Source: Chryseobacterium indoltheticum
GTDB lineage: Bacteria; Bacteroidota; Bacteroidia; Flavobacteriales; Weeksellaceae
Reading direction: 5' to 3'
Assembly (NCBI RefSeq): GCF_003815915.1
Contig: NZ_CP033929.1
Span: 3,844,001-3,908,000, forward strand
Length of the DNA stretch: 64,000 nt
Shown here one piece after another: positions 1 to 64,000 of this stretch. A program made the translations under genes and the position numbers. The notes beneath the pieces were generated by a model. That model was not told the origin of the DNA. It made no database searches and saw nothing but the letters and a program-made list of their open reading frames with translations. Position 1 is the stretch's first letter. Each line of letters starts with the position of its first letter.

Positions 1-444
1 ATATTCAGGATCTAAATCTTTCAACATTTCCTGAAGTTTTTCGATTCCCTCAGTTTGCCAAATCGCCTCCAGTTTTTCCTGATTTTCGTCATTTGCTTCA
101 GGCAAATCATTTAAGCCTTCAATTACCGCTTTCTCATACATCATGCTTCCGCCAACCATAATGACAATGTCGTATTTTTTGAAAAGTTGGTCGAGTAATT
201 CTAAAGAATCATGCTCAAACTGACCGATAGAATAATAATCTTTTACCGAAAGCTGACCAATAAAATGATGCTTTGCCTGTGAAAGCTCCTCTTCAGTAGG
301 TGCCGCCGTTCCGATTTTCATTTCGCTAAAAAACTGTCGGGAATCACAGGAAATAATTTCTGTATTGAATTGGCGAGCTAAATCAATGGCGAGTTTTGTT
401 TTTCCAATACCGGTAGTTCCCACTACAGAAATCAATGTTTTCAT
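1..444 (-). CDS. miaA: tRNA dimethylallyltransferase MiaA, N-terminal part (cut by window edge)
   Basis: The reverse strand opens with ATG at 444 and reads MKTLISVVGTTGIGKTKLAI, a P-loop nucleotide-binding motif (GTTGIGKT) at residues 9-16. It is followed by the DSRQFFSEMKIGTAAPT segment typical of MiaA substrate binding. MiaA transfers a dimethylallyl group to A37 of tRNAs that read UNN codons. About 148 residues are visible; the family is usually about 300 residues, so the 3' half lies left of the window. The gene is divergent from yicC with a 124-base gap. Identification is by motif recognition and is firm. Confidence 0.93.
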   Translation of the reverse strand, partial: MKTLISVVGTTGIGKTKLAIDLARQFNTEIISCDSRQFFSEMKIGTAAPTEEELSQAKHHFIGQLSVKDYYSIGQFEHDSLELLDQLFKKYDIVIMVGGSMMYEKAVIEGLNDLPEANDENQEKLEAIWQTEGIEKLQEMLKDLDPEY

Positions 445-568
445 ACGCTTACAGTCATTTTAAAAGTGAAAAAACCTCTTATTTCTTCGTCATAATTTCA
501 CTTTCTATATCACGGATATTTCCAGTTTGCTAAATTAAATGTTTATCTTTGTACGACAATAAAAAACT

Positions 569-1426
569 ATGATTTTATCAATGACCGGCTTTGGTAGAGC
601 CGAAGGTGTTTTTGAAGGAAAAAAAATTTCGATCGATATTAAATCACTGAACAGTAAGAGCTTTGATTTAAATATTAAAATTCCTTTACGTTACAAAGAA
701 AAAGAATTTGAAGTAAGAAAAATTCTAAACGATAGAATCATCCGTGGAAAGGTAGATTGCTACATTAATATTGAGAATCTTGAAGAAACCAATGATGTGA
801 AAATCAACAGAAGTTTGATCGATTCTTACATGAATGAGCTTAAAAATATCGCTTCTGACGGACCTGATTTTGAATACCTTAAAATGGCGGTAAGGCTTCC
901 GGATGCAATCACTTCAAGACCAGATGAATTAACTGAAGGTGAATGGGAATCTTTGGCGAAAATTGTAAATAATGCAGTCGACAAATTCCAGGAATTCAGA
1001 AAGACTGAAGGAAAAATTCTTCACGAAGAACTGGAAAGAAATATCAAAAATATTGATAGATCTTTGGCAGAAGTTGTTCCTTATGAGCAAGTGAGAATTG
1101 ATGCAGTGAAAGAACGTTACATGAAAACTTTAAAAGAGTTTGAAAACGTTGATGAAACAAGATTTTACCAGGAAATGGCATATTTCACTGAAAAATTAGA
1201 CATTCAGGAAGAAAAAGTGAGACTTTCACAGCATTTGAAATATTACTCTGAAGTGATGGAAAATGAAGATTTTAATGGAAAAAAACTTGGGTTTATTTCA
1301 CAGGAAATCGGAAGAGAAATCAACACTTTAGGATCAAAAGCCAATCACGCTGAAATTCAGAAATTGGTCGTGATGATGAAAGATGATTTGGAAAAAATAA
1401 AAGAGCAAACGTTAAACGTGTTGTAA
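569..1426 (+). CDS. yicC: YicC family protein (putative endoribonuclease)
   Basis: This 285-residue protein begins MILSMTGFGRAEG, the signature start of the YicC-like N-terminal domain. It ends with the DUF1732-type C-terminal domain (EIGREINTLGSKANHAEIQKLVV). E. coli YicC acts as an RNase linked to small-RNA turnover; the function here is inferred by family. The full expected length is present. A TATCTTTG box at 544-551 fits the Bacteroidetes -7 consensus (TAnnTTTG), although the upstream TTTG at 526-529 lies only 14 bases away, shorter than usual. It lies directly before gmk, a neighbour arrangement common in bacteria. Confidence 0.93.
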   Translation: MILSMTGFGRAEGVFEGKKISIDIKSLNSKSFDLNIKIPLRYKEKEFEVRKILNDRIIRGKVDCYINIENLEETNDVKINRSLIDSYMNELKNIASDGPDFEYLKMAVRLPDAITSRPDELTEGEWESLAKIVNNAVDKFQEFRKTEGKILHEELERNIKNIDRSLAEVVPYEQVRIDAVKERYMKTLKEFENVDETRFYQEMAYFTEKLDIQEEKVRLSQHLKYYSEVMENEDFNGKKLGFISQEIGREINTLGSKANHAEIQKLVVMMKDDLEKIKEQTLNVL

Positions 1427-1429
1427 ACA

Positions 1430-1525
1430 GTTATAAGTTATAAATGATGAGTTATAAGTTGCTTGTTTGCATATTTTTCGAATAACTCATAATTCATAAC
1501 TCATAATTCATAATTCATAACTAAA
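1430..1525. repeat. AT-rich word repeat between yicC and gmk
   Basis: The 103-base spacer contains reiterated words of the form GTTATAAGTTATAA and, further on, their inverse (CATAATTCATAACTCATAATTC). The two halves could fold back on each other. Similar low-complexity words fill several spacers in this window (2096-2187, 52495-52530). No gene is visible. Confidence 0.6.
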
Positions 1526-1529
1526 AAAC

Positions 1530-2093
1530 ATGAATAAAGTTATCATATTTTCAGCGCCATCGGGAAGTGGAAAAACAACGTTGGTAAAACATTCTCTGGA
1601 AGCAATTCCGGAATTGGAATTTTCCATTTCATGCACAACGAGACAGCCGAGAGGAAGTGAAACTCACGCTGTTGATTATCATTTTATTTCTCCTGACGAA
1701 TTCAGACAGAAAATTTCTGAAGAAGCTTTTGTTGAATTTGAGGAAGTTTATACTGATAAATATTACGGAACTTTAAAATCTGAGGTAGAAAAGATCTGGA
1801 ATCAGGGAAAAGTTGTTATTTTTGATGTAGACGTAAAAGGCGGAATTTCATTAAAAAAATATTTTGGAGAAAAAGCATTATCCATTTTTATAGAACCACC
1901 TTCGATTGCCGAATTGGAACGAAGATTGATTTCAAGGAACACCGATGATGCCGAAACCATAAAAACCCGCGTGGAAAAAGCCGAAGAAGAGCTCACCTAC
2001 GCGATAGAATTTGACAAAATCGTCATTAACAGCGATTTGAGTGAAGCAAAAATAGAAATAGAAAGTTTAATAAAAAATTTTATTGGGAATTAA
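1530..2093 (+). CDS. gmk: guanylate kinase
   Basis: This 187-residue protein has the P-loop SAPSGSGKTT at residues 8-17, the GMP-binding segment SCTTRQPRGSETHAVDYHF around residues 34-52, and the FDVDVKGG motif near residues 98-105. It phosphorylates GMP (or dGMP) to GDP with ATP in nucleotide metabolism. Its length matches bacterial Gmk. It follows yicC on the same strand and probably shares its transcript. Confidence 0.96.
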   Translation: MNKVIIFSAPSGSGKTTLVKHSLEAIPELEFSISCTTRQPRGSETHAVDYHFISPDEFRQKISEEAFVEFEEVYTDKYYGTLKSEVEKIWNQGKVVIFDVDVKGGISLKKYFGEKALSIFIEPPSIAELERRLISRNTDDAETIKTRVEKAEEELTYAIEFDKIVINSDLSEAKIEIESLIKNFIGN

Positions 2094-2095
2094 AG

Positions 2096-2187
2096 GCTGG
2101 ATGATGGAAGCTGGATGATGGAAGTTTGAAAACTATAAATTCAAACAACATCATTGCTAACTTCTAATTTCTAACTTCTAATTTCTA
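2096..2187. repeat. Short tandem word repeats between gmk and nadA
   Basis: Two copies of a 14-base word (AAGCTGGATGATGG) occur near 2096-2125. Another 14-base word (TAACTTCTAATTTC) is repeated at about 2158-2185 and runs right up to the annotated nadA start. This is the same style of low-complexity spacer as after yicC. Its role is unknown. Confidence 0.55.
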
Positions 2188-3231
2188 ATGAACAAAAACA
2201 TTGAGGCTGAAATGAGCACCGAAACATTAGAAAAAGCCAAATCTACACTTCCTGTAAAAGGATTTTTAGATTTAAAAGATATTGATATTCCTCAGGGAGA
2301 AGACTTGGTAAAAGCAATTCTTCAACTGAAGGAAGAAAAAAATGCCGTTATCTTGGCGCATTATTATCAACCGGGAGAAATTCAGGATATTGCTGATTTC
2401 CTTGGAGATTCTCTTCAATTGGCAAGGCAGGCAAAAGATACAGACGCCGACATGATTGTATTCTGCGGAGTACATTTCATGGCCGAAGCTGCAAAAATCT
2501 TGAATCCGACGAAAAAAGTTGTCCTTCCCGATACAATGGCTGGATGCTCTTTGGCAGACGGCTGCAGTGGTGAAGGTTTGAGAAAAATGCGTGAGCAACA
2601 TCCGAACGCTTTAATCGCAACGTACATCAACTGTAATGCAGAAACAAAAGCAGAAAGCGACATCATTGTAACCAGTTCAAACGCTGAAACGGTGATTGAA
2701 GCTTTACCGACCGACCGACCAATTATTTTCGCTCCGGATAAAAATTTAGGCAGATATTTATCTAAAAAAACCGGTCGTGACATGATTCTTTGGGACGGAA
2801 GCTGCATCGTACACGAAGCTTTCTCAATGGAAAGAATTGCGCAGCAATTAGCAGATAATCCTGATGCAAAGATGATTGCACATCCTGAAAGTGAAGAAGC
2901 TGTTTTAAAACTGGCTCACTTCATCGGTTCTACTTCTGCTCTTTTGAATTTTGTTGAAAAAGATGATTGTCAGAAATTTATCATTGCCACTGAAGAAGGA
3001 ATTCTTCACGAAATGAGAAAGCGTGCACCGCACAAAGAATTAATTCCAGCCTTGGTTTTTGACGAAAGCTGTAACTGTTCGGAATGTTTTTATATGAAGC
3101 GAAACACAATGGAAAAACTGTATTTGTGCATGAAATATGAACTTCCTGAGATTATCATTGAAGAAGAACTTCGACTAAGAGCGCTGAAGCCAATTGAGGC
3201 AATGCTTGATCTTTCGAAAAGTATTAAATAA
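2188..3231 (+). CDS. nadA: quinolinate synthase A
   Basis: The enzyme condenses iminoaspartate with dihydroxyacetone phosphate to quinolinate in de novo NAD synthesis and carries a [4Fe-4S] cluster. Recognisable segments are HYYQPGEIQDIADFLGDSL, the DTMAGCSLADGCSGEGL motif, and a C-terminal cysteine cluster (ESCNCSECFYMKRNTMEK). The start shown is ATG at 2188. Because bases just upstream are a low-complexity word repeat, the in-frame ATG at 2212 (MSTETLEKAKS) is an equally plausible true start. No nadB or nadC is in the window. The last 21 bases recur nearly unchanged at 3660-3680. Confidence 0.95.
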   Translation: MNKNIEAEMSTETLEKAKSTLPVKGFLDLKDIDIPQGEDLVKAILQLKEEKNAVILAHYYQPGEIQDIADFLGDSLQLARQAKDTDADMIVFCGVHFMAEAAKILNPTKKVVLPDTMAGCSLADGCSGEGLRKMREQHPNALIATYINCNAETKAESDIIVTSSNAETVIEALPTDRPIIFAPDKNLGRYLSKKTGRDMILWDGSCIVHEAFSMERIAQQLADNPDAKMIAHPESEEAVLKLAHFIGSTSALLNFVEKDDCQKFIIATEEGILHEMRKRAPHKELIPALVFDESCNCSECFYMKRNTMEKLYLCMKYELPEIIIEEELRLRALKPIEAMLDLSKSIK

Positions 3232-3282
3232 ATTCATAAATATTCCTCTAAAATATTAAATATTTTTTTAAAAAAAATTCAT

Positions 3283-3290
3283 TATATTTG
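3283..3290 (+). promoter_or_regulatory. Putative -7 promoter element of the first double-glycine peptide
   Basis: TATATTTG matches the Bacteroidetes -7 consensus TAnnTTTG and lies 21 bases before the ATG at 3312. Its position supports that ATG rather than an upstream TTG as the true start. No good TTTG lies at the -33 position; the upstream sequence is only T-rich. Confidence 0.45.
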
Positions 3291-3311
3291 GAATACAAAA
3301 AAATACTTTCA

Positions 3312-3479
3312 ATGAAAAATTTAAAAAAATTAGACCGATCAAGCTTAAAAAAACTGAAAGGTGGAGATTTAAATTTACAATGTAATTTAGAATGTAGAAT
3401 TAGCTATGAATGCAAAATAGGATGTCACGGAATCCCGCAATGCGTTCCCAAAGGACAATACATTCCAGAAAATTGCTAA
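3312..3479 (+). CDS. Small double-glycine-leader peptide, six-cysteine core (bacteriocin-like)
   Basis: This 55-residue product starts MKNLKKLDRSSLKKLKGG, a leader of the double-glycine type cut by peptidase-containing ABC exporters. It is followed by a 37-residue core with six cysteines (QCNLEC, YECKIGC, QC, ENC). The leader matches that of the peptide at 3742-3945 on the opposite strand at most positions. In known systems such leaders guide export of bacteriocins or peptide signals. No C39 peptidase transporter, immunity gene or modifying enzyme is visible nearby, so the function is unassigned. A reading from an upstream TTG is possible, but the promoter element and the paralogue support this ATG. 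Confidence 0.75.
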   Translation: MKNLKKLDRSSLKKLKGGDLNLQCNLECRISYECKIGCHGIPQCVPKGQYIPENC

Positions 3480-3484
3480 AATGC

Positions 3485-3512
3485 AAAGTACTCTATAACG
3501 GGTACTTTTTTT
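3485..3512 (+). terminator. Rho-independent terminator after the first peptide gene
   Basis: AAAGTAC at 3485-3491 pairs with GTACTTT at 3502-3508 and is followed by a T run. It ends the peptide transcript just after the stop codon. Confidence 0.7.
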
Positions 3513-3560
3513 ATTTATATATCCACAATTCGAAGTCTCTTTAGTTAGTTGCATCAATAA

Positions 3561-3680
3561 CTATCACTATTGATTTTTACACGAAAGAAACCAAATAATC
3601 CCTTTGAATATTTAAAGATTCTTCAGAAAGTACTTAAGCCAGTTGACTTACCGCCAGACTTTTCAAAAAGTATTAAATAA
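3561..3680 (+). other. Open stretch without a start, possible decayed coding tail
   Basis: The frame ending in TAA at 3678-3680 is open back to 3561 and reads a protein-like tail ending LKPVDLPPDFSKSIK. It has no start codon in a useful position. Its last 21 bases match the nadA 3' end (3211-3231) at 19 of 21 positions, and both end in the residues SKSIK. It may be a remnant left by an insertion or duplication that brought in the peptide gene, or a chance match in AT-rich DNA beyond those 21 bases. Confidence 0.3.
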
Positions 3681-3682
3681 TA

Positions 3683-3714
3683 AAAAGAGCTGCCTCACAT
3701 GAGACAGCTCTTTT
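3683..3714. terminator. Bidirectional terminator between the two peptide genes
   Basis: A strong stem (AAAAGAGCTG / CAGCTCTTTT, with CTC/GAG inside) has A and T runs on both sides. It can stop transcripts from either strand. It lies 27 bases beyond the stop codon of the reverse-strand peptide gene. Confidence 0.8.
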
Positions 3715-3741
3715 ACTTTTCCACTGAGAGGTCATTAAAAT

Positions 3742-3945
3742 TTATGAAAGTCCTCCATCTACGCAATCCATATGTACTAAAACTTTAGATTGGCAACATT
3801 TTGGTAAAGCATTGTATGCCTCACACGAACTTGGAAAATCAGGGCCTGGGCCGTAAGGTCCCGGAGGACAATTTGCATTACAAGGACCTGCTCCACCGTT
3901 AATTGATTTTAAACTTCCTCTGTTTAATTTTTTTAGATTTTTCAT
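3742..3945 (-). CDS. Small double-glycine-leader peptide 2, Pro/Gly/Cys-rich core
   Basis: This 67-residue product starts MKNLKKLNRGSLKSINGG, nearly the same leader as the peptide at 3312-3479, then a core with six cysteines (GPCNANC, SSC, KCC, DC) and a PPGPYGPGPD stretch. The cores are otherwise dissimilar. Shared leader plus divergent core is what is seen for substrates of a common exporter. No exporter is in this window. It is divergent from folB, whose promoter lies at 3956-3985. Confidence 0.75.
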   Translation of the reverse strand: MKNLKKLNRGSLKSINGGAGPCNANCPPGPYGPGPDFPSSCEAYNALPKCCQSKVLVHMDCVDGGLS

Positions 3946-3955
3946 ATTTATTTGA

Positions 3956-3985
3956 TTTGTTTATTTATTAAATATAATACTTTTG
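3956..3985 (+). promoter_or_regulatory. Promoter of folB
   Basis: TTTG (3956-3959), an 18-base spacer and TACTTTTG (3978-3985) match the Bacteroidetes consensus TTTG-N19-TAnnTTTG. The folB start is 17 bases downstream. Confidence 0.65.
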
Positions 3986-4001
3986 TCTAATATAAAAAAA
4001 C

Positions 4002-4385
4002 ATGAGCAAAATCTTTTTAGAAGATGTAAAAATATACGCTTATCACGGCGTTCTTCCCGAAGAAAATAGTATCGGAACATATTATATTTTAAACGCTGAA
4101 ATTCACACAGATTTGTGGGATGCTGCAGCTTCTGATGATCTGAATGACACAATCAGTTATGCTGATATTAACGATATCATTCATGATGAGATGAAGATTC
4201 AATCTAAATTGTTGGAACATGTTGCAGCAAGAATTATCACAAAAATCAACGAGAAATTTAATCAGATCTCTTACATCAAATTAAGAATTACCAAAACAAG
4301 CCCGCCAATGAAGGGCGAAATGAAAGGTGCAAGTATTGAGCTGGAAAAAAGCTTTTTATTGGGCGGAATTACAGAAAATGAGTAA
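4002..4385 (+). CDS. folB: dihydroneopterin aldolase
   Basis: This 127-residue protein begins MSKIFLEDVKIYAYHGVLPEE, the conserved FolB start with the YHGV(L)PEE pocket. It also carries the ISYADINDII segment and the C-terminal KTSPPMKGEMKGASIEL motif. It splits dihydroneopterin to 6-hydroxymethyl-dihydropterin in folate synthesis. Its length is normal. It has its own promoter and is followed 30 bases later by a DUF4403 gene. Confidence 0.93.
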   Translation: MSKIFLEDVKIYAYHGVLPEENSIGTYYILNAEIHTDLWDAAASDDLNDTISYADINDIIHDEMKIQSKLLEHVAARIITKINEKFNQISYIKLRITKTSPPMKGEMKGASIELEKSFLLGGITENE

Positions 4386-4415
4386 TTTTCGGTTTAAAAA
4401 TAAAAATACAGTGAG

Positions 4416-5777
4416 ATGAAGATATTCAAAATATTATTTCTTTTGTTTTCTGTCGGTATTTTTGGACAAAGCAACATTTCCGGCAATCCTATTTATAATT
4501 TTCCGAAAATAAAGTCGAGCATAACAATGCCGGTAACCATTCCGTTATCGGAAATCAGCAATATTATTAATGCTTCGGTAAAAGACATGATCTTTCAGGA
4601 TGATTCTTATACTGATAACGATAATGACCAGTTTAAAGTAAAAGTCTGGAAAACACGACCGATACGCTTAGTCGGAGATGTCAATCAAAACATACTGATT
4701 GAAGTTCCTCTAAAAATATGGGCAGAAAAAGGTCTCGGAACTTTGGGAGTTTATACGTATCAGGAAACGACTTTTGAAACGGTAATGTATTTTAAAACGG
4801 CCTTAAGCTTTAAAAATAATTGGACGATAAGCACTTCGACACAACCAATGGGTTTTAAATGGGTAAAAAAACCGGTGCTTGATTTTGGAAAAATTAAGAT
4901 TCCTATTACGTCTTTAGTCGAAAAAAGTTTGAAAGAGCAACAGCAGAATTTCTCCAAAATTATTGATAAACAAATGGCCGAACAGCTCAACTTTCAACAA
5001 TATGCTGTTTTGGCGTGGAATGCATTTTCTCAGCCTTTCAATATCTCTGAAGAATATAATACCTGGTTGAAAATTACGCCGATCAACGTAAATATTACGC
5101 CGCTGAAATTCTACGGCAATCAAATCAATACCAATATCGGCATCGATATTTTTTCGGAAACTTACACAGGAACAAAACCAGAAGCTTCGCAGCCTGTAAA
5201 AATGGTGATGAATTTTAATTTTATTCCTCTTTTAGCAGATCAATTTTTACTGCAGACTACTGCTAACATTCCTTTTTCTGAAGCGACCGGTATTGCAAAA
5301 AAAACATTTTTAAATAAAGAATTTGATATCAGAAATTCTAAAGTTAAAATTACAGATATCAATGTTTACGGAGAAGCAAACCGTATTATGATCGAGGCTG
5401 AAACGGAGGGTTATGTGAACGGAACCGCTTTTATTTCAGGTATTCCTGTTTATGACGAAGCTAAAAGGAAAATTGTACTTTCCGACACCAAATTCAAGCT
5501 TAGAACATCAAATATGCTGCAGAAATTAGCAACTTCTCTTTTCAAAGGGAAAATTGTGAAGATGATAGAAGATGAATACGGAATTCTGACAAATGATCTT
5601 GAAACATCATCTAAAAAAAGTATCGAAGAAGCTTTCAATAAAGAATATTATAAAGGATTGAGAATGACCGGTAAGGTTTTTAATCTGAAACCCCATCAGA
5701 TTCTTTTGAACGACTCCGGAATTACAGCTGTAATTGATATTAATGCAAACTTGAGATTTACCTTAAAAGGATTTTAA
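4416..5777 (+). CDS. DUF4403 family protein, exported
   Basis: This 453-residue protein has a clear signal peptide (MKIFKILFLLFSVGIFGQ). Its overall pattern resembles the DUF4403 family of Bacteroidetes envelope proteins: two similar beta-rich halves with IPLSEISNIINASV near the N terminus and PLKFYGNQINTNIGIDI in the middle. The biochemical function of the family is unknown to me. It sits between folB and an RDD membrane protein on the same strand with gaps of 30 and 17 bases, so co-transcription is likely. Confidence 0.75.
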   Translation: MKIFKILFLLFSVGIFGQSNISGNPIYNFPKIKSSITMPVTIPLSEISNIINASVKDMIFQDDSYTDNDNDQFKVKVWKTRPIRLVGDVNQNILIEVPLKIWAEKGLGTLGVYTYQETTFETVMYFKTALSFKNNWTISTSTQPMGFKWVKKPVLDFGKIKIPITSLVEKSLKEQQQNFSKIIDKQMAEQLNFQQYAVLAWNAFSQPFNISEEYNTWLKITPINVNITPLKFYGNQINTNIGIDIFSETYTGTKPEASQPVKMVMNFNFIPLLADQFLLQTTANIPFSEATGIAKKTFLNKEFDIRNSKVKITDINVYGEANRIMIEAETEGYVNGTAFISGIPVYDEAKRKIVLSDTKFKLRTSNMLQKLATSLFKGKIVKMIEDEYGILTNDLETSSKKSIEEAFNKEYYKGLRMTGKVFNLKPHQILLNDSGITAVIDINANLRFTLKGF

Positions 5778-5794
5778 ACTAAAACTATATAATC

Positions 5795-6304
5795 ATGAGA
5801 AAATATTTACAAATTATTGACAGACACAGAGCTACAAAAGGGATGAGGTTCGCAAATATTCTTGTTGACAGAATTGCGTTTAACTTAATTTTTTTCGCTT
5901 TAGGTCTTGCAGGCGGCATTCTTGATGGAATTTTTGGAATGTATTATTTCACAAAATTCTTTGATCAGCTAGCAGAATTAGGAAGAGTTGCAGATATTAT
6001 CATCACCAGCGTTATATTTTTCTTCTATATTTTTCTTATGGAATATTTTACCAAAGGAAGAAGTCTGGGAAAATTCGTGACCGGCACAAAAGTACTGATG
6101 ACAGATGGAACAGAACCTACTGTGAAAGATTATTTTAATCGAAACATAATTAGATTGGTTCCTTTCGATGCCTTATCTTTTTTTGGAGAAAACGGATGGC
6201 ATGATAGCTGGAGCGATACTCGAGTAATCAACATCAGAAATTATGAGGCTGAAAGACAGAGTAAGAACGAAATTGATGCAATTGGAGTAAAAGAAATTGC
6301 GTAA
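5795..6304 (+). CDS. RDD family membrane protein
   Basis: This 169-residue protein shows the RDD pattern: an N-terminal GMRFANILVDRIAFN, two hydrophobic segments (about residues 28-48 and 64-85), the hallmark FTKGRSLGKFVTGTKVL, then NIIRLVPFDALSFF. RDD proteins are small integral membrane proteins; some homologues have been linked to ion transport, but substrate assignment here would be guesswork. It follows the DUF4403 gene by 17 bases. Confidence 0.85.
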   Translation: MRKYLQIIDRHRATKGMRFANILVDRIAFNLIFFALGLAGGILDGIFGMYYFTKFFDQLAELGRVADIIITSVIFFFYIFLMEYFTKGRSLGKFVTGTKVLMTDGTEPTVKDYFNRNIIRLVPFDALSFFGENGWHDSWSDTRVINIRNYEAERQSKNEIDAIGVKEIA

Positions 6305-6308
6305 AAAA

Positions 6309-6339
6309 TTTGGAGAATATTTTTATTTTCCTATATTTG
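6309..6339 (+). promoter_or_regulatory. Promoter of tRNA-Cys
   Basis: TTTG at 6309-6312, exactly 19 bases, then TATATTTG at 6332-6339: a perfect Bacteroidetes promoter. The tRNA begins 15 bases downstream. Confidence 0.8.
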
Positions 6340-6353
6340 CACCACCTAAAAAT

Positions 6354-6424
6354 GGTGCTTTGGCCGAGCGGCTAGGCAGTGGTCTGCAACACCATCTACA
6401 GCGGTTCGAATCCGCTAGGCACCT
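6354..6424 (+). tRNA. tRNA-Cys (anticodon GCA)
   Basis: A 71-base cloverleaf: acceptor arms GGTGCTT/AGGCACC, anticodon stem GTGGT/ACCAT around loop CTGCAAC (anticodon GCA), T arm GCGGTTCGAATCCGC, discriminator T. The 3' CCA is not encoded, as is common in this group. Confidence 0.96.
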
Positions 6425-6432
6425 CTTATTTT

Positions 6433-6466
6433 AATCCCTAATCTACAATAGTTTAGGGATTTTTTA
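6433..6466 (+). terminator. Terminator after tRNA-Cys
   Basis: AATCCCTAA (6433-6441) pairs with TTTAGGGATT (6452-6461), followed by a T run. Confidence 0.8.
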
Positions 6467-6521
6467 TGCGTAAAAATGGTTAAACAAATTGAATATTTGC
6501 AGTAATTCACTTATAATAAAA

Positions 6522-6701
6522 TCAATAAGCCTTTCTTTTCGAAAAATACTTTTTGTAATGAGGAAATCCTTGGCTGTAATACCAAAATCCCGAATTACTG
6601 CTTTGTCGATTTAGAAAAACAGAAATCAAAAAGATAATTAGTAAAGCACTTCCTAATAATATAAAATTCTGAAACAGTAAAATACAATCTGACATTTCCA
6701 T
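6522..6701 (-). CDS. Possible 59-residue single-pass membrane protein
   Basis: An uninterrupted reading frame from ATG at 6701 to TGA at 6522-6524 encodes 59 residues: a short N terminus, one hydrophobic helix (about residues 13-31, FILLGSALLIIFLISVFL) and a basic, aromatic tail (FWYYSQGFPHYKKYFSKRKAY). The composition looks like a real small membrane protein and it fills an otherwise empty 465-base gap. I do not recognise a family. The in-frame ATG at 6695 is an alternative start. Confidence 0.45.
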   Translation of the reverse strand: MEMSDCILLFQNFILLGSALLIIFLISVFLNRQSSNSGFWYYSQGFPHYKKYFSKRKAY

Positions 6702-6935
6702 TGGTTAGTTTTAGTAGTATAAATATATGTATTACAGACAATAACAAAAAACAAATTCTCTACAATTAGAGATTTACATTAAAATGAAACAGTACTGGTA
6801 AATTTTGAATCTCTGCAGCAATCGAATATATTAACGTTTTTAAAATTTTAACATTCCTTAACTAAACCTTGGCTTCATAATTGAAATTATCATTGTCTAG
6901 ACTTCAAAAGTTTAAGAGATAGAAAAATTTGAGTT

Positions 6936-7469
6936 ATGAAAAATATAGTTTTAGCAGGAGTGATCTCAATATTTACATTGACCGCCTGTAAGAAAGATGA
7001 TAATAAAGTTGCTGAAAAAACATTAGAACAGCAGAAACTGGAGTTTCAGGCAAGACAGCTTGATATCGAAAAGCAAAAGTTGGCAATCGAGAGAGAAAGA
7101 TTTGCCTACGAGGCACAAAAGAAAAGCGATAGTATAGCTGAAGTTGAAAAAGCTAAAACAGCAGCTGCCGCAAAACCTCAGGTAATCAAAGAAACCAAAA
7201 CAATATACAGAGATGCGCCTTCTTCTAATAATGGAAGCCAGGCAAGCAACTCTTCATCACAAGGAACTACAACAGCTAAGAAAAAAGGGATAAGTGAAGC
7301 TGCAAAAGGTACCGCAATTGGTGTAGTAAGTGGTGCTGCTCTGGGAGCAATTGTTAATAAGAAAAACCGTGGTGGTGGTGCCGTAGTTGGTGGTATTATC
7401 GGGGGTGCAACAGGATATACTTTAGGTAGATCACAAGATAGAAAAAGTGGTCGTGTACAACCCAAATAA
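6936..7469 (+). CDS. Glycine-zipper lipoprotein with coiled-coil
   Basis: This 177-residue protein has a lipoprotein signal (lipobox LTAC, Cys18), so it should be anchored in the envelope. Residues about 27-75 form a charged, heptad-like coiled coil (EQQKLEFQARQLDIEKQKL). A Ser/Asn-rich linker leads to a C-terminal glycine-zipper region (GTAIGVVSGAALGAIV, GGAVVGGIIGGATGYTLG) like that of Omp-type zipper domains. These domains insert into or pack against membranes. The exact role is unknown. A terminator follows directly. Confidence 0.75.
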   Translation: MKNIVLAGVISIFTLTACKKDDNKVAEKTLEQQKLEFQARQLDIEKQKLAIERERFAYEAQKKSDSIAEVEKAKTAAAAKPQVIKETKTIYRDAPSSNNGSQASNSSSQGTTTAKKKGISEAAKGTAIGVVSGAALGAIVNKKNRGGGAVVGGIIGGATGYTLGRSQDRKSGRVQPK

Positions 7470-7491
7470 TTAAATATTTTCAAAAACATGA

Positions 7492-7522
7492 AAGATTGCT
7501 TATTTTTAGGCAATCTTTTTTT
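7492..7522 (+). terminator. Terminator after the glycine-zipper lipoprotein
   Basis: AAGATTGC (7492-7499) pairs with GCAATCTT (7510-7517), followed by T7. It overlaps any start upstream of 7523 for the next gene and so argues for the ATG at 7523. Confidence 0.75.
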
Positions 7523-9157
7523 ATGCTATTAATCCTATTCTCCGCAATTTTTCTAATCACAACTTTAATGGGCTGGGGTAAACTGGCTGAAATTATAGTT
7601 GGGAAAAATCTATCCGGAATCTCAGGGAAAACCTTAACCGGGATCTTCTCGATCGGCTTAATTTTCACGGTCTTATCATTTTTTGTTCCGCTGAATTTAT
7701 ACGTTGAAATGCCTGCAATTCTAATCGGGATTTTTTACTTTTTTAAAGACAAACTTTATACAAATTGTTTTAAAATTTCAAAAAGAGATTCCATCGTTTT
7801 GGGTGTTTTAGTAATATTGATCTTGTTTTCAGGCTCTTTTTATCCTTTTATTGCAGACCATTTCGGATATTATGTTCCTACAATAAAATGGCTCACAGAA
7901 TATGGCTTGGTTAAAGGTATTTCAAATCTCGATCTGGTACTGGGACAGATGTCGGTTTGGCATATTATACAGGCAGGGTTCAGTAATTTTGCAGATCCTT
8001 TTCTTAAGCTTAATGCCGTTTTATTGATTATATACGGAATGTATATTGTCGAGAATAAAAGCTGGGTTCAAATTATTTTCATTCCCATTTTACTTGTTTT
8101 TTCACAATCGCCAAGCCCGGATCTTCCCGCAATTGTATTTTCTCTGATTATTTTAAATGAAATTTTATCCGGAAACAAAAACCTTTCTTTTTTATTCGCA
8201 TTTTCTGTTTTTACTTTCTCAATTAAACCAACCGTGATCTGGTTGCCGCTTTTCGTACTGCTCTATTCTATTTTCATTTCTAAATTTCAGTATAAAAAAC
8301 TTATCTTCGGATCATTGGTTTTTCTTCTATTTATCATAAAAAATATTTGGACATTTGGGTATCCTGTTTTTCCTTTTACGATATTTGATTTAGGAATTTC
8401 CTGGAAACCCAATCCGGAACTTTTAAAAGCATCATCACAATTTGCCAAAGTAAAAACTTTTGATGAGCAGTATTCTTATGCCGAAATTTTAAAATTCTCA
8501 TGGCTTGATTATATTAAAAACTGGCTTTTTCTGGACGGAATCAAATCAGTTATCAACATTTCTTTCGTTACAAGTTTAATAGGATTCACTGTGTTTTCTA
8601 TTATTAAAAGAAAAAAAATCATCAGTTTAATTTGTATTTCAATATTGATTAAAAGCATTTTGGTATTACTTTTTTCTGCACAATACCGTTTCTTCATCGA
8701 TGTATTTTTCGTTATGTTTTTCGTAGTCTTTTTCGAAAGTTTAAATAAGAAATATGCGCTTTTAATTGGTTCGGGTTTAGCTATAATTTTTGTAAGTCTT
8801 TTTTCCTATCCAAAAATCGTTCAGCACTTCATCCCAAGTTTTAGATTGGGTAGAAACTTAACTCAATTCGAAGTAAAACAGGTTTTAAAGCCTTCTTACT
8901 ATATCTATAATCAATACAATTCTTTTAAAATTGGTGATCTTAAATTTAACGTTTCAAAAAGATATCCTTTCAGTTTTGACACTCCTATTCCTGCAATCTC
9001 CGAAAGCTATATTATTGATTATCAAAAAGAAATGTTTTTCCCACAACTCATTGATAAAAAGAACCTGAAAAAGGGTTTTATCTGGAAGAAGCTTAATATT
9101 AAAGAAAAAAAGGAAGTCGACAAAACAATCGAAATCATCAAAAAGAGTTATCAGTAA
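7523..9157 (+). CDS. Multi-spanning membrane protein, LIC_10190/DUF8201-like
   Basis: This 544-residue protein is very hydrophobic with roughly ten or more predicted membrane segments and a short soluble C-terminal tail of about 80 residues. The general layout (many helices, PSPDLPAIVFSLIILNE, then repeated helices) resembles large bacterial membrane proteins of the LIC_10190 type or polyprenyl-linked glycosyltransferases, but no catalytic motif is clear to me, so the family call is tentative. Start chosen at ATG 7523, because the preceding terminator occupies 7492-7522. Confidence 0.6.
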   Translation: MLLILFSAIFLITTLMGWGKLAEIIVGKNLSGISGKTLTGIFSIGLIFTVLSFFVPLNLYVEMPAILIGIFYFFKDKLYTNCFKISKRDSIVLGVLVILILFSGSFYPFIADHFGYYVPTIKWLTEYGLVKGISNLDLVLGQMSVWHIIQAGFSNFADPFLKLNAVLLIIYGMYIVENKSWVQIIFIPILLVFSQSPSPDLPAIVFSLIILNEILSGNKNLSFLFAFSVFTFSIKPTVIWLPLFVLLYSIFISKFQYKKLIFGSLVFLLFIIKNIWTFGYPVFPFTIFDLGISWKPNPELLKASSQFAKVKTFDEQYSYAEILKFSWLDYIKNWLFLDGIKSVINISFVTSLIGFTVFSIIKRKKIISLICISILIKSILVLLFSAQYRFFIDVFFVMFFVVFFESLNKKYALLIGSGLAIIFVSLFSYPKIVQHFIPSFRLGRNLTQFEVKQVLKPSYYIYNQYNSFKIGDLKFNVSKRYPFSFDTPIPAISESYIIDYQKEMFFPQLIDKKNLKKGFIWKKLNIKEKKEVDKTIEIIKKSYQ

Positions 9158-9208
9158 ACCAATTGCCAAAGGCTTTATTATCTGAATAAAAAACGGTAAT
9201 TTTGTAGT

Positions 9209-10279
9209 ATGTTCAATACTTTAGGTAATCTTCTCAGCCTTACCACATTTGGCGAGAGTCACGGCGCAGCTTACGGCGGAATCATCAATAATTTCCCGGC
9301 AGGTCTGGAAGTCGATTTCGAAAAAATTCAATATGAGCTGGATCGCAGAAAACCCGGTCAATCAGCAATCGTTACCCAACGAAAAGAAAGTGATACCGTA
9401 CAATTTCTTTCCGGAATTTTCGATGGTAAAACCACGGGAACTCCAATTGGCTTTTTGATCGAAAATGAAAATCAGAAATCAAAAGATTATGATCATATTG
9501 CGACTTCTTATCGCCCAAGTCATGCAGATTTCACGTACGATCAGAAATTCGGAATCAGAGATTATCGCGGCGGCGGAAAATCTTCTGCAAGAGAAACCAT
9601 CAATTGGGTGGTTGCCGGAGCTTTAGCAAAACAACTTTTAAAAGATATTGAAATTAACGCTTATGTTTCTTCCGTAGGTGAAATTTTCTGTGTAAAACCT
9701 TATCAGGATTTAGATTTTTCTAAAACTGAAAGCAATGAAGTACGTTGTCCCGATACCGAAACTGCCGAAAAAATGATTTCAAAAATTAAAGAGATCAAAA
9801 AAGAAGGCAACACCATTGGCGGTACGATTACCTGCGTCATCAAAAATGTTCCTGTGGGAATTGGTGAACCGGTTTTTTCTAAACTTCAGGCCGAACTGGC
9901 AAAAGCAATGCTTAACATCAATGCCTGCAAAGGTTTTGAATATGGAAGCGGATTTTGTGGTGCGAAAATGACCGGAAGTGAGCACAATGATGAATTTAAC
10001 ACCGATTTTTCTACTAAATCAAATCTTTCAGGTGGAATTCAGGGTGGAATTTCCAACGGAATGGATATCTATTTCCGTGTTGCTTTCAAACCTGTAGCAA
10101 CCATTTTGAGACCTCAAAATAGCGTTAATAAAGACGGAAATGCAGTAACGGTAGAAGGAAAAGGAAGACACGATCCTTGTGTGGTGCCGAGAGCGGTTCC
10201 CGTGGTGGAAAGTTTAGCCGCATTTGTTTTAGCTGATCTGTTTCTGATCAATAAAACACGAAATATTAATCATTTTTAA
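9209..10279 (+). CDS. aroC: chorismate synthase
   Basis: This 356-residue enzyme removes phosphate from EPSP to give chorismate, with reduced FMN as cofactor, the last step of the shikimate pathway. Signatures: [19 protein letters not shown] at the N terminus, the [29 protein letters not shown] segment around residues 103-131, and [16 protein letters not shown] near the C terminus. A TAATTTTG box lies only five bases before the ATG. Confidence 0.97.
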
Positions 10280-10296
10280 ATTTAATTTTAGTAATA

Positions 10297-10860
10297 ATGA
10301 AAAATTACTGGGACAAAGCCATATCATTTGAAGAATATCTTCAAAATGCCAACGAAAGACTTGAAAATCCTGCGACTCCGCACGATGCTGAATATAAGAT
10401 GTATTACGAGCTTGGGATCCAGAGAATGGATAGAACGCTGAAAAAATTTGTCATCGACGAAGAACAGATCAATGAGCTTACATCAAAAAATTTCAACGGG
10501 AAGATTTTAATTATATCTGAAGCCTGGTGCGGTGATGCCAGTGCGACGGTTCCTGCTTTGGCGAAGTTTTTTGAGGGTCATAATGAAGTGAAAATCTTCT
10601 TGAGAGACAGCGATAAAAGTTTAATTAATCAGTTTTTGACCAACGGAACAGAGTCTATTCCGAAAGTTATTATTTTAGATGAAAACTTTAATGTGAAAAA
10701 TTCTTGGGGACCACGTCCAAAATTCGGGCATGAATTATTATTAAAATTTAAAGCCGATCCTGAAGCCTATCCAAGAGAGAGTTTTTACAACGATCTTCAG
10801 GTATATTATTCCAGAAACAGAGGCAAAGATGCCATTCAGGAAATTTTAGAATTACTGTAA
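10297..10860 (+). CDS. Thioredoxin-fold protein with a single active-site cysteine
   Basis: This 187-residue cytoplasmic-looking protein (no signal peptide) carries the motif EAWCGDAS at about residues 75-82, the position of the thioredoxin CxxC, but only the first cysteine is kept (WCGD). Similar proteins are grouped with the Thioredoxin_9 family. Without the resolving cysteine a classic disulfide exchange is unlikely; a monothiol function is possible. It is followed 10 bases later by a TlpA-type protein with an intact CPPC. Confidence 0.75.
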   Translation: MKNYWDKAISFEEYLQNANERLENPATPHDAEYKMYYELGIQRMDRTLKKFVIDEEQINELTSKNFNGKILIISEAWCGDASATVPALAKFFEGHNEVKIFLRDSDKSLINQFLTNGTESIPKVIILDENFNVKNSWGPRPKFGHELLLKFKADPEAYPRESFYNDLQVYYSRNRGKDAIQEILELL

Positions 10861-10870
10861 ATATATATCT

Positions 10871-11410
10871 ATGAAAAAACTGACTACTTACGTTGTTATC
10901 CTCGTAGTTTTAGGCGTTATTTTTTTTGTTCCCGGAATACGTAATTTTCTAAAAGATCAATTTTTCCCAATTGCTACGATAGAAAATGCGGTACACATCA
11001 GTGATGAAGATTACGATGTCGACTTGCAGGGCATCAACGTACCGAGTACCAATCTGAAAAACTTTAAGAACAAACCTGTTTTTCTGAATTTTTGGGGAAC
11101 ATGGTGTCCTCCGTGCAGAAAAGAGTGGCCGTCAATACAAAGATTGTACGATAGAAGAAAAGAAAATATAGATTTTGTTTTGATCGCAATGAAAGATGAA
11201 GAAGCTACCGTAAGAAAATTTCTAAAAGAAAATAATTACACTGTTCCGGTGTATATCGCACAAAGCCCGATCTCTGAAAAGATACTTCCAAAAGCTTTTC
11301 CTACGACCTTTCTTCTTGATAAGAGCGGAAGAATTTTGATTAAAGAAGATGCTGCAACTGACTGGGATGCAGAATCTATTCATCAGTTTATAGATAATAT
11401 TGTTAAATAA
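10871..11410 (+). CDS. TlpA-family thiol:disulfide oxidoreductase
   Basis: This 179-residue protein has an N-terminal membrane anchor or signal (VVILVVLGVIFFVPGI) and a thioredoxin-like domain with FWGTWCPPCRKEWPS at about residues 73-87 and the cis-proline loop AFPTTFLLDKSG. Such proteins reduce disulfides in periplasmic proteins, for example during cytochrome c maturation. It forms a pair with the single-cysteine thioredoxin-fold gene just upstream. Confidence 0.85.
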   Translation: MKKLTTYVVILVVLGVIFFVPGIRNFLKDQFFPIATIENAVHISDEDYDVDLQGINVPSTNLKNFKNKPVFLNFWGTWCPPCRKEWPSIQRLYDRRKENIDFVLIAMKDEEATVRKFLKENNYTVPVYIAQSPISEKILPKAFPTTFLLDKSGRILIKEDAATDWDAESIHQFIDNIVK

Positions 11411-11491
11411 CTTTAACTAAAATTTTGATTAAGTTGGTACAAATTTTGCGAATTTCAAAGAGTTGAAAATTATTTTAAAAGCAAACACAAA

Positions 11492-11833
11492 ATGAAATAT
11501 TCAAAACTCAGTCTTGCCAAAGAGGCAATTGCCCACAAAGGCTTCGTAAAAAAAATACCCGATATTTTCAGAATGATGAATATGTGGAGAAAAGGGATGT
11601 ATCCGGTAAAAGCAATCGATCTTATTTTACCGTTGGTTGGTCTTCTTTATGTAATTTCTCCTATAGATATCATTCCAGATTTTATTATTGTAGCAGGAGT
11701 TTTAGATGACTTGGCAGTTTTATCTTTAGCTATTCCTAAGCTAATCAGGGAAGTGGATAAGTTTTTACTTTGGGAAGCCGAACAAAAGTACAGTACAAAC
11801 GGTGGGAAAATCATTGATGCAGAAATCGTTTAA
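11492..11833 (+). CDS. YkvA-like DUF1232 membrane protein
   Basis: This 113-residue protein contains the DUF1232 core (LVGLLYVISPIDIIPDF, then GVLDDLAVLSLAI). The family is widespread and of unknown function; it is predicted to associate with membranes through one or two short hydrophobic hairpins. It is followed by a terminator at 11846-11870. Confidence 0.85.
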   Translation: MKYSKLSLAKEAIAHKGFVKKIPDIFRMMNMWRKGMYPVKAIDLILPLVGLLYVISPIDIIPDFIIVAGVLDDLAVLSLAIPKLIREVDKFLLWEAEQKYSTNGGKIIDAEIV

Positions 11834-11845
11834 ATAATTTAACTA

Positions 11846-11870
11846 AACATCCTTTCGGGGATGTTTTTTT
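11846..11870 (+). terminator. Terminator after the DUF1232 gene
   Basis: AACATCC / GGATGTT stem with TTTCG-type loop, followed by T7. From here to the promoter at 12082 (about 210 bases) I see no gene. Confidence 0.8.
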
Positions 11871-12081
11871 AATACGCACTTCTTAATCAAGATGATTTTT
11901 AAACATTAAGGAAATTAAATTTTTAAGAATTAACTCAATTAAGACTTTTTTATGTTTTACTAAAGTAAATCATTAAGCAACATCCCTAAATCATTTATTG
12001 ATTCTTAACAATTCTTCAACTGTTAATGCTCTTAATGGTAAATTTTAAAATCTCTTTTATAGCAAAATTCATAATTCACAA

Positions 12082-12110
12082 TTGACTTTAACATCAAATC
12101 CTTAAATTTG
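12082..12110 (+). promoter_or_regulatory. Promoter of the UMP synthase gene
   Basis: TTG at 12082-12084 and TAAATTTG at 12103-12110 fit the Bacteroidetes promoter pattern; the ATG lies 20 bases downstream. Confidence 0.6.
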
Positions 12111-12130
12111 CACTATCTAATAAAAAATTA

Positions 12131-13489
12131 ATGGAAAGTAAGAAAGAATTCTTTTTGGAGTGTTACAAACTGGGCATCATCAAATTCGGAAGATTTACAT
12201 TAAAAAGCGGTATCGAAAGCCCGTTTTATGTAGACCTAAGACCTTTGGCATCAGATCCTAAAATTTTAAAAAACCTAGCCAATTATTTACTGGAAATGCT
12301 TCCTTTAGATAATTTTGATCTGATTTGCGGAGTTCCTTACGCAGCACTTCCTATGGCAACTGCAATGTCACTGGAAAGCTACATCCCATTAATTATAAAA
12401 AGAAAAGAAGCAAAAGAGTACGGAACAAAAAAAATGATCGAAGGAATTTACCAGAAAGGGCAAAACTGCCTGTTGGTAGAAGATGTCATCACTTCCGGGA
12501 AATCTTTGATCGAGACCATTGCTGAAGTAGAACAGGAAGATCTTAAAGTAGCCGACATCGTTGTGGTTTTAGACAGAGAGCAAGGCGGAAAACAGCTTTT
12601 GGAAAGCAAAGGTTTCAGAGTTCATACTTTATTTAATATTTCTGAAGTTTGTACTATTCTTCAGGAAAACGGTGAATTGAGCGATGACGAAGTAAAAAGA
12701 ATTCAGGATTTTTTGCAGGGAAATCATATTCAGTTTGAAGAAAAGAAAAGACTTTCTTACCAGGAAAAATTTGAAAATGCCCAGCATTCTGTTTCAAAAA
12801 AGTTATTAGAAACCGCATTAGCCAAAGAATCAAACCTGATTGCGTCGGCTGATGTCACAACTACCCAAGAGCTATTGGAACTGGCTGAAAAAGTGGGACC
12901 AAATATTATTGCTTTAAAAACACATATCGATATTATTTCAGATTTCGATTATCAAAATACGATCGTTCCTTTGAAAGAATTGGCTACAAAGCACAACTTC
13001 TTACTGATGGAAGACAGAAAATTTGCCGACATCGGAAATACACAGGAACTACAGTTCACAAGCGGAGTTTTCAAAATTACAGACTGGGCAGATTTTGTAA
13101 CTTCACAGGTTATTGGAGGTTTCGAATCTTTAGACTGCTTCAAAAATGTAGGTGTTGTTGCCATTATCGGAATGTCTTCAAAAGGTACTTTAACGACAAA
13201 CAGCTACAGAGAAGAGGCTTTAAAAATAGCTTTATCTCATCCCAACGTAATTGGCGGAGTTTCTCAAAATGCACTTCCTGAAGAAATTTTATTATTTACT
13301 CCAGGAGTTAATTTAGCAGATTCAGGTGACGGAAAAGGTCAGCAGTACAATACTCCGGATCATGTTTTCAAAACACTTCACACCGATTTTATCATCGTAG
13401 GAAGAGGAATTTACAAATCTGAAGATCCCGCAGAAGCTGCTCTTACATATAAAAACGAAGGTTGGAACGCCTATTTAGCTTCATTATAA
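12131..13489 (+). CDS. pyrEF: Bifunctional UMP synthase: orotate phosphoribosyltransferase / OMP decarboxylase fusion
   Basis: The 452-residue protein joins two consecutive enzymes of pyrimidine synthesis. The N-terminal half (about 1-200) is orotate phosphoribosyltransferase with FTLKSGIESPFYVDLR and the PRPP loop LLVEDVITSGKSLIET near residues 116-131. The C-terminal half (about 215-450) is OMP decarboxylase with the catalytic core MEDRKFADIGNTQELQ near residues 293-308 and the phosphate-binding GRGIYKSEDP. The order OPRT-OMPDC is that of the eukaryotic UMP synthase. No junction frameshift is visible. It has its own promoter and a terminator at 13505. Confidence 0.94.
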   Translation: MESKKEFFLECYKLGIIKFGRFTLKSGIESPFYVDLRPLASDPKILKNLANYLLEMLPLDNFDLICGVPYAALPMATAMSLESYIPLIIKRKEAKEYGTKKMIEGIYQKGQNCLLVEDVITSGKSLIETIAEVEQEDLKVADIVVVLDREQGGKQLLESKGFRVHTLFNISEVCTILQENGELSDDEVKRIQDFLQGNHIQFEEKKRLSYQEKFENAQHSVSKKLLETALAKESNLIASADVTTTQELLELAEKVGPNIIALKTHIDIISDFDYQNTIVPLKELATKHNFLLMEDRKFADIGNTQELQFTSGVFKITDWADFVTSQVIGGFESLDCFKNVGVVAIIGMSSKGTLTTNSYREEALKIALSHPNVIGGVSQNALPEEILLFTPGVNLADSGDGKGQQYNTPDHVFKTLHTDFIIVGRGIYKSEDPAEAALTYKNEGWNAYLASL

Positions 13490-13504
13490 AATAAATAAAT
13501 CACT

Positions 13505-13540
13505 ATTTGCTCTCATGTACTTGGGAGCAAATTTTATTTT
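13505..13540 (+). terminator. Terminator after the UMP synthase gene
   Basis: ATTTGCTC and GAGCAAAT arms around a 12-base interior, followed by TTTTATTTT. Confidence 0.7.
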
Positions 13541-13638
13541 ATGGAGCACATAGAATACTTCTTATTTTTAATAAATGTTAACTAAAAATCATAAGAATTG
13601 TATCTAAAATACGTTATATTTGAAGCTTTATTGAGATA

Positions 13639-16458
13639 TTGAAAAAGTTTAGCATTGGCCTTTTTTTGATTTGGGGAGTTGTACAGGTTTCTGCACAAAA
13701 GGATAGTATTTACATTCATGCAAAATTATCGAAGGACAGAAAAACGCTTGAAATCAATCAGGATATTGTCTATCATAATCATTCTGATAAAGCTCTGAAC
13801 AACATTAAACTTCTCAACTGGATCGCTGCATACAACAAAAGAGGAACTTCTCTAGTGTACAGAAAACTGGAAGACCGCAACAACAGTCTTCATTTTGCAA
13901 AACAGAAAGAGCTAGGAAAAGTTTTAGAACTCAACATTAAAACTACAGAAAACCAACCTGTTGTAGTCTCCAATACTTCCGAAGAAAATTTATTTCTTAA
14001 TTTAAATGAAGCGTTACCAACAGGAAAAAGCATTAAGTTTCAACTGCAATATAAACTGCAGCTTCCTGACAAAAAATTTACCGGTTACGGCACTTCCGAG
14101 CAGGATATTGCACTAAAATATTTCTTTATTGTTCCCGATCATTTTGATCCGGAGAATATTTCCGGAAGAGATTATCACGATATTGAAGAATCTGTAAACT
14201 TCAACACGTATTGGTCGGTTGATTTTGATACTCCTACAAATTCTTTTATCCAAAGTAATCTTCAGCAGATACAGCCTAATTCGTTTAAAGGATATTTAGA
14301 TTCGGATCCCGAATTTATTATTTCAAAGAATAATTTTCCAACGATAAAAGTAAATACAGATGATATTAAGACCGAAATAAAATTTGGATACAATATCAGC
14401 AAACAGGACATTCAGAATCTTGAGTTTTACCTTCCGTTGCAATTGAGATTCATTAAAGATAAAATCGGTTTTGTACCTGAACAGCTTTTTATTTCGGAGA
14501 AATTCAGAGCAAAAGAAGATTTTTTCGGAAATAATGATATTAAATTCTGGAAATTTAGGTTTAAATTATTTTCGGATGCTGAAAATATCGATTTGGACTA
14601 CTTTGGAATCATCTCAAAGAAAATTCTTGATGAAAGCATCATAACCGATAAACAAGAAAATCATTGGTTCAAAAATGGTTTAAAATCATATCTTGAAATT
14701 CAGTATCTCAAAAAATTCTATGGAGACGCAAAACTCCTTGGAAATCTTCCTGAGACCAGTTTGTTAGGAATTAAACCTTTAAAATTATTCCATGCTTCAA
14801 GGGTAAAATTATTAGATCGTTACGGTTTGGCTTACCAATATATCATGTCTCAGAATCTCGATCAGAAAATCGATGAGCCTTTTTCTGTCTTGAGTAACTT
14901 TAACGACATGGCGATTAGCAGTTTTGAAACGGGAAGTCTTTTCAGTTATTCTGCCGATAAAATGGGTGAAGAAAAATTTAACAGCTTATTAAAAAACTAC
15001 ATCGCTGAAAATACGGATAAACAAGCTTACCCGGAAGATTTTTTAGATCAACTTGCAAAAGAAGAACCTTCAACGTCATATCTGAAAGGATTTTTAAAGC
15101 AGAAAAACAGAGTCAATTTTAAACTGAAGAATTTCAGAGTAAATAATGATTTGCTTGATATTAAAATTGCAAAAAATACAGATGAAGCGATCCCTGTAAA
15201 GCTGGAAACCCAAACCAGAAGCGGCGACAGAACTTCTTACTGGATAGAAACCGAAGAGAATGAAAAACTGAAAACGGTAAGTCTTCCGTCACAAGATATT
15301 TATAAAATCACTTTAAATAACGATTATATATTTCCGGAAGCGAATTACAGAGATAACTTTCTTTATACAAAAGGATTATTTTCGAATGCAAAAAAAGTTA
15401 AATTTAAACTCATAAAAGATATTCCGAATCCTGAGTTTAATGAAATATACCTGAATCCAAGAATACGTTTCACCAATACTTACGATAAATTTTTGATCGG
15501 TGTGAATTTTAAAAACCAATCACTTTTTGATCAGAAATTTCTGTATTCATTAACTCCGTCATTCAGTACAGGAACAGGAAAAATGACAGGCTCGGGATCA
15601 GTTTCCTACTCTTTTCTGCCTGCAGAAAGTGTGATTCAGAGATTGACTTTTGGGGTTTCGGGATCCTATTTCCATTACGATTATGATCTGGCTTATCAGA
15701 AAAATTCACTGTACTCGAATATTAATTTCCGAAAAAATCCGAGAAGTACGGTAAGCCGTGGTTTAGGAATTTCTTACACTTATTTTGAACGTGATCTTAA
15801 CGCTAAAATGATTGCCAACCGTGATTACGACAAGTATAATCTTTGGACAGTTGGGTATGGCTACACCGATAATCAGATGATTCACGAGAAAAGCTTCAGT
15901 CTGAGTACTCAGGGAATGGAAGATTACAACAAAATTACTGCGGAAGGTTTTTACAGATGGGAATTTGCACCAAGACAGAAGCTTAGCTTAAGGCTTTTTG
16001 CCGGATATTTTGTCAGAAACGAAACCCGGAACAATACGTTTAATTATGGAATTTCAAGGGTTTCAGATTATTCTTTTTCATACAATCTTTTAGGACAAAG
16101 TGCATCAAGTGGAATTTTATCCCAACAGTTTATTTTAGCTGATGGTGGTTTTAAATCTTTCATTCCGGGAACCGTTAATCAATGGATTACTTCTTTCAAT
16201 GTAGACTCCAGCGTTTGGAAAATTTTCCATGTATATGCAGATGCCGGTGTATATAAAAACAAAAATAACCCAACACAGTTTATCTGGGACAGCGGTTTGA
16301 AAGTCCGTTTAATCCCTGATTTTCTTGAAATCTACCTTCCGGTGCAGTCTTCTTTAGGTTTTGAGCCCGGCTTTAAAGACTATGGAAAAAGAATACGATA
16401 TACTTTGGTTCTGAATCTGAGTACGATCATTAATGCAGCGAGGAGAGGCTGGTATTAA
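13639..16458 (+). CDS. Peptidase-M1-like outer-membrane protein lacking the zinc site
   Basis: This 939-residue protein has a signal peptide (KKFSIGLFLIWGVVQVSAQ). The first roughly 450 residues follow the aminopeptidase-M1 layout (N-terminal beta domain, then an alpha-helical part with WFKNGLKSYLEIQYLKKFYG near residue 343, the counterpart of the W-NEG-A-Y-E segment of M1 enzymes). The zinc-binding HExxH is absent and the glutamate of NEG is replaced by asparagine, so peptidase activity is unlikely. From about residue 600 the sequence alternates short aromatic strands and ends in a Trp-Tyr, as expected of an outer-membrane beta-barrel. The start codon is TTG at 13639, supported by the signal peptide. 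A terminator follows at 16464. Confidence 0.65.
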   Translation: MKKFSIGLFLIWGVVQVSAQKDSIYIHAKLSKDRKTLEINQDIVYHNHSDKALNNIKLLNWIAAYNKRGTSLVYRKLEDRNNSLHFAKQKELGKVLELNIKTTENQPVVVSNTSEENLFLNLNEALPTGKSIKFQLQYKLQLPDKKFTGYGTSEQDIALKYFFIVPDHFDPENISGRDYHDIEESVNFNTYWSVDFDTPTNSFIQSNLQQIQPNSFKGYLDSDPEFIISKNNFPTIKVNTDDIKTEIKFGYNISKQDIQNLEFYLPLQLRFIKDKIGFVPEQLFISEKFRAKEDFFGNNDIKFWKFRFKLFSDAENIDLDYFGIISKKILDESIITDKQENHWFKNGLKSYLEIQYLKKFYGDAKLLGNLPETSLLGIKPLKLFHASRVKLLDRYGLAYQYIMSQNLDQKIDEPFSVLSNFNDMAISSFETGSLFSYSADKMGEEKFNSLLKNYIAENTDKQAYPEDFLDQLAKEEPSTSYLKGFLKQKNRVNFKLKNFRVNNDLLDIKIAKNTDEAIPVKLETQTRSGDRTSYWIETEENEKLKTVSLPSQDIYKITLNNDYIFPEANYRDNFLYTKGLFSNAKKVKFKLIKDIPNPEFNEIYLNPRIRFTNTYDKFLIGVNFKNQSLFDQKFLYSLTPSFSTGTGKMTGSGSVSYSFLPAESVIQRLTFGVSGSYFHYDYDLAYQKNSLYSNINFRKNPRSTVSRGLGISYTYFERDLNAKMIANRDYDKYNLWTVGYGYTDNQMIHEKSFSLSTQGMEDYNKITAEGFYRWEFAPRQKLSLRLFAGYFVRNETRNNTFNYGISRVSDYSFSYNLLGQSASSGILSQQFILADGGFKSFIPGTVNQWITSFNVDSSVWKIFHVYADAGVYKNKNNPTQFIWDSGLKVRLIPDFLEIYLPVQSSLGFEPGFKDYGKRIRYTLVLNLSTIINAARRGWY

Positions 16459-16463
16459 AATAA

Positions 16464-16490
16464 AAAAGAGTTGTCTGACGACAACTCCTT
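16464..16490. terminator. Bidirectional terminator between convergent envelope genes
   Basis: GAGTTGTC (16468-16475) pairs with GACAACTC (16480-16487), with an A run on the left. It serves the M1-like gene on one strand and the lamin-tail gene on the other. Confidence 0.7.
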
Positions 16491-16510
16491 AATATAAATT
16501 TAATCTATAA

Positions 16511-17374
16511 TTAATCTTTCAAAATCTTCTGAGAAACCGGTTGATTATTCACCAATCCTGTTACAATATAATTACCTTTTTGTAATTCAGCAACATTTAA
16601 AGAAGCTCCATCTTTTACAGAAGCTGTTTTTACCAACTGACCAGATAATGTATATACTTTTAGGTTTTTCACTTCTGCATCGAAAATAATTTCATCATTT
16701 TTAACCAGTGAATTTTTGATAAACCCTGCTTTTTTAGAGAGATTATTGATATCATTTACCGCTAAAGTTCCCGATGTTGATTGTGGCGTAGGTAAAGTCG
16801 CCGTAAAATCTACATTGTTATTATTGGTATCCCCAATCGTTCTGGAAATCGAATTTAAAATGGTTGGCGACGGAGCTGACCCCGCACCTTCAAACTGATT
16901 TGCCGAACCGTAGCCTACAAAGTCTAACACATTGGTAGAAGTTGGTGACGTAACCTGCGTTGCATTACTCGCTAAAGCGACTTTTCCAGAAGTAAGTGAA
17001 AGACCAATACCAACACCGACACCAGGTGAACCATCAAAATTCAAAAGAACAGTTACAATAAGGTTGGGGTTAAGTAAATTAACGAGTCCGCCTAAACCAT
17101 CAGAGCCTTGCTGAATTAAGTACGTCTGTCCCGGAGTCAACGTAATGTTAGGTATCGTGTTGTACTGAGTAAAAGCGCCACTGGAAGATGCATATTGAAT
17201 AGTTGCGCCATTGAGAGAAGCATTAGAAGAACCAATATTTTTCAATTCTATGAAATCATTTGTAATGGCTGCTCCTAAAAGCCCGCCACCTGTATAAATT
17301 TCATTAATAACAATCTGAGCATTAGAAAATGCTGTCATCGAAACAAGTCCGATAAAAGTAAATACTTTTTTCAT
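16511..17374 (-). CDS. Lamin-tail-domain protein secreted by T9SS
   Basis: This 287-residue protein has a signal peptide (MKKVFTFIGLVSMTAFSNAQ). Residues about 20-155 resemble a lamin-tail (LTD) domain (IVINEIYTGGGL, NDFIELKNIGSS, LDFVGYGSANQFEG). The last 70 residues (LKVYTLSGQLVKTASV, LNVAELQKGNYIVTG, SQKILKD) are a type A T9SS C-terminal sorting domain. The product should cross the outer membrane via the type IX system and be released or lipid-anchored. Its C-terminal domain closely matches that of the next gene on the same strand. Confidence 0.85.
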   Translation of the reverse strand: MKKVFTFIGLVSMTAFSNAQIVINEIYTGGGLLGAAITNDFIELKNIGSSNASLNGATIQYASSSGAFTQYNTIPNITLTPGQTYLIQQGSDGLGGLVNLLNPNLIVTVLLNFDGSPGVGVGIGLSLTSGKVALASNATQVTSPTSTNVLDFVGYGSANQFEGAGSAPSPTILNSISRTIGDTNNNNVDFTATLPTPQSTSGTLAVNDINNLSKKAGFIKNSLVKNDEIIFDAEVKNLKVYTLSGQLVKTASVKDGASLNVAELQKGNYIVTGLVNNQPVSQKILKD

Positions 17375-17483
17375 AATGTGATATTTTGGTTAATTCATAA
17401 TAATTTATACAAAATTAATACCATATTAATAATAATATACCACATATTTTAAATTTAATAAATATAAAAAAGTAAACAAGCAC

Positions 17484-17510
17484 AAAAAAACCGCCTCCAA
17501 GAAGCGGTTT
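17484..17510 (-). terminator. Terminator after the second T9SS cargo gene
   Basis: AAACCGC (17488-17494) pairs with GCGGTTT (17504-17510). On the reverse strand the stem is followed by a T run (the A7 at 17484-17490). Confidence 0.75.
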
Positions 17511-17537
17511 ATAATTATTTTTGATTAGAAAATCAGA

Positions 17538-18470
17538 TTAGTTCTTTAAAATTTTCTGAGAAACAGCTTGGTTATTTACTGTCCCGGTAACGATAAAGTT
17601 TCCTTCAGCTAATTCAGCAATATTTAAAGTTCCGTTTGCTTTTACAGATGCAGTTTTTACCAGTTGACCTGTTAAAGTATAAATTTTCACATCTTTTGCA
17701 TCAGCTCCAAAAGTAATCTCGTCATTTTTTACGAAAGTGTTTTTCACGAAATTTGTTTTAGATTTATTAAAATCTGCTACAGCTAAAGTACCAGCTAATG
17801 GTGTTAAAGATAAATTATCAACTGCCAATAAACAATCTGATCCAAAATCATCAGCATCTGACCATTTAATCCATACAGAACCTCCATTAGCAACATTCAA
17901 CCCTGTAATACTAAAATTCTTCGCTAGTTGATTAGCAGCAGCATTTCCATCCACAGGGGCTGCAGCTGTTGTAGTTGTCAAAATCTCAGTTAAATTCCCC
18001 GCAGTCATTGGCGTCCAAGTTGCAGCTGCATCATCAATACTTGTTGCATTGGTACTATAAGAAAACACTACAATTTCATTAACAGTCGCATTACTTCCAC
18101 TTCTCCATTGCTCTTCAGTAAAAGAAACATTAATTGCAGTAATTGCAGAACCTGTATTATTTGTTAATTGTGCTCCAAATGCAGGAACTGTAGAACCTGA
18201 AGATATACTTCCCAAAGCCCTGTCTGCAGCCGATGCAGCTCCAACACTATATACAGCACCTGAATTAGCACTACCATTATCTACAACTGGCGATAATGCT
18301 TGACCAACCGTACCAGATCCTGATGCTCTGTAAGCACTCCATCCCGTTGGTAAAGTCGTTCCCATCCCATCAAAATTTTGTGTAACAGCTGTTCCAACTG
18401 TTGTAAGGCTAATTTGTGCAAAAGACAATGTAGAAGCTAGTGCAATAGCTAAAAAATAAATTTTTTTCAT
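17538..18470 (-). CDS. T9SS-secreted protein with type A sorting domain
   Basis: This 310-residue protein starts at ATG 18470 (MKKIYFLAIALASTLSFAQ); an upstream in-frame start at 18506 would put twelve residues before the signal peptide and is less likely. The middle part (about 25-230) has beta-rich Thr/Gly segments such as QNFDGMGTTLPTGWSAYRA and WIKWSDADDFGSDCLLAVDN, which look like a jelly-roll carbohydrate-binding or adhesion domain. The C-terminal 70 residues are a type A T9SS sorting domain. It may be a surface adhesin or binding protein; no enzyme motif is visible. Confidence 0.8.
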   Translation of the reverse strand: MKKIYFLAIALASTLSFAQISLTTVGTAVTQNFDGMGTTLPTGWSAYRASGSGTVGQALSPVVDNGSANSGAVYSVGAASAADRALGSISSGSTVPAFGAQLTNNTGSAITAINVSFTEEQWRSGSNATVNEIVVFSYSTNATSIDDAAATWTPMTAGNLTEILTTTTAAAPVDGNAAANQLAKNFSITGLNVANGGSVWIKWSDADDFGSDCLLAVDNLSLTPLAGTLAVADFNKSKTNFVKNTFVKNDEITFGADAKDVKIYTLTGQLVKTASVKANGTLNIAELAEGNFIVTGTVNNQAVSQKILKN

Positions 18471-18620
18471 AACGTAATTTTTAATTATTAATAATTTACA
18501 TTGCAAAATTACCCTGTTTTTTGCATTTGAGATAATATTTAGATTAATTTTCTGTTAATAATTCTAAAAACAAAACTGTTCATATTTTTTAGTTATTTTT
18601 ACCACTTATTTTTAAGAGAC

Positions 18621-21600
18621 TTGCGGAATTCTATTCTGATATTCGTTCTTTTTTTCATGGGCTTATCACTGAATAATGCCCAAATATTTACATGGAAAAA
18701 TCCCAATATTCCGAAAGACTCTATTTCGTCTAACAATGACAGTATTTTAGCTAAAAAAAAAGACAGTATTCTGGCTTTTAAATTCGGACAGGATATTTTC
18801 GCAAAAGACACAATGGATTTTGTGAAAACCAGCAACAGAATTATTGTAGACGAAGCGGTACTTGCCAAAAATGATTCTAAAAGATTTTTAGGAGAATTAA
18901 ACTCAAAAGGTTCTATTATCCGCGGGATCACTTTCGGTAACAATCAGGGACAATCGGTGCAAAGTTCGATGGATCTTCAGATCTCCGGCAGGCTTTCAAA
19001 AGATGTAACAGTTTTGGCGAGTATTTCTGATCATAATTTACCGATTCAGGCGGATGGATACACGCAAACATTAGAAGAATTCGACAAAATTTATATGCAG
19101 CTTAATATTAAGGATAAATCTATTCTTAGAGCCGGACATTTAGATTTAGTAGATTCCAAAAATTATTTCGCCAAATATCAACGGCGAAGCATGGGTCTTC
19201 AGTTTCAGACACAATTTGGAACCGATAATAAAACTTTCGTTGATATTTCGGCAGGTGTGGCACGAAGTGAGTTTCACAGAATTCGTTTTCAGGGTATTGA
19301 AGGAAACCAGGGGCCTTATCGTTTAACCGGGAAAAACGGTGAACAGTTTATCACACTAATTTCAGGTTCCGAGCAGGTTTTCATTGATGGTATTTTGATG
19401 AAACGTGGCGAAAACCAGGATTATATCATTAATTACAATACCGGAGAAGTTACTTTTACCAGTTTCAGACCAATTTTCCAGCAGAATTTTATTACAATTT
19501 CTTTTAATTATGCCAACAGAAATTATTCCCGCTATTTATTTACCGGAAAAGTTGAGCACCAAAGAGAAAAATTAAAATTAGGTTTAAACTGGTTTATGGA
19601 GAATGATAATAAAAATGCTCCATTGGCTTTAAATCTATCGAAAGAAGACGAACAGATTTTAGCAGATGCCGGAAACGACACCAATTTAATGTATGCGCCT
19701 TCAGGGGTTGTTGCAGAATATGACGTCAACAAAATTCTTTACAGCCTTGTTCAAAATCCCAATGGAAATTATTATCAGTTTTCAACCGATGCAGCGCAGA
19801 CTTTATATCAGGTTTCATTTACTTATTTCGGAGCCAATCTGGGAGATTACAAATTAACCCAAACCACCAATAACGGACGGGTTTTTGAATATGTAGGCCC
19901 GAATTTAGGAGATTACCGTGCCGTAAGAAAACTTCCTTCGCCGCAGAAAGCTCAGGTGTATACTTTTAACTCTGAATACTTGCTGAAAGATGGTAAAATA
20001 GGTGCTGATATCTCGATGAGTAATTACGACATCAATTTGTTTTCATCAAAAGATTCTGATCAGAATTTGGGATATGCTGCAAGGATTTTCGGGAATAAAA
20101 CATTTACCAAAAACAATTGGAAAGGTACTCCAAGCTTTGAGTATCAATATATCGATAAGCAGTTTCATATTTTAGACCGTATCAATGATGTAGAATTTTC
20201 TCGTGACTTCAACTTAGCGCAGGAGTTTAATGGATTGACGCAAAACCGTTTCATCTTTAGCTTTTTAAATAAATGGAACAATAAATCGACCTTAAATTAC
20301 CGCATCAACTATCTCGACGAACAAGATTCTTATAAAGGAACCAAAAACGATCTCGATTTCAACTGGCTAAAAGGAAAGTTCAACACAAAAGGTAACTTGT
20401 CTTATCTTAACACCAATGCTATTCTGCAAGACACAAAATTCATCCGTGGAGGCGCAGGAACCGAATACACCGGTAAAAAAGGAAGCTGGGCAGTTGGCGG
20501 AAGTATGGAACACAACGAAAAAAAATACAACGACACTCAATTGATGGATGTCACAAGTTTTAGCTGGAGAGAACTTTTCGTTCAGAAAAAAATCGGCGAC
20601 AGCACAAGAACGAAACTTTTAGCGAAGATGTACGTAAGAGAAAATGACTCGGTGCGTGACAACAGACTTCAAAACACAAACAGGATTTTAGGTTTCATGG
20701 CAGAAAGCCAACTTATTAAAACCGAAAAAACGACCTTAAACGCTTTGATTCATTACAGAAAATTCTTCTATAAAGATGATATTGTAGATGTAGATCAAAA
20801 CAAAGATTTTGTTGTAGGTAATATTTTGTACAATCAGCAGCTTTTCAAAAACGGGATGCGACTTCAGGCATTCTACGAATTAGGAAACGGACAGGAAGCG
20901 CAAAGAGAGTTTCAGTACATCAAAGTAACAGACGGGCAGGGAATTTATAAATGGACCGATTACAACGGTGACGGAGTGCAACAGCTCGACGAATTTGAGA
21001 TTGCAGAATACTCTGATCTCGCTCAATATATCAGAATCTACACAAATTCGGTGCGGTATATTCCTTCCAACAAAAACAAGTTGCAGTTGGCATTGTTCGT
21101 CAATCCGTCGGTCGTTTTCAGTTCGGAAAATAAATTTTTAAAACGCTGGAATTTTAACATATCATTAAATTCTCAGAATTCATTCTACAAAAAGGATAAA
21201 GTTTTAGTATTAAACCCTTTTGAAAAAGGCGAAAATCAGATCTTAAAAAACCAAAATATTCTGATGTCTGCACAGTTCAATCCTACCGAAAAATCTGGCT
21301 GGAACGGAAATTACCGATTTATACAAAACGACAACCTCATCAATGCCAATTTCAGTAATGAGGAGCGAAATCAGACTTCCCATTTTGTGAATATCGGATA
21401 TTGGTTTAATAAAGAATTCAGAATCGATTGGGAAAACTCCGTTCATGATTTACAAAATTCATCGCAGCTATTTGCAACAAGAGATTACAGGCTGAATAAT
21501 TTTGAGACAAAGCCAAAAGCCACCTATAAATTCACAGATGCTATACAGGCAGAATTTTCGTCAGCGTACCGTGAAAAACAGAGAAAAGACGGTGAAGAAT

Positions 21601-21884
21601 TACTGAAAGCATTCGACATCACCGGAACGATCCAGTGGGAGCGCAAGAAAACGTCTATCCGTGGAAACTTCTCATTTATCAATAACGACTTTACGGGAAA
21701 CAGCTTCAGCATTGTAGGAAACCAAATGCTTGATGGTTTAAAACCCGGAAAAAACCAAGTGTGGAGCGTTTTCGTTCAGCAGGCAATCAATTCTTTCTTG
21801 CAGCTGAATTTAAATTATGAAGGAAGAAATTCAGGTGAAAGAACCATACACATCGGAAGCATGCAGGTCAAGGCCAGTTTCTAG
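18621..21884 (+). CDS. Large outer-membrane beta-barrel protein, function unknown
   Basis: This 1087-residue protein has a signal peptide (NSILIFVLFFMGLSLNNAQ). After a plug-like N-terminal part (GSIIRGITFGNNQGQSVQSSMDLQISGRLSKDV), the remainder is a long run of alternating polar and aromatic beta strands, as in giant outer-membrane barrels. The segment DYIINYNTGEVTFTSFRPI recalls the beta-domain repeats of the T9SS translocon protein SprA, but the protein is less than half of SprA's length. The start codon is TTG at 18621; the internal ATG at 18657 would cut into the signal peptide. I do not recognise a characterised homologue. Confidence 0.65.
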   Translation: MRNSILIFVLFFMGLSLNNAQIFTWKNPNIPKDSISSNNDSILAKKKDSILAFKFGQDIFAKDTMDFVKTSNRIIVDEAVLAKNDSKRFLGELNSKGSIIRGITFGNNQGQSVQSSMDLQISGRLSKDVTVLASISDHNLPIQADGYTQTLEEFDKIYMQLNIKDKSILRAGHLDLVDSKNYFAKYQRRSMGLQFQTQFGTDNKTFVDISAGVARSEFHRIRFQGIEGNQGPYRLTGKNGEQFITLISGSEQVFIDGILMKRGENQDYIINYNTGEVTFTSFRPIFQQNFITISFNYANRNYSRYLFTGKVEHQREKLKLGLNWFMENDNKNAPLALNLSKEDEQILADAGNDTNLMYAPSGVVAEYDVNKILYSLVQNPNGNYYQFSTDAAQTLYQVSFTYFGANLGDYKLTQTTNNGRVFEYVGPNLGDYRAVRKLPSPQKAQVYTFNSEYLLKDGKIGADISMSNYDINLFSSKDSDQNLGYAARIFGNKTFTKNNWKGTPSFEYQYIDKQFHILDRINDVEFSRDFNLAQEFNGLTQNRFIFSFLNKWNNKSTLNYRINYLDEQDSYKGTKNDLDFNWLKGKFNTKGNLSYLNTNAILQDTKFIRGGAGTEYTGKKGSWAVGGSMEHNEKKYNDTQLMDVTSFSWRELFVQKKIGDSTRTKLLAKMYVRENDSVRDNRLQNTNRILGFMAESQLIKTEKTTLNALIHYRKFFYKDDIVDVDQNKDFVVGNILYNQQLFKNGMRLQAFYELGNGQEAQREFQYIKVTDGQGIYKWTDYNGDGVQQLDEFEIAEYSDLAQYIRIYTNSVRYIPSNKNKLQLALFVNPSVVFSSENKFLKRWNFNISLNSQNSFYKKDKVLVLNPFEKGENQILKNQNILMSAQFNPTEKSGWNGNYRFIQNDNLINANFSNEERNQTSHFVNIGYWFNKEFRIDWENSVHDLQNSSQLFATRDYRLNNFETKPKATYKFTDAIQAEFSSAYREKQRKDGEELLKAFDITGTIQWERKKTSIRGNFSFINNDFTGNSFSIVGNQMLDGLKPGKNQVWSVFVQQAINSFLQLNLNYEGRNSGERTIHIGSMQVKASF

Positions 21885-21971
21885 GAGCTATTTCCAGCTC
21901 TTCACTCTATCTTTTTTTGACCTAAGCTAATTCCCTCACTACAAAAAAGGATGCCGTTGCGATCTGGGCTA
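21885..21971 (+). repeat. Dispersed intergenic repeat, copy A
   Basis: Starting at the stop codon of the preceding gene, about 88 bases match the pattern at 52381-52472: GGAGCT, then TATCTTTTT, a Pu/Py-rich middle, and AAAAAGGATG followed by CGTTGCGATC and GGGCTA. Both copies have the same orientation. The rest of the gap up to 22290 holds low-complexity AT-rich sequence and no gene. Confidence 0.6.
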
Positions 21972-22293
21972 GTTTTCAAAAGATTAAGACCAACAAAATC
22001 TTTGTAATCTGTAAAATCTTATTTAACCTGATTTTGGGTTAAGCACTAATCGTAAACACTAACTTTTAGTCAAGTATATATTTTAACGCATGGTGAATTT
22101 TACTCTTTTATAATAAAATAAACAAAGAAGAATCAACAAGTTGATTTTATAAGCTTTTGCTCAAGCTTTGCGAAGAAAATTTCTTTGTCTTTGCTTTTTA
22201 AATAGATAGTTTAATGATAAAATCTTTGCGTTTAATGATTTAAAAACTATTATCAGAATCGCTTATCCCGAACTGAGGTTATTATTAAAAACA

Positions 22294-22331
22294 AAAGAGC
22301 CTTGAAAATCGAGTGATTAACAAGGCTCTTT
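22294..22331 (-). terminator. Terminator of tRNA-Gln copy 1
   Basis: AAAGAGCCTTG (22294-22304) pairs with CAAGGCTCTTT (22321-22331). Reverse-strand transcripts of the tRNA run into it directly. Confidence 0.8.
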
Positions 22332-22332
22332 G

Positions 22333-22403
22333 TAGACCCACAGGGATTCGAACCCCAACTGATGGTACCAAAAACCAGAGTGCTACCGTTACACCATGGG
22401 TCT
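22333..22403 (-). tRNA. tRNA-Gln (anticodon TTG), copy 1
   Basis: Read on the reverse strand: acceptor arms AGACCCA/TGGGTCT (seven pairs), D arm with GGTGTAACGGTAGCA, anticodon loop TTTTGG with TTG, T arm TTGGGGTTCGAATCCCTG, discriminator A, no encoded CCA. An identical copy in the same orientation lies at 42701-42771. Confidence 0.96.
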
Positions 22404-22418
22404 GTATTTTTAGTGATG

Positions 22419-22449
22419 CAAATTTACAGATTTTTTCTTTATCTGCAAA
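22419..22449 (-). promoter_or_regulatory. Promoter of tRNA-Gln copy 1
   Basis: On the reverse strand TTTG, a 19-base spacer and TAAATTTG form a perfect Bacteroidetes promoter ending 16 bases before the tRNA. The second copy at 42789-42819 has the same boxes and spacing. Confidence 0.8.
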
Positions 22450-22548
22450 TCAATTTCTATTTTTTTTGATTTTTCTTTTACCTCATCAGCTTACTTTCAA
22501 CATAATCATCTGTTTATTAGACGTTCTTCTCAATGATTCAATTTTTTA

Positions 22549-22597
22549 GAAAAAAAAATGAATTGAAGTCATATTAATTGGTAGACTTCAATTCATT
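22549..22597 (-). terminator. Terminator of surface-protein operon 1
   Basis: AATGAATTGAAGTC (22557-22570) pairs with GACTTCAATTCATT (22584-22597). On the reverse strand it is followed by a run of T residues. It ends the operon that includes the interrupted companion gene. Confidence 0.8.
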
Positions 22598-22630
22598 ATC
22601 ATTTTTATTTGACATCAACGATACATCTTC

Positions 22631-23185
22631 TTACGGCTTCCAGAAGCTCCATACTGTACCGTTGAAAACAGCAAGCTGTTTGGCGGTGGTATCATACACC
22701 ATCATTCCCGGTGCGGGATTAATGATATTAAGATGCGGGCTCGCAACTCTCGGAAGAATCATCGCCTTGTTGGTATCTTCTAAAACCAATATTCCCGGTG
22801 TAGCTGTCGGTGTACCGATTCTTACCACCGCATCAAGGTTTTCTGTCGTTACATTATTTTGTATCGTTACAAGATCTACAGCAGAGTTTAAAGGATCTAT
22901 CGTGGTACCGGTGAGGTCTACCGAGAGATCTTTCCAGCCTGATATATTTTTTGTTTTCACTTTGTGATCAGAAAGGTCATAGACTACCGTTCCTTCAACG
23001 GCGCCAGAAACAGCACCTGTATTGGTTACTCAAGGAAGTATCATGCCCCGGTTTTCGTTTCCGAATTCTAAGGAAATGGAACTGTTTTGAACCGATCCTT
23101 TCCCTACTGCCACCTGAGCAGGAATCAACAGCGTACTCACAAGGAGTACTGCTGCTGAAGTTATAATATTATTCTTATTTATCAT
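22631..23185 (-). pseudogene. Companion gene of operon 1, interrupted by an in-frame TGA
   Basis: Starting at ATG 23185 (MINKNNIITSAAVLLVSTLL) the frame matches the intact companion at 30458-31012 throughout, but codon 52 is TGA (bases 23030-23032) where the intact copies have TGG in ILPWVT. After the stop the frame continues uninterrupted to the normal end (NGTVWSFWKP) with only a few substitutions in about 109 residues. Reading through would give a 184-residue exported protein with two copies of the GMMVY-type module. The lack of other damage suggests a recent mutation, or a sequencing error. It lies 40 bases downstream of the large gene at 23226-28976. Confidence 0.8.
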
Positions 23186-23225
23186 TTTCAATTGTGCGTT
23201 TTAAAATTAAAATCACCTTTATTAA

Positions 23226-26200
23226 TTACGGACAAGCCTGCGTATTAAAGCATTTCCAACCAGTCGGAGTTCCGTCCGTATTAATGTATAGACAGTCTGA
23301 ACTAATATTATACACCATCATTCCTTCTCTCAGATCACCTGCCGGAATAAGATTAATCTGAGCAATTGTCAACCTGTTGGGTACAAAACCTTTGGTTTTA
23401 GCTTCCAAAGCAGTCCATGCCCCTTTTCTTACCATTGGCCAGTTATCGGCATTTACTCCTGCTCTTCCCAGAGAAGTAATACCTTGTGGTGTGTCTAAAA
23501 CTATTCCTGATGTAGCAGCAGGCACATAGCAGAAGCAGTTTGCAATAGCCATATTAATCGCATTGGCATAAGTAGAGGCATAATTGGTAATACCATTTTG
23601 ATCGGGATCTACACTATCGTTCAATCCGTCATTATTGGCATCTGTTGCCATAGGATTAAGCTGACTTCCTGATAATTTAAATGCCGCTATTCCATAGCTT
23701 AAGCCGTTATTATTCGTTACTGAAGCAGGCGTACTTATGTCTGTTGCAGGACTCACTCCTGACTCTGCTAAATCTGAACATCCGTCGCCGTCACTGTTTA
23801 GATCCAAATGATTAGGAACTCCATCCCCATCCGTGTCTACCGAACATATTCCAGGTTTAGGATGAGCTGAAGCAATGTAGACAGGTGTAACGGCTATAAC
23901 AGATGATATTTCCTGAATACCTGCAGTTCCTGTATTGAAAGCTGCAGTGTTACCTGCCGCTATTGTACCTACAGCTCTGATCTGGTAATACCTGTACGGA
24001 GTAGTCACAGCATTGGCAAAAGTTACCGAAGTGGTGTTTAGTGCAATCCCATTACCGCTTGTCAGTAAAATATAACTTACCCCATCAACAGAGCCATATA
24101 GCTTTCCAAACGTACTGGCATTAGTAGACATGCCGCTTGCAATCTGGGTAACAGTAAGAGAACTTAAAGTAACCGGTGTTGGATAAGTAACTGTAAAGAT
24201 CGTCGCTTCCGATGCTACCGATTGGCTTACAAAATTATAAGGATTAGCATCAGATGCATTGCCATTATGTAAAGTAGCAATCTCAGTATTTGCTGTAGGA
24301 TCTCCGGCAGCTGCATTAAGCGGAGAAGTAACACTAGTGATAGTATTGGCTTCAGCTGCAGTGTAGAAACAAGCCGGGCTTTCTGTAGCATCTACAATAC
24401 CATCATTGTCGTCATCTATATCATTAAGATCGATAATGCCGTCGCCGTCAGTATCCGTACATACATTCAAAGCTGAATTTATTGCATATTGAGTATAAGT
24501 AGATGCATAATTAGTAATACCGCTATCCGGCATGGTCTCTACATTATCACCTATCCCGTTATCTCCATAATTACCACCAACAATAACATGAGTTCCCGGA
24601 ACATTACCTCCTGCATTAAAGAAATTAGCCGGAACTAATAAAGCTTTATCAATACCTGCTTCTACAGCATCCGGACAACCATCACCATCACTGTCTCGGT
24701 CTACATAGTTGGGAACGCCATCGCCATCGTTGTCAGAATTACATCCCATTTTGGTACGATGTAGAGAAGGGTTATAGTTTTTATACTGAATCGTGAATTC
24801 TATTAATCGGGCATTATTGGTAATATTCACATTATCAATCCCTATAATTCTGTAAGAATGATATCTTGTGGTAATATGTTGGGTGTTGCTAAAGGTATAT
24901 GTAGAGTTAGCAGTCAACATATTTTGACCTAAAGTATCAGACAGATCTGTCCACATATTGGTATCAATGTCCAAGCCTTGCAACTTCCATTTTCCACCCC
25001 CGAAAGCTACACCACCTACATTCAATTTTACATTGTCGATGAGTGCCGCATCAATGACCGGCAGATCAAAAGTAATCAATGCTTTATTCTGAATACTCAC
25101 TGCTGGAGTTACTGCCCCATAATTGGTTGTTGCTGTATTATTATCATAAGTATTTGAGAGCGGATCAGCTGTTGCCCATGTAAAGTCTGAAGTTACTGCT
25201 TCAGTAATATCCATAGCCTGGGCTTCTGTATAAAAACAAGAAGGTGATTCTACCGCATCCGGAATCCCGTCATCATCAGTATCGATATCCATCAAAAATT
25301 TATTGTCACAAGCACTCACATCTGCAGCGTCAGCAATAAATTGGTAAGTATACACATGTTTATACGCATCAGGATTGGAGGCAGATTGTAAAGCATCAGC
25401 GAAACCGTTGCTGCCATAAGGTCCCGGCACCATTGCATTGGGAACATTAGGAGTGGTAGAAGTTACTGCTCCTCCACTACCATTCTTAACAGTCCCGGGT
25501 ACAGATGCTTCCGTTGAGTGGTTATAAAGAATCGCTTCTTTAGTATCCGGACAGCCATCGCCATCGCTATCCAAGTCTAGACGGTTAGGGATACCATCAT
25601 TATCGGTATCGGTGAAAGCACCGCAAGCTAAAGTACTTACTAAACTTACACCATCAAGCACAATGTATTGGATATTTCCACTAGAGACTTCATTATTTGT
25701 TGTAAAGGTTAAATCATGTGATGTTGCCGTAGGTATAAATGTCATTTCTACCTGAGACCACTCCTGATTAAGTGGCCCTAGAAAAGGCAAACTCGGAGAA
25801 TATTGTATTTCATTTCCTAACTGAACTTTCCAACGAATTTGAGGAGTTGTAGCATTAACAGGAGTTGTTCCATCGATACCTGCATTGGCCTGATAAAATG
25901 TTAATTTATAAGGAACACCAATCGTTAAACCAGAAACAGTAGTTTTCATTCCTTCAATAATATTGGCATTTGTTAATCCGCCAACAAATATACCTCCGCT
26001 TGGAGACGCTTTCATTCCGTTTGCTATTCCGCCCCAATTTCCGGAGCCAACAACAGGTATTCTATAAGCTCCATTCAAAAGAGTTGTAGGATTCCATGAA
26101 TCAATAGAATTAGTTGTTTCTATCCAACCTGATGAAACAGTAGCATTTCCATGTATGTTATTTTGGTTATTGCCATTGGTCTCATTGGTCCATTCACTCG

Positions 26201-28976
26201 TACTGGCAACTGGTTGCAATATCTCAAATGATCCATCAGCTGAAAGAGCTTCACAAGGTATCATTTCAATCACATCCAAAACCCCGTCATTATCATCATC
26301 TATATCTTTAACATCAGGTATCAAATCTCCATCACTATCCAAACAAGCGCTTATTGCTGCATTGGTTGCATAATCAGTATAGGTTGAAACATAATTGATG
26401 GTTCCTGCAGTGGTAGAACTTTCAAACTGATTGAGCAATCCGTTGTTATTAGCATCGGCTCCCGTATTGAAAGTGGTCGTATTATTACTTGTATAGACTG
26501 TATTTCCTGCTTCTACAGAATCACTACATCCGTCACCATCGCTATCTAGATCTCTGTGGTTGGGTACACCGTCACCATCGGGATCATTAGTACATGTTGA
26601 TTTCGGGTGTGCAGAAGGAATATAATCGGAAGCTGCTGTTAAACCTACTTCTGTAATATCTACATTAGATACTGTCCCAAGGATGCCTTGTAATCTGTAT
26701 TTTGTATATATTGCCTGCGAACCGCTTGGAATTGCAAAACTCTGAATATTAGCCGACGAATTAGCCGGAGTGTAAGTATGCAAGGGTATCCATATAGTAC
26801 CATTCCATCCATCAACGCTCACTGAGCTGCCCGTAGCACCCAATGCATTTGCAGTGGCAGCATTATAACGAATGTATAGCGCAATTGCCTTTAAAGGAGT
26901 TGAAGGCGTAATTTCAAAGACCGTTAAATTAACTTTGGTAGAATTATTTGTAAAAGCAAATGTTGTAGCTATATTATTATCATAAACATTAGCAATTGTA
27001 CCTGTGTTTGCAACCTGTGTTGTAACAGACTGCGGAACAGCAATTTCAGCAGCAGTAGAGAAACAAGAAGGACTTTCTACAGCATCTAATACCCCATCAT
27101 TATCATCATCAATGTCATTAATATCTAATATGGTGTCCCCGTCTGTATCAGCACAAGCTGCATAATTAGATCCTATCGCATAAGGGTTATAAGTTGAAGG
27201 ATAATTAACAGCTCCTGGTGTTGTTGTACTTTCTACAGAATCGTTTAAACCATTATTGTTTAAATCAATACCATTAGGGTTTAACTGGCTTCCTGTCAAT
27301 TTATTTGCGGCAATACCATAGCTCGTTCCGTTATTATTGGTAGTAGATGATGGCGTACTGATGTCGCCCGGCGGATTAGGCAAAACGCCAGATTCTGCCA
27401 AATCTGAGCATCCATCTCCATCGCTGTCTAAATCCAAATGGTTAGACACAGCATCTCCATCGGTATCGCAACTTCCTGCAAATACCGACATCACTTGTAC
27501 AAAAACCTGATCAAAACCTGTTGTATTATTTGATCCGGATACTATAAACCTATGAATTTTAGAGTTGTTTAGCGTTTGGGTAGTATCTACACTCATTGTA
27601 GAGCCATCAGGAAATGTTCCTGTATAAATAACCGTACCTGCATCATCAAAACAGACTAATGTAAGCGTACTGCCATCTGTTGCAGGCTCTGCGGAAACCT
27701 GAACTCTGTCTACCAGCCTTTTCTGATTTGTAAAAGGATTATAGTATTCAAATGAATAGGATACAGCATCTGCAAAAAAAATATATTCGTTATCAGCATC
27801 TCCTGAATGACTGACAATATTAAAGTTATCACGAACGATATTATAAGGTGCCACCTTACTTCTTTCTCTGATAATTAAACCGTACTGACTATACAAAGCA
27901 TTAGAAGCATTAAGACCGGAAGGTAATGTTTCTGTAAGATTTTTAACTCCACCTGCTATAGTCTGTATTCCGGATCCACATTCTACCGTATCGGGTATGC
28001 CGTCATTATCATCATCAAGATCTACACCGTCTGCGATGCCGTCTCCATCTGAATCGGCCGTGGCACTGATATTTTTATTAAGAGCATACTCAAAATAAGT
28101 AGAATTATAATTTACATAGCCGTTATTGTCAGCATCTACTGCATCCACAAGACCATCGTTGTTAGCATCTACATCCGGGAATTGGTAATTAGAAGCGGTG
28201 TTGGTTGTAGCTCCGGCTTCCAGGGCATCAGAATAGCCATCACCATCACTGTCCAGATCAAAATGAGGAAGAATATTATCCCCATCGATATTAGCGTCTG
28301 TACAGCTTGTTTTAGGATAGCGTGATGAGATATAATTATCAGGCATCAGCAATTTTACTTCTCTTATTTGGCTTCCGACAATTGTGCCTGCAAGCCCCTG
28401 TAAACGAAATTTGCTGTAAGCCGTATTTTGATTTTGAGTAAAATTAAAAGTCTGGTAGAGTCCTTGTGCCGTATTAGGAGCAGCGCTCGGATTAAATGCT
28501 GGCATCAATGTGATCCACGCAGTACCATTCCAGCCTTCCATCGTAAGAGAAGCTGCAGTATTAGAAAATTCGGTTTGTCCGTAAAAATTCATCTCAATCT
28601 GTAATCCCGCTGCTACAACAGACCGGATTGGAGTGACTTCAAAGACGGTAAGATTTACTTTAGTAGTACCATTAGTAAAATTAAATAGCGTAGCAGGATT
28701 ATTATCATACAAATTAGCTATTGTTCCTGAATGAGCAACCGTTGTTGTTACAGAAGCAGGAATGGCTATTTCGCTGGCGGTATAATAACAGTTCGGACTT
28801 TCTGTTGCATCCGGTACACCATCATTATCATCATCAATATCAATGGAATTAATAATTCCGTCTCCGTCAAAATCGTCATTTGGTCCGGTTTGAGCATAGA
28901 CTATACCTGATGAGAGGAGGGAAAGGAGAAATATTTGGCAAAACAAAAATCTCCAGAGGATAGTTTTTTTCATCAT
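23226..28976 (-). CDS. Giant modular surface protein 1 with thrombospondin-type-3 repeats
   Basis: This 1916-residue protein has a signal peptide (LFCQIFLLSLLSSGIVYAQ). Six modules follow, each opening with a calcium-binding TSP3-like stretch (DGDGIINSIDIDDDNDGVPD and variants) ending in an ESP-C type motif at about residues 60, 332, 635, 905, 1249 and 1534. Between them lie beta-rich domains of 150-200 residues resembling discoidin or jelly-roll folds, and DLDSDGDGCSD repeats. The last 90 residues (about 1827-1916) form an end module (GREGMMVYNISSDC, GTPTGWKCF) shared with the companion proteins. No type A T9SS sorting domain is present. Likely an extracellular adhesin or binding protein; ligand unknown. 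Confidence 0.85.
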   Translation of the reverse strand: MMKKTILWRFLFCQIFLLSLLSSGIVYAQTGPNDDFDGDGIINSIDIDDDNDGVPDATESPNCYYTASEIAIPASVTTTVAHSGTIANLYDNNPATLFNFTNGTTKVNLTVFEVTPIRSVVAAGLQIEMNFYGQTEFSNTAASLTMEGWNGTAWITLMPAFNPSAAPNTAQGLYQTFNFTQNQNTAYSKFRLQGLAGTIVGSQIREVKLLMPDNYISSRYPKTSCTDANIDGDNILPHFDLDSDGDGYSDALEAGATTNTASNYQFPDVDANNDGLVDAVDADNNGYVNYNSTYFEYALNKNISATADSDGDGIADGVDLDDDNDGIPDTVECGSGIQTIAGGVKNLTETLPSGLNASNALYSQYGLIIRERSKVAPYNIVRDNFNIVSHSGDADNEYIFFADAVSYSFEYYNPFTNQKRLVDRVQVSAEPATDGSTLTLVCFDDAGTVIYTGTFPDGSTMSVDTTQTLNNSKIHRFIVSGSNNTTGFDQVFVQVMSVFAGSCDTDGDAVSNHLDLDSDGDGCSDLAESGVLPNPPGDISTPSSTTNNNGTSYGIAANKLTGSQLNPNGIDLNNNGLNDSVESTTTPGAVNYPSTYNPYAIGSNYAACADTDGDTILDINDIDDDNDGVLDAVESPSCFSTAAEIAVPQSVTTQVANTGTIANVYDNNIATTFAFTNNSTKVNLTVFEITPSTPLKAIALYIRYNAATANALGATGSSVSVDGWNGTIWIPLHTYTPANSSANIQSFAIPSGSQAIYTKYRLQGILGTVSNVDITEVGLTAASDYIPSAHPKSTCTNDPDGDGVPNHRDLDSDGDGCSDSVEAGNTVYTSNNTTTFNTGADANNNGLLNQFESSTTAGTINYVSTYTDYATNAAISACLDSDGDLIPDVKDIDDDNDGVLDVIEMIPCEALSADGSFEILQPVASTSEWTNETNGNNQNNIHGNATVSSGWIETTNSIDSWNPTTLLNGAYRIPVVGSGNWGGIANGMKASPSGGIFVGGLTNANIIEGMKTTVSGLTIGVPYKLTFYQANAGIDGTTPVNATTPQIRWKVQLGNEIQYSPSLPFLGPLNQEWSQVEMTFIPTATSHDLTFTTNNEVSSGNIQYIVLDGVSLVSTLACGAFTDTDNDGIPNRLDLDSDGDGCPDTKEAILYNHSTEASVPGTVKNGSGGAVTSTTPNVPNAMVPGPYGSNGFADALQSASNPDAYKHVYTYQFIADAADVSACDNKFLMDIDTDDDGIPDAVESPSCFYTEAQAMDITEAVTSDFTWATADPLSNTYDNNTATTNYGAVTPAVSIQNKALITFDLPVIDAALIDNVKLNVGGVAFGGGKWKLQGLDIDTNMWTDLSDTLGQNMLTANSTYTFSNTQHITTRYHSYRIIGIDNVNITNNARLIEFTIQYKNYNPSLHRTKMGCNSDNDGDGVPNYVDRDSDGDGCPDAVEAGIDKALLVPANFFNAGGNVPGTHVIVGGNYGDNGIGDNVETMPDSGITNYASTYTQYAINSALNVCTDTDGDGIIDLNDIDDDNDGIVDATESPACFYTAAEANTITSVTSPLNAAAGDPTANTEIATLHNGNASDANPYNFVSQSVASEATIFTVTYPTPVTLSSLTVTQIASGMSTNASTFGKLYGSVDGVSYILLTSGNGIALNTTSVTFANAVTTPYRYYQIRAVGTIAAGNTAAFNTGTAGIQEISSVIAVTPVYIASAHPKPGICSVDTDGDGVPNHLDLNSDGDGCSDLAESGVSPATDISTPASVTNNNGLSYGIAAFKLSGSQLNPMATDANNDGLNDSVDPDQNGITNYASTYANAINMAIANCFCYVPAATSGIVLDTPQGITSLGRAGVNADNWPMVRKGAWTALEAKTKGFVPNRLTIAQINLIPAGDLREGMMVYNISSDCLYINTDGTPTGWKCFNTQACP

Positions 28977-29495
28977 TTGTGTTTTTTTAAGATTGTTATT
29001 TCCTTAAAATACTTGTTTAATACTGATAATTCAGCAATATTAAATACTACATCAATAAACAAATATTCCTTAACAAAAGTATATAAATTTTAAATAATTT
29101 CAACATTAATACTTAAAAATATTAAAATTAATAACTTATTTTGCACACAACATATTAAATATACCTAATATCAACTTGTGCATTTCACTCAGGAATCACG
29201 ATAATTTAACAAAAAATTCAACAACAGAACTGTACTTTATCTTAGTACTTCTTACTACTTTTTCTTACAATTAACTGAGTCATCTTTTAAATATGTGAAG
29301 AGACGTTCCTGAATTTATTATTCAAAAAAATGACCCTATTTATTTTTCTATTTATAATTTTTATTACATTTGATAAACACAAAAACACAAATCTATTCCT
29401 CAATTAATATTCTGCTGTTCTCTATTTCTTGTCGATTATTTTTCAACATTGTGGTATATTAACTTCTTAATATAAAAACACTTTAAAAACAATAA
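28977..29495. other. AT-rich intergenic region upstream of operon 1
   Basis: About 520 bases, very AT-rich, separating divergent genes. Just before the large gene the reverse strand carries AAAAAAACACAAATG, the leader motif seen in front of most genes of this island. A TACATTTG box near 29363-29370 could be part of a promoter for the gene at 29496. I see no further gene. Confidence 0.4.
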
Positions 29496-29981
29496 ATGAT
29501 GTCTAAAAATCAAATCAGTGTAGAAATTCCTCAGGAAATTATCACACAAGTAAGCTCAAAGTTTCAGGAGATTAAAGATCTGCTAGCTCCCTACATGGGA
29601 AACATGACGGTAGAAGAACGAAAAACGCTTCCTAAAATGAGTGATAAAAGCGTTGCTTTCGTCAACAAAGTTATCGAGTACACTATAGCCAACCCCAAAT
29701 TTGTCCCTACGATGATGGATGCGCAAGAGTGCAAAAAAGATTACACTGCCAACCAGGCTTTATTGCCATTATATGCGGTATCTCAACAAGTAGGTGAAAT
29801 GATGAAAGATACCATCATGCTTACCGGGCACGAAGCCTACGTGCAAGCTCTTTATTACTATGGCAGCGTAAAATTGGCCGCCAGAGCAGGAGATGCGGAA
29901 GCAAAAACCATTGCTGAAGACCTAAGCAAACGTTTTCCCCGAGGCAAGGCCTCTTTAGAAAACAAAGCTGGCGGCATATAA
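29496..29981 (+). CDS. Conserved-looking cytoplasmic protein, unknown function
   Basis: This 161-residue, mostly helical protein has no signal peptide or membrane segment. It opens MMSKNQISVEIPQEIITQVSS and contains VEERKTLPKMSDKSVAFVNK and a C-terminal GDAEAKTIAEDLSKRFPRG. I do not recognise a characterised family. The ATG at 29499 is an alternative start. It stands alone on the forward strand between two reverse-strand surface-protein operons, so it may be unrelated to them or a passenger of the island. Confidence 0.7.
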   Translation: MMSKNQISVEIPQEIITQVSSKFQEIKDLLAPYMGNMTVEERKTLPKMSDKSVAFVNKVIEYTIANPKFVPTMMDAQECKKDYTANQALLPLYAVSQQVGEMMKDTIMLTGHEAYVQALYYYGSVKLAARAGDAEAKTIAEDLSKRFPRGKASLENKAGGI

Positions 29982-30014
29982 TTGTTTTAGCCCGACCTTT
30001 TTACTCCGACATTC

Positions 30015-30175
30015 TAGCATTGAGCTCAAATGTTTAAGCTGTCAGCTAAAACACTTGAGCTTTTAACTCAAACATTTGAGCATTTAGGTCTGATGTTTGG
30101 GTATTTTACTCAAATAATGGAGTGTATTAGTCAAGCTTTTAAGTATATAGGTCGGATATTGAAGCTTTTAGCTCA
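30015..30175. repeat. Degenerate 21-base tandem repeat with palindromic core
   Basis: About eight successive units of 20-22 bases follow the rough consensus GCTCAAATATTTGAGCTTTTA; good examples start near 30022, 30043 and 30064. The first 16 bases of the consensus are a perfect palindrome. The array lies just after the gene ending at 29981, and no open frame crosses it. The remaining bases to 30388 are AT-rich without a gene. Confidence 0.6.
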
Positions 30176-30387
30176 GCTGATAACGCATTACGCTTGCGCA
30201 TTTTAATCATTGGTTTTCGAAAACAGGCAGAAGCTTTTGCTTTATTATCGCAACGAAAGACAATGTTTTTATAATGAATGTGCTTTTTAAGTTAAATAAA
30301 GGCATTTGACTTCGTCGAATCTTCGATTTCATTTAGCAAAGAAATACAAAGACTTATGATCAGCATATAATGTTGATTTCTCAATGC

Positions 30388-30436
30388 AAAAAAAAAAAAA
30401 AAGAATACCTCTCATGCAATCTGCACGAGAGGTATT
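30388..30436 (-). terminator. Terminator of surface-protein operon 2
   Basis: AATACCTCTC (30404-30413) pairs with GAGAGGTATT (30427-30436), with TGCA/TGCA further inside. On the reverse strand it is followed by an unusually long T run (about 15 A residues at 30388-30402). Confidence 0.85.
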
Positions 30437-30457
30437 TTTAAGTTTTTTAAAGATATG

Positions 30458-31012
30458 TTACGGCTTCCAGAAGCTCCATACTGTACCGTTGAAAACAGCA
30501 AGCTGTTTGGCAGTGGTATCGTAAACCATCATTCCCGGTGCAGGATTAATAATATTCAGATGCGGACTCGCAACTCTGGGAAGAATCATTGCCTTGTTGG
30601 TATCTTCTAAAACCAATATTCCCGGTGTTGCTGTCGGTGTACCGATTCTTACCACCGCATCAAGGTTTTCTGTCGTTACATTATTCTGTATCGTTACAAG
30701 ATCTACAGCAGGGTTTAAAGGATCTATCGTGGTACCGGTGAGGTCTACCGAGAGATCTCTCCAGCCTGATATATTTTTTGTTTTCACTTTATGATCAGAA
30801 AGATCGTAGACTACCGTTCCTTCAACGGCGCCAGAAACAGCACCTGTATTGGTTACCCAGGGAAGTATCATGCCCCGGTTTTCGTTTCCGAATTCTAAGG
30901 AAATAGAACTGTTTTGCACCGATCCCTTCCCTACTGCCACCTGAGCAGGAATCAGCAGTGTACTCATAAGGAGTACTGCTGCTGAAGTTATGATGTTATT
31001 GTGTGTTATCAT
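30458..31012 (-). CDS. Companion protein of operon 2 (exported, two GMMVY-type modules)
   Basis: This 184-residue protein has a signal peptide (ITSAAVLLMSTLLIPAQ). It contains two versions of the same short module: residues about 44-92 (NRGMILPWVT, EGTVVYDLSDHK, GWRDL) and about 138-184 (NKAMILPRVA, PGMMVYDTTAKQ, NGTVWSFWKP). Similar modules are common at the ends of secreted Bacteroidetes proteins, often in repeat-rich surface or tail-fibre-like proteins. It follows the large gene by 33 bases, so the two are co-transcribed. The pairing, repeated three times, suggests a chaperone, anchor or partner role for the large protein, but this is inference. Confidence 0.8.
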   Translation of the reverse strand: MITHNNIITSAAVLLMSTLLIPAQVAVGKGSVQNSSISLEFGNENRGMILPWVTNTGAVSGAVEGTVVYDLSDHKVKTKNISGWRDLSVDLTGTTIDPLNPAVDLVTIQNNVTTENLDAVVRIGTPTATPGILVLEDTNKAMILPRVASPHLNIINPAPGMMVYDTTAKQLAVFNGTVWSFWKP

Positions 31013-31045
31013 TTAGTTGTGTGTTTTAAATTTAATAAATTACTA

Positions 31046-34000
31046 TTAATCCGGGCAAGCCTGTGTATTAAAGCATTTCCAGCCAGTCGGCGTTCCGTCG
31101 GTATTAATGTATAGACAGTCTGAACTAATGTTATATACCATCATTCCTTCTCTCAGATCACCTGCCGGAATAAGATTAATCTGAGCCAACGTCAATCTAT
31201 TAGGTACAAAACCTTTTGTTTTGGCTTCCAAAGCCGTCCATGCCCCTTTTCTTACCATTGGCCAGTTATCAGCATCTACCCCCGCTCGGTGTAAAGAAGT
31301 GATCCCTTGTGGAGTGCTCAAAACTGTTCCTGATAAAACGGCAGGTCTGTAACAGAATAACGTACAAGATGCTATTGCTGCATTAATGGCGTTAGAATAA
31401 GTAGAAGTATAATTGGTGATGCTGTTTAGATCAGCATCAACACTGTCATTCAAACCGTCATTATTAGTATCGGCAGCAGTCGGATTTAGCTGGCTACCGT
31501 TCGGGTTGGCAATCCCATAACTTCCACCAGCATTATTGGTCAACAACGGTGTAATGATATCCGTTGCAGGACTCACTCCTGACTCTGCCAAATCTGAACA
31601 TCCGTCGCCATCGCTATCCAGATCCAAATGATTCGGAATGGTATCACCATCGGTATCTACAGAACAAATTACCGGTTTAGGATGAGCTGAAGCAAGGTAG
31701 ACAGGTGTAACAGCTATAACAGACGATATTTCCTGAATACCTGCAGTTCCTGTATTGAAAGCTGCAGTGTTACCTGCCGCTACTGTACCTACAGATCTGA
31801 TCTGGTAATATCTGTACGGAGTAGTCACAGCATTGGCAAAAGTTACCGAAGTGGTGTTTAGTGCAATCCCATTACCGCTTGTCAGTAAAATATAACTTAC
31901 CCCATCAACAGAGCCATATAGCTTTCCAAACGTACTGGCATTAGTAGACATGCCGCTTGCAATCTGGGTAACAGTAAGAGAACTTAAAGTAACCGGTGTT
32001 GGATAAGTAACTGTAAAGATCGTCGCTCCCGATGCTACCGATTGGCTTACAAAATTATAAGGATTAGCATCAGATGTATTGCCATTATGTAAAGTAGCAA
32101 TCTCTGTATTTGCTGTAGGATCTCCGGCAGCTGCATTAAGCGGAGAAGTAACATTTGTGATAGTATTAGCTTCCGCAGCGGTATAAAAACAAGCCGGGCT
32201 TTCAACGGCATCTGCAATACCATCATTGTCGTCATCTATATCATTAAGATCGATTATTCCGTCACCATCAGTATCTGTACATAAATTTAGAGTGCTTACA
32301 ATCGCATATTGATTATAGCTATATATGCCGGTATATGCAGCAGATGAGGTATCATTTGTTTCAATACCAGAGTAGAATCCGTTTGTGCCATAGGCTGCAG
32401 GAGTATTATTACCTACAATAGCGTTGGCTACCCCTGTTTGTGTACCGCTTGTATTTACTAAAGTTCCTGCTGAGGTGTTTCCTGCACCCGCCTGAGATGC
32501 CGTTCCTGCTTCTACAGCATCCGGACAACCATCGCCGTCACTGTCGAGGTCTAAATGATTGGGAATACCATCATTATCTATATCTAAGCCATTAAGACAA
32601 GATTCTGCATTTGAAATGCCATTAAAGCTTAATCCTACAGCATCTACGTAGCTTGCTGTTGTGCCAGTTAATCCATAATAAATAAATCTTACATAGTATC
32701 TGGTATTCAAATTTAAAGGATAATTACTATAAGTATCCATGGTATTATACACAATATTACCTCCGGTTACAGTTGTCGCCCCAGTAGTTAAAACTGTATA
32801 GGTAGCAAAGCTTGGATCAGTAGATATGATAACACCTTCTTTTAATGGTGCTTGAATGGTATAATTAGATATTTTATCGATTGACAAATAGGTTGAAGTC
32901 GTAGTAAAATAATATTGCATATAATCTCCATTCGCAACGGCATCATCGAAGTTCGCTGCTGTAGCCCCTGTAAACTTTAAGACATTGGCGCCAGACACAT
33001 CCACAACACCAGGACCAAAAGTACGCACATTATATGGTTGTGTTTGAGCAGCGTTATACTCTGTGGTTGGTAAAGTATGAAGAGTCTGTTCAAAATCCCA
33101 TACTAACACATTAGACGCATCATCTCTATCTACAATAGCACAAGAAGGTGACTCAACAACATCCAGCACTCCATCATTATCATCATCTATATCTATTACA
33201 TCTACTATACCATCACCATCGGTATCAGTACATGCTTTAATAGAGGCTTTGATAGCATACATATTATATGTAGAAACATAGGTAACGATACCATTATCTG
33301 CCGTTTCTAAGGAATTATCTAATCCGTTAGTCCCTACAGATCCGGTAAATTTATAATTAGCAGTCAAATTACTTGTTGCTCCTCCTTCCATAGCATCGCT
33401 ACAACCATCACCATCGCTATCTAAATCTAAATGATTAAGAATACCATCACCATCGGTATCGCTAGCGCAGGTGGTCTTAGGATAAGATGACGCTATATAT
33501 GATGCATTATTAAAATCAAAATAAACTTCAGAAGCATTGGCTGCAATCATGTTTGATGCGGTAGCACCTCCTGTGATTCTGATATATTTATAAGCCGTTG
33601 CTGTATTAAGCGTCACCGGATATTTGATAGAAGTGGTTACACTTACTGCACCATTTGCTGTAATATTAGTAGCCGGCCCTGCTCCAATTGAGGCAGAAAG
33701 ATCTACCCAGTCACTTCCATTATTAGTATTAGACCCTTGAATCTTTGTCACTCCACCAAACTGGGTTGTTGTATTAAATTGAAGATATAATGCATCTAGT
33801 TTTACAGGTTGAGCAAAATTAAACAGGTAAACATTCGCATTTGCATTCGATTGTGCAGGCGATGCAGAGAAAGCAACTGCCGTTGTACCGCTTACGCCAT
33901 CGATTAATTGGCTAAAGTTAGCCGTCGTAGTCGTTAATCCCGAAGAAATTGTAACCCCATAGAAAGGTTTCGCCCCAGTATTCCATTCACTTGCTGTATA

Positions 34001-36796
34001 GAAACAAGATGGGCTTTCTAGCGCATCGACAACCCCATCATTATCATCGTCAATATCTACAAAATCATTAATACCATCTCCATCGGTATCAGCACAAAGA
34101 CTAATAGCATTGCTAATAGCAAAAGGATAGGTATAAGTCCCGTTATAAAGACCACTCTCTACAGTCGTTTCAATACCATTAAAGAAACCGTTGGTACCAT
34201 ATTGAGCTGGCGTACCGTTTCCTACATAAGCATTGGCAGTTCCTGATGGAATACCACCCGTGTAAATCGCTCCACCACTTGCAGACATTGAAGCAGATGC
34301 TCCAGCATTAGTCGAAACACCAGATTCTCTTGCATCCGGACAACCATCACCGTCACTGTCTAAATCCTGATGGTTGGGTATACCATCGCCATCGGTATCT
34401 ACCGTACAATTGATAGGTTTGGGATTGGCAGAAGGAATGTATCCTGCTGTATTCTGAATGGATGTAATCTCAAAGGTCGTAATAGCCGATGTTGTAGTTC
34501 CTGCCACTTTTACAATTCGGTAATATCGATAACTATTGGCGGTATTGTTATTAACGGTAAAAACTTTCGGATTAGCTATCGCTGCCGTTGCTGCAGTCAT
34601 TAGCTCGTCCCAAATGATTTTATCATTAGAACCCTGTATTTTTGCCGTAGCACTTGTACCGAAAGTAGTCCCGTAATGTGAAATACTTGTCAGCTTTACT
34701 TTTGTAGGATATTCAATATTGTATATGACAGCGCCATTTATAGGCTGCCCATCTGTTATCACATTATTACTAACCGTAACATTTCCTGTAGCTTCGTCAT
34801 GCATGAAAGGTAAATCTACATTTACCCCATCATCATTTATCAATGATGTGGAAACTACTTCTATTGTTCCTGCTTCGCCGGACGTATAGAAACAAGACGG
34901 GCTTTCAGTTGCATCCAATATACCATCGTTATCGTCATCGATATCGGTAAGGTCATTTATTCCATCGTCATCAGTATCCGTACAGGCGTTTATAGCTAAA
35001 TTTGTTGCATATAGATTATAAGTAGAAGTATAATTAGGAACCCCATTTACATCAGAATCTATGCTATCATTCAGTCCATCATTATTTGTATCGGCAGCAG
35101 AAGGATTTAGCTGGCTTCCGGTCAATTTATTTGCGGCAATACCATAGCTGCTTCCTACATTATTGTTTATAGAAGCCGGAGTACTTACATCTGTAACAGG
35201 ACTTACTCCTGATTCTGCCAAATCTGAGCATCCATCTCCATCGCTGTCTAAATCCAAATGGTTAGGCACACCATCTCCATCGGTATCGCAACTTCCTGCA
35301 AATACTGACATCCCTTGTACAAAAACCTGATCAAAACCTGTAGTATTAAGAGAACCGGATACTATAAACCTATGAATTTTAGAGTTATTTAGAGTTTGGG
35401 TAGTATCTACACTCATTGTAGAGCCATCAGGAAATGTACCTGTATAAATAACCGTACCTGCATCATCAAAACAGACTAATGTAAGCGTACTGCCATCTGT
35501 TGCCGGCTCTGCGGAAACCTGAATTCTGTCTACCAGCCTTTTCTGATTTGTAAAAGGATTATAGTATTCAAATGAATAAGATACAGCATCTGCAAAAAAA
35601 ATATATTCGTTATCAGCATCTCCTGAATGACTGACAATATTAAAGTTATCACGAACGATATTATAAGGTGCTACCTTACTTCTTTCTCTGATAATTAAAC
35701 CGTACTGACTATACAAAGCATTAGAAGCATTAAGACCGGAAGGCAATGTTTCTGTTAGATTTTTAACTCCACCTGCTATCGTCTGTATGCCGGATCCACA
35801 TTCTACTGTATCGGGTATGCCGTCATTATCATCATCAAGATCTGCATCGTCTGCGATGCCGTCTCCATCTGAATCGGCCGTGGCACTGATATTTTTATTA
35901 AGAGCATACTCAAAATAAGTAGAATTATAATTTACATAGCCATTATTATCTGCATCCACTGCATCCACAAGACCATCGTTGTTCGCATCTACATCCGGGA
36001 ATTGGTAATTAGAAGCGGTGTTGGTTGTAGCTCCTGCTTCCAGGGCATCAGAATAGCCATCTCCATCACTGTCCAAGTCAAAATGAGGGAGAATATTATC
36101 CCCATCAATGTTAGCATCTGTACAGCTTGTTTTAGGATAGAGCGATGCAATATAATTATTGGGCATCAGCATTTTCACTTCTCTTATTTGGCTTCCGACA
36201 ATTGTGCCTGCAAGCCCCTGTAAACGAAATTTGCTGTAAGCCGTATTTTGATTTTGAGTAAAATTAAAAGTCTGGTAAAATCCTTGTGCAGTATTAGGAG
36301 CAGTGCTCGGATTAAATGCTGGCATCAATGTGATCCATGCAGTACCATTCCAGCCTTCCATCGTAAGAGAAGCTGCAGTATTAGAAAATTCGGTTTGTCC
36401 GTAAAAATTCATCTCAATCTGCAATCCCGCTGCTACAACAGGCCTGATTGGAGTGACTTCAAAGACGGTAAGATTTACTTTAGTAGTACCATTAGTAAAA
36501 TTAAATAGCGTAGCAGGATTATTATCATACAAATTAGCTATTGTTCCTGAATTAGCAACCGTTGTCGTTACAGAAGCAGGAATGGCTATTTCGCTGGCGG
36601 TATAATAACAGTTCGGACTTTCTGTTGCATCCGGTACACCGTCATTATCATCATCAATATCAATGGAATTAATAATTCCGTCTCCGTCAAAATCGTCATT
36701 TGGTCCGGTTTGAGCATAGATTATACCTGATAAGAGGAGGGAAAGGAGAAATATTTGACGAAGCAAAAATTTCAAGAGGGTCGTTTTTTTTATCAT
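31046..36796 (-). CDS. Giant modular surface protein 2 with thrombospondin-type-3 repeats
   Basis: This 1916-residue paralogue of the protein at 23226-28976 has the same signal peptide type and six modules, with ESP-C motifs at about residues 60, 332, 634, 929, 1217 and 1535. Modules 1-2 (to about residue 515) and module 6 plus the end module (from about 1495) are almost identical to protein 1, while modules 3-5 are different sequences of the same general type. The gene lacks the AAAACACACA leader found before the other island genes. It is followed by the companion gene at 30458-31012. Likely secreted, calcium-stabilised and surface-exposed. Confidence 0.85.
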   Translation of the reverse strand: MIKKTTLLKFLLRQIFLLSLLLSGIIYAQTGPNDDFDGDGIINSIDIDDDNDGVPDATESPNCYYTASEIAIPASVTTTVANSGTIANLYDNNPATLFNFTNGTTKVNLTVFEVTPIRPVVAAGLQIEMNFYGQTEFSNTAASLTMEGWNGTAWITLMPAFNPSTAPNTAQGFYQTFNFTQNQNTAYSKFRLQGLAGTIVGSQIREVKMLMPNNYIASLYPKTSCTDANIDGDNILPHFDLDSDGDGYSDALEAGATTNTASNYQFPDVDANNDGLVDAVDADNNGYVNYNSTYFEYALNKNISATADSDGDGIADDADLDDDNDGIPDTVECGSGIQTIAGGVKNLTETLPSGLNASNALYSQYGLIIRERSKVAPYNIVRDNFNIVSHSGDADNEYIFFADAVSYSFEYYNPFTNQKRLVDRIQVSAEPATDGSTLTLVCFDDAGTVIYTGTFPDGSTMSVDTTQTLNNSKIHRFIVSGSLNTTGFDQVFVQGMSVFAGSCDTDGDGVPNHLDLDSDGDGCSDLAESGVSPVTDVSTPASINNNVGSSYGIAANKLTGSQLNPSAADTNNDGLNDSIDSDVNGVPNYTSTYNLYATNLAINACTDTDDDGINDLTDIDDDNDGILDATESPSCFYTSGEAGTIEVVSTSLINDDGVNVDLPFMHDEATGNVTVSNNVITDGQPINGAVIYNIEYPTKVKLTSISHYGTTFGTSATAKIQGSNDKIIWDELMTAATAAIANPKVFTVNNNTANSYRYYRIVKVAGTTTSAITTFEITSIQNTAGYIPSANPKPINCTVDTDGDGIPNHQDLDSDGDGCPDARESGVSTNAGASASMSASGGAIYTGGIPSGTANAYVGNGTPAQYGTNGFFNGIETTVESGLYNGTYTYPFAISNAISLCADTDGDGINDFVDIDDDNDGVVDALESPSCFYTASEWNTGAKPFYGVTISSGLTTTTANFSQLIDGVSGTTAVAFSASPAQSNANANVYLFNFAQPVKLDALYLQFNTTTQFGGVTKIQGSNTNNGSDWVDLSASIGAGPATNITANGAVSVTTSIKYPVTLNTATAYKYIRITGGATASNMIAANASEVYFDFNNASYIASSYPKTTCASDTDGDGILNHLDLDSDGDGCSDAMEGGATSNLTANYKFTGSVGTNGLDNSLETADNGIVTYVSTYNMYAIKASIKACTDTDGDGIVDVIDIDDDNDGVLDVVESPSCAIVDRDDASNVLVWDFEQTLHTLPTTEYNAAQTQPYNVRTFGPGVVDVSGANVLKFTGATAANFDDAVANGDYMQYYFTTTSTYLSIDKISNYTIQAPLKEGVIISTDPSFATYTVLTTGATTVTGGNIVYNTMDTYSNYPLNLNTRYYVRFIYYGLTGTTASYVDAVGLSFNGISNAESCLNGLDIDNDGIPNHLDLDSDGDGCPDAVEAGTASQAGAGNTSAGTLVNTSGTQTGVANAIVGNNTPAAYGTNGFYSGIETNDTSSAAYTGIYSYNQYAIVSTLNLCTDTDGDGIIDLNDIDDDNDGIADAVESPACFYTAAEANTITNVTSPLNAAAGDPTANTEIATLHNGNTSDANPYNFVSQSVASGATIFTVTYPTPVTLSSLTVTQIASGMSTNASTFGKLYGSVDGVSYILLTSGNGIALNTTSVTFANAVTTPYRYYQIRSVGTVAAGNTAAFNTGTAGIQEISSVIAVTPVYLASAHPKPVICSVDTDGDTIPNHLDLDSDGDGCSDLAESGVSPATDIITPLLTNNAGGSYGIANPNGSQLNPTAADTNNDGLNDSVDADLNSITNYTSTYSNAINAAIASCTLFCYRPAVLSGTVLSTPQGITSLHRAGVDADNWPMVRKGAWTALEAKTKGFVPNRLTLAQINLIPAGDLREGMMVYNISSDCLYINTDGTPTGWKCFNTQACPD

Positions 36797-37490
36797 GGTT
36801 CAGTTTTTATTAATACAGAAAATTCTTCAGTCAAAACAAACTTTTAAATGTTTATCTGAACATTAAAATATTAGCAAAATCATTTAAATAATCATTATTA
36901 ATTAAACAATCTTAATTTAACATAATTTAGGAGACTAAGATATTCAAATTAATTTTAGAAATATATTAAATACTATTAATTAATCTCCTCATTAATAAAA
37001 ACATATAAAAAAAACGTTAATTACCAAATATACAAAACTCTGAAAACCAATAAACTAATTAAAAAAAAGTGTTAATTATGAATATGTATCACAAAGCTAT
37101 TTTTTATGGTTTCAATATCTATAATATACACTCATTGCCAGCACAATAAGCATATTCTAAAAATCAATAATTATTATCTATTATAATCAGATATATACTA
37201 ATTTTGCTCAATTTTTAGTTATAAACAATGATTATCGTATTAAAATGAGTGTAAAAACTTTCAATTACTGTTGTTCTAAATAACTAATCACCGAATTAAA
37301 AAATTAGTCGATTTTCAACCATTACAAGTAATGAAAACAACCAAAATATACAGTTGCATTAATTTTTTTAAGAAATAGACGCAATTATGAGATAAAAATT
37401 CACAATTTCCATAGGGCATCTTTTATTTAAACTCAACAATATGAATTTCGAAAAATAGCTGCGATAATTTTTATTATTCTGTATTCGAAC

Positions 37491-37700
37491 TTCACATCTT
37501 TTTTTCCTGAAGTCTTAGTTCCAGCCAATTTTTGAATTGTGCTTTATCTTTCGTTTTTACCAGAATAGATAAGGATAAACAGTATTAAGTTCCTTCATCA
37601 ATGTAGAATCAGCGGTCTATAACCGTAATTGACCTACAGCAATATCTTTTGCCGAAACGATAATTGTTTTCACCGATCTCAATAAAGAATTCCTGATCTC
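37491..37700 (-). pseudogene. Decayed fragment of a DUF389-type gene (C-terminal part)
   Basis: On the reverse strand, two frames separated by a frameshift and broken by a stop read VKTIIVSAKDIAVGQLRL, then ADSTLMKELN, then SILVKTKDKAQFKNWLELRL. These line up in order with the C-terminal part of the intact DUF389 protein at 41074-42387 (EMKILFPEVENISLGKVEQ, TDSTTIQLVLLF, KLQNWLSTRLN). The rest of the gene is missing or unrecognisable. Its place upstream of operon 2 mirrors that of the intact gene upstream of operon 3. The surrounding 36797-37770 region otherwise holds only AT-rich DNA. Confidence 0.6.
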
Positions 37701-37771
37701 ACATCATCAGCACTTCGTATTAAACAATAACATGTATATTTTCAGTGATTCTCGATGCGTTCTAAAAAAAT

Positions 37772-37807
37772 AAAACCTCTCAATGCAAACGTTGCATGAG
37801 AGGTTTT
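37772..37807 (-). terminator. Terminator of surface-protein operon 3
   Basis: AAAACCTCTC and GAGAGGTTTT arms with ATGCAA/TTGCAT further inside; on the reverse strand it runs into T-rich sequence. The outer stem is the same as in the operon 2 terminator. Confidence 0.8.
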
Positions 37808-37830
37808 TTCTAAGTTTTTTAGAGTATATC

Positions 37831-38391
37831 CTAAGGCTTCCAGAAGCTCCACACTGTACCATTGAAGACAGCTAGCTGTTTGGCGACAGTATCATAAACC
37901 ATCATTCCCGGTGCCGGATTAATAATATTAAGATGCGGACTCGCAACCCGAGGAAGAACCATCGCCTTATTGGCATCTTCCAGAACCAATATCCCCGGCG
38001 TGGCTGTCGGCGTACCGATTCTTACTGCCGCATCGGTATTTTCTGTGGTTACATCATTCTGTATCGTTGCAAGATCTACAGTAGCATTGTGGGGATCTAT
38101 AGTCGTACCCGTAAGGTCTACCGAAAGATCTTTCCATCCTGATGCAATTTTTACTTTCACTTTGTGATCAGAAAGGTCATAGACTACCGTTCCTTCAACA
38201 GCACCTGCAACAGCACCCGCACTGGTCACCCATGGAAGTACCATTCCACGGTTTTCATTTCCGAATTCTAATGAGATAGAACTATTCTGTACCGATCCTT
38301 TTCCTATGGCAACCTGAGCATATACTAGCGTTCCACAAGAGAGAAAAGCCATTGCGTAAAGCATTCTTTTTACTAATGTTATTTTATTCAT
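37831..38391 (-). CDS. Companion protein of operon 3 (exported, two GMMVY-type modules)
   Basis: This 186-residue protein has a signal peptide (MLYAMAFLSCGTLVYAQ), different from those of the other companions, whereas the mature part (VAIGKGSVQNSSISLEFGNE onwards) is very similar to the operon 2 companion, including both modules and the NGTVWSFWKP end. It follows the large gene by 36 bases. The sharp change at the signal-peptide boundary suggests recombination or independent 5' ends. Confidence 0.8.
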   Translation of the reverse strand: MNKITLVKRMLYAMAFLSCGTLVYAQVAIGKGSVQNSSISLEFGNENRGMVLPWVTSAGAVAGAVEGTVVYDLSDHKVKVKIASGWKDLSVDLTGTTIDPHNATVDLATIQNDVTTENTDAAVRIGTPTATPGILVLEDANKAMVLPRVASPHLNIINPAPGMMVYDTVAKQLAVFNGTVWSFWKP

Positions 38392-38427
38392 AATGTGTGT
38401 TTTTTTACGATTTACAGATAAGTACTA

Positions 38428-40626
38428 TTAAGGACATGCTCTTGTATTAAAGCATTTCCATCCTGTCGTAGTTCCGTCGGTATTAATGTAAATACAGTGT
38501 AGATCAGTATTATAAACCATCATACCATCCTTTAGATCAGATGCAGGAATATCCGTGATTTGCTGAGCAGTTAATCTGTTGGGTACAAAACCTTTGGTTT
38601 TAGCCTCAAGAGCAACCCAGCCTCCTTTTCTTGCCATTGGCCAATTGGCCTTCTCAATTCCTGCTCTTGCCAAAGAAGTCATTCCGCTTTGAGTTTCTAA
38701 TGCAGTACCGGAAGTAATTGCCGGTTTGTAGCAGAACAATGTACACGAAGCTATTGCTGCATTAATTGCGCTGGCATACGTATAAACTCCGGTATAAGCA
38801 GCAGTTGGCGTATCATTATTTTCTCCAGCATTATAAAAGCCGTTGGCTCCATAATTTGCAGGAGTATTGTTTCCCACAATTGCATTCGAAACGCCTGTCT
38901 GTATGCCACTTGTATTTATCAATGTTCCTGTGCTCGTATGATTTGCTCCCGCATGACTTGCGGACCCTGCTTCTACAGCATCCGGACAACCATCACCATC
39001 ACTGTCCAGATCTAATTCGTTGGTAATACCATCATTATCTGTATCTATATTGGTACATTCTATTTTTGTTTGTCCATTCACCTGGAACTCTCTAAATTGA
39101 GCATCACTTCCTGCCAAGCCATTAACCGGCGTGCTCCACGTTATTTTTACAGTTGCCGTATTGCCAACAGGGGTAAAAGATAAAGTTTTGTAACCATGAT
39201 CAACTGACAAAGATGCAGGGTTTGTTTGATTAGCTACAGTTGAGAAACTTTGTAATGTAACCCCATTCACAGCCAATGTCACACTATTAGCATCAGGATT
39301 CTGTATATTTAATGAATAATAATGATACTTTAACGTGTTTACAACTCCCGGATTAAGATCGGAAAGCGTAAAAGTAAATGATTCTGTACCGTTATCCTGA
39401 TATCCTTGTACATACGTTCCGGCTGATGCTAAATAATTGACACCGCTGTTAGCATCCTTTACACCACCCCAGGTACCGGGACGATAATCTTCATATAAAG
39501 GCAGCCCTGTATCTATACAACTTTGTTCGACAGTGTCTAAAATACCATCGTTATCGTCATCAATATCAATAGAGTTGCTGATACCGTCGCCATCAAAATC
39601 TGTACATTTATTAGAATTTATATTAGTGCTTATATCTACTGATTGTCCTGTTCCTGCAATAGTAGGTATTCCCATCGTACCGGAAGTTGCACCCACTGTA
39701 TTTCCTAGATTCTGGGTAATCGGCGCAGCGCTGGTTCCATTATAAGAAGTTCCGCTATTTCCTCCAGGAATGGAAGAATTCACAAGATGAGGTGTAGCAA
39801 AATCAGCACCGCCCTCAATTGCATCAGGACAGCCATCTCCGTCACTATCAAGATCAAACTTATCAGCAAGACCATCATCATCAGTATCTAAACACGTATT
39901 AATATAATAATAAACATCATCTATAAAAATATCGTCACCTGTAGAACTATATTTGAATTCTATCTTCCCAGTTTCAGAAAGAGCTGCTGCATTAAAGACT
40001 ATTTGCAAATCATAATAAGCAGATAAACCAATAGACCTTGGCGAAGAAGGCCCCAAAAGACTTCCATTCACCCTAAACTCGGTAATAATACTGTTAGCTG
40101 CCGGATCTCTAGTAATTGTAGGATTATTTGAGTTGGCAGGATTGCTTATACCAAACAGCCTCACACCTCCTAAGTAAGCACCCATCTCCATAGATTTTGT
40201 AGCAATGGCTCCTACGTTAGCAACATAATTTTCTGTTTTCACTTTTAGCACATATATCGGGTTTGATGTACATGAATTTTTAAAGACTACATTTGATTGA
40301 GAAGCACTTACCGCAGGAGATACACCATCATAACGCCCCGTTAAGGCATTAGCATAATTTGACCAGCCTGCCACCAATGACCAATTATTTGTATTAGAAT
40401 TAAAAGTAGGATTTACTACGGTATTGAAAACACCAGTACCCTGCTCGAGTATATCTGGAATACCATCGTTATCATCATCTAAATCAGTTTGATTGACAAC
40501 GCCATCACCGTCGTAATCATCTGTAGGAGCTGTCTGGGCTGAGAGATTGCCAAAAAACAGAATAAGGAATACAGCCAGAAATTTACTATATAGCATAAAG
40601 CTACATAAGGCATAATTTTTTTTCAT
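38428..40626 (-). CDS. Modular surface protein 3, short version with two modules
   Basis: This 732-residue protein has a signal peptide (LYSKFLAVFLILFFGNLSAQ). It carries only two large modules, with TSP3-like openings DYDGDGVVNQTDLDDDNDGIPD and DFDGDGISNSIDIDDDNDGILD at about residues 37 and 345, each followed by a beta-rich domain. DLDSDGDGCPDAVE repeats precede the same C-terminal end module (KGFVPNRLT, GMMVYNTDLHC, GTTTGWKCFN) as in proteins 1 and 2. It is the most divergent of the three and may represent the simpler form of the unit. Confidence 0.85.
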   Translation of the reverse strand: MKKNYALCSFMLYSKFLAVFLILFFGNLSAQTAPTDDYDGDGVVNQTDLDDDNDGIPDILEQGTGVFNTVVNPTFNSNTNNWSLVAGWSNYANALTGRYDGVSPAVSASQSNVVFKNSCTSNPIYVLKVKTENYVANVGAIATKSMEMGAYLGGVRLFGISNPANSNNPTITRDPAANSIITEFRVNGSLLGPSSPRSIGLSAYYDLQIVFNAAALSETGKIEFKYSSTGDDIFIDDVYYYINTCLDTDDDGLADKFDLDSDGDGCPDAIEGGADFATPHLVNSSIPGGNSGTSYNGTSAAPITQNLGNTVGATSGTMGIPTIAGTGQSVDISTNINSNKCTDFDGDGISNSIDIDDDNDGILDTVEQSCIDTGLPLYEDYRPGTWGGVKDANSGVNYLASAGTYVQGYQDNGTESFTFTLSDLNPGVVNTLKYHYYSLNIQNPDANSVTLAVNGVTLQSFSTVANQTNPASLSVDHGYKTLSFTPVGNTATVKITWSTPVNGLAGSDAQFREFQVNGQTKIECTNIDTDNDGITNELDLDSDGDGCPDAVEAGSASHAGANHTSTGTLINTSGIQTGVSNAIVGNNTPANYGANGFYNAGENNDTPTAAYTGVYTYASAINAAIASCTLFCYKPAITSGTALETQSGMTSLARAGIEKANWPMARKGGWVALEAKTKGFVPNRLTAQQITDIPASDLKDGMMVYNTDLHCIYINTDGTTTGWKCFNTRACP

Positions 40627-41073
40627 CGAATGTGTGTTTTTGTGTTATTAATTTTTATTTTATAAAAATTATTGTAATAAAATATTCATTAATTATTTGT
40701 GTTTAATATAAATTTTAAAAGATCTAATTCACCGTCGAAAACTGCTGACTTTATGTCTGCATTTCATAAATCAAAAAGAATAGTGAATTATAGGGTACAA
40801 TTACAGACCGAAAACAGTCCAGTATTGTGGTTTAATCAAGAGTTCCATATTTGTATTTGCAGCAAAATTACAATATTTTTATCAAATAACACCATGTAAC
40901 GAATAGTAAAATTGAAAATTCATTAAATTATAACCAAGCAAACAGCCTGTTTATAATGATTTTAACAAATAAAATTTATTTTAGAAAAATCAGTAAAAGT
41001 GAGATAATTAAGTGATTTTAATAAAAGAGATGCTGTAAACTTTACAAATTAAACTTCTTTGCATTTTACTTTT
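40627..41073. other. AT-rich gap upstream of operon 3
   Basis: Contains the reverse-strand leader AAAAACACACATTCG just before the start at 40626. The rest is AT-rich with no gene that I can support; open frames here are short and lack protein-like composition. Confidence 0.4.
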
Positions 41074-42387
41074 CTAATTGTCTTTTTTTGAGTCTTCTTT
41101 AAGTTTCAAAACCTGAATATTTTTACTATTAAGTCTCGTTGAAAGCCAATTTTGAAGTTTAGCTGTTTCTACAGGCTTATTTTCATTGTCTTTAAACAAT
41201 AAAACCAGTTGAATTGTTGTACTGTCAGTATCCGGATATTGCTCCACTTTACCCAAAGAAATATTCTCCACCTCCGGGAAAAGAATTTTCATTTCTTTAA
41301 TGAGCTTAGGATCTTCTACTCTGTATTTCCCAAGTTCGTTATTGAGTTTGCTGATGATCACATCTTTTTCAGAAACAGAAGATTCCTGTTTATCGAGTTC
41401 CCTCAAAATTTCAGATTTTAGATCGCTGTCATTTTGTCTAATTGTGAGTTCGGTATCTGATAAACCTTTTTCCTCAAGCAATTTGTTGTAACTCACAATT
41501 TCCCTCTTCGATAATTTCTGATTTAGAAAAGCAAGATCAATTTTTTTGGGAAAAGTATTATAACTAATCTTCTTATATATCAATATGTATCCTTTAGAAT
41601 TAAATTCAGAATTGATGAATTCTTCAACAGATTTTGTAAATTTTTTCTCATTATAAAGATTATATGCCAGATAAAAACTCGGAACAATCATTACTACGAT
41701 CAGCGTTGAGATTCCGTAACGGATCCTTTTTTCATATTTACTATCGATAATAACAGAAGGATATTTGAGATATTTAACTACAAAAAAAGTGGCAATACAG
41801 ATAAAGAAGCAGTTGATAATATATAGATAGAATGCTCCAAAAAAATAGGAAAAATTAGAAGTAGCCAACCCAAAACCAGCTGTACACAATGGCGGCATCA
41901 AAGCTGTTGCAATAGCTACACCGGGAATCGGATTCCCTTTCTCAACCCTTGTTATGGCGATAATTCCTACCAAACCTCCAAAAAAAGCGATCATTACATC
42001 ATAAATATTGGGAGCAGTTCGTGATAGTAATTCTGACTGAACATCTTTGAACGGGCTGACATAAAAATAAAACGTAGAAACCGTAAGACTTACTACAGTA
42101 GCAATAAGAAGATTCTTAATCGATTTCTTCAATAAAGGAAAATTGTAAGTCCCAAGTGCAAAACCAGCTCCCACGATAGGCCCCATCAAAGGGGAAATAA
42201 GCATCGCTCCGATGATTACTGCTGTAGAATTCACATTTAGTCCTATTGATGCAATTATAATAGCACAAGCCAGAATCCACAGGTTGGCACCTCTAAATGA
42301 AATATTAGAAATTACATTTTCAAGAACCTTTTCTTTTTTATCTTCACCGTTATGAAGATTAATAAAGTTGAATAAGCTATCAAACAT
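41074..42387 (-). CDS. DUF389 family membrane protein
   Basis: This 437-residue protein has an N-terminal half of about six membrane segments with the DUF389 signature (ASIGLNVNSTAVIIGAMLISPLMGPIVGAGFALG, then GVAIATALMPPLCTAGFGLA). The C-terminal half from about residue 235 is soluble, with a predicted coiled coil and a small alpha/beta domain. Family members are unassigned; transport has been proposed. A decayed C-terminal fragment of a paralogue lies at 37491-37700. It is on the same strand as operon 3, 448 bases upstream. Confidence 0.85.
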   Translation of the reverse strand: MFDSLFNFINLHNGEDKKEKVLENVISNISFRGANLWILACAIIIASIGLNVNSTAVIIGAMLISPLMGPIVGAGFALGTYNFPLLKKSIKNLLIATVVSLTVSTFYFYVSPFKDVQSELLSRTAPNIYDVMIAFFGGLVGIIAITRVEKGNPIPGVAIATALMPPLCTAGFGLATSNFSYFFGAFYLYIINCFFICIATFFVVKYLKYPSVIIDSKYEKRIRYGISTLIVVMIVPSFYLAYNLYNEKKFTKSVEEFINSEFNSKGYILIYKKISYNTFPKKIDLAFLNQKLSKREIVSYNKLLEEKGLSDTELTIRQNDSDLKSEILRELDKQESSVSEKDVIISKLNNELGKYRVEDPKLIKEMKILFPEVENISLGKVEQYPDTDSTTIQLVLLFKDNENKPVETAKLQNWLSTRLNSKNIQVLKLKEDSKKDN

Positions 42388-42666
42388 TTTTGCTTTTTTA
42401 GGTCATAAAAATAAGGTTTTCAATAATACCTATCGATAAAATCTCTGTTTGATTTTAAATTCAATTTTTTTTTGATATCAAAAAGTTTACACTAATTGAT
42501 TGTAATAAAGAAAGAGATGCCCTGAAGACAGAATACCTTATAAATATTAGCTCTATCTCAGAAACATTACATTTTAAATAAAATTTCGTTAATCCGCTTT
42601 TTTCTCTAAAAAGATGATGCTAAATCTCAGGATGTGGAAGATTAATAATTAGATAGATATAAAAAA

Positions 42667-42695
42667 ACAGGAGAAATGATTATCATTTCTCCTGT
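42667..42695 (-). terminator. Terminator of tRNA-Gln copy 2
   Basis: ACAGGAGAAATGAT (42667-42680) pairs with ATCATTTCTCCTGT (42682-42695), and the reverse strand continues into a T run (A7 at 42661-42667). The stem sequence differs from that of copy 1 although the tRNAs are identical. Confidence 0.8.
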
Positions 42696-42700
42696 CAAAG

Positions 42701-42771
42701 TAGACCCACAGGGATTCGAACCCCAACTGATGGTACCAAAAACCAGAGTGCTACCGTTACACCATGGGTCT
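42701..42771 (-). tRNA. tRNA-Gln (anticodon TTG), copy 2
   Basis: Identical over all 71 bases to the tRNA-Gln at 22333-22403 and in the same orientation. The two genes bracket the surface-protein island. Confidence 0.96.
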
Positions 42772-42788
42772 GTTTTATTTTGGTGATG

Positions 42789-42819
42789 CAAATTTAAAGC
42801 TTTTTTCTTTATTTGCAAA
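42789..42819 (-). promoter_or_regulatory. Promoter of tRNA-Gln copy 2
   Basis: TTTG, 19 bases, TAAATTTG on the reverse strand. Most spacer bases match the promoter of copy 1, so the duplicated unit includes the promoter. Confidence 0.8.
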
Positions 42820-42870
42820 TCATTTTTTAATTTTTCTTTAAATTTACAGATACAATATAACGCTCTGAAT

Positions 42871-43899
42871 ATGCTGCTCGACTTCAATAATCTCGAAATT
42901 AATAATTTACATCCCGAAACCGATTTCGAGAAAAAAGTAATTTTTTTTCTCAAAGAATGGTTCTCCGAATCTAAAACTGTAAAAGTACAGACTTCAGGTT
43001 CTACAGGCACCCCAAAGATTATTGAGATTGAAAAAGAAAAAATGCTTAATTCGGCAAAAATGACGTGCAATTTTTTAGACTTAAAAAAAGGAGACACTGC
43101 TTTGGTTTGTTTGCCTATAGAATATATTTCAGGGAAAATGATGGTTGTGCGAGCAATTACCCGAAAGCTGAAACTCATTATTTCAGACCCTTCTTTAAAA
43201 CCATTGGAAAATTTAAATGAAAGTATTGACTTCTGTGCAATGACTCCTTTACAGATTGAAAATTCGCTACATAAAATTCATTTCATAAAAAATCTGATTA
43301 TTGGGGGAGCTGCCGTTTCGGAAAGTTTAAAAAGTAAAATACTACAAGCTCTTCAACACTCACACTCTCCTACTCATATTTATGAGACGTATGGAATGTC
43401 TGAAACCCTTTCTCATATTGCTTTAAAGAAAACCTACCCTATTCAGGATCAATATTTCAATGTTTTTGATGATATTGAAATTTCGACGGACGAAAGAAAT
43501 TGTCTGAAAATCTATGCGCCACAACTTAATTCGGAAATATTGCAGACGAATGATTTGGTGGAAATAAAAAACACAAATCAGTTTAGGTTTTTAGGTAGAA
43601 TTGATAACGTGATTAATTCCGGAGGTGCAAAAATATTCCCAGAACAGCTTGAAGCTTTAGTAAAGAAAGAAATTGCAAATGAAGTCGTATTTTTAGGAGT
43701 AAAAGATGAGAGTTTGGGACAGAAATTGATTTTAATTGTTGAAGGATTCGAAAGCGAAAATCTCAAATCTCAAATCTCAAATCTCAAATTTGAAAAATCT
43801 TTTCATAAGCCGAAAGAGATTATTTTTGTGGAAGAAATCCCCAGAACACCGAACGGAAAAGTAAATCGTCTGGAATTAAAAAGTATTTTTGATATTTAG
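42871..43899 (+). CDS. menE: o-Succinylbenzoate-CoA ligase-like AMP-forming enzyme
   Basis: This 342-residue member of the ANL superfamily has the phosphate loop TSGSTGTPKIIE (about residues 47-58), YETYGMSETLSHIA near residue 172 and a C-terminal PRTPNGKVNRLEL with the catalytic lysine. The short length and the lack of a long N-terminal part fit the compact MenE proteins of flavobacteria, which activate o-succinylbenzoate in menaquinone synthesis. Near residue 298 the DNA contains four tandem AAATCTC units (43758-43785). No other men genes are in the window, so the substrate is by family inference. Confidence 0.82.
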   Translation: MLLDFNNLEINNLHPETDFEKKVIFFLKEWFSESKTVKVQTSGSTGTPKIIEIEKEKMLNSAKMTCNFLDLKKGDTALVCLPIEYISGKMMVVRAITRKLKLIISDPSLKPLENLNESIDFCAMTPLQIENSLHKIHFIKNLIIGGAAVSESLKSKILQALQHSHSPTHIYETYGMSETLSHIALKKTYPIQDQYFNVFDDIEISTDERNCLKIYAPQLNSEILQTNDLVEIKNTNQFRFLGRIDNVINSGGAKIFPEQLEALVKKEIANEVVFLGVKDESLGQKLILIVEGFESENLKSQISNLKFEKSFHKPKEIIFVEEIPRTPNGKVNRLELKSIFDI

Positions 43900-43995
43900 T
43901 AATTATTATATTGTATCCGTTTTAACCACCCGTCTTTCGAACTTATTCGAAATCCACCCTCCAAAAGAGGCAATTTGAGTCGTAAAAATATTATT

Positions 43996-44388
43996 ATGAA
44001 AGATTTTTCCAAAGAACTGACTTACAAAACTTCACGAAGCAGCGGTGCAGGCGGACAAAACGTGAATAAAGTAGAAACTGCTGTTACGGTTACCTGGAAA
44101 GTTTCAGATTCTGAATTTTTCAATGATAGGCAGAAAGATCTGATCTCGGAGAAACTGAAAAACAGAATAAATCTGGAAGGATTTTTATTTTTAACGGTTT
44201 CCGAAAGCCGAACGCAACTTCAAAATAAGAAAATTGCCACAGAGAAAATCTTAGAATTGGTGGATAAGGCTTTAATTATTCCAAAATTCAGGACAAAAAC
44301 AAAACCTACAAGATCTTCGGTGGAGAAAAGGATTGAACAGAAAAAACAACATTCCAGTAAAAAGGAAAACCGACGTTTTAAATTTTAG
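43996..44388 (+). CDS. arfB: Alternative ribosome-rescue factor ArfB
   Basis: A 130-residue protein with TSRSSGAGGQNVNKVETAV near the N terminus: the GGQ motif of release factors that hydrolyses peptidyl-tRNA. It ends in a highly basic tail (KTKPTRSSVEKRIEQKKQ) that in ArfB enters the empty mRNA channel of stalled ribosomes. The ATG at 43996 is chosen over an upstream TTG at 43975, because it gives the usual family start just before the catalytic domain. Confidence 0.92.
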   Translation: MKDFSKELTYKTSRSSGAGGQNVNKVETAVTVTWKVSDSEFFNDRQKDLISEKLKNRINLEGFLFLTVSESRTQLQNKKIATEKILELVDKALIIPKFRTKTKPTRSSVEKRIEQKKQHSSKKENRRFKF

Positions 44389-44439
44389 ACGAATTTTGAT
44401 AAAAAAATCCTCTTTGCGTAAGGGATAGCAGAGGAAATC

Positions 44440-44530
44440 CTTTTTGTTTGGGCTGGGAAAAGAAGAGGCAACAAAAAGATTGTAACGAATAGCCCGACCC
44501 GAGCCGTGGGAAAAGCTTTGGCGAGGGATA
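44440..44530 (+). repeat. Dispersed intergenic repeat, forward copy
   Basis: The core AGCCCGACCCGAGCC, a 16-base middle and GGCGAGGGATA (44492-44530) recurs in inverse orientation at 45757-45795. The stretch 44396-44623 otherwise has no gene; a TATCTTTG box at 44600-44607 is a likely -7 element for the next gene. Confidence 0.6.
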
Positions 44531-44623
44531 CGCCCAAATAATATTTTAAAAACTCTGTGAACTTTTCACTTCCAACTTCCCGCTTCCAACATCTTTCATT
44601 ATCTTTGTGAAAATTTAAAAATA

Positions 44624-45595
44624 ATGAGCAAACCGATTACTGAGTTCATAGAAAAATATTATCTGCACTTCAATGCAGCAGCTTTGGTAGACGCATCAAA
44701 AGGATATGTTGCCCACCTGAAAGAAGGCGGGAAAATGATGATTACTTTGGCCGGAGCAATGTCTACCGCTGAATTAGGAAAAATTTTGGCTGAAATGATC
44801 CGTCAGGATAAAGTTGATTTTATTTCTTGTACAGGGGCAAACCTTGAAGAAGATTTGATGAATCTTGTAGCGCATTCTCATTACGAAAGAGTTCCTCATT
44901 ACAGAGATTTGACGGCTCAGGACGAGTGGGATTTGTTGGAAAGAGGCTTAAACAGAGTGACAGATACTTGTATTCCTGAAGAAGAGGCTTTCAGAAGATT
45001 ACAAAAGCATATTGTAGAAATCTGGAAAGATGCTGAAGCTAAAGGTGAAAGATATTTTCCGCATGAATTTATGTACAAAATGATTCTTTCAGGAGTTTTG
45101 GAGCAGTATTACGAGATCCCAAGAGAAAATTCTTGGATGATTGCAGCAGCTGAGAAAAACCTTCCGATTGTCGTTCCGGGATGGGAAGATTCTACCATGG
45201 GTAATATTTTCGCTTCTTACTGCATTAAAGGTGAATTGACGGCTACAACAATGAAATCGGGTATCGAATATATGACGTATCTGGCAGATTGGTACACTAA
45301 AAACTCAGCAGGAAAAGGGGTTGGTTTCTTCCAAATTGGTGGAGGTATCGCAGGAGATTTCCCAATTTGTGTAGTGCCGATGCTGTATCAGGATATGGAG
45401 ATGCATGATATTCCGTTTTGGTCATATTTCTGTCAGATTTCAGATTCTACTACTTCTTACGGTTCTTATTCAGGAGCTGTTCCAAACGAGAAGATCACTT
45501 GGGGGAAACTGGATATCACCACACCGAAATTTATCGTTGAAAGTGATGCTACGATCTGTGCACCATTGATGTTCTCTTACATTTTAGAAAACTAA
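44624..45595 (+). CDS. Deoxyhypusine-synthase-like protein lacking the catalytic lysine
   Basis: This 323-residue protein follows the deoxyhypusine synthase fold: ITLAGAMSTAELGKILAEMI, a FISCTGANLEEDLMNLV segment (NAD-binding region), VPGWEDSTMGNIFASY, and SGAVPNEKITWGKL near the C terminus. In eukaryotic enzymes the spermidine-derived butylamine is carried on a lysine in a GGG-x-x-K motif; here the motif reads GGGIAGDFPI (about residues 240-249), with glycine at the lysine position. Some bacterial homologues act as homospermidine synthases. Bacteria have no eIF5A, so a polyamine role is more likely, but the missing lysine leaves the reaction open. Confidence 0.8.
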   Translation: MSKPITEFIEKYYLHFNAAALVDASKGYVAHLKEGGKMMITLAGAMSTAELGKILAEMIRQDKVDFISCTGANLEEDLMNLVAHSHYERVPHYRDLTAQDEWDLLERGLNRVTDTCIPEEEAFRRLQKHIVEIWKDAEAKGERYFPHEFMYKMILSGVLEQYYEIPRENSWMIAAAEKNLPIVVPGWEDSTMGNIFASYCIKGELTATTMKSGIEYMTYLADWYTKNSAGKGVGFFQIGGGIAGDFPICVVPMLYQDMEMHDIPFWSYFCQISDSTTSYGSYSGAVPNEKITWGKLDITTPKFIVESDATICAPLMFSYILEN

Positions 45596-45640
45596 TAAAA
45601 GCTAACAGGCGAAAGTCTGAAACTTTAAAATTATAGTATA

Positions 45641-45671
45641 AAAAGCGTTCCAAATTTTGGGACGCTTTTTT
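45641..45671 (+). terminator. Terminator after the deoxyhypusine-synthase-like gene
   Basis: AAAAGCGTTCCAAA and TTTGGGACGCTTTTT form a long stem followed by T residues. Confidence 0.85.
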
Positions 45672-45754
45672 ATGCCACGAATGCACGAAAATGTGTTGTT
45701 GTATTCTTGTCTTTCAATGAAAATGCTGTCTATAATTCATACTTTGAATTTGGA

Positions 45755-45860
45755 CGTGTCCCTCGCCAACGCAAACCCTAAGCTCGGGTCGGGCTTCTAC
45801 AGGCTTCACTCCGTTTCGGTGCTTTGCACTGCTCACTGCGCTCGCGCCTTTCATATCCCT
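45755..45860 (-). repeat. Dispersed intergenic repeat, inverted copy
   Basis: TCCCTCGCCAA and GCTCGGGTCGGGC (45757-45795) are the inverse of the core at 44492-44530. It continues into a GC-richer part (CACTGCTCACTGCGCTCGCG) unlike its AT-rich surroundings. An open frame across it is not credible as a gene. Confidence 0.6.
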
Positions 45861-45872
45861 CACGCAGATTTG

Positions 45873-46019
45873 TCAATCTAAAGAATTGGTCAACACGAAA
45901 TAGCGATATGCCAAAATCCCTTTCTGCAACTTGGTAAGTTTCGTTGGATCTTTATCGCTCAGCTTAGGTAAAACAGCTTTATTGATTTTATTTAAAAATC
46001 TGAAAATGGACTTTTTCAT
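45873..46019 (-). CDS. Small basic protein of 48 residues
   Basis: ATG at 46019 to TGA at 45873-45875 encodes MKKSIFRFLNKINKAVLPKL and a C-terminal KLQKGILAYRYFVLTNSLD. The composition (basic, amphipathic helices, aromatic AYRYFV near the end) looks like a genuine small protein. From memory, similar short flavobacterial proteins exist, some of them annotated as SsrA-binding protein, but I cannot confirm this. It is convergent with the deoxyhypusine-synthase-like gene and lies beside the repeat array. Confidence 0.6.
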   Translation of the reverse strand: MKKSIFRFLNKINKAVLPKLSDKDPTKLTKLQKGILAYRYFVLTNSLD

Positions 46020-46083
46020 AACTTTAGATTTAGATACAATGATCATTCAAAAATTATGCAACAGTTATTAGTGGGTTCATAAA

Positions 46084-47606
46084 TAAAATTTTCAAGACAT
46101 CTTTCTTTTCCCCGGCCCTAAAGGGAGGAAATGCACTGAAAATTTCATCAAATTACTCCCTTTAGGGTCGGGGAAAGAATTTTGATGAAATTAGTTAATA
46201 ACCCTGTAATCAGCAGTTTAATTTAGGTCTTTAAATTATAAATGTCCACATTTTTGCAGACATTTATTATTAACCTAAGCCCGGGATAAAAGATTGCGAT
46301 AATAGTTTTTACATCATTAAACACAAAGGTTTCAAAAATAAATTTTCAAGGCATCTTTCTTTTCCCCGGCCCTAAAGGGAGAAAATGCACTGAAAATTTC
46401 ATCAAAATTACTCCCTTTAGGGTTGGGGAAAGAATTTTGATGAAATTTTAATTTAAGCCTTTAAAATAATAAATGTCCACATTTTTGCAGACATTTATTA
46501 TTAACCTAAGCCCGGGATAAAAGATTGCGATAATAGTTTTTACATCATTAAACACAAAGGTTTCAAAAATAAATTTTCAAGGCATCTTTCTTTTCCCCGG
46601 CCCTAAAGGGAGAAAATGCACTGAAAATTTCATCAAAATTACTCCCTTTAGGGTTGGGGAAAGAATTTTGATGAAATTTTAATTTAAGCCTTTAAAATAA
46701 TAAATGTCCACATTTTTGCAGACATTTATTATTAACCTAATGTCGGGATAAAATATTCCAATAATAGTTTTTAAATCACTAAACACAAAGGTTTCAAGAA
46801 AAAATTTTCAAGACATCTTTTTCCCCGGCCCTAAAGGGAGGAAATGCGCTGAACATTTCATCAAAATTACTCCCTTTAGGTTCGGGGAAAGAATTTTGAC
46901 GAAATTAACTCAGCCCTTTAATTTAGGTCTTTAAATTATAAATGTCCACATTTTTGCAGACATTTATTATTAACCTAAGCCCGGGATAAAAGATTGCGAT
47001 AATAGTTTTTACATCATTAAACACAAAGGTTTCAAAAATAAATTTTCAAGGCATCTTTCTTTTCCCCGGCCCTAAAGGGAGAAAATGCACTGAAAATTTC
47101 ATCAAAATTACTCCCTTTAGGGTTGGGGAAAGAATTTTGATGAAATTTTAATTTAAGCCTTTAAAATAATAAATGTCCACATTTTTGCAGACATTTATTA
47201 TTAACCTAATGTCGGGATAAAATATTCCAATAATAGTTTTTAAATCACTAAACACAAAGGTTTCAAGAAAAAATTTTCAAGACATCTTTTTCCCCGGCCC
47301 TAAAGGGAGGAAATGCACTGAAAATTTCATCAAAATTACTCCCTTTAGGGTCGGGGAAAGAATTTTGATGAAATTTTAATTTAAGTCTTTAAAATAATAA
47401 ATATCCACATTACTGTAGACATTTATTATTAACCTAATGTCAGGATAAAAGATTCCGATAATAGTTTTTAAATCATTAAATGCAAAGGTTTCAAGAAAAA
47501 ATTTTCAAGGCATTCTTTTCCCCAACCCTAAAGGGAGAAAATCGCTGAAAATTTCATCAAAATCACTCCCTTTAGGGTTGGGGAAATAATTTTAATGAAA
47601 TTAGTC
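46084..47606. repeat. Array of seven ~231-base tandem repeats with several hairpins per unit
   Basis: Successive unit landmarks (ACACAAAGG or a variant) lie at 46321, 46552, 46783, 47021, 47252 and 47480, giving periods of 231, 231, 238, 231 and 228; a first unit starts near 46084. Each unit holds: (1) arms around CCCTAAAGGGAG and CTCCCTTTAGGG; (2) a 17-base perfect inverted repeat AAAATTTCATCAAAATT / AATTTTGATGAAATTTT enclosing the second of those arms; (3) a 13-base perfect stem AATAATAAATGTC / GACATTTATTATT. Structures 1 and 2 exclude each other. Units are of two subtypes. The array ends at the stop codon of the SDR gene. No open frame is shared among units. Confidence 0.9.
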
Positions 47607-47608
47607 AA

Positions 47609-48400
47609 TTACGAGTTTCCGTACATATTAGATTCTCCGCCATCGATAGCGATTACCTGTCCTGAAACATAACCATTTTCATCACTCAAAAGATAAGCAA
47701 CCAGGCTTCCTACATCTTTAGGATCACCCAATCTTCTGGTCGGGTTTCTTGATGCATACTCTTTTTCAGCAGCTTTAGGATCTGCAGGATTTACCTGATT
47801 AAAAGCTTCAGCAACCATTGGCGTTAAAATCGCACCCGGTGCAATAGCGTTGGTTAAAATATTATCTTTTCCATATTCTAAGGCTGCATTTTTAGTCATT
47901 CCCGCAACAGCATGTTTTGTGGCAACATAAGCAGTTTGATTAAGAACACCTCTGATTCCGCCAACAGAAGCTACATTTACGATTCTTCCGCCACCATTTT
48001 TCTGTAATTCAGGAATTACATATTTCATTCCGTAATACACTCCTAAAAGATTGATATCAATTACTTTTTTGAAAACTTCAATATCATATTCTACCAATGG
48101 AGCCTGTTTTCCTTCAATTCCCGCGTTGTTGTAAAGTCCATCGATTTTCCCGAATTCTTTTACAGTTGCATCAACGTAATTTTTCACATTCTCTTCTACA
48201 GAAACATCTGCAGTAACCGTAAGAAATTTACTTTCAGGGTGCTTTTTTTCTAATTCTGTTTTTGCTTTATGCAAAGCTTCATCATTATAATCTACCAAAG
48301 AAACATCTGCGCCTTTTGAAGCTAAAACATCAGCCGCAGCTAAGCCTAAGCCCATTCCTGCGCCTGTTACAATTATTACTTTTCCTTTTAAATTTGTCAT
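47609..48400 (-). CDS. SDR-family NAD(P)-dependent oxidoreductase
   Basis: This 263-residue short-chain dehydrogenase has the cofactor motif TGAGMGLG (residues 12-19), an acidic residue after strand 2 (LVDYN) that favours NAD, NNAGIEG near residue 90, and the catalytic YVATK near residue 158. The end (VSGQVIAIDGGESNMYG) is typical of classical SDRs. The substrate cannot be told from sequence. Its stop codon directly abuts the tandem repeat array. Confidence 0.92.
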   Translation of the reverse strand: MTNLKGKVIIVTGAGMGLGLAAADVLASKGADVSLVDYNDEALHKAKTELEKKHPESKFLTVTADVSVEENVKNYVDATVKEFGKIDGLYNNAGIEGKQAPLVEYDIEVFKKVIDINLLGVYYGMKYVIPELQKNGGGRIVNVASVGGIRGVLNQTAYVATKHAVAGMTKNAALEYGKDNILTNAIAPGAILTPMVAEAFNQVNPADPKAAEKEYASRNPTRRLGDPKDVGSLVAYLLSDENGYVSGQVIAIDGGESNMYGNS

Positions 48401-48619
48401 GATATTTGATATTTAATTCATTGCTTCAATTTACAACAATAATACCTTTGCGTTTATTGATCTATGATAATATTTTGTTAAACTTTGATTAGCAATATCT
48501 TATAACGGAATAATATTATAGTTAAAAAAACGTTCACCTCTCAAATAACAATTTAATTCATATGCTCATCTGTACAAAACTATAATTTCTTACATTTGAA
48601 TGTCTGTTAAAATCTAAAT

Positions 48620-48916
48620 ATGAACGAAGTTTTCAAGCAGCAAGTGTGGGAAATTACCAAATTAGTTCCAAAAGGAAGAGTGACGAGTTACGGAGCAATA
48701 GCAAAGGCGGTCGGTTTTCCCAATCACTCCCGTCATGTTGGGAAGGCAATGGGTGGCTGTCCTAAAGATGTTCCTGCTCATCGTGTGATTTCAAGTTCGG
48801 GAACTTTATCCGTTCCGGAATTTCAGGTGAAACTGGAAGCAGAAGGAATTGAGGTAGAAAATTTCAGAATAAAAAATTTCAGAAAACTATTTTGGAATCC
48901 TTTAGATGAATTATAA
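48620..48916 (+). CDS. Alkyltransferase-like (ATL) DNA-binding protein
   Basis: This 98-residue protein matches the DNA-binding domain of O6-alkylguanine-DNA alkyltransferases (VPKGRVTSYGAIAKAVGFP, RHVGKAM). The reactive cysteine motif PCHR reads PAHR here (VPAHRVISSSG), which is the hallmark of ATL proteins. These bind O6-alkylguanine lesions without removing the alkyl group and hand them to nucleotide excision repair. Length is normal for the family. Confidence 0.9.
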   Translation: MNEVFKQQVWEITKLVPKGRVTSYGAIAKAVGFPNHSRHVGKAMGGCPKDVPAHRVISSSGTLSVPEFQVKLEAEGIEVENFRIKNFRKLFWNPLDEL

Positions 48917-48938
48917 TCTTATTGTTTTTTAAAGATAA

Positions 48939-48973
48939 AAAATTCAGCGGAGTCAAAGGCTCCGCTGAATTTC
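48939..48973. terminator. Bidirectional terminator between the ATL gene and htpG
   Basis: AAATTCAGCGGAG and CTCCGCTGAATTT form a 13-base perfect stem with flanking A and T runs. It serves both convergent genes. Confidence 0.85.
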
Positions 48974-49025
48974 ACGAATGTTTACTAAAAAAATGTATCA
49001 AAATCTTAAACTTTGATGAATTGCA

Positions 49026-50918
49026 TTACTTCTCCAATTGCTTATAGCTTCTCTGAATAAAGTCTGTCAACTCTTTTCCTTTCAATAGGTTTTGAGAAAG
49101 TTTAGCCAAGTCTAAAGCATGTTTAATTAAGCCTTCTTTGCTTTCTGCATCTTCAGTCTTCAAAATCTGATTGGCAAATTCACTATTAGAATTCACTATC
49201 AGATTATACATTTCAGGGAAACCTCCCATTCCGAACATTCCGCCACCTCCGGTTGCCTGCATATCTTTCATTCTACGCATAAATTCGGGCTGAGTTATCG
49301 TAAACGGAGCATCATTACTATCTAAATCCTCCAGCTGAACAGTGAATTTTTTATCATTAATAGATTCTTCAACATTTTTCTTTAATGATTCTTTTTCAGT
49401 TTCATTTAATTTAGAAATTGCAGGTTCGTCTTTTTTAATCAAGTTATTGATGTGGTCTGCATCTACTCTTGCAAACGAAATCTTCTCTTTTGAAGTTTCC
49501 AATTTTTGAATTAAGTGCGGAACGATTGGCGAATCCAACAATATAACTTCATATCCTTTATCTTTCGCAGACTGAATGTAAGAGTGCTGTTCATCAGCAT
49601 TCGTAGCGTAGAGAATCACCAAATTACCATCTTTATCAGTTTGATTAGCTTTAATTTTTTCTTCTAATTCATTCCAAAGGAAATATTTTCCGTCAGTTGT
49701 TGGATAAAGCGCAAATTTGTCAGACTTTTCGAAGAATTTCTCTTCAGAAATCATTCCGTATTCGATAACGATTTTGATATCGTTCCATTTTTTGTCGTAA
49801 TCTTCACGGTTTTCGTTAATCAACGAAACCATTTTATCAGCCACTTTTTTCGTGATGTAAGAAGAAATTTTCTTCACCGCACCATCAGCTTGTAAATAAG
49901 AACGAGAAACGTTCAACGGAATATCCGGAGAATCGATCACCCCTCTCAACAACATCAAAAAGTCAGGAACAATTCCTTTCACCTCATCCGTTACGAAAAC
50001 CTGATTTTGGTACAACTGAATTTTATCTTTTTCAATATTTAAATTATTTGCCAGTTTCGGGAAATATAAAACCCCTGTCAAGTTGAACGGATAATCAACA
50101 TTCAAATGAATATTAAATAGCGGCTCCTCAAACTGCATTGGATACAATTCGTGGTAGAACGCTTTGTAATCTTCATCTTTTAATTCGCTCGGAGATTTCG
50201 TCCAAGCCGGAGTTGGATTATTAACAATATTATCAACCTCAACAGTTTCTGCAACCGCATCTTCTGCAGCACCTTCAGGCAAAGGAAGCGTTTCAGTTCT
50301 TGTTCCGAATTTAATTGGAACCGGCATAAATTTGTTGTACTTCGTCAACAATTCACGAATTTTTGCATCTTCCAAAAATTCTGTAGAATCTTCTGCGATA
50401 TGAAGGATAATTTCAGTTCCTCTGTCTGTTTTAGCAGTCGTTTCTTCTAAAGTAAATTCAGGACTTCCGTCGCAAATCCAGTGAACAGCTGGCTCATCTT
50501 TAAATGATTTAGAAATAATTTCTACTTTTTCAGCTACCATAAAAGCAGAGTAAAAACCTAAACCAAAGTGCCCGATAATTCCTGAATCTTTAGCCGAATC
50601 TTTATATTTCTCTAAGAATTCTTCAGCTCCGGAAAATGCAACCTGATTGATGTATTTTTCAACCTCTTCAGCCGTCATTCCCAAACCTTGGTCGATGATG
50701 TAAAGTTTTTTGTTTTCCTTATCGATTTTTACCTCAATTTTCGGGTTTCCATAGTCTACTTTTGCTTCACCAATGTTGGTTAAGTGTTTTAATTTTAAAG
50801 TAGCGTCTGTGGCATTTGAAATTAATTCTCTTAAAAATATTTCGTGATCGCTGTATAAAAACTTTTTAATCAACGGAAAAATATTTTCCACCGAAACATT
50901 GATATTTCCTTTTGTCAT
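49026..50918 (-). CDS. htpG: Chaperone protein HtpG (Hsp90)
   Basis: This 630-residue Hsp90 has the GHKL ATPase motifs ELISNATDATLKL (near residue 34), DQGLGMT (near 79) and GHFGLGFYSAFMVA (near 116), a middle domain with SRSYLQAD, and a C-terminal dimerisation part. It folds client proteins in an ATP-dependent cycle in the cytoplasm. Its length is normal. A terminator follows at 48939-48973. Confidence 0.97.
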   Translation of the reverse strand: MTKGNINVSVENIFPLIKKFLYSDHEIFLRELISNATDATLKLKHLTNIGEAKVDYGNPKIEVKIDKENKKLYIIDQGLGMTAEEVEKYINQVAFSGAEEFLEKYKDSAKDSGIIGHFGLGFYSAFMVAEKVEIISKSFKDEPAVHWICDGSPEFTLEETTAKTDRGTEIILHIAEDSTEFLEDAKIRELLTKYNKFMPVPIKFGTRTETLPLPEGAAEDAVAETVEVDNIVNNPTPAWTKSPSELKDEDYKAFYHELYPMQFEEPLFNIHLNVDYPFNLTGVLYFPKLANNLNIEKDKIQLYQNQVFVTDEVKGIVPDFLMLLRGVIDSPDIPLNVSRSYLQADGAVKKISSYITKKVADKMVSLINENREDYDKKWNDIKIVIEYGMISEEKFFEKSDKFALYPTTDGKYFLWNELEEKIKANQTDKDGNLVILYATNADEQHSYIQSAKDKGYEVILLDSPIVPHLIQKLETSKEKISFARVDADHINNLIKKDEPAISKLNETEKESLKKNVEESINDKKFTVQLEDLDSNDAPFTITQPEFMRRMKDMQATGGGGMFGMGGFPEMYNLIVNSNSEFANQILKTEDAESKEGLIKHALDLAKLSQNLLKGKELTDFIQRSYKQLEK

Positions 50919-51046
50919 TGTTATTGATTTTTAAATTATGATTATGTATTCTCAAATAAAATACCATTGAAAAGAAAGTGACAGATTGGCATTTTTACAG
51001 TTCCGGAATGTTTGAATGTCTACAATAAGAAGTAAGCTTTTATTGG

Positions 51047-51119
51047 CTGCGCAGCGACGACCTCTTCGATGCGCAGTCATTACCTGCTCACTGCGCAGTA
51101 TTGATCTCAAAGCTGCGCA
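51047..51119. repeat. 22-base tandem repeat with palindromic TGCGCA core
   Basis: TGCGCA occurs at 51048, 51070, 51092 and 51114, exactly 22 bases apart; the bases between are only loosely conserved. The block is richer in GC than its neighbourhood. It lies between recA (downstream terminator) and the htpG start. Confidence 0.7.
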
Positions 51120-51144
51120 TATTCTATAATCAGTGTGTATCAAT

Positions 51145-51170
51145 AAAAAAAGACAGCCTTTCAGCTGTCT
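51145..51170 (-). terminator. Terminator of recA
   Basis: AGACAGC (51151-51157) pairs with GCTGTCT (51164-51170); on the reverse strand it is followed by six T residues. Confidence 0.85.
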
Positions 51171-51192
51171 TCAGTATTTCAATCGAAACAAA

Positions 51193-52200
51193 TTATTTTT
51201 TGTTATTGATGATCTCTTCTTTCACTTTGTTTTCAAGCTCTTCAGCCAACTCAGGATTATCTTTCAACAAATCTCTTACACCGTCACGACCCTGACCAAG
51301 CTTAGTTTCACCGTAGCTGAACCAAGAACCGCTTTTCTTCACAATTCCCATATCAACGGCAGTATCTAAGATCTCACCGGTTTTAGATACTCCTTCCCCG
51401 TACATAATATCAAATTCTGCCATTTTGAAAGGTGGAGCTACTTTGTTTTTTACAATCTTCACTTTCACACGGCTACCAACCGCTTCATCACCATTCTTGA
51501 TTGGTGCACTTGCTTTTCTGATGTCTACTCTTACCGAAGCATAGAATTTCAATGCATTACCACCTGTCGTAGTTTCTGGGTTTCCGAACATTACACCAAT
51601 TTTTTCTCTCAACTGGTTGATGAAAATCACGGTACATTTTGTTCTTGAAATAGTTGCTGTCAATTTTCTCAAAGCCTGAGACATCAATCTTGCATGAAGA
51701 CCCATTTTAGAATCTCCCATTTCACCTTCAATTTCTGCTTTTGGCGTCAATGCTGCTACAGAGTCAATTACCACGATGTCGATTGCACCTGAACGAATCA
51801 AGTTATCAGCAATTTCCAAAGCTTGTTCACCGTTGTCGGGCTGAGAAATAATTAGATTTTCTAAGTCGATTCCTAATTTACCTGCATACCCTCTGTCGAA
51901 AGCGTGCTCAGCATCAATAAAAGCTGCAATTCCGCCTGCTTTTTGAGCTTCTGCAATTGCATGTAAAGTCAAAGTTGTTTTACCTGAAGATTCAGGTCCG
52001 TAGATCTCAATGATTCTACCTCTTGGATATCCGCCAACGCCCAAAGCGATGTCTAATCCTAATGATCCAGATGGAATTACTTCGATAGTCGTATCAATTG
52101 CACTATCTCCCAAAGTCATTACAGTTCCCTTTCCGTATGTTTTATCTAGCTTATCAAGCACCAATGCAAGTGCTTTTTTCTTATCATCTATGTTGCTCAT
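51193..52200 (-). CDS. recA: Recombinase A
   Basis: This 335-residue protein has the Walker A motif GPESSGKTT near residue 69, the Walker B region [12 protein letters not shown] near residue 143, and the DNA-binding loop [21 protein letters not shown] near residue 200. RecA forms filaments on single-stranded DNA for homologous recombination and the SOS response. No clear LexA-type operator was recognised upstream. It is the recombinase that would act on the long repeats in this window. Confidence 0.98.
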
Positions 52201-52380
52201 ATCGTATTAAAATAATTTTATCAAAATTACATAATTTAAATTTTAAAAGCTAATATTTTTTGTCTTTGAAATTTGATTTTAGCGTTAAAAAATGATAAAC
52301 TTTATCTCTTTTAAAAAGAAAAATCAACGCAGAAATTTTTGGAAATATTGATTTGTTATTTTTAAAAGAGATAATTTTTC

Positions 52381-52472
52381 GGGAGCTTAATCTCGCTTTC
52401 CGCTGTATCTTTTTCGCCCTTGCTTTTTACCAATCCTATTCAGAAAAAGGATGTCGCTGCAATCGAGGCTAT
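52381..52472 (+). repeat. Dispersed intergenic repeat, copy B
   Basis: GGGAGCTTAATC, GTATCTTTTT, AAAAAGGATG, CGCTGCAATC, GAGGCTA: the same series of blocks as at 21885-21971, in the same orientation. The surrounding gap 52201-52527 otherwise shows only AT-rich and word-repeat DNA (GGGTAATAAGTAATG). Confidence 0.6.
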
Positions 52473-52527
52473 TGATAAAAGTTATTCACAAAATATGGGT
52501 AATAAGTAATGGGTAATGAGTAATTCT

Positions 52528-53724
52528 TTAATGGAAATTTGAGTTCTGTGTAATCCTTAGATAATCCTCCAACACTTTCATCTGGTCTTTATTTCCTTTT
52601 TTTATTCTGGCTTCACGGCTTACCGTAGCATCATATATTTTATTGATGATCTTTTTTGTAACAGGAAACCCTTTTTTGAAGGGAACATCGGGAATCTGCA
52701 GTCTTTTACAAACTTCATCGCCCAGTAAAAACCACGTACAGCAAATGTGTAAATACCGTAGATTTTTTCTTTGAAAACTATATTTCAAAATAGGATTTTC
52801 TAAAGACTCGTTCAGTAAGGAATGTGCCAGCAAAACTGAATCTTTATCGGAAGACGGCTGAATGGAAGTCCATAAATAAAAATACTCTGTAGCCTGTTTT
52901 TTGTCGTCTGGAAGAAGGTTTTCGGGAATTCCCAGTAAATATCCTACATATTTCCAGAGGTGAAAAAGCCCTTTCTCTTCATCTTCAGAAATGGTATTGC
53001 CAAATTTATGAAGACTGTGCAGGAAAACGAGACTAAAACCAATGTAAGTTGCCATCATATCCCAAGAATTGATGGGTTCTCCCCAATTTTTGGTATCCCA
53101 ATTTTTGTAATGTTTTTTAATCGAAAGCCTTGCATAGGAATGGATAAGCCGTGTCTTAATGGCAAATTCATATCCTTTTTTATGAACTTCCAACGCATCA
53201 TATCTTGTAACATTCACCCAAAAATCAAGTGTTTCCGAAAGTCTTTTTACGGCTCCTTTTTTTAGAGCTTCGGTGGCAACCAACGGTTTGTTGAGATAAG
53301 CATAATCGTAACCGCCAATTAGGCAGTAATCTCTGAGCGAAATCAAAGAATCGAGATTACTTCGCATACAAAGTTCCGCTCCGGATTTTATTAAGTCATA
53401 ATCAAGCCATTCGGGAAGTTTTTGAGTCTGGGTAAAAAGCTTTTTTACACTTTCGGGAGCTTCATCATTCTGTGAAATTCCATTTCTGATATATTGTTCG
53501 ATCTCTCGTGATGCTTCACTATACTTTTGGGTAAAATAAACATCTTTTACAACCTCATCTCCTACTTCATCTACATGATAATAGAATGGCGCAAATTTTT
53601 CAAAGTCTTTAAAATTCACTTCTGCCCCAGAAAAATCGATCAATTTCTTTCCGTTTCCTTTCGTCCAAAAATCTTTGAAATGACGAGAATCTTTAAATCT
53701 TGGCTGTAAACTATAGTCTTCCAT
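52528..53724 (-). CDS. MpaB/DUF2236-type putative haem oxygenase
   Basis: This 398-residue protein lacks a signal peptide. The segment WVNVTRYDALEVHKKGYEFAIKTRLIHSYARLSIKKH, and GEPINSWDMMATYIGFSLV after it, match the oxygenase-MpaB (DUF2236) pattern. In the related rubber oxygenase Lcp a conserved histidine in this region binds haem b. The substrate in this family is generally unknown. It stands alone between recA and sucC. Confidence 0.7.
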   Translation of the reverse strand: MEDYSLQPRFKDSRHFKDFWTKGNGKKLIDFSGAEVNFKDFEKFAPFYYHVDEVGDEVVKDVYFTQKYSEASREIEQYIRNGISQNDEAPESVKKLFTQTQKLPEWLDYDLIKSGAELCMRSNLDSLISLRDYCLIGGYDYAYLNKPLVATEALKKGAVKRLSETLDFWVNVTRYDALEVHKKGYEFAIKTRLIHSYARLSIKKHYKNWDTKNWGEPINSWDMMATYIGFSLVFLHSLHKFGNTISEDEEKGLFHLWKYVGYLLGIPENLLPDDKKQATEYFYLWTSIQPSSDKDSVLLAHSLLNESLENPILKYSFQRKNLRYLHICCTWFLLGDEVCKRLQIPDVPFKKGFPVTKKIINKIYDATVSREARIKKGNKDQMKVLEDYLRITQNSNFH

Positions 53725-54127
53725 TACTGATAAAGGTACAAGTTTTGCGCCGAAAACAGTTTGTGAGATTTGTCAGTTCTCATTTAATACATAATTTTTT
53801 TTACCTTAAAAGAATTAAAAAAAGTATTAAGAAAAGAAGAATTCAAAAGTTTATAAATTGTAAGAATAGTTGACAGGTGATAGTTGATATACTCAAATTA
53901 TCTGATGTAAACCTAACAGGTTTCTGAGGCAGTATGAATATTTAATGCTTGTGTGCAATTTTTCATTTTTTATAACTTTTTGTATTTCTCTGCTAAGTCT
54001 ACGCCTTTGTATAACTTTAAAACGACCAAATTTTAATATTCTTGTTTGCCTTTGCGTTAAGTTATGAACTTTGGATGTTTCTTTTGCAACTTTTAGGTTT
54101 AAAAAATATTTTAACCTTAAAAAGAAA

Positions 54128-54152
54128 AACCGCTCCAAAAATGGAACGGTTT
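54128..54152 (-). terminator. Terminator of sucC
   Basis: AAACCGCTCC and GGAACGGTTT arms around a short loop, 24 bases after the sucC stop. Between 53725 and 54127 I see only AT-rich sequence with no credible gene. Confidence 0.75.
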
Positions 54153-54175
54153 AAATTTATATAAAAATTTTAGGA

Positions 54176-55366
54176 TTAAGCTAAAACTTCTTTTACTTTG
54201 TTTGCAGCTTCTTCTAAAGTAATTGCAGAATGTACCGGAAGACCAGACTCATCAATTAATTTTTTAGCTTCTACAGCATTAGTTCCTTGTAATCTCACGA
54301 TCAATGGAACCGGAAGGCTTCCCATCGCTTTATAAGCATCTACAACACCTTGAGCAACTCTGTCACATCTTACGATACCTCCGAAGATGTTGATCAAAAT
54401 AGCTTTTACGTTTGGATCTCTCAAGATGATACCAAAAGCAGTCTGTACTCTTGCAGCATCAGCAGTACCACCAACGTCTAAGAAGTTAGCAGGATTACCA
54501 CCAGATAATTTAATGATATCCATCGTTGCCATTGCAAGACCAGCTCCGTTTACCATACAAGCAACGTTACCGTCTAATTTCACGAAGTTAAGACCCGCTT
54601 CACCAGCTTCTACATCGATAGGATCTTCTTCTCTTGTGTCTCTAAGAGCTTCAAGATCTTTGTGACGGAACAATGAGTTACCATCCAAAGTTACTTTAGC
54701 ATCTACAGCGATAATTTTGTTATCAGAAGTTTTCAAAACCGGGTTGATTTCGAAAAGAGAAGCATCAATCCCTGTATAAGCGTTGTATAATGAAGTGATG
54801 AATTTTGTGAATTCTTTGAAAGCATTTCCTTCAAGACCTAAGTTGAAAGCAATTTTTCTAGCCTGGAAACCTTGAAGACCGATAGCTGGATCGATCAATT
54901 CGTTGTGAATCAAATGAGGAGTTACTTCTGCAACGTGCTCAATATCCATACCACCTTCAGTAGAATATACGATTGTATTTTTACCTTGAGCTCTGTCTAA
55001 AAGAATAGAAACATAAAATTCTTTAGTTTCTGTTTCTCCAGGGTAATAAACGTCTTCTGCAACCAAAACAGAGTGTACTTTTTTACCTTCAGCAGAAGTT
55101 TGTGGAGTTACCAACTGCATTCCGATGATGTTTTGAGCATTTTCTTTAAGCTTATCCAAGTTTGGAGAAAACTTTACACCACCACCTTTACCACGACCAC
55201 CTGCGTGAATCTGTGCCTTTACAACCCAAGCCTGAGCTCCGGTTTCAGCAGTCAATTTTTCTGCAGCTGCTACAGCTTCTTCTACGTTGTTTGCAACGAA
55301 ACCACGTTGGATAGCTACTCCATACTTTGATAAAATCTCTTTTGATTGATACTCGTGAAGATTCAT
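54176..55366 (-). CDS. sucC: Succinate-CoA ligase, beta subunit
   Basis: This 396-residue ATP-grasp enzyme opens [17 protein letters not shown], with the nucleotide-binding [19 protein letters not shown] near residue 48, NPGLK-type metal region FEINPVLKT near residue 205, and [16 protein letters not shown] near residue 322. It couples succinyl-CoA to succinate with nucleotide triphosphate formation in the TCA cycle. The alpha subunit gene is not adjacent in this window. Confidence 0.97.
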
Positions 55367-55579
55367 ATTATTTTTATTATTTTATTTTAATATTTAAAGG
55401 TTGACAAATTTACTAAAAAGACATGGAAATTCAAGTTTATTGACTTAAAAATTAAGAATGTATTCTGGATTTTTCCTGATGCCTAAATTAAGAAAAGATT
55501 TAAAATATAGAAAACCACGAAAAAAAGCAGCTTTCTACAATTATTGTTTTGAACCAAGTGCAAGCGCCGAAGATTTAAA

Positions 55580-55743
55580 ACAGCTTGTTTGTAATCAAAT
55601 GCAAAATACATTAGTTTAAAGCTAGTTGTTTATAATAGAATGCAAATTACATTTATTTAAAACAGGATGTTTGTAATCAAATGCAGTTGCATTTTGTTTC
55701 CAACATATTGTTTGAATTCAAATGCATTTTTATTTTTAAAAAA
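55580..55743. repeat. Four tandem 41-base repeats
   Basis: The landmark TGTTT within TGTTTGTAATCAAATGCA-type units occurs at 55586, 55627, 55668 and 55709, exactly 41 bases apart; each unit then carries an A/T-rich half ending in TTTAAA. Units differ at many positions. The gap from 55367 to 55874 has no gene that I can support. Confidence 0.75.
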
Positions 55744-55874
55744 TCAATTGTTTTATTGCTAAATATTAAAAAAACAAGTTTTTATTATTCATGGTATATT
55801 TAAGATATAAAAATGATCAAGAAAATATCAAAGATTTTTTTGAAGTGGATTGTTTATTATTTATTTCCTGAAAT

Positions 55875-57152
55875 TTATTCTTCAGCTAATTTCTCAGACT
55901 GTGAACCAATAAACGGAATTTTAGGCGCCAGGAAATAACCTGTCAAACTTGCAAATAGTATCGGAACGAAATACGTAAACCCAGTCAAAGTTCCCAAAAT
56001 AATCGTTGTACTCATCGGCGTTCTTGTCACACACGCATTGATTGCCGCCATGCAGCTTACAATCGCCAAAGTAGTATCAACGGCAGGAAATAATTGGTGA
56101 ATAATAAGACCTAAAGTCGTTCCTACAAAAAACAGCGGAATAATAAAACCACCTCTCCATCCTGAAGTTACGGTAATCGCAATAGCTAAGATTTTAAAAA
56201 TTAAAATGACAATTAAAAAATTTAAGGTATAATCTCCATTGATCAATTCATTCACTTCATGGTGTCCGAAATACCTTGTCAATGGAAAATAGAAGGCGAT
56301 AATTCCAAGTAAAATTCCGCCTACCAAAGTTTTGATGTAAATCGGAAATTTTCTGTATTCAAAGATTTTTTTGAAAAATTTAACGACAAAAATGAAAATC
56401 CAGCCAAATAAAGTTCCTACAATCCCGAAAGCGGTTGCATAGGCAAAATCGTAAACTCCGGTGTAATGATAAGCTTTCAAATCCCAAGTCGCTCCGATTC
56501 CCAGATGAATAATCAAAGCAAACATCAGATAACTGAAACAGCTCGCAACCAAAGCCGGAATGATTGCTTTATAATATTCCACGGCGTGTTTGTGATGAAG
56601 AATTTCAAGGGAAAATAAACTTCCACCAAGCGGAGCACCGAAAAGAGCGGTAAAACCAGATGCCATTCCGGCAATACTTAGAGAACGTAGCTCTTCACCT
56701 TTCAGCCTAAACAATTTTCCTAAATAAGTTCCAGTAGAACCGGTAAACTGAACCAAAGGCGCTTCCGGACCCAAACTTCCACCTGACGCCACACAAAAAA
56801 GAGATGACAAAATCATGGAAGGATTATTTTTAGGATCTAATTTTCCTTTATTAAACCGGATATTATTAACAATTAAATGAATTTCTCCCGGATCACCAAT
56901 AAAATGAATGACCAAACCCGCCAAAAGACCAGAAATTGCCATTGTAGGAATCACCATCCAGCCTTGAAAATGATGCAGAAATTCTGTGAAATGTTCAAGC
57001 ACAATCCAGTATAAACCGGCAATTATTCCGCCTACCAAACCTGTAATTGCCCACATAAAAAAAGTACGGCTGAATACGAAAGGATTAAACTTAATGGGTT
57101 GATCCAAAAGATTAAAGGTTCGTATTAATCGACGTCTTCTGTTGATTTTCAT
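55875..57152 (-). CDS. ClC-type chloride channel or chloride/proton antiporter
   Basis: This 425-residue membrane protein has the ClC signature SGGSLGPEAPLVQFTGSTG near residue 122, with the gating glutamate in GPEAP, and a later GWRGGFIIPLFFVGTTLG motif. About ten or more membrane helices are predicted. There are no CBS domains at the C terminus. Whether it is a channel or an exchanger cannot be decided here. Confidence 0.88.
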   Translation of the reverse strand: MKINRRRRLIRTFNLLDQPIKFNPFVFSRTFFMWAITGLVGGIIAGLYWIVLEHFTEFLHHFQGWMVIPTMAISGLLAGLVIHFIGDPGEIHLIVNNIRFNKGKLDPKNNPSMILSSLFCVASGGSLGPEAPLVQFTGSTGTYLGKLFRLKGEELRSLSIAGMASGFTALFGAPLGGSLFSLEILHHKHAVEYYKAIIPALVASCFSYLMFALIIHLGIGATWDLKAYHYTGVYDFAYATAFGIVGTLFGWIFIFVVKFFKKIFEYRKFPIYIKTLVGGILLGIIAFYFPLTRYFGHHEVNELINGDYTLNFLIVILIFKILAIAITVTSGWRGGFIIPLFFVGTTLGLIIHQLFPAVDTTLAIVSCMAAINACVTRTPMSTTIILGTLTGFTYFVPILFASLTGYFLAPKIPFIGSQSEKLAEE

Positions 57153-57226
57153 TTTAATTTATTTTAAAATTACGATCATCATTTGTTGAAAGTGTATTTA
57201 TTCTTTTTGATAAAAAGCGTTTATTG

Positions 57227-57349
57227 AACCATTAAGAAGATATAAGCAGTTAAGGTTGGTCAAGATAAATCAAATAGATTTATTAAGCATTCCGCTCAAA
57301 GCGAAGCTCAGCTTAATTATTCTTAACTTTTTACGAAATCTTAATGGTT
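57227..57349. repeat. Intergenic element with 11-base terminal inverted repeats
   Basis: AACCATTAAGA at 57227-57237 is the exact inverse of TCTTAATGGTT at 57339-57349. Inside, GTTAAG and CTTAAT-type words add further complementarity. About 123 bases in total; no gene inside. It resembles a small palindromic element. Confidence 0.55.
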
Positions 57350-57366
57350 AAATTTAAAATGAACTC

Positions 57367-57753
57367 TTAAATTCTATTCTTTATAAAGTAAAAGATTAAC
57401 ATCAACCAAGCTAAAATCATAAACAATCCTCCAAGTGGGGTAATCGGTCCTAAAAACTTCAGGTTTGCACCCAAATAATCTTGTAAACTTAATCCGTAAA
57501 TACTGAAAGAGAAAAGCATTGTTCCTGCAATCATCAGAATAGAAATCCATTTTTGAGATGAGGTGTCAAATTTTAAAATATATCCTGCAATCAGCAAAAA
57601 GAATGCGGCATACATTTGATATCTTACTCCTGTTTCAAAACTTTCGAGTCTTTCCACAGATAAAATTTTCTTTAAAGCATGCGCTCCGAATGCACCCAAA
57701 ATAACGGATAACATTCCGTAAGCGGCACCGAAGACCAAAGTAATTGTTTTCAT
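57367..57753 (-). CDS. DUF423 family membrane protein
   Basis: This 128-residue protein has four hydrophobic segments and the DUF423 pattern (FGAAYGMLSVILGAFGAHALKK, then GVRYQMYAAFFLL, and TPLGGLFMILAWLML at the C terminus). The function of the family is unknown. Its start lies one base beyond the stop of the DUF3298-like gene, so it is the last gene of a tight operon. Confidence 0.9.
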   Translation of the reverse strand: MKTITLVFGAAYGMLSVILGAFGAHALKKILSVERLESFETGVRYQMYAAFFLLIAGYILKFDTSSQKWISILMIAGTMLFSFSIYGLSLQDYLGANLKFLGPITPLGGLFMILAWLMLIFYFIKNRI

Positions 57754-57754
57754 T

Positions 57755-58825
57755 TTATAATTCTTCTAATTCTAGTTTTAAATATTTCTTTGTTTTATAA
57801 TCCTGCCAGGTTCCGATGATTTTATTTCCTTTTAAATCTGCTTCGATTAAGGCCCGGGGCACCCATTGTTTTAACTCTTCACTATAATAATCATCTTCTG
57901 TGATAGACAAATGATCGTGAACAAATTCTCCTCTCCAATTGATCAGTTTCTTATTTTTATCATACCAATAAGAAGCTGAAAAAGAATCATCTTCATTAAT
58001 AGAATTTATTAAAACGGTCATTGGATATTTTCCATCGATTTTCCCTTTATATAGTTTATTATTAATACTTGTTTTATCAACTTTTTCAGAATCTGACAAT
58101 AAGTTTTTTGCGTAAGAACTCCAATATTTCCCCAAATCTTTGTACGGAAATTCTACAACATGGCTACCCAGATCATCCAACGCTCTCATGGCATGGTTAG
58201 AACATCTTCCGGCAATGAATCTTATTTTATCTTCTGCAAAATAGTATTCAATTCCATCTAAAGTAAAATCGGTAAAGCAATCTTCATACATTGCAATCTG
58301 ATCCAAAACTTCTTCCGAAGGATTTTTATCTGATTTCAATTCTGTAAGAAAATCATTAACTTCTTTCCTGACACTTTTCTGAATTAAACTTTCAACCGTT
58401 TTTTTTGAATTAGGCTGAAATAAATCTTTAGCATTAATTAAATTTCCAGTTCTCAAATCAAAGTTTTTCCAACTATCAAAACCTTCCGGATAAGCTCCTG
58501 AAGCCTCTCCAGTGATGGCAATGCTCAAAATATTTTTTGGAGTTTTAAGCTTTTCCCAACCATAAAAATAAACATAGTTAGAATACGATGTTTTTCCTGT
58601 AGACACCAATTTAGAAGGACTTCCTGCTGAACCGGGAATATATTCAAGCTGATCGACTTGCAAAAACGTGTTGATTTTATTTTCTACGAAAGGTTTTTCA
58701 GCATAAGAAACTTTTGGAAAAGCAAAATCTTCAGATTTAGGCTGCAAATCACTTATTTTTAAATTTTTCTGTTGCGAAAAACTTAAACCGGAAATCAAGA
58801 GGAAGAATAGAATTTTCTTTTTCAC
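57755..58825 (-). CDS. DUF3298-like exported protein
   Basis: This 356-residue protein has a signal peptide (KKKILFFLLISGLSFSQQ) and a pattern resembling DUF3298/RsiV-type extracellular domains (GEASGAYPEGFDSWKNFDLRTGNLINAKDLF, then FTLDGIEYYFAEDKI and the FPYKDLGKYW end of the domain). The start is GTG at 58825, whose first base is the last base of the TAG stop of the preceding small gene, suggesting translational coupling. Function unknown; possibly substrate binding or sensing at the cell surface. Confidence 0.75.
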   Translation of the reverse strand: MKKKILFFLLISGLSFSQQKNLKISDLQPKSEDFAFPKVSYAEKPFVENKINTFLQVDQLEYIPGSAGSPSKLVSTGKTSYSNYVYFYGWEKLKTPKNILSIAITGEASGAYPEGFDSWKNFDLRTGNLINAKDLFQPNSKKTVESLIQKSVRKEVNDFLTELKSDKNPSEEVLDQIAMYEDCFTDFTLDGIEYYFAEDKIRFIAGRCSNHAMRALDDLGSHVVEFPYKDLGKYWSSYAKNLLSDSEKVDKTSINNKLYKGKIDGKYPMTVLINSINEDDSFSASYWYDKNKKLINWRGEFVHDHLSITEDDYYSEELKQWVPRALIEADLKGNKIIGTWQDYKTKKYLKLELEEL

Positions 58826-58992
58826 TATAAAGGATGTAAAAAATATGAAACCAACCTGCTAAGCAAAATTGCTCCTCCCAAAATAACAAACATTTTCCAA
58901 AATCTTTTAGAACCCCTAAAACCGGGATTATTTGTTTGTTTAAGAAATATTCCAAACACGATAAAAAAAACAGCCAGAATAATTTGTATCAT
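58825..58992 (-). CDS. Small membrane protein of 55 residues, coupled to its neighbours
   Basis: ATG at 58992 to TAG at 58825-58827. The product has a first helix (IILAVFFIVFGIFL), a polar middle (KQTNNPGFRGSKRFWK) and a second helix (MFVILGGAILLSRLVSYF), so it should be a two-pass membrane hairpin. Its start codon overlaps the HMG-CoA reductase stop (TAATG) by one base and its stop overlaps the next start (TAGTG) by one base. This exact fit between two genes is strong evidence that it is real. No known family recognised. Confidence 0.75.
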   Translation of the reverse strand: MIQIILAVFFIVFGIFLKQTNNPGFRGSKRFWKMFVILGGAILLSRLVSYFLHPL

Positions 58993-60320
58993 TATTTTTC
59001 TCTCAATCTGTTAAATTCATTAATCACTTCGTGATGCGTCACCGTTTTATCTTTAAAATACGTCACAAAATGTTGTTTCTCTTCTTCCGTCGCACCCATT
59101 TGGTTTAAAATATTCAGAAGATGCATTTTCATGTGACCTTTCTGAATTCCTGTGGTTACTAAAGAACGTAAAGCCCCAAAATTCTGAGCCAATCCTGAAA
59201 CCGCAAGAATACTCATCAATTCCTGAGCAGAAGGTTTTCCAAGAAGTGCCAAAGAGAATTTTACCAAAGGATGAAGATTCGTCAGACCACCGACAACTCC
59301 TACAGAAATCGGAAGGTCGATCCAGAATCTAAAAATTCCGTTATCGATTGTACAATGCGTCAACGAAGAATATCTTCCGTCTTTTGCAGCATAAGCATGC
59401 GCACAAGCTTCTGTTGCTCTGAAATCATTTCCGGTTGCGATAACAACTGCATCAACACCGTTCATAATTCCTTTATTGTGAGTCGTCGCACGGAAAGGTT
59501 CTATTTCGGCAATCGTAACCGCCTGTTTGAATTTTCTTGCAAACTCTTCATTTGAGATTCCGCTGTCGTCTTTCAATTCCTCAATTTTACAAGAAACCTC
59601 CGCTCTCACTACACAATCGGGAGTGAAGTTGGAAAGAATATTCATCACGATTTGTAAAGAATTTTTCTCTTCCTGTGTAAAATCTTCACTGATGACGATT
59701 TCCTGTTTTAAAGTTTTTCCGAACTGCTCCAGACATGAATTGATAAAGTTGGCTCCCATAGAATCTACGGTATCAAAACTTGCTTTTAGCTGATAATAAT
59801 TGGGCATTTCGGAAGTTTTGTCGACTAATTTTATGTCTAAAATTCCGCCGCCACGATTTCTCATGTTTGCCGTAATCGCCTCTGTTGCTTCAAACAGTTT
59901 TTTCTTTAAATTGAAATTAAAAAAATGCTGAAGTTTATGAGATTCCACATCAATAATAAAATGGGTGTGCCCCAATTTTTCGGTGTTGATGATGGTTGTT
60001 TTAAATCCGCCCTTATCTATCCAGAATTTTGCTGCTTTCGAAGCCGCTGCAACTACCGAACTTTCTTCCACCGCCATTGGCAAGGCCAATAATTTTCCGT
60101 TGATCAAGAAATTGGGAGCGATACCGTAAGGCATATAAAAATTGGAAATTGTGTTTTCAGAAAACTCGTCATGAAGTTTCTGTAAATCTGCATTTTCGTT
60201 CCAATATTGATTGAGTATATTTTGATAATCCTGGTTTCCTTCGAGATATTCGTTAACAAGCCAATCTATTTTTCCCTGTTTGGTTAATTTAGAAAAACCT
60301 TCTACCGGTTTATGATTCAT
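58992..60320 (-). CDS. mvaA: Hydroxymethylglutaryl-CoA reductase, class II type
   Basis: This 442-residue enzyme shows VEESSVVAAASKAAKFW near residue 82 (catalytic glutamate region), the conserved VVIATGNDFRATEACAHAYA near residue 290 and VGGLTNLHPLVKFSLALLG near residue 345. Class II enzymes interconvert HMG-CoA and mevalonate; in flavobacteria this serves the mevalonate route to isoprenoids. It heads a four-gene operon with overlapping start and stop codons. Confidence 0.93.
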   Translation of the reverse strand: MNHKPVEGFSKLTKQGKIDWLVNEYLEGNQDYQNILNQYWNENADLQKLHDEFSENTISNFYMPYGIAPNFLINGKLLALPMAVEESSVVAAASKAAKFWIDKGGFKTTIINTEKLGHTHFIIDVESHKLQHFFNFNLKKKLFEATEAITANMRNRGGGILDIKLVDKTSEMPNYYQLKASFDTVDSMGANFINSCLEQFGKTLKQEIVISEDFTQEEKNSLQIVMNILSNFTPDCVVRAEVSCKIEELKDDSGISNEEFARKFKQAVTIAEIEPFRATTHNKGIMNGVDAVVIATGNDFRATEACAHAYAAKDGRYSSLTHCTIDNGIFRFWIDLPISVGVVGGLTNLHPLVKFSLALLGKPSAQELMSILAVSGLAQNFGALRSLVTTGIQKGHMKMHLLNILNQMGATEEEKQHFVTYFKDKTVTHHEVINEFNRLREK

Positions 60321-60514
60321 ATGGATAATTTTTATATGTCGTGTGTAATCGTAATTTTTACGACTTCACTCATAAATTTAATGTCCGTAAATATACTAAA
60401 TTTGCTTTGGAAATATGTTGATAAGTTATTGCTAAAAACACTGACTTTTCTCAATTTTGGACTTAATTTTGCTTAATAACAAAACCGTTTCAACCCATTT
60501 TAATTTAAAACTAA

Positions 60515-61771
60515 ATGAATTTTGACCGCATAAAAGAGAAGCTTGAAATACTTGCAGATGCTGCAAAGTATGATGTTTCGTGCTCATCAAGCGGCGGAAA
60601 GAGAAAAAACAACGGTGGTTTGGGTGACAGCTCAGCAAGCGGAATTTGCCACACTTACACCGAAGACGGGAGATGTGTTTCGCTACTCAAAATTCTTTTG
60701 ACCAATCATTGCATTTACGACTGTATTTATTGTGTTTCCAGAAAATCAAATGATATTAAGCGTGCTGCTTTTACGGTGGAAGAAGTGGTCGATTTAACGA
60801 TAAGTTTCTACCGCAGAAATTATATTGAAGGTTTATTTTTAAGCTCAGGAATTTTCAAAGATGCCGACACCACAATGGAACGTTTGGTACGTGTTGCGAA
60901 AAAACTGAGAATTGAGCATAATTTCAACGGATATATTCATTTGAAATCGATTCCCGGAGCGAGTGACGATTTGATGAATGAAGCTGCGTTGTACGCAGAT
61001 CGATTGTCTGTAAACCTTGAAATTCCGACAGAGTCCGGACTTAAATTATTAGCACCTGATAAAAATCGTGAAGATATGCTTCAGCCGATGCGTGTCGTTC
61101 AGAAAGGAATTCAGCAATATAAAGACGAAAAGAAAATAATCAGAAGTGCTCCCAAATTTGCTCCTGCCGGACAATCTACTCAAATGATTGTAGGTGCAAC
61201 GAATGAAAACGATTTACAGATCATCAAAGTTGCCGATCATTTTTACAAAAATTACGGTATGAAACGGGTTTACTATTCGGGTTATATTCCTGTTACTGTA
61301 GATAACCGATTGCCATCAATTACTTCCGAAGTTCCTGTTTTACGGGAAAACCGTTTGTATCAGTCAGATTGGCTGATGCGTTTTTATGGTTTTAAAGCAG
61401 ATGAGATTTTAGATTTCAACATGCCATTTCTTGATTTGGAGGTAGATCCGAAATTAAGTTGGGCATTGCGACATCTGGATCAGTTTCCTGTAAATCTTCA
61501 AACTGCAGACTATAAAATAATATTGAGAATTCCCGGAATTGGTGTAAAAACGGCACAAAAAATCGTAAGCGCAAGACGTTTTCAGGTTTTGAGTATTGAC
61601 CATCTTAAAAAATTGGGAGCAGCGGTAAACCGCGCTAAATATTTCATTGATTTCACCTACGGAAATCCTTTTTTACGACATTTAACCGATTTAAATTTGA
61701 GGAAATTGATTATTGGTGGAAGTCAGTCTAAATTTCAAAATCAATTTTCACAGCAATTGAGTTTATTCTAA
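60515..61771 (+). CDS. Radical SAM protein of the TIGR03916 DNA modification/repair type
   Basis: This 418-residue protein has the radical SAM cluster motif CIYDCIYC (CxxxCxxC, about residues 67-74) after a conserved N-terminal block (GGKRKNNGGLGDSSASGICHTYTEDGRC). The C-terminal part has a helix-hairpin-helix motif (ILRIPGIGVKTAQKIVSARRF, about residues 340-360) as in DNA-binding proteins. This architecture matches the 'putative DNA modification/repair radical SAM' family, which is normally paired with a TIGR03915-type partner. That partner lies at 62473, after a toxin-antitoxin module. Confidence 0.88.
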   Translation: MNFDRIKEKLEILADAAKYDVSCSSSGGKRKNNGGLGDSSASGICHTYTEDGRCVSLLKILLTNHCIYDCIYCVSRKSNDIKRAAFTVEEVVDLTISFYRRNYIEGLFLSSGIFKDADTTMERLVRVAKKLRIEHNFNGYIHLKSIPGASDDLMNEAALYADRLSVNLEIPTESGLKLLAPDKNREDMLQPMRVVQKGIQQYKDEKKIIRSAPKFAPAGQSTQMIVGATNENDLQIIKVADHFYKNYGMKRVYYSGYIPVTVDNRLPSITSEVPVLRENRLYQSDWLMRFYGFKADEILDFNMPFLDLEVDPKLSWALRHLDQFPVNLQTADYKIILRIPGIGVKTAQKIVSARRFQVLSIDHLKKLGAAVNRAKYFIDFTYGNPFLRHLTDLNLRKLIIGGSQSKFQNQFSQQLSLF

Positions 61772-61847
61772 TTTTTACTAAATTTACATTATCCATATTT
61801 GCTAAATTTGGACATTGTTAATATTTTTGAATAAAAATCTAGTAAAA

Positions 61848-62078
61848 ATGAATGTAAGTTTCACGAAAAAACAGGAGGAATATATTTCTAATCAGATTGA
61901 ATCTGGAGATTTCCAAAATGCAAGCGAGGTTGTAAGAGATGCTTTACGATTGCATGAGATTTATCGTCATCGCCTTATTCAAGATTTGAAAGCCGAAATT
62001 GAAAAAGGATGGGAAGGAACCTCAAGTTCACGCTCTATAAAAGATATTATAAAATCTAATAAAGCAAAGCAGGAATAA
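61848..62078 (+). CDS. parD: ParD-type antitoxin
   Basis: A 76-residue protein with a ribbon-helix-helix start (MNVSFTKKQEEYISNQIESGDFQNASEVVRDAL) and a flexible, charged C-terminal tail for toxin binding. The ATG at 61848 is chosen over an upstream TTG, because it starts at the canonical RHH strand. Its TAA overlaps the toxin start by one base (TAATG). The antitoxin probably represses its own operon. Confidence 0.88.
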   Translation: MNVSFTKKQEEYISNQIESGDFQNASEVVRDALRLHEIYRHRLIQDLKAEIEKGWEGTSSSRSIKDIIKSNKAKQE

Positions 62079-62374
62079 TGTCTGAGAAATTTTATATTTT
62101 ATCAGAAGCTGCCGATCAGGATTTGGAGGACATTTTTAATTTTACATTAGATAAATTCGGATTTGATCAGGCAGAAAGATATCTACTTGAAATAGATTTG
62201 GTTTTTCAGAATCTTATTGTACATCTGGAATTAGGCAAAAGACGAAATGAAATAAAAGAAAATTTGTACAGTTTTACAAAAGACAATCACGTTATTTTTT
62301 ATCGAGTTTTAGACAATCACATTCGAATTGTTAGAATTCTCCACGGAAGTAGGGACATTCCAAACTATTTTTAA
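62078..62374 (+). CDS. parE: RelE/ParE-family toxin
   Basis: This 98-residue protein has the ParE fold pattern: ILSEAADQDLEDIFNFTLDKFG at the N terminus, a central LGKRRNEIKENLYSF and a C-terminal VIFYRVLDNHIRIVRILHGSRDI. ParE-type toxins poison DNA gyrase, RelE types cleave mRNA; the pairing with a ParD-like antitoxin favours ParE, but this is not certain. The module lies between the two radical-SAM pair genes. Confidence 0.88.
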   Translation: MSEKFYILSEAADQDLEDIFNFTLDKFGFDQAERYLLEIDLVFQNLIVHLELGKRRNEIKENLYSFTKDNHVIFYRVLDNHIRIVRILHGSRDIPNYF

Positions 62375-62472
62375 TTTAAATCATTAAATATTTATAGGAA
62401 ATTCTTCCTTCGTCAGAGTGACCAAAATTTTATAAAATCAATTTTCAAATCTCACATCTTCAAATTAAAAAA

Positions 62473-63231
62473 ATGACCACTCTACTCTACGATGGCAGTT
62501 TCGACGGACTTTTTACTGCAATATTTGAGGTTTTCGAATATCGTTATAAAGATGTGGAAATTTTTAGCAAAGAGAATTTTCAACAGGAAAATATGTTTGC
62601 AGAAATTCATGAAGTGATTACACAGCAGGAAAAATCTGAAAGAGTTTTAAACAAATTAGAACAAACCATCGAAAAATCAGGAATTAATCAATTACTGAAA
62701 GTTTTTTTGTCGGAAGATCAGGAAATGGAAAAGCTGATTTTATCTGCTGTACAACAATCTATCAAACATCCCGGAGAAAATATTTTGCAAAATTTTGCGG
62801 ATGAAGACATCCTTAAAATCTCAAAAATATGCAAATCGGTAAGCCGAGAAAGACATCGAATGACTGCTTTTGTACGTTTTGAAAAAATGCAGGACGACAT
62901 CTATTTTGCAAAAATAGATCCTGATTTTAATGTTCTGCCTTTAATAAGAAAACATTTTAAAGATCGTTACGCCGATCAAAAATGGATGATTTATGATTTA
63001 CGAAGACATTACGGTTTGTTGTATGATTTAGAAAACTGTGAATTCTTTTATCCTGATGAAAAGTTAGATTTAAACCAATATCAGCAAAAATTTCACGAAG
63101 AAGAAAAGAAATATCAGACGCTTTGGCAAAGTTATTTTACCAAAACCAATATTAAAGAAAGGAAAAATACAAAATTGCACATCCAGCACGTTCCAAAAAG
63201 ATATCGGAAATATTTGACGGAAAAATGGTAA
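62473..63231 (+). CDS. TIGR03915/DUF4130-type DNA metabolism protein
   Basis: This 252-residue protein begins TTLLYDGSFDGLFTAIFEVF, the family hallmark, and contains SRERHRMTAFVRFEKMQDDIYFAKIDPDFNVLPLI and a C-terminal HIQHVPKRYRKYLTEKW. Family members are the usual partners of the TIGR03916 radical SAM protein at 60515-61771. The pair is thought to act on DNA or nucleotides, by context only; some homologues carry a uracil-DNA-glycosylase domain, which is not present here. Confidence 0.85.
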   Translation: MTTLLYDGSFDGLFTAIFEVFEYRYKDVEIFSKENFQQENMFAEIHEVITQQEKSERVLNKLEQTIEKSGINQLLKVFLSEDQEMEKLILSAVQQSIKHPGENILQNFADEDILKISKICKSVSRERHRMTAFVRFEKMQDDIYFAKIDPDFNVLPLIRKHFKDRYADQKWMIYDLRRHYGLLYDLENCEFFYPDEKLDLNQYQQKFHEEEKKYQTLWQSYFTKTNIKERKNTKLHIQHVPKRYRKYLTEKW

Positions 63232-63377
63232 AAAATACTATTCTTACTTAAAGATTGAACTCCTACTGAGTTCTAATTGAGAGTCTTATCATTATCTACA
63301 AAGGTATCGCTCCTCCGAAGCTGTTCTTGGGAAATGGTAAATAAGTTTTACTAAAGTCAAATTTGACTTACAAAAGA

Positions 63378-63402
63378 AAAGCCGGGCTAAAGCCCGACTT
63401 TA
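63378..63402. terminator. Bidirectional terminator
   Basis: AAAGCCGGGC and GCCCGACTTT arms separated by four bases, with A- and T-rich flanks, between the convergent TIGR03915-type and GNAT genes. The remaining bases from 63232 hold no gene. Confidence 0.8.
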
Positions 63403-63412
63403 TCGATATTTT

Positions 63413-63859
63413 TCATAAAATTTTCTCGAAACAAATGCTGTTTTCAATTCCTGCGTATTGTCCGTAATTTGGAATAATGGCATAACCACATTTTTTATAA
63501 AGAGCAACTGCTTCTGTTTGCTTTTTGCCAGTTTCTAAAACTGTTTTTTCATAGCCCAATTCTTTTGTCCAGATTTCCAGTTCTTTTAAAACTGTTCTTG
63601 CAAAGCCTTTTCCACGATTATTAGGAATCGTAAACATTCTTTTTACTTCCATTGTATTATCGTAAATGGCTTTTATTGCTCCGCAAGCCACTGGTTTATC
63701 ATCTTCAAAAATTACAATACAGTTTTTCAGCAGATCAATTTTATTATACTGGTCGTAAAAAGCATGATCTTCGCCATCTATTTCTGCAAGATAAGCATCT
63801 AGTTTTTTGACGAGATTTTGAAAATCGTTATTTTCTGAAGTTGTTCTGAGGATTTGCAT
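63413..63859 (-). CDS. GNAT-family N-acetyltransferase
   Basis: This 148-residue protein has the acetyl-CoA-binding motif VKRMFTIPNNRGKGFARTVLKELE (about residues 72-95; R-G-K-G-F-A) and the C-terminal QTEAVALYKKCGYAIIPNYG. It would transfer an acetyl group to an amine; the substrate cannot be told. Its start is close to the window-edge gene on the same strand. Confidence 0.88.
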   Translation of the reverse strand: MQILRTTSENNDFQNLVKKLDAYLAEIDGEDHAFYDQYNKIDLLKNCIVIFEDDKPVACGAIKAIYDNTMEVKRMFTIPNNRGKGFARTVLKELEIWTKELGYEKTVLETGKKQTEAVALYKKCGYAIIPNYGQYAGIENSICFEKIL

Positions 63860-63894
63860 TTTATTCGGATATAAGTTTTTTTAGCAGATTTAAT

Positions 63895-64000
63895 TTAAAA
63901 ATTCACCACAAATTTTCTTTCATTAATCAACTCAGCAATCGCCAACATATCTTTTCCTATCAAACGGTCATCTTCAAGTTTATCAACTTTTGTACGAAGA
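63895..64000 (-). CDS. 3' end of an unidentified gene (cut by window edge)
   Basis: The reverse strand shows an open frame entering from the right edge and ending at TAA (63895-63897), with the last residues KLEDDRLIGKDMLAIAELIN and a short hydrophobic end (FVVNF). It lies 35 bases upstream of the GNAT start, so the two may be co-transcribed. The fragment is too short for identification. Confidence 0.6.
   Translation of the reverse strand, partial: LRTKVDKLEDDRLIGKDMLAIAELINERKFVVNF

Follow-up and report, generated by a model that had tools for sequence, protein, structure and literature searches.

Adhesin-like giants and their small exported companions share a module in Chryseobacterium indoltheticum and other Weeksellaceae: a possible pseudo-trimer split over two genes

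Introduction

Among described systems, the closest working analogy to the gene pairs reported here is the type B C-terminal domain (CTD) of the type IX secretion system (T9SS) with its downstream SprF shuttle (PMC12618676). The likeness to SprB-SprF and T9SS type B lies in a conserved domain at the C-terminus of a large adhesin-like protein, a partner gene directly downstream, the occurrence of matched pairs, and the same phylum (PMC12618676). However, the analogy differs in both parts. The end module of our proteins gave no match to a T9SS CTD, and the companion gave no match to PorP/SprF. Furthermore, the companion is built from the same type of module as the end of its giant partner, and this module is sometimes internal.

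The N-terminal domain of Mtd is a homotrimer with one module per chain. The tailspikes of phage CBA120 and the trimerisation domain of collagen XV/XVIII are likewise homotrimers of this design, whereas in the pairs described here one of two different secreted proteins has one module and the other has two. The mosaic adhesive trimer (MAT) fibres of Bdellovibrio bring phage-like trimeric modules into surface adhesins with varied binding domains (PMC10769870). They are trimeric and carry their variable domain at the C-terminal end of the fibre; in our pairs, in contrast, the module comes after the variable body, and two modules are supplied by a second gene. In engineered single-chain trimerbodies of collagen XVIII, three homologous modules form a pseudo-trimer of defined stoichiometry (PMC4921811). 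These molecules are man-made and carry three modules on one chain, whereas the proposed pair would consist of two chains.

An earlier note on a 64-kb window of Chryseobacterium indoltheticum (the window being the whole stretch of DNA analysed here) had pointed to a large exported protein paired with a small exported companion, and knew of no described system with such pairing. Our search of the open-access literature agrees, as no description of such adhesin-companion pairs in Chryseobacterium or Weeksellaceae was present among the entries listed.

Results

Operon layout

The genome consists of a single contig of 4.25 Mb, and its nearest named protein relatives are found in Chryseobacterium and its allies. 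A tRNA-Gln copy lies on either side (22332-22403 and 42700-42771) of three reverse-strand operons, each of which runs from an exported giant to a companion and on to a stem-loop with a T-run (Table 1). The common plan was already recognised in the earlier note and is borne out, except that the third 'giant' measures only 732 aa. Its spacing of 33-40 bases between the two genes agrees with the 40, 33 and 36 nt measured in operons 1, 2 and 3, respectively. The companion length of 184-186 residues applies to companions 2 and 3, but companion 1 is stopped at codon 52. The strong terminators need a similar qualification: downstream of every companion there is a stem-loop with a T-run, but only that of companion 2 is among the 11 terminators listed by a scan of the window, a total equal to the shuffled mean of 11.1. 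An ordinary signal peptide with A-Q as its last residues is present at the start of each giant and each intact companion.

Table 1. Features of the three operons in the window (positions counted from its first nucleotide).
Feature	Position	Strand	Basis
Giant 1, exported, 1916 aa, with Asp-rich (TSP3/BamM-like) stretches and C-terminal end module	23226..28976	-	
End module of giant 1, about 104 aa; core is the last ~60 aa	23229..23540	-	alignment, module profile
Companion 1, interrupted frame (TGA, codon 52)	22631..23185	-	paralogue comparison
Terminator-like stem 3' of companion 1, 14 pairs, A+T-rich, T-run	22557..22597 (about)	-	folding; absent from terminator-scan list
Giant 2, exported, 1916 aa	31046..36796	-	
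End module of giant 2	31049..31363	-	alignment, module profile
Companion 2, 184 aa, signal peptide and two tandem modules	30458..31012	-	
Companion 2 module 1, about residues 24-90	30743..30943	-	
Companion 2 module 2, about residues 120-182, better-conserved copy	30467..30655	-	
Terminator 3' of companion 2, 15-pair stem and T-run	30404..30436	-	terminator scan and folding
Giant 3, exported, 732 aa, like giants 1 and 2 in kind	38428..40626	-	
End module of giant 3	38431..38742	-	alignment, module profile
Companion 3, 186 aa	37831..38391	-	
Terminator-like long stem and T-run 3' of companion 3	37772..37807 (about)	-	folding; absent from terminator-scan list

Giants 1 and 2 are 94% identical over the 5' 1.7 kb of their DNA and 89% identical over the 3' end and companion, with a divergent middle; judged from the DNA alignment, this pattern is a mosaic. 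The tRNA-Gln(ttg) gene is duplicated together with its flank (22332-22467 and 42700-42839; 140 nt, 92%), so that the copies bracket the three operons, and the block between them looks as if it arose by duplication or insertion. Several other elements were observed in the window. Six head-to-tail copies of a unit of ~231 nt occupy 46217-47602 (90% matches), a region with no ORF of at least 100 aa, and a 70-nt piece of this repeat recurs in inverted orientation (84%) at 22220-22289, beside tRNA-Gln. A forward-strand ORF of 161 aa without a Pfam match lies between operons 1 and 2 (29496-29981), and the gene for a DUF389 membrane protein lies upstream of giant 3 (41074-42387).

One module in the giant, two in the companion

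The C-terminal regions of ~100 aa of giants 1-3 are 70-92% identical to one another. Each holds one copy of a module of ~60 aa, of which the companion consists of two tandem copies. Profile comparison gave a probability of 96.6% for companion module 1 against module 2, of 97.2% for module 2 against the end module, and of 91.4% for module 1 against the end module, while all control comparisons (30 column shuffles each) remained below 1%. The new Pfam family PF26696 is annotated, by precomputed assignment, on 120 of 120 companions and 112 of 120 end-module proteins among the matches listed. In addition, 39 of 40 companions matched the last ~27 positions of DUF2793 (PF10983), a family to which no function is assigned, below its cut-off (best 26.0 against 27 bits).

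The 1 + 2 count was constant in the pairs examined. All 83 pairs had one module in the giant and two in the companion, at loci that had been chosen with a two-module profile; two of 85 pairs with truncated end modules were left out of this count and of the distance comparison. None of the 386 module-bearing ORFs, in which overlapping loci are counted repeatedly, held three or more modules. In 201 of the 206 proteins retrieved, no more than 10 residues separated the module from the C-terminus. In four of the exceptions (P0277, P0284, P0324, P0326) it was internal and followed by a further C-terminal domain, as it was at loci L093 and L155; no T9SS signal was found in these four proteins or in L093. 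The remaining exception, P0241, combines a two-module companion with a C-terminal NHL-type propeller and so amounts to a companion bearing its own cargo.

The predicted structure of the companion comprises two small three-stranded modules. The three-stranded sheet gave short, weak structural matches to the Mtd N-terminal domain, the tailspikes of phage CBA120 and the trimerisation domain of collagen XV/XVIII. When 40 companions were compared with Pfam at E<=10, 18 families were matched, among them Mtd_N and Collagen_trimer below threshold; PorP/SprF was absent from these 18, in line with the earlier remark that the companion does not look like SprF. The fold and profile matches converge, weakly, on modules of trimeric phage fibres and collagens. 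In a predicted one-chain model with an end module joined to a companion, pTM rose above that of the companion alone, which is a read-through and indirect comparison.

Pairing across genomes

Two further pairs were found outside the window, which brings the genome to five. Among 59 genomes (this one and its relatives), 120 of the 150 listed companions and 120 of the 150 listed end modules had a partner on their own strand, at a distance of 5-359 nt from match to match. These counts are lower bounds, because the best 150 of each list were used and contigs end. A relative is encoded by 306 stretches of GTDB representatives. In the best 80 of these 306 loci, an ORF with the end module stood directly upstream of 85 of 91 companions. 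Companions commonly lacking a large partner had been named beforehand as what would count against a two-gene system; neither these counts nor those of the order-wide draw below bear this out. The remaining six of the 91 were accounted for individually: three had a giant directly downstream, one was accompanied by a giant with an internal module, one lay 653 nt from a giant with an opposite-strand ORF between them, and one was at a contig end. Hence, no true orphan companion was shown among the 91. The companion-first gene order was seen at L146, L151 and L164.

A draw of 196 genomes across the order gave a similar result. An end module was present at most 500 nt upstream of 79 of the 96 companions listed at 100 bits or more (49 of 62 outside the genus itself), and 79 of 99 listed end modules were paired. 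Of the 150 end modules listed, the 99 used comprised those with a score of more than about 55 bits and a further two, both weak, from genome G009, without which 77 of the 96 companions are paired. Among the matches listed, companions of at least 100 bits were restricted to the same family and to G038, a genome of another family. In the set of 59 genomes, each of the 36 genomes of the genus, including this one, held 1 to 19 companion matches; one genome of another family held 26. In the order-wide draw, three genomes of the genus and one of the family gave no match. Genomes of the Flavobacteriaceae type gave weak matches only. The four weak-match loci that were examined encode secreted proteins with one, N-terminal, module each.

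The further pairs in the genome and the recurrence in genus and family imply that the pattern is not an accident of local duplication, and the consistent pairing claimed from three operons holds well beyond them. No constant third gene was found beside the pair, and the named companions among the matches listed are annotated as hypothetical or uncharacterised. A companion was also seen on a 7.3-kb contig labelled Pedobacter changchengzhani (L174), a genus that we take to lie outside the order; this would reflect either transfer or contamination.

Many bodies carry the end module

The C-terminal domain of BamM holds seven ions that are assigned as calcium (PMC12611786). The giants resemble BamM and TSP3 calcium-binding repeats in their DxDxDG-rich stretches and in their matches to the BamM model NF053691, their closest named model. 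The DxDxDG-type pattern occurs 16, 21 and 6 times in giants 1, 2 and 3, respectively, and at most once in 500 residue shuffles of each. The earlier description of these stretches as TSP3-like and calcium-binding is in line with this excess of a calcium-type motif; Pfam TSP_3 (PF02412), in contrast, gave no match in the three giants at E<=1, and among end-module homologues it is carried by P0249. Unlike BamM itself, giants 1, 2 and 3 stay below the cut-off of 315 bits, at 109.8, 139.1 and 36.4 bits, respectively, and their best matching stretches are confined to profile positions 232-321, which we take to be the calcium-binding domain. One part of giant 2 matched an F5/8-type C domain weakly (E 0.0013, below cut-off).

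A search with the end region retrieved 412 proteins, and the best 120 of these show many kinds of body. Precomputed Pfam accessions among the 120 include those of a bacterial lectin (PF18483; 19), DUF11 (8), FN3 (7), Big_2 (5) and F5/8 C (2). The bodies joined to the end module thus include SdrD_B/Ig/cadherin-like, lectin-like, FN3, DUF11 and F5/8-type ones. Within this genome, the giant of the fourth pair (C1:2133485) has a SdrD_B/Ig/CshA/cadherin-like body and that of the fifth pair (C1:2405573) a body without a Pfam match at E<=0.1. TSP3 repeats, which had been proposed as the mark of the large partner, therefore do not define it: from the sequences compared, the pairing appears to be defined by the C-terminal module, with TSP3-like stretches as one of many bodies. 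End-module frames of 346-353 aa made up 17 of the 150 matches listed. One such short member (L095; 352 aa) has a companion and is flanked by what we take to be an Lrp/AsnC-type regulator gene and a mnmE-like gene; frames of this type are perhaps a core member.

The T9SS CTDs TIGR04183 and TIGR04131 were absent from the three giants (E<=1) and from 25 end modules (E<=10), whereas the rest of this genome holds 66 matches to TIGR04183 (type A) and 15 to TIGR04131 (type B). Residues 1-40 of giants 1-3 contain no simple lipobox pattern, and the two intact companions of the window have A-Q-V at the signal-peptide junction, without the lipobox Cys.

Matched divergence and interrupted companions

Distances among end modules and among companions were correlated at 0.795 (83 pairs from 53 genomes). 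When partners were shuffled within genomes, which was confined to the 21 genomes with more than one pair (51 pairs), the mean correlation was 0.471 and the maximum 0.735 in 2000 trials, both below 0.795. Moreover, in 57 of the 83 pairs the nearest end-module neighbour from another genome ranked among the three nearest companions. The same matching could also come from co-duplication of the operon, so that the result supports contact between the partners and falls short of proving it.

Apart from its in-frame TGA (about 23030-23032), which is a Trp codon in companions 2 and 3, companion 1 shares 97% identity with companion 2; the ORF list contains only a 109-aa fragment with a GTG start at this locus. 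Elsewhere in the genome, in the companion at C1:2133846 (loci L005 and L183), TAG replaces Gln at the signal-peptide junction. Hence, two of the five companions are interrupted by single nonsense codons, while all five giants are open. Stops were found inside five of the 150 companion matches listed for the 59 genomes of this organism and its relatives. Interrupted companions beside open giants are evidence against a strict need for the cognate companion, unless paralogues serve in trans.

Discussion

In the arrangement that we think probable, the base at the C-terminus of the adhesin is completed by a heteromeric pseudo-trimer, to which the giant contributes one module and the companion two. 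Each operon would encode an interchangeable adhesin-like body ending in one trimerisation-type module, and the companion would supply the two remaining copies. After Sec export of both proteins, one companion would dock onto the C-terminal module of the giant. The three homologous modules (1 + 2) would then close a three-sided beta-prism, and the resulting 1:1 complex would complete and stabilise the base, which may in turn hold or export the giant. Surface display and a role in adhesion are suggested because the bodies are adhesin- and lectin-like.

The end module might instead be a third kind of secretion or sorting CTD beside T9SS types A and B, with the companion as a dedicated shuttle, escort or anchor, similar to SprF in role but unrelated to it. 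The giants need a way out of a T9SS-rich cell although they show no known T9SS signal or lipobox, their module is nearly always within 10 residues of the C-terminus (201 of 206), and type B substrates too commonly have a partner gene directly downstream (PMC12618676). Yet the internal modules (four of 206, and L093 and L155) would not be expected of a C-terminal export signal, single modules occur at N-termini elsewhere, and the companion is homologous to the very module that it would serve and matches no PorP/SprF family. Giants that continue past the module argue against a purely C-terminal export signal, and together with the P0241 fusion they fit the pseudo-trimer mechanism. Hence, we regard a third CTD as unlikely.

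A second alternative keeps the trimers but changes their composition. Giant and companion could each homotrimerise and be stacked on one threefold axis in the manner of phage fibres, giving three giants and three companions. The related proteins with a single N-terminal module would have to self-trimerise, and the trimeric structural look-alikes are homotrimers. The constant count of 1 + 2 = 3, however, fits a 1:1 pseudo-trimer, as does the rise in predicted pTM for one end module with one companion, though neither amounts to proof; we consider separate homotrimers quite improbable. It seems very improbable that the companion acts on its own as a small surface protein, only co-transcribed in an operon that spreads by duplication and never touching the giant. 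In favour of this reading, linkage alone can yield matched trees, and two of the five companions of this genome are interrupted beside open giants. Against it, the two proteins share a module, their pairing is conserved despite changing bodies and either gene order, and no true orphan companion was shown among the 91 in the best 80 of 306 loci.

The pseudo-trimer reading places the giants in a known kind, adhesins with trimerisation modules of the phage-fibre type, and the new element is the 1 + 2 split over two genes. As a means of constructing surface proteins, the adhesin-partner pair appears to be undescribed. A tentative generalisation, to which we give not quite an even chance, is that Weeksellaceae possess a 'split-trimer lock', in which a homotrimeric module of the phage-fibre type has been divided 1 + 2 between an adhesin and an exported partner. 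The heteromeric pseudo-trimer would then be a common base, and perhaps a composite export or anchoring signal, for interchangeable bodies on which a genome with a full set of T9SS substrates does not use the known signals.

If this is true, a large class of adhesin-like proteins would be named whose export signal is not among the known ones, and the 1 + 2 module rule would find and pair such proteins. The pair would also be a natural heteromeric counterpart of the man-made trimer of protein engineering, and it raises the question whether a small partner makes the base of a giant surface protein.
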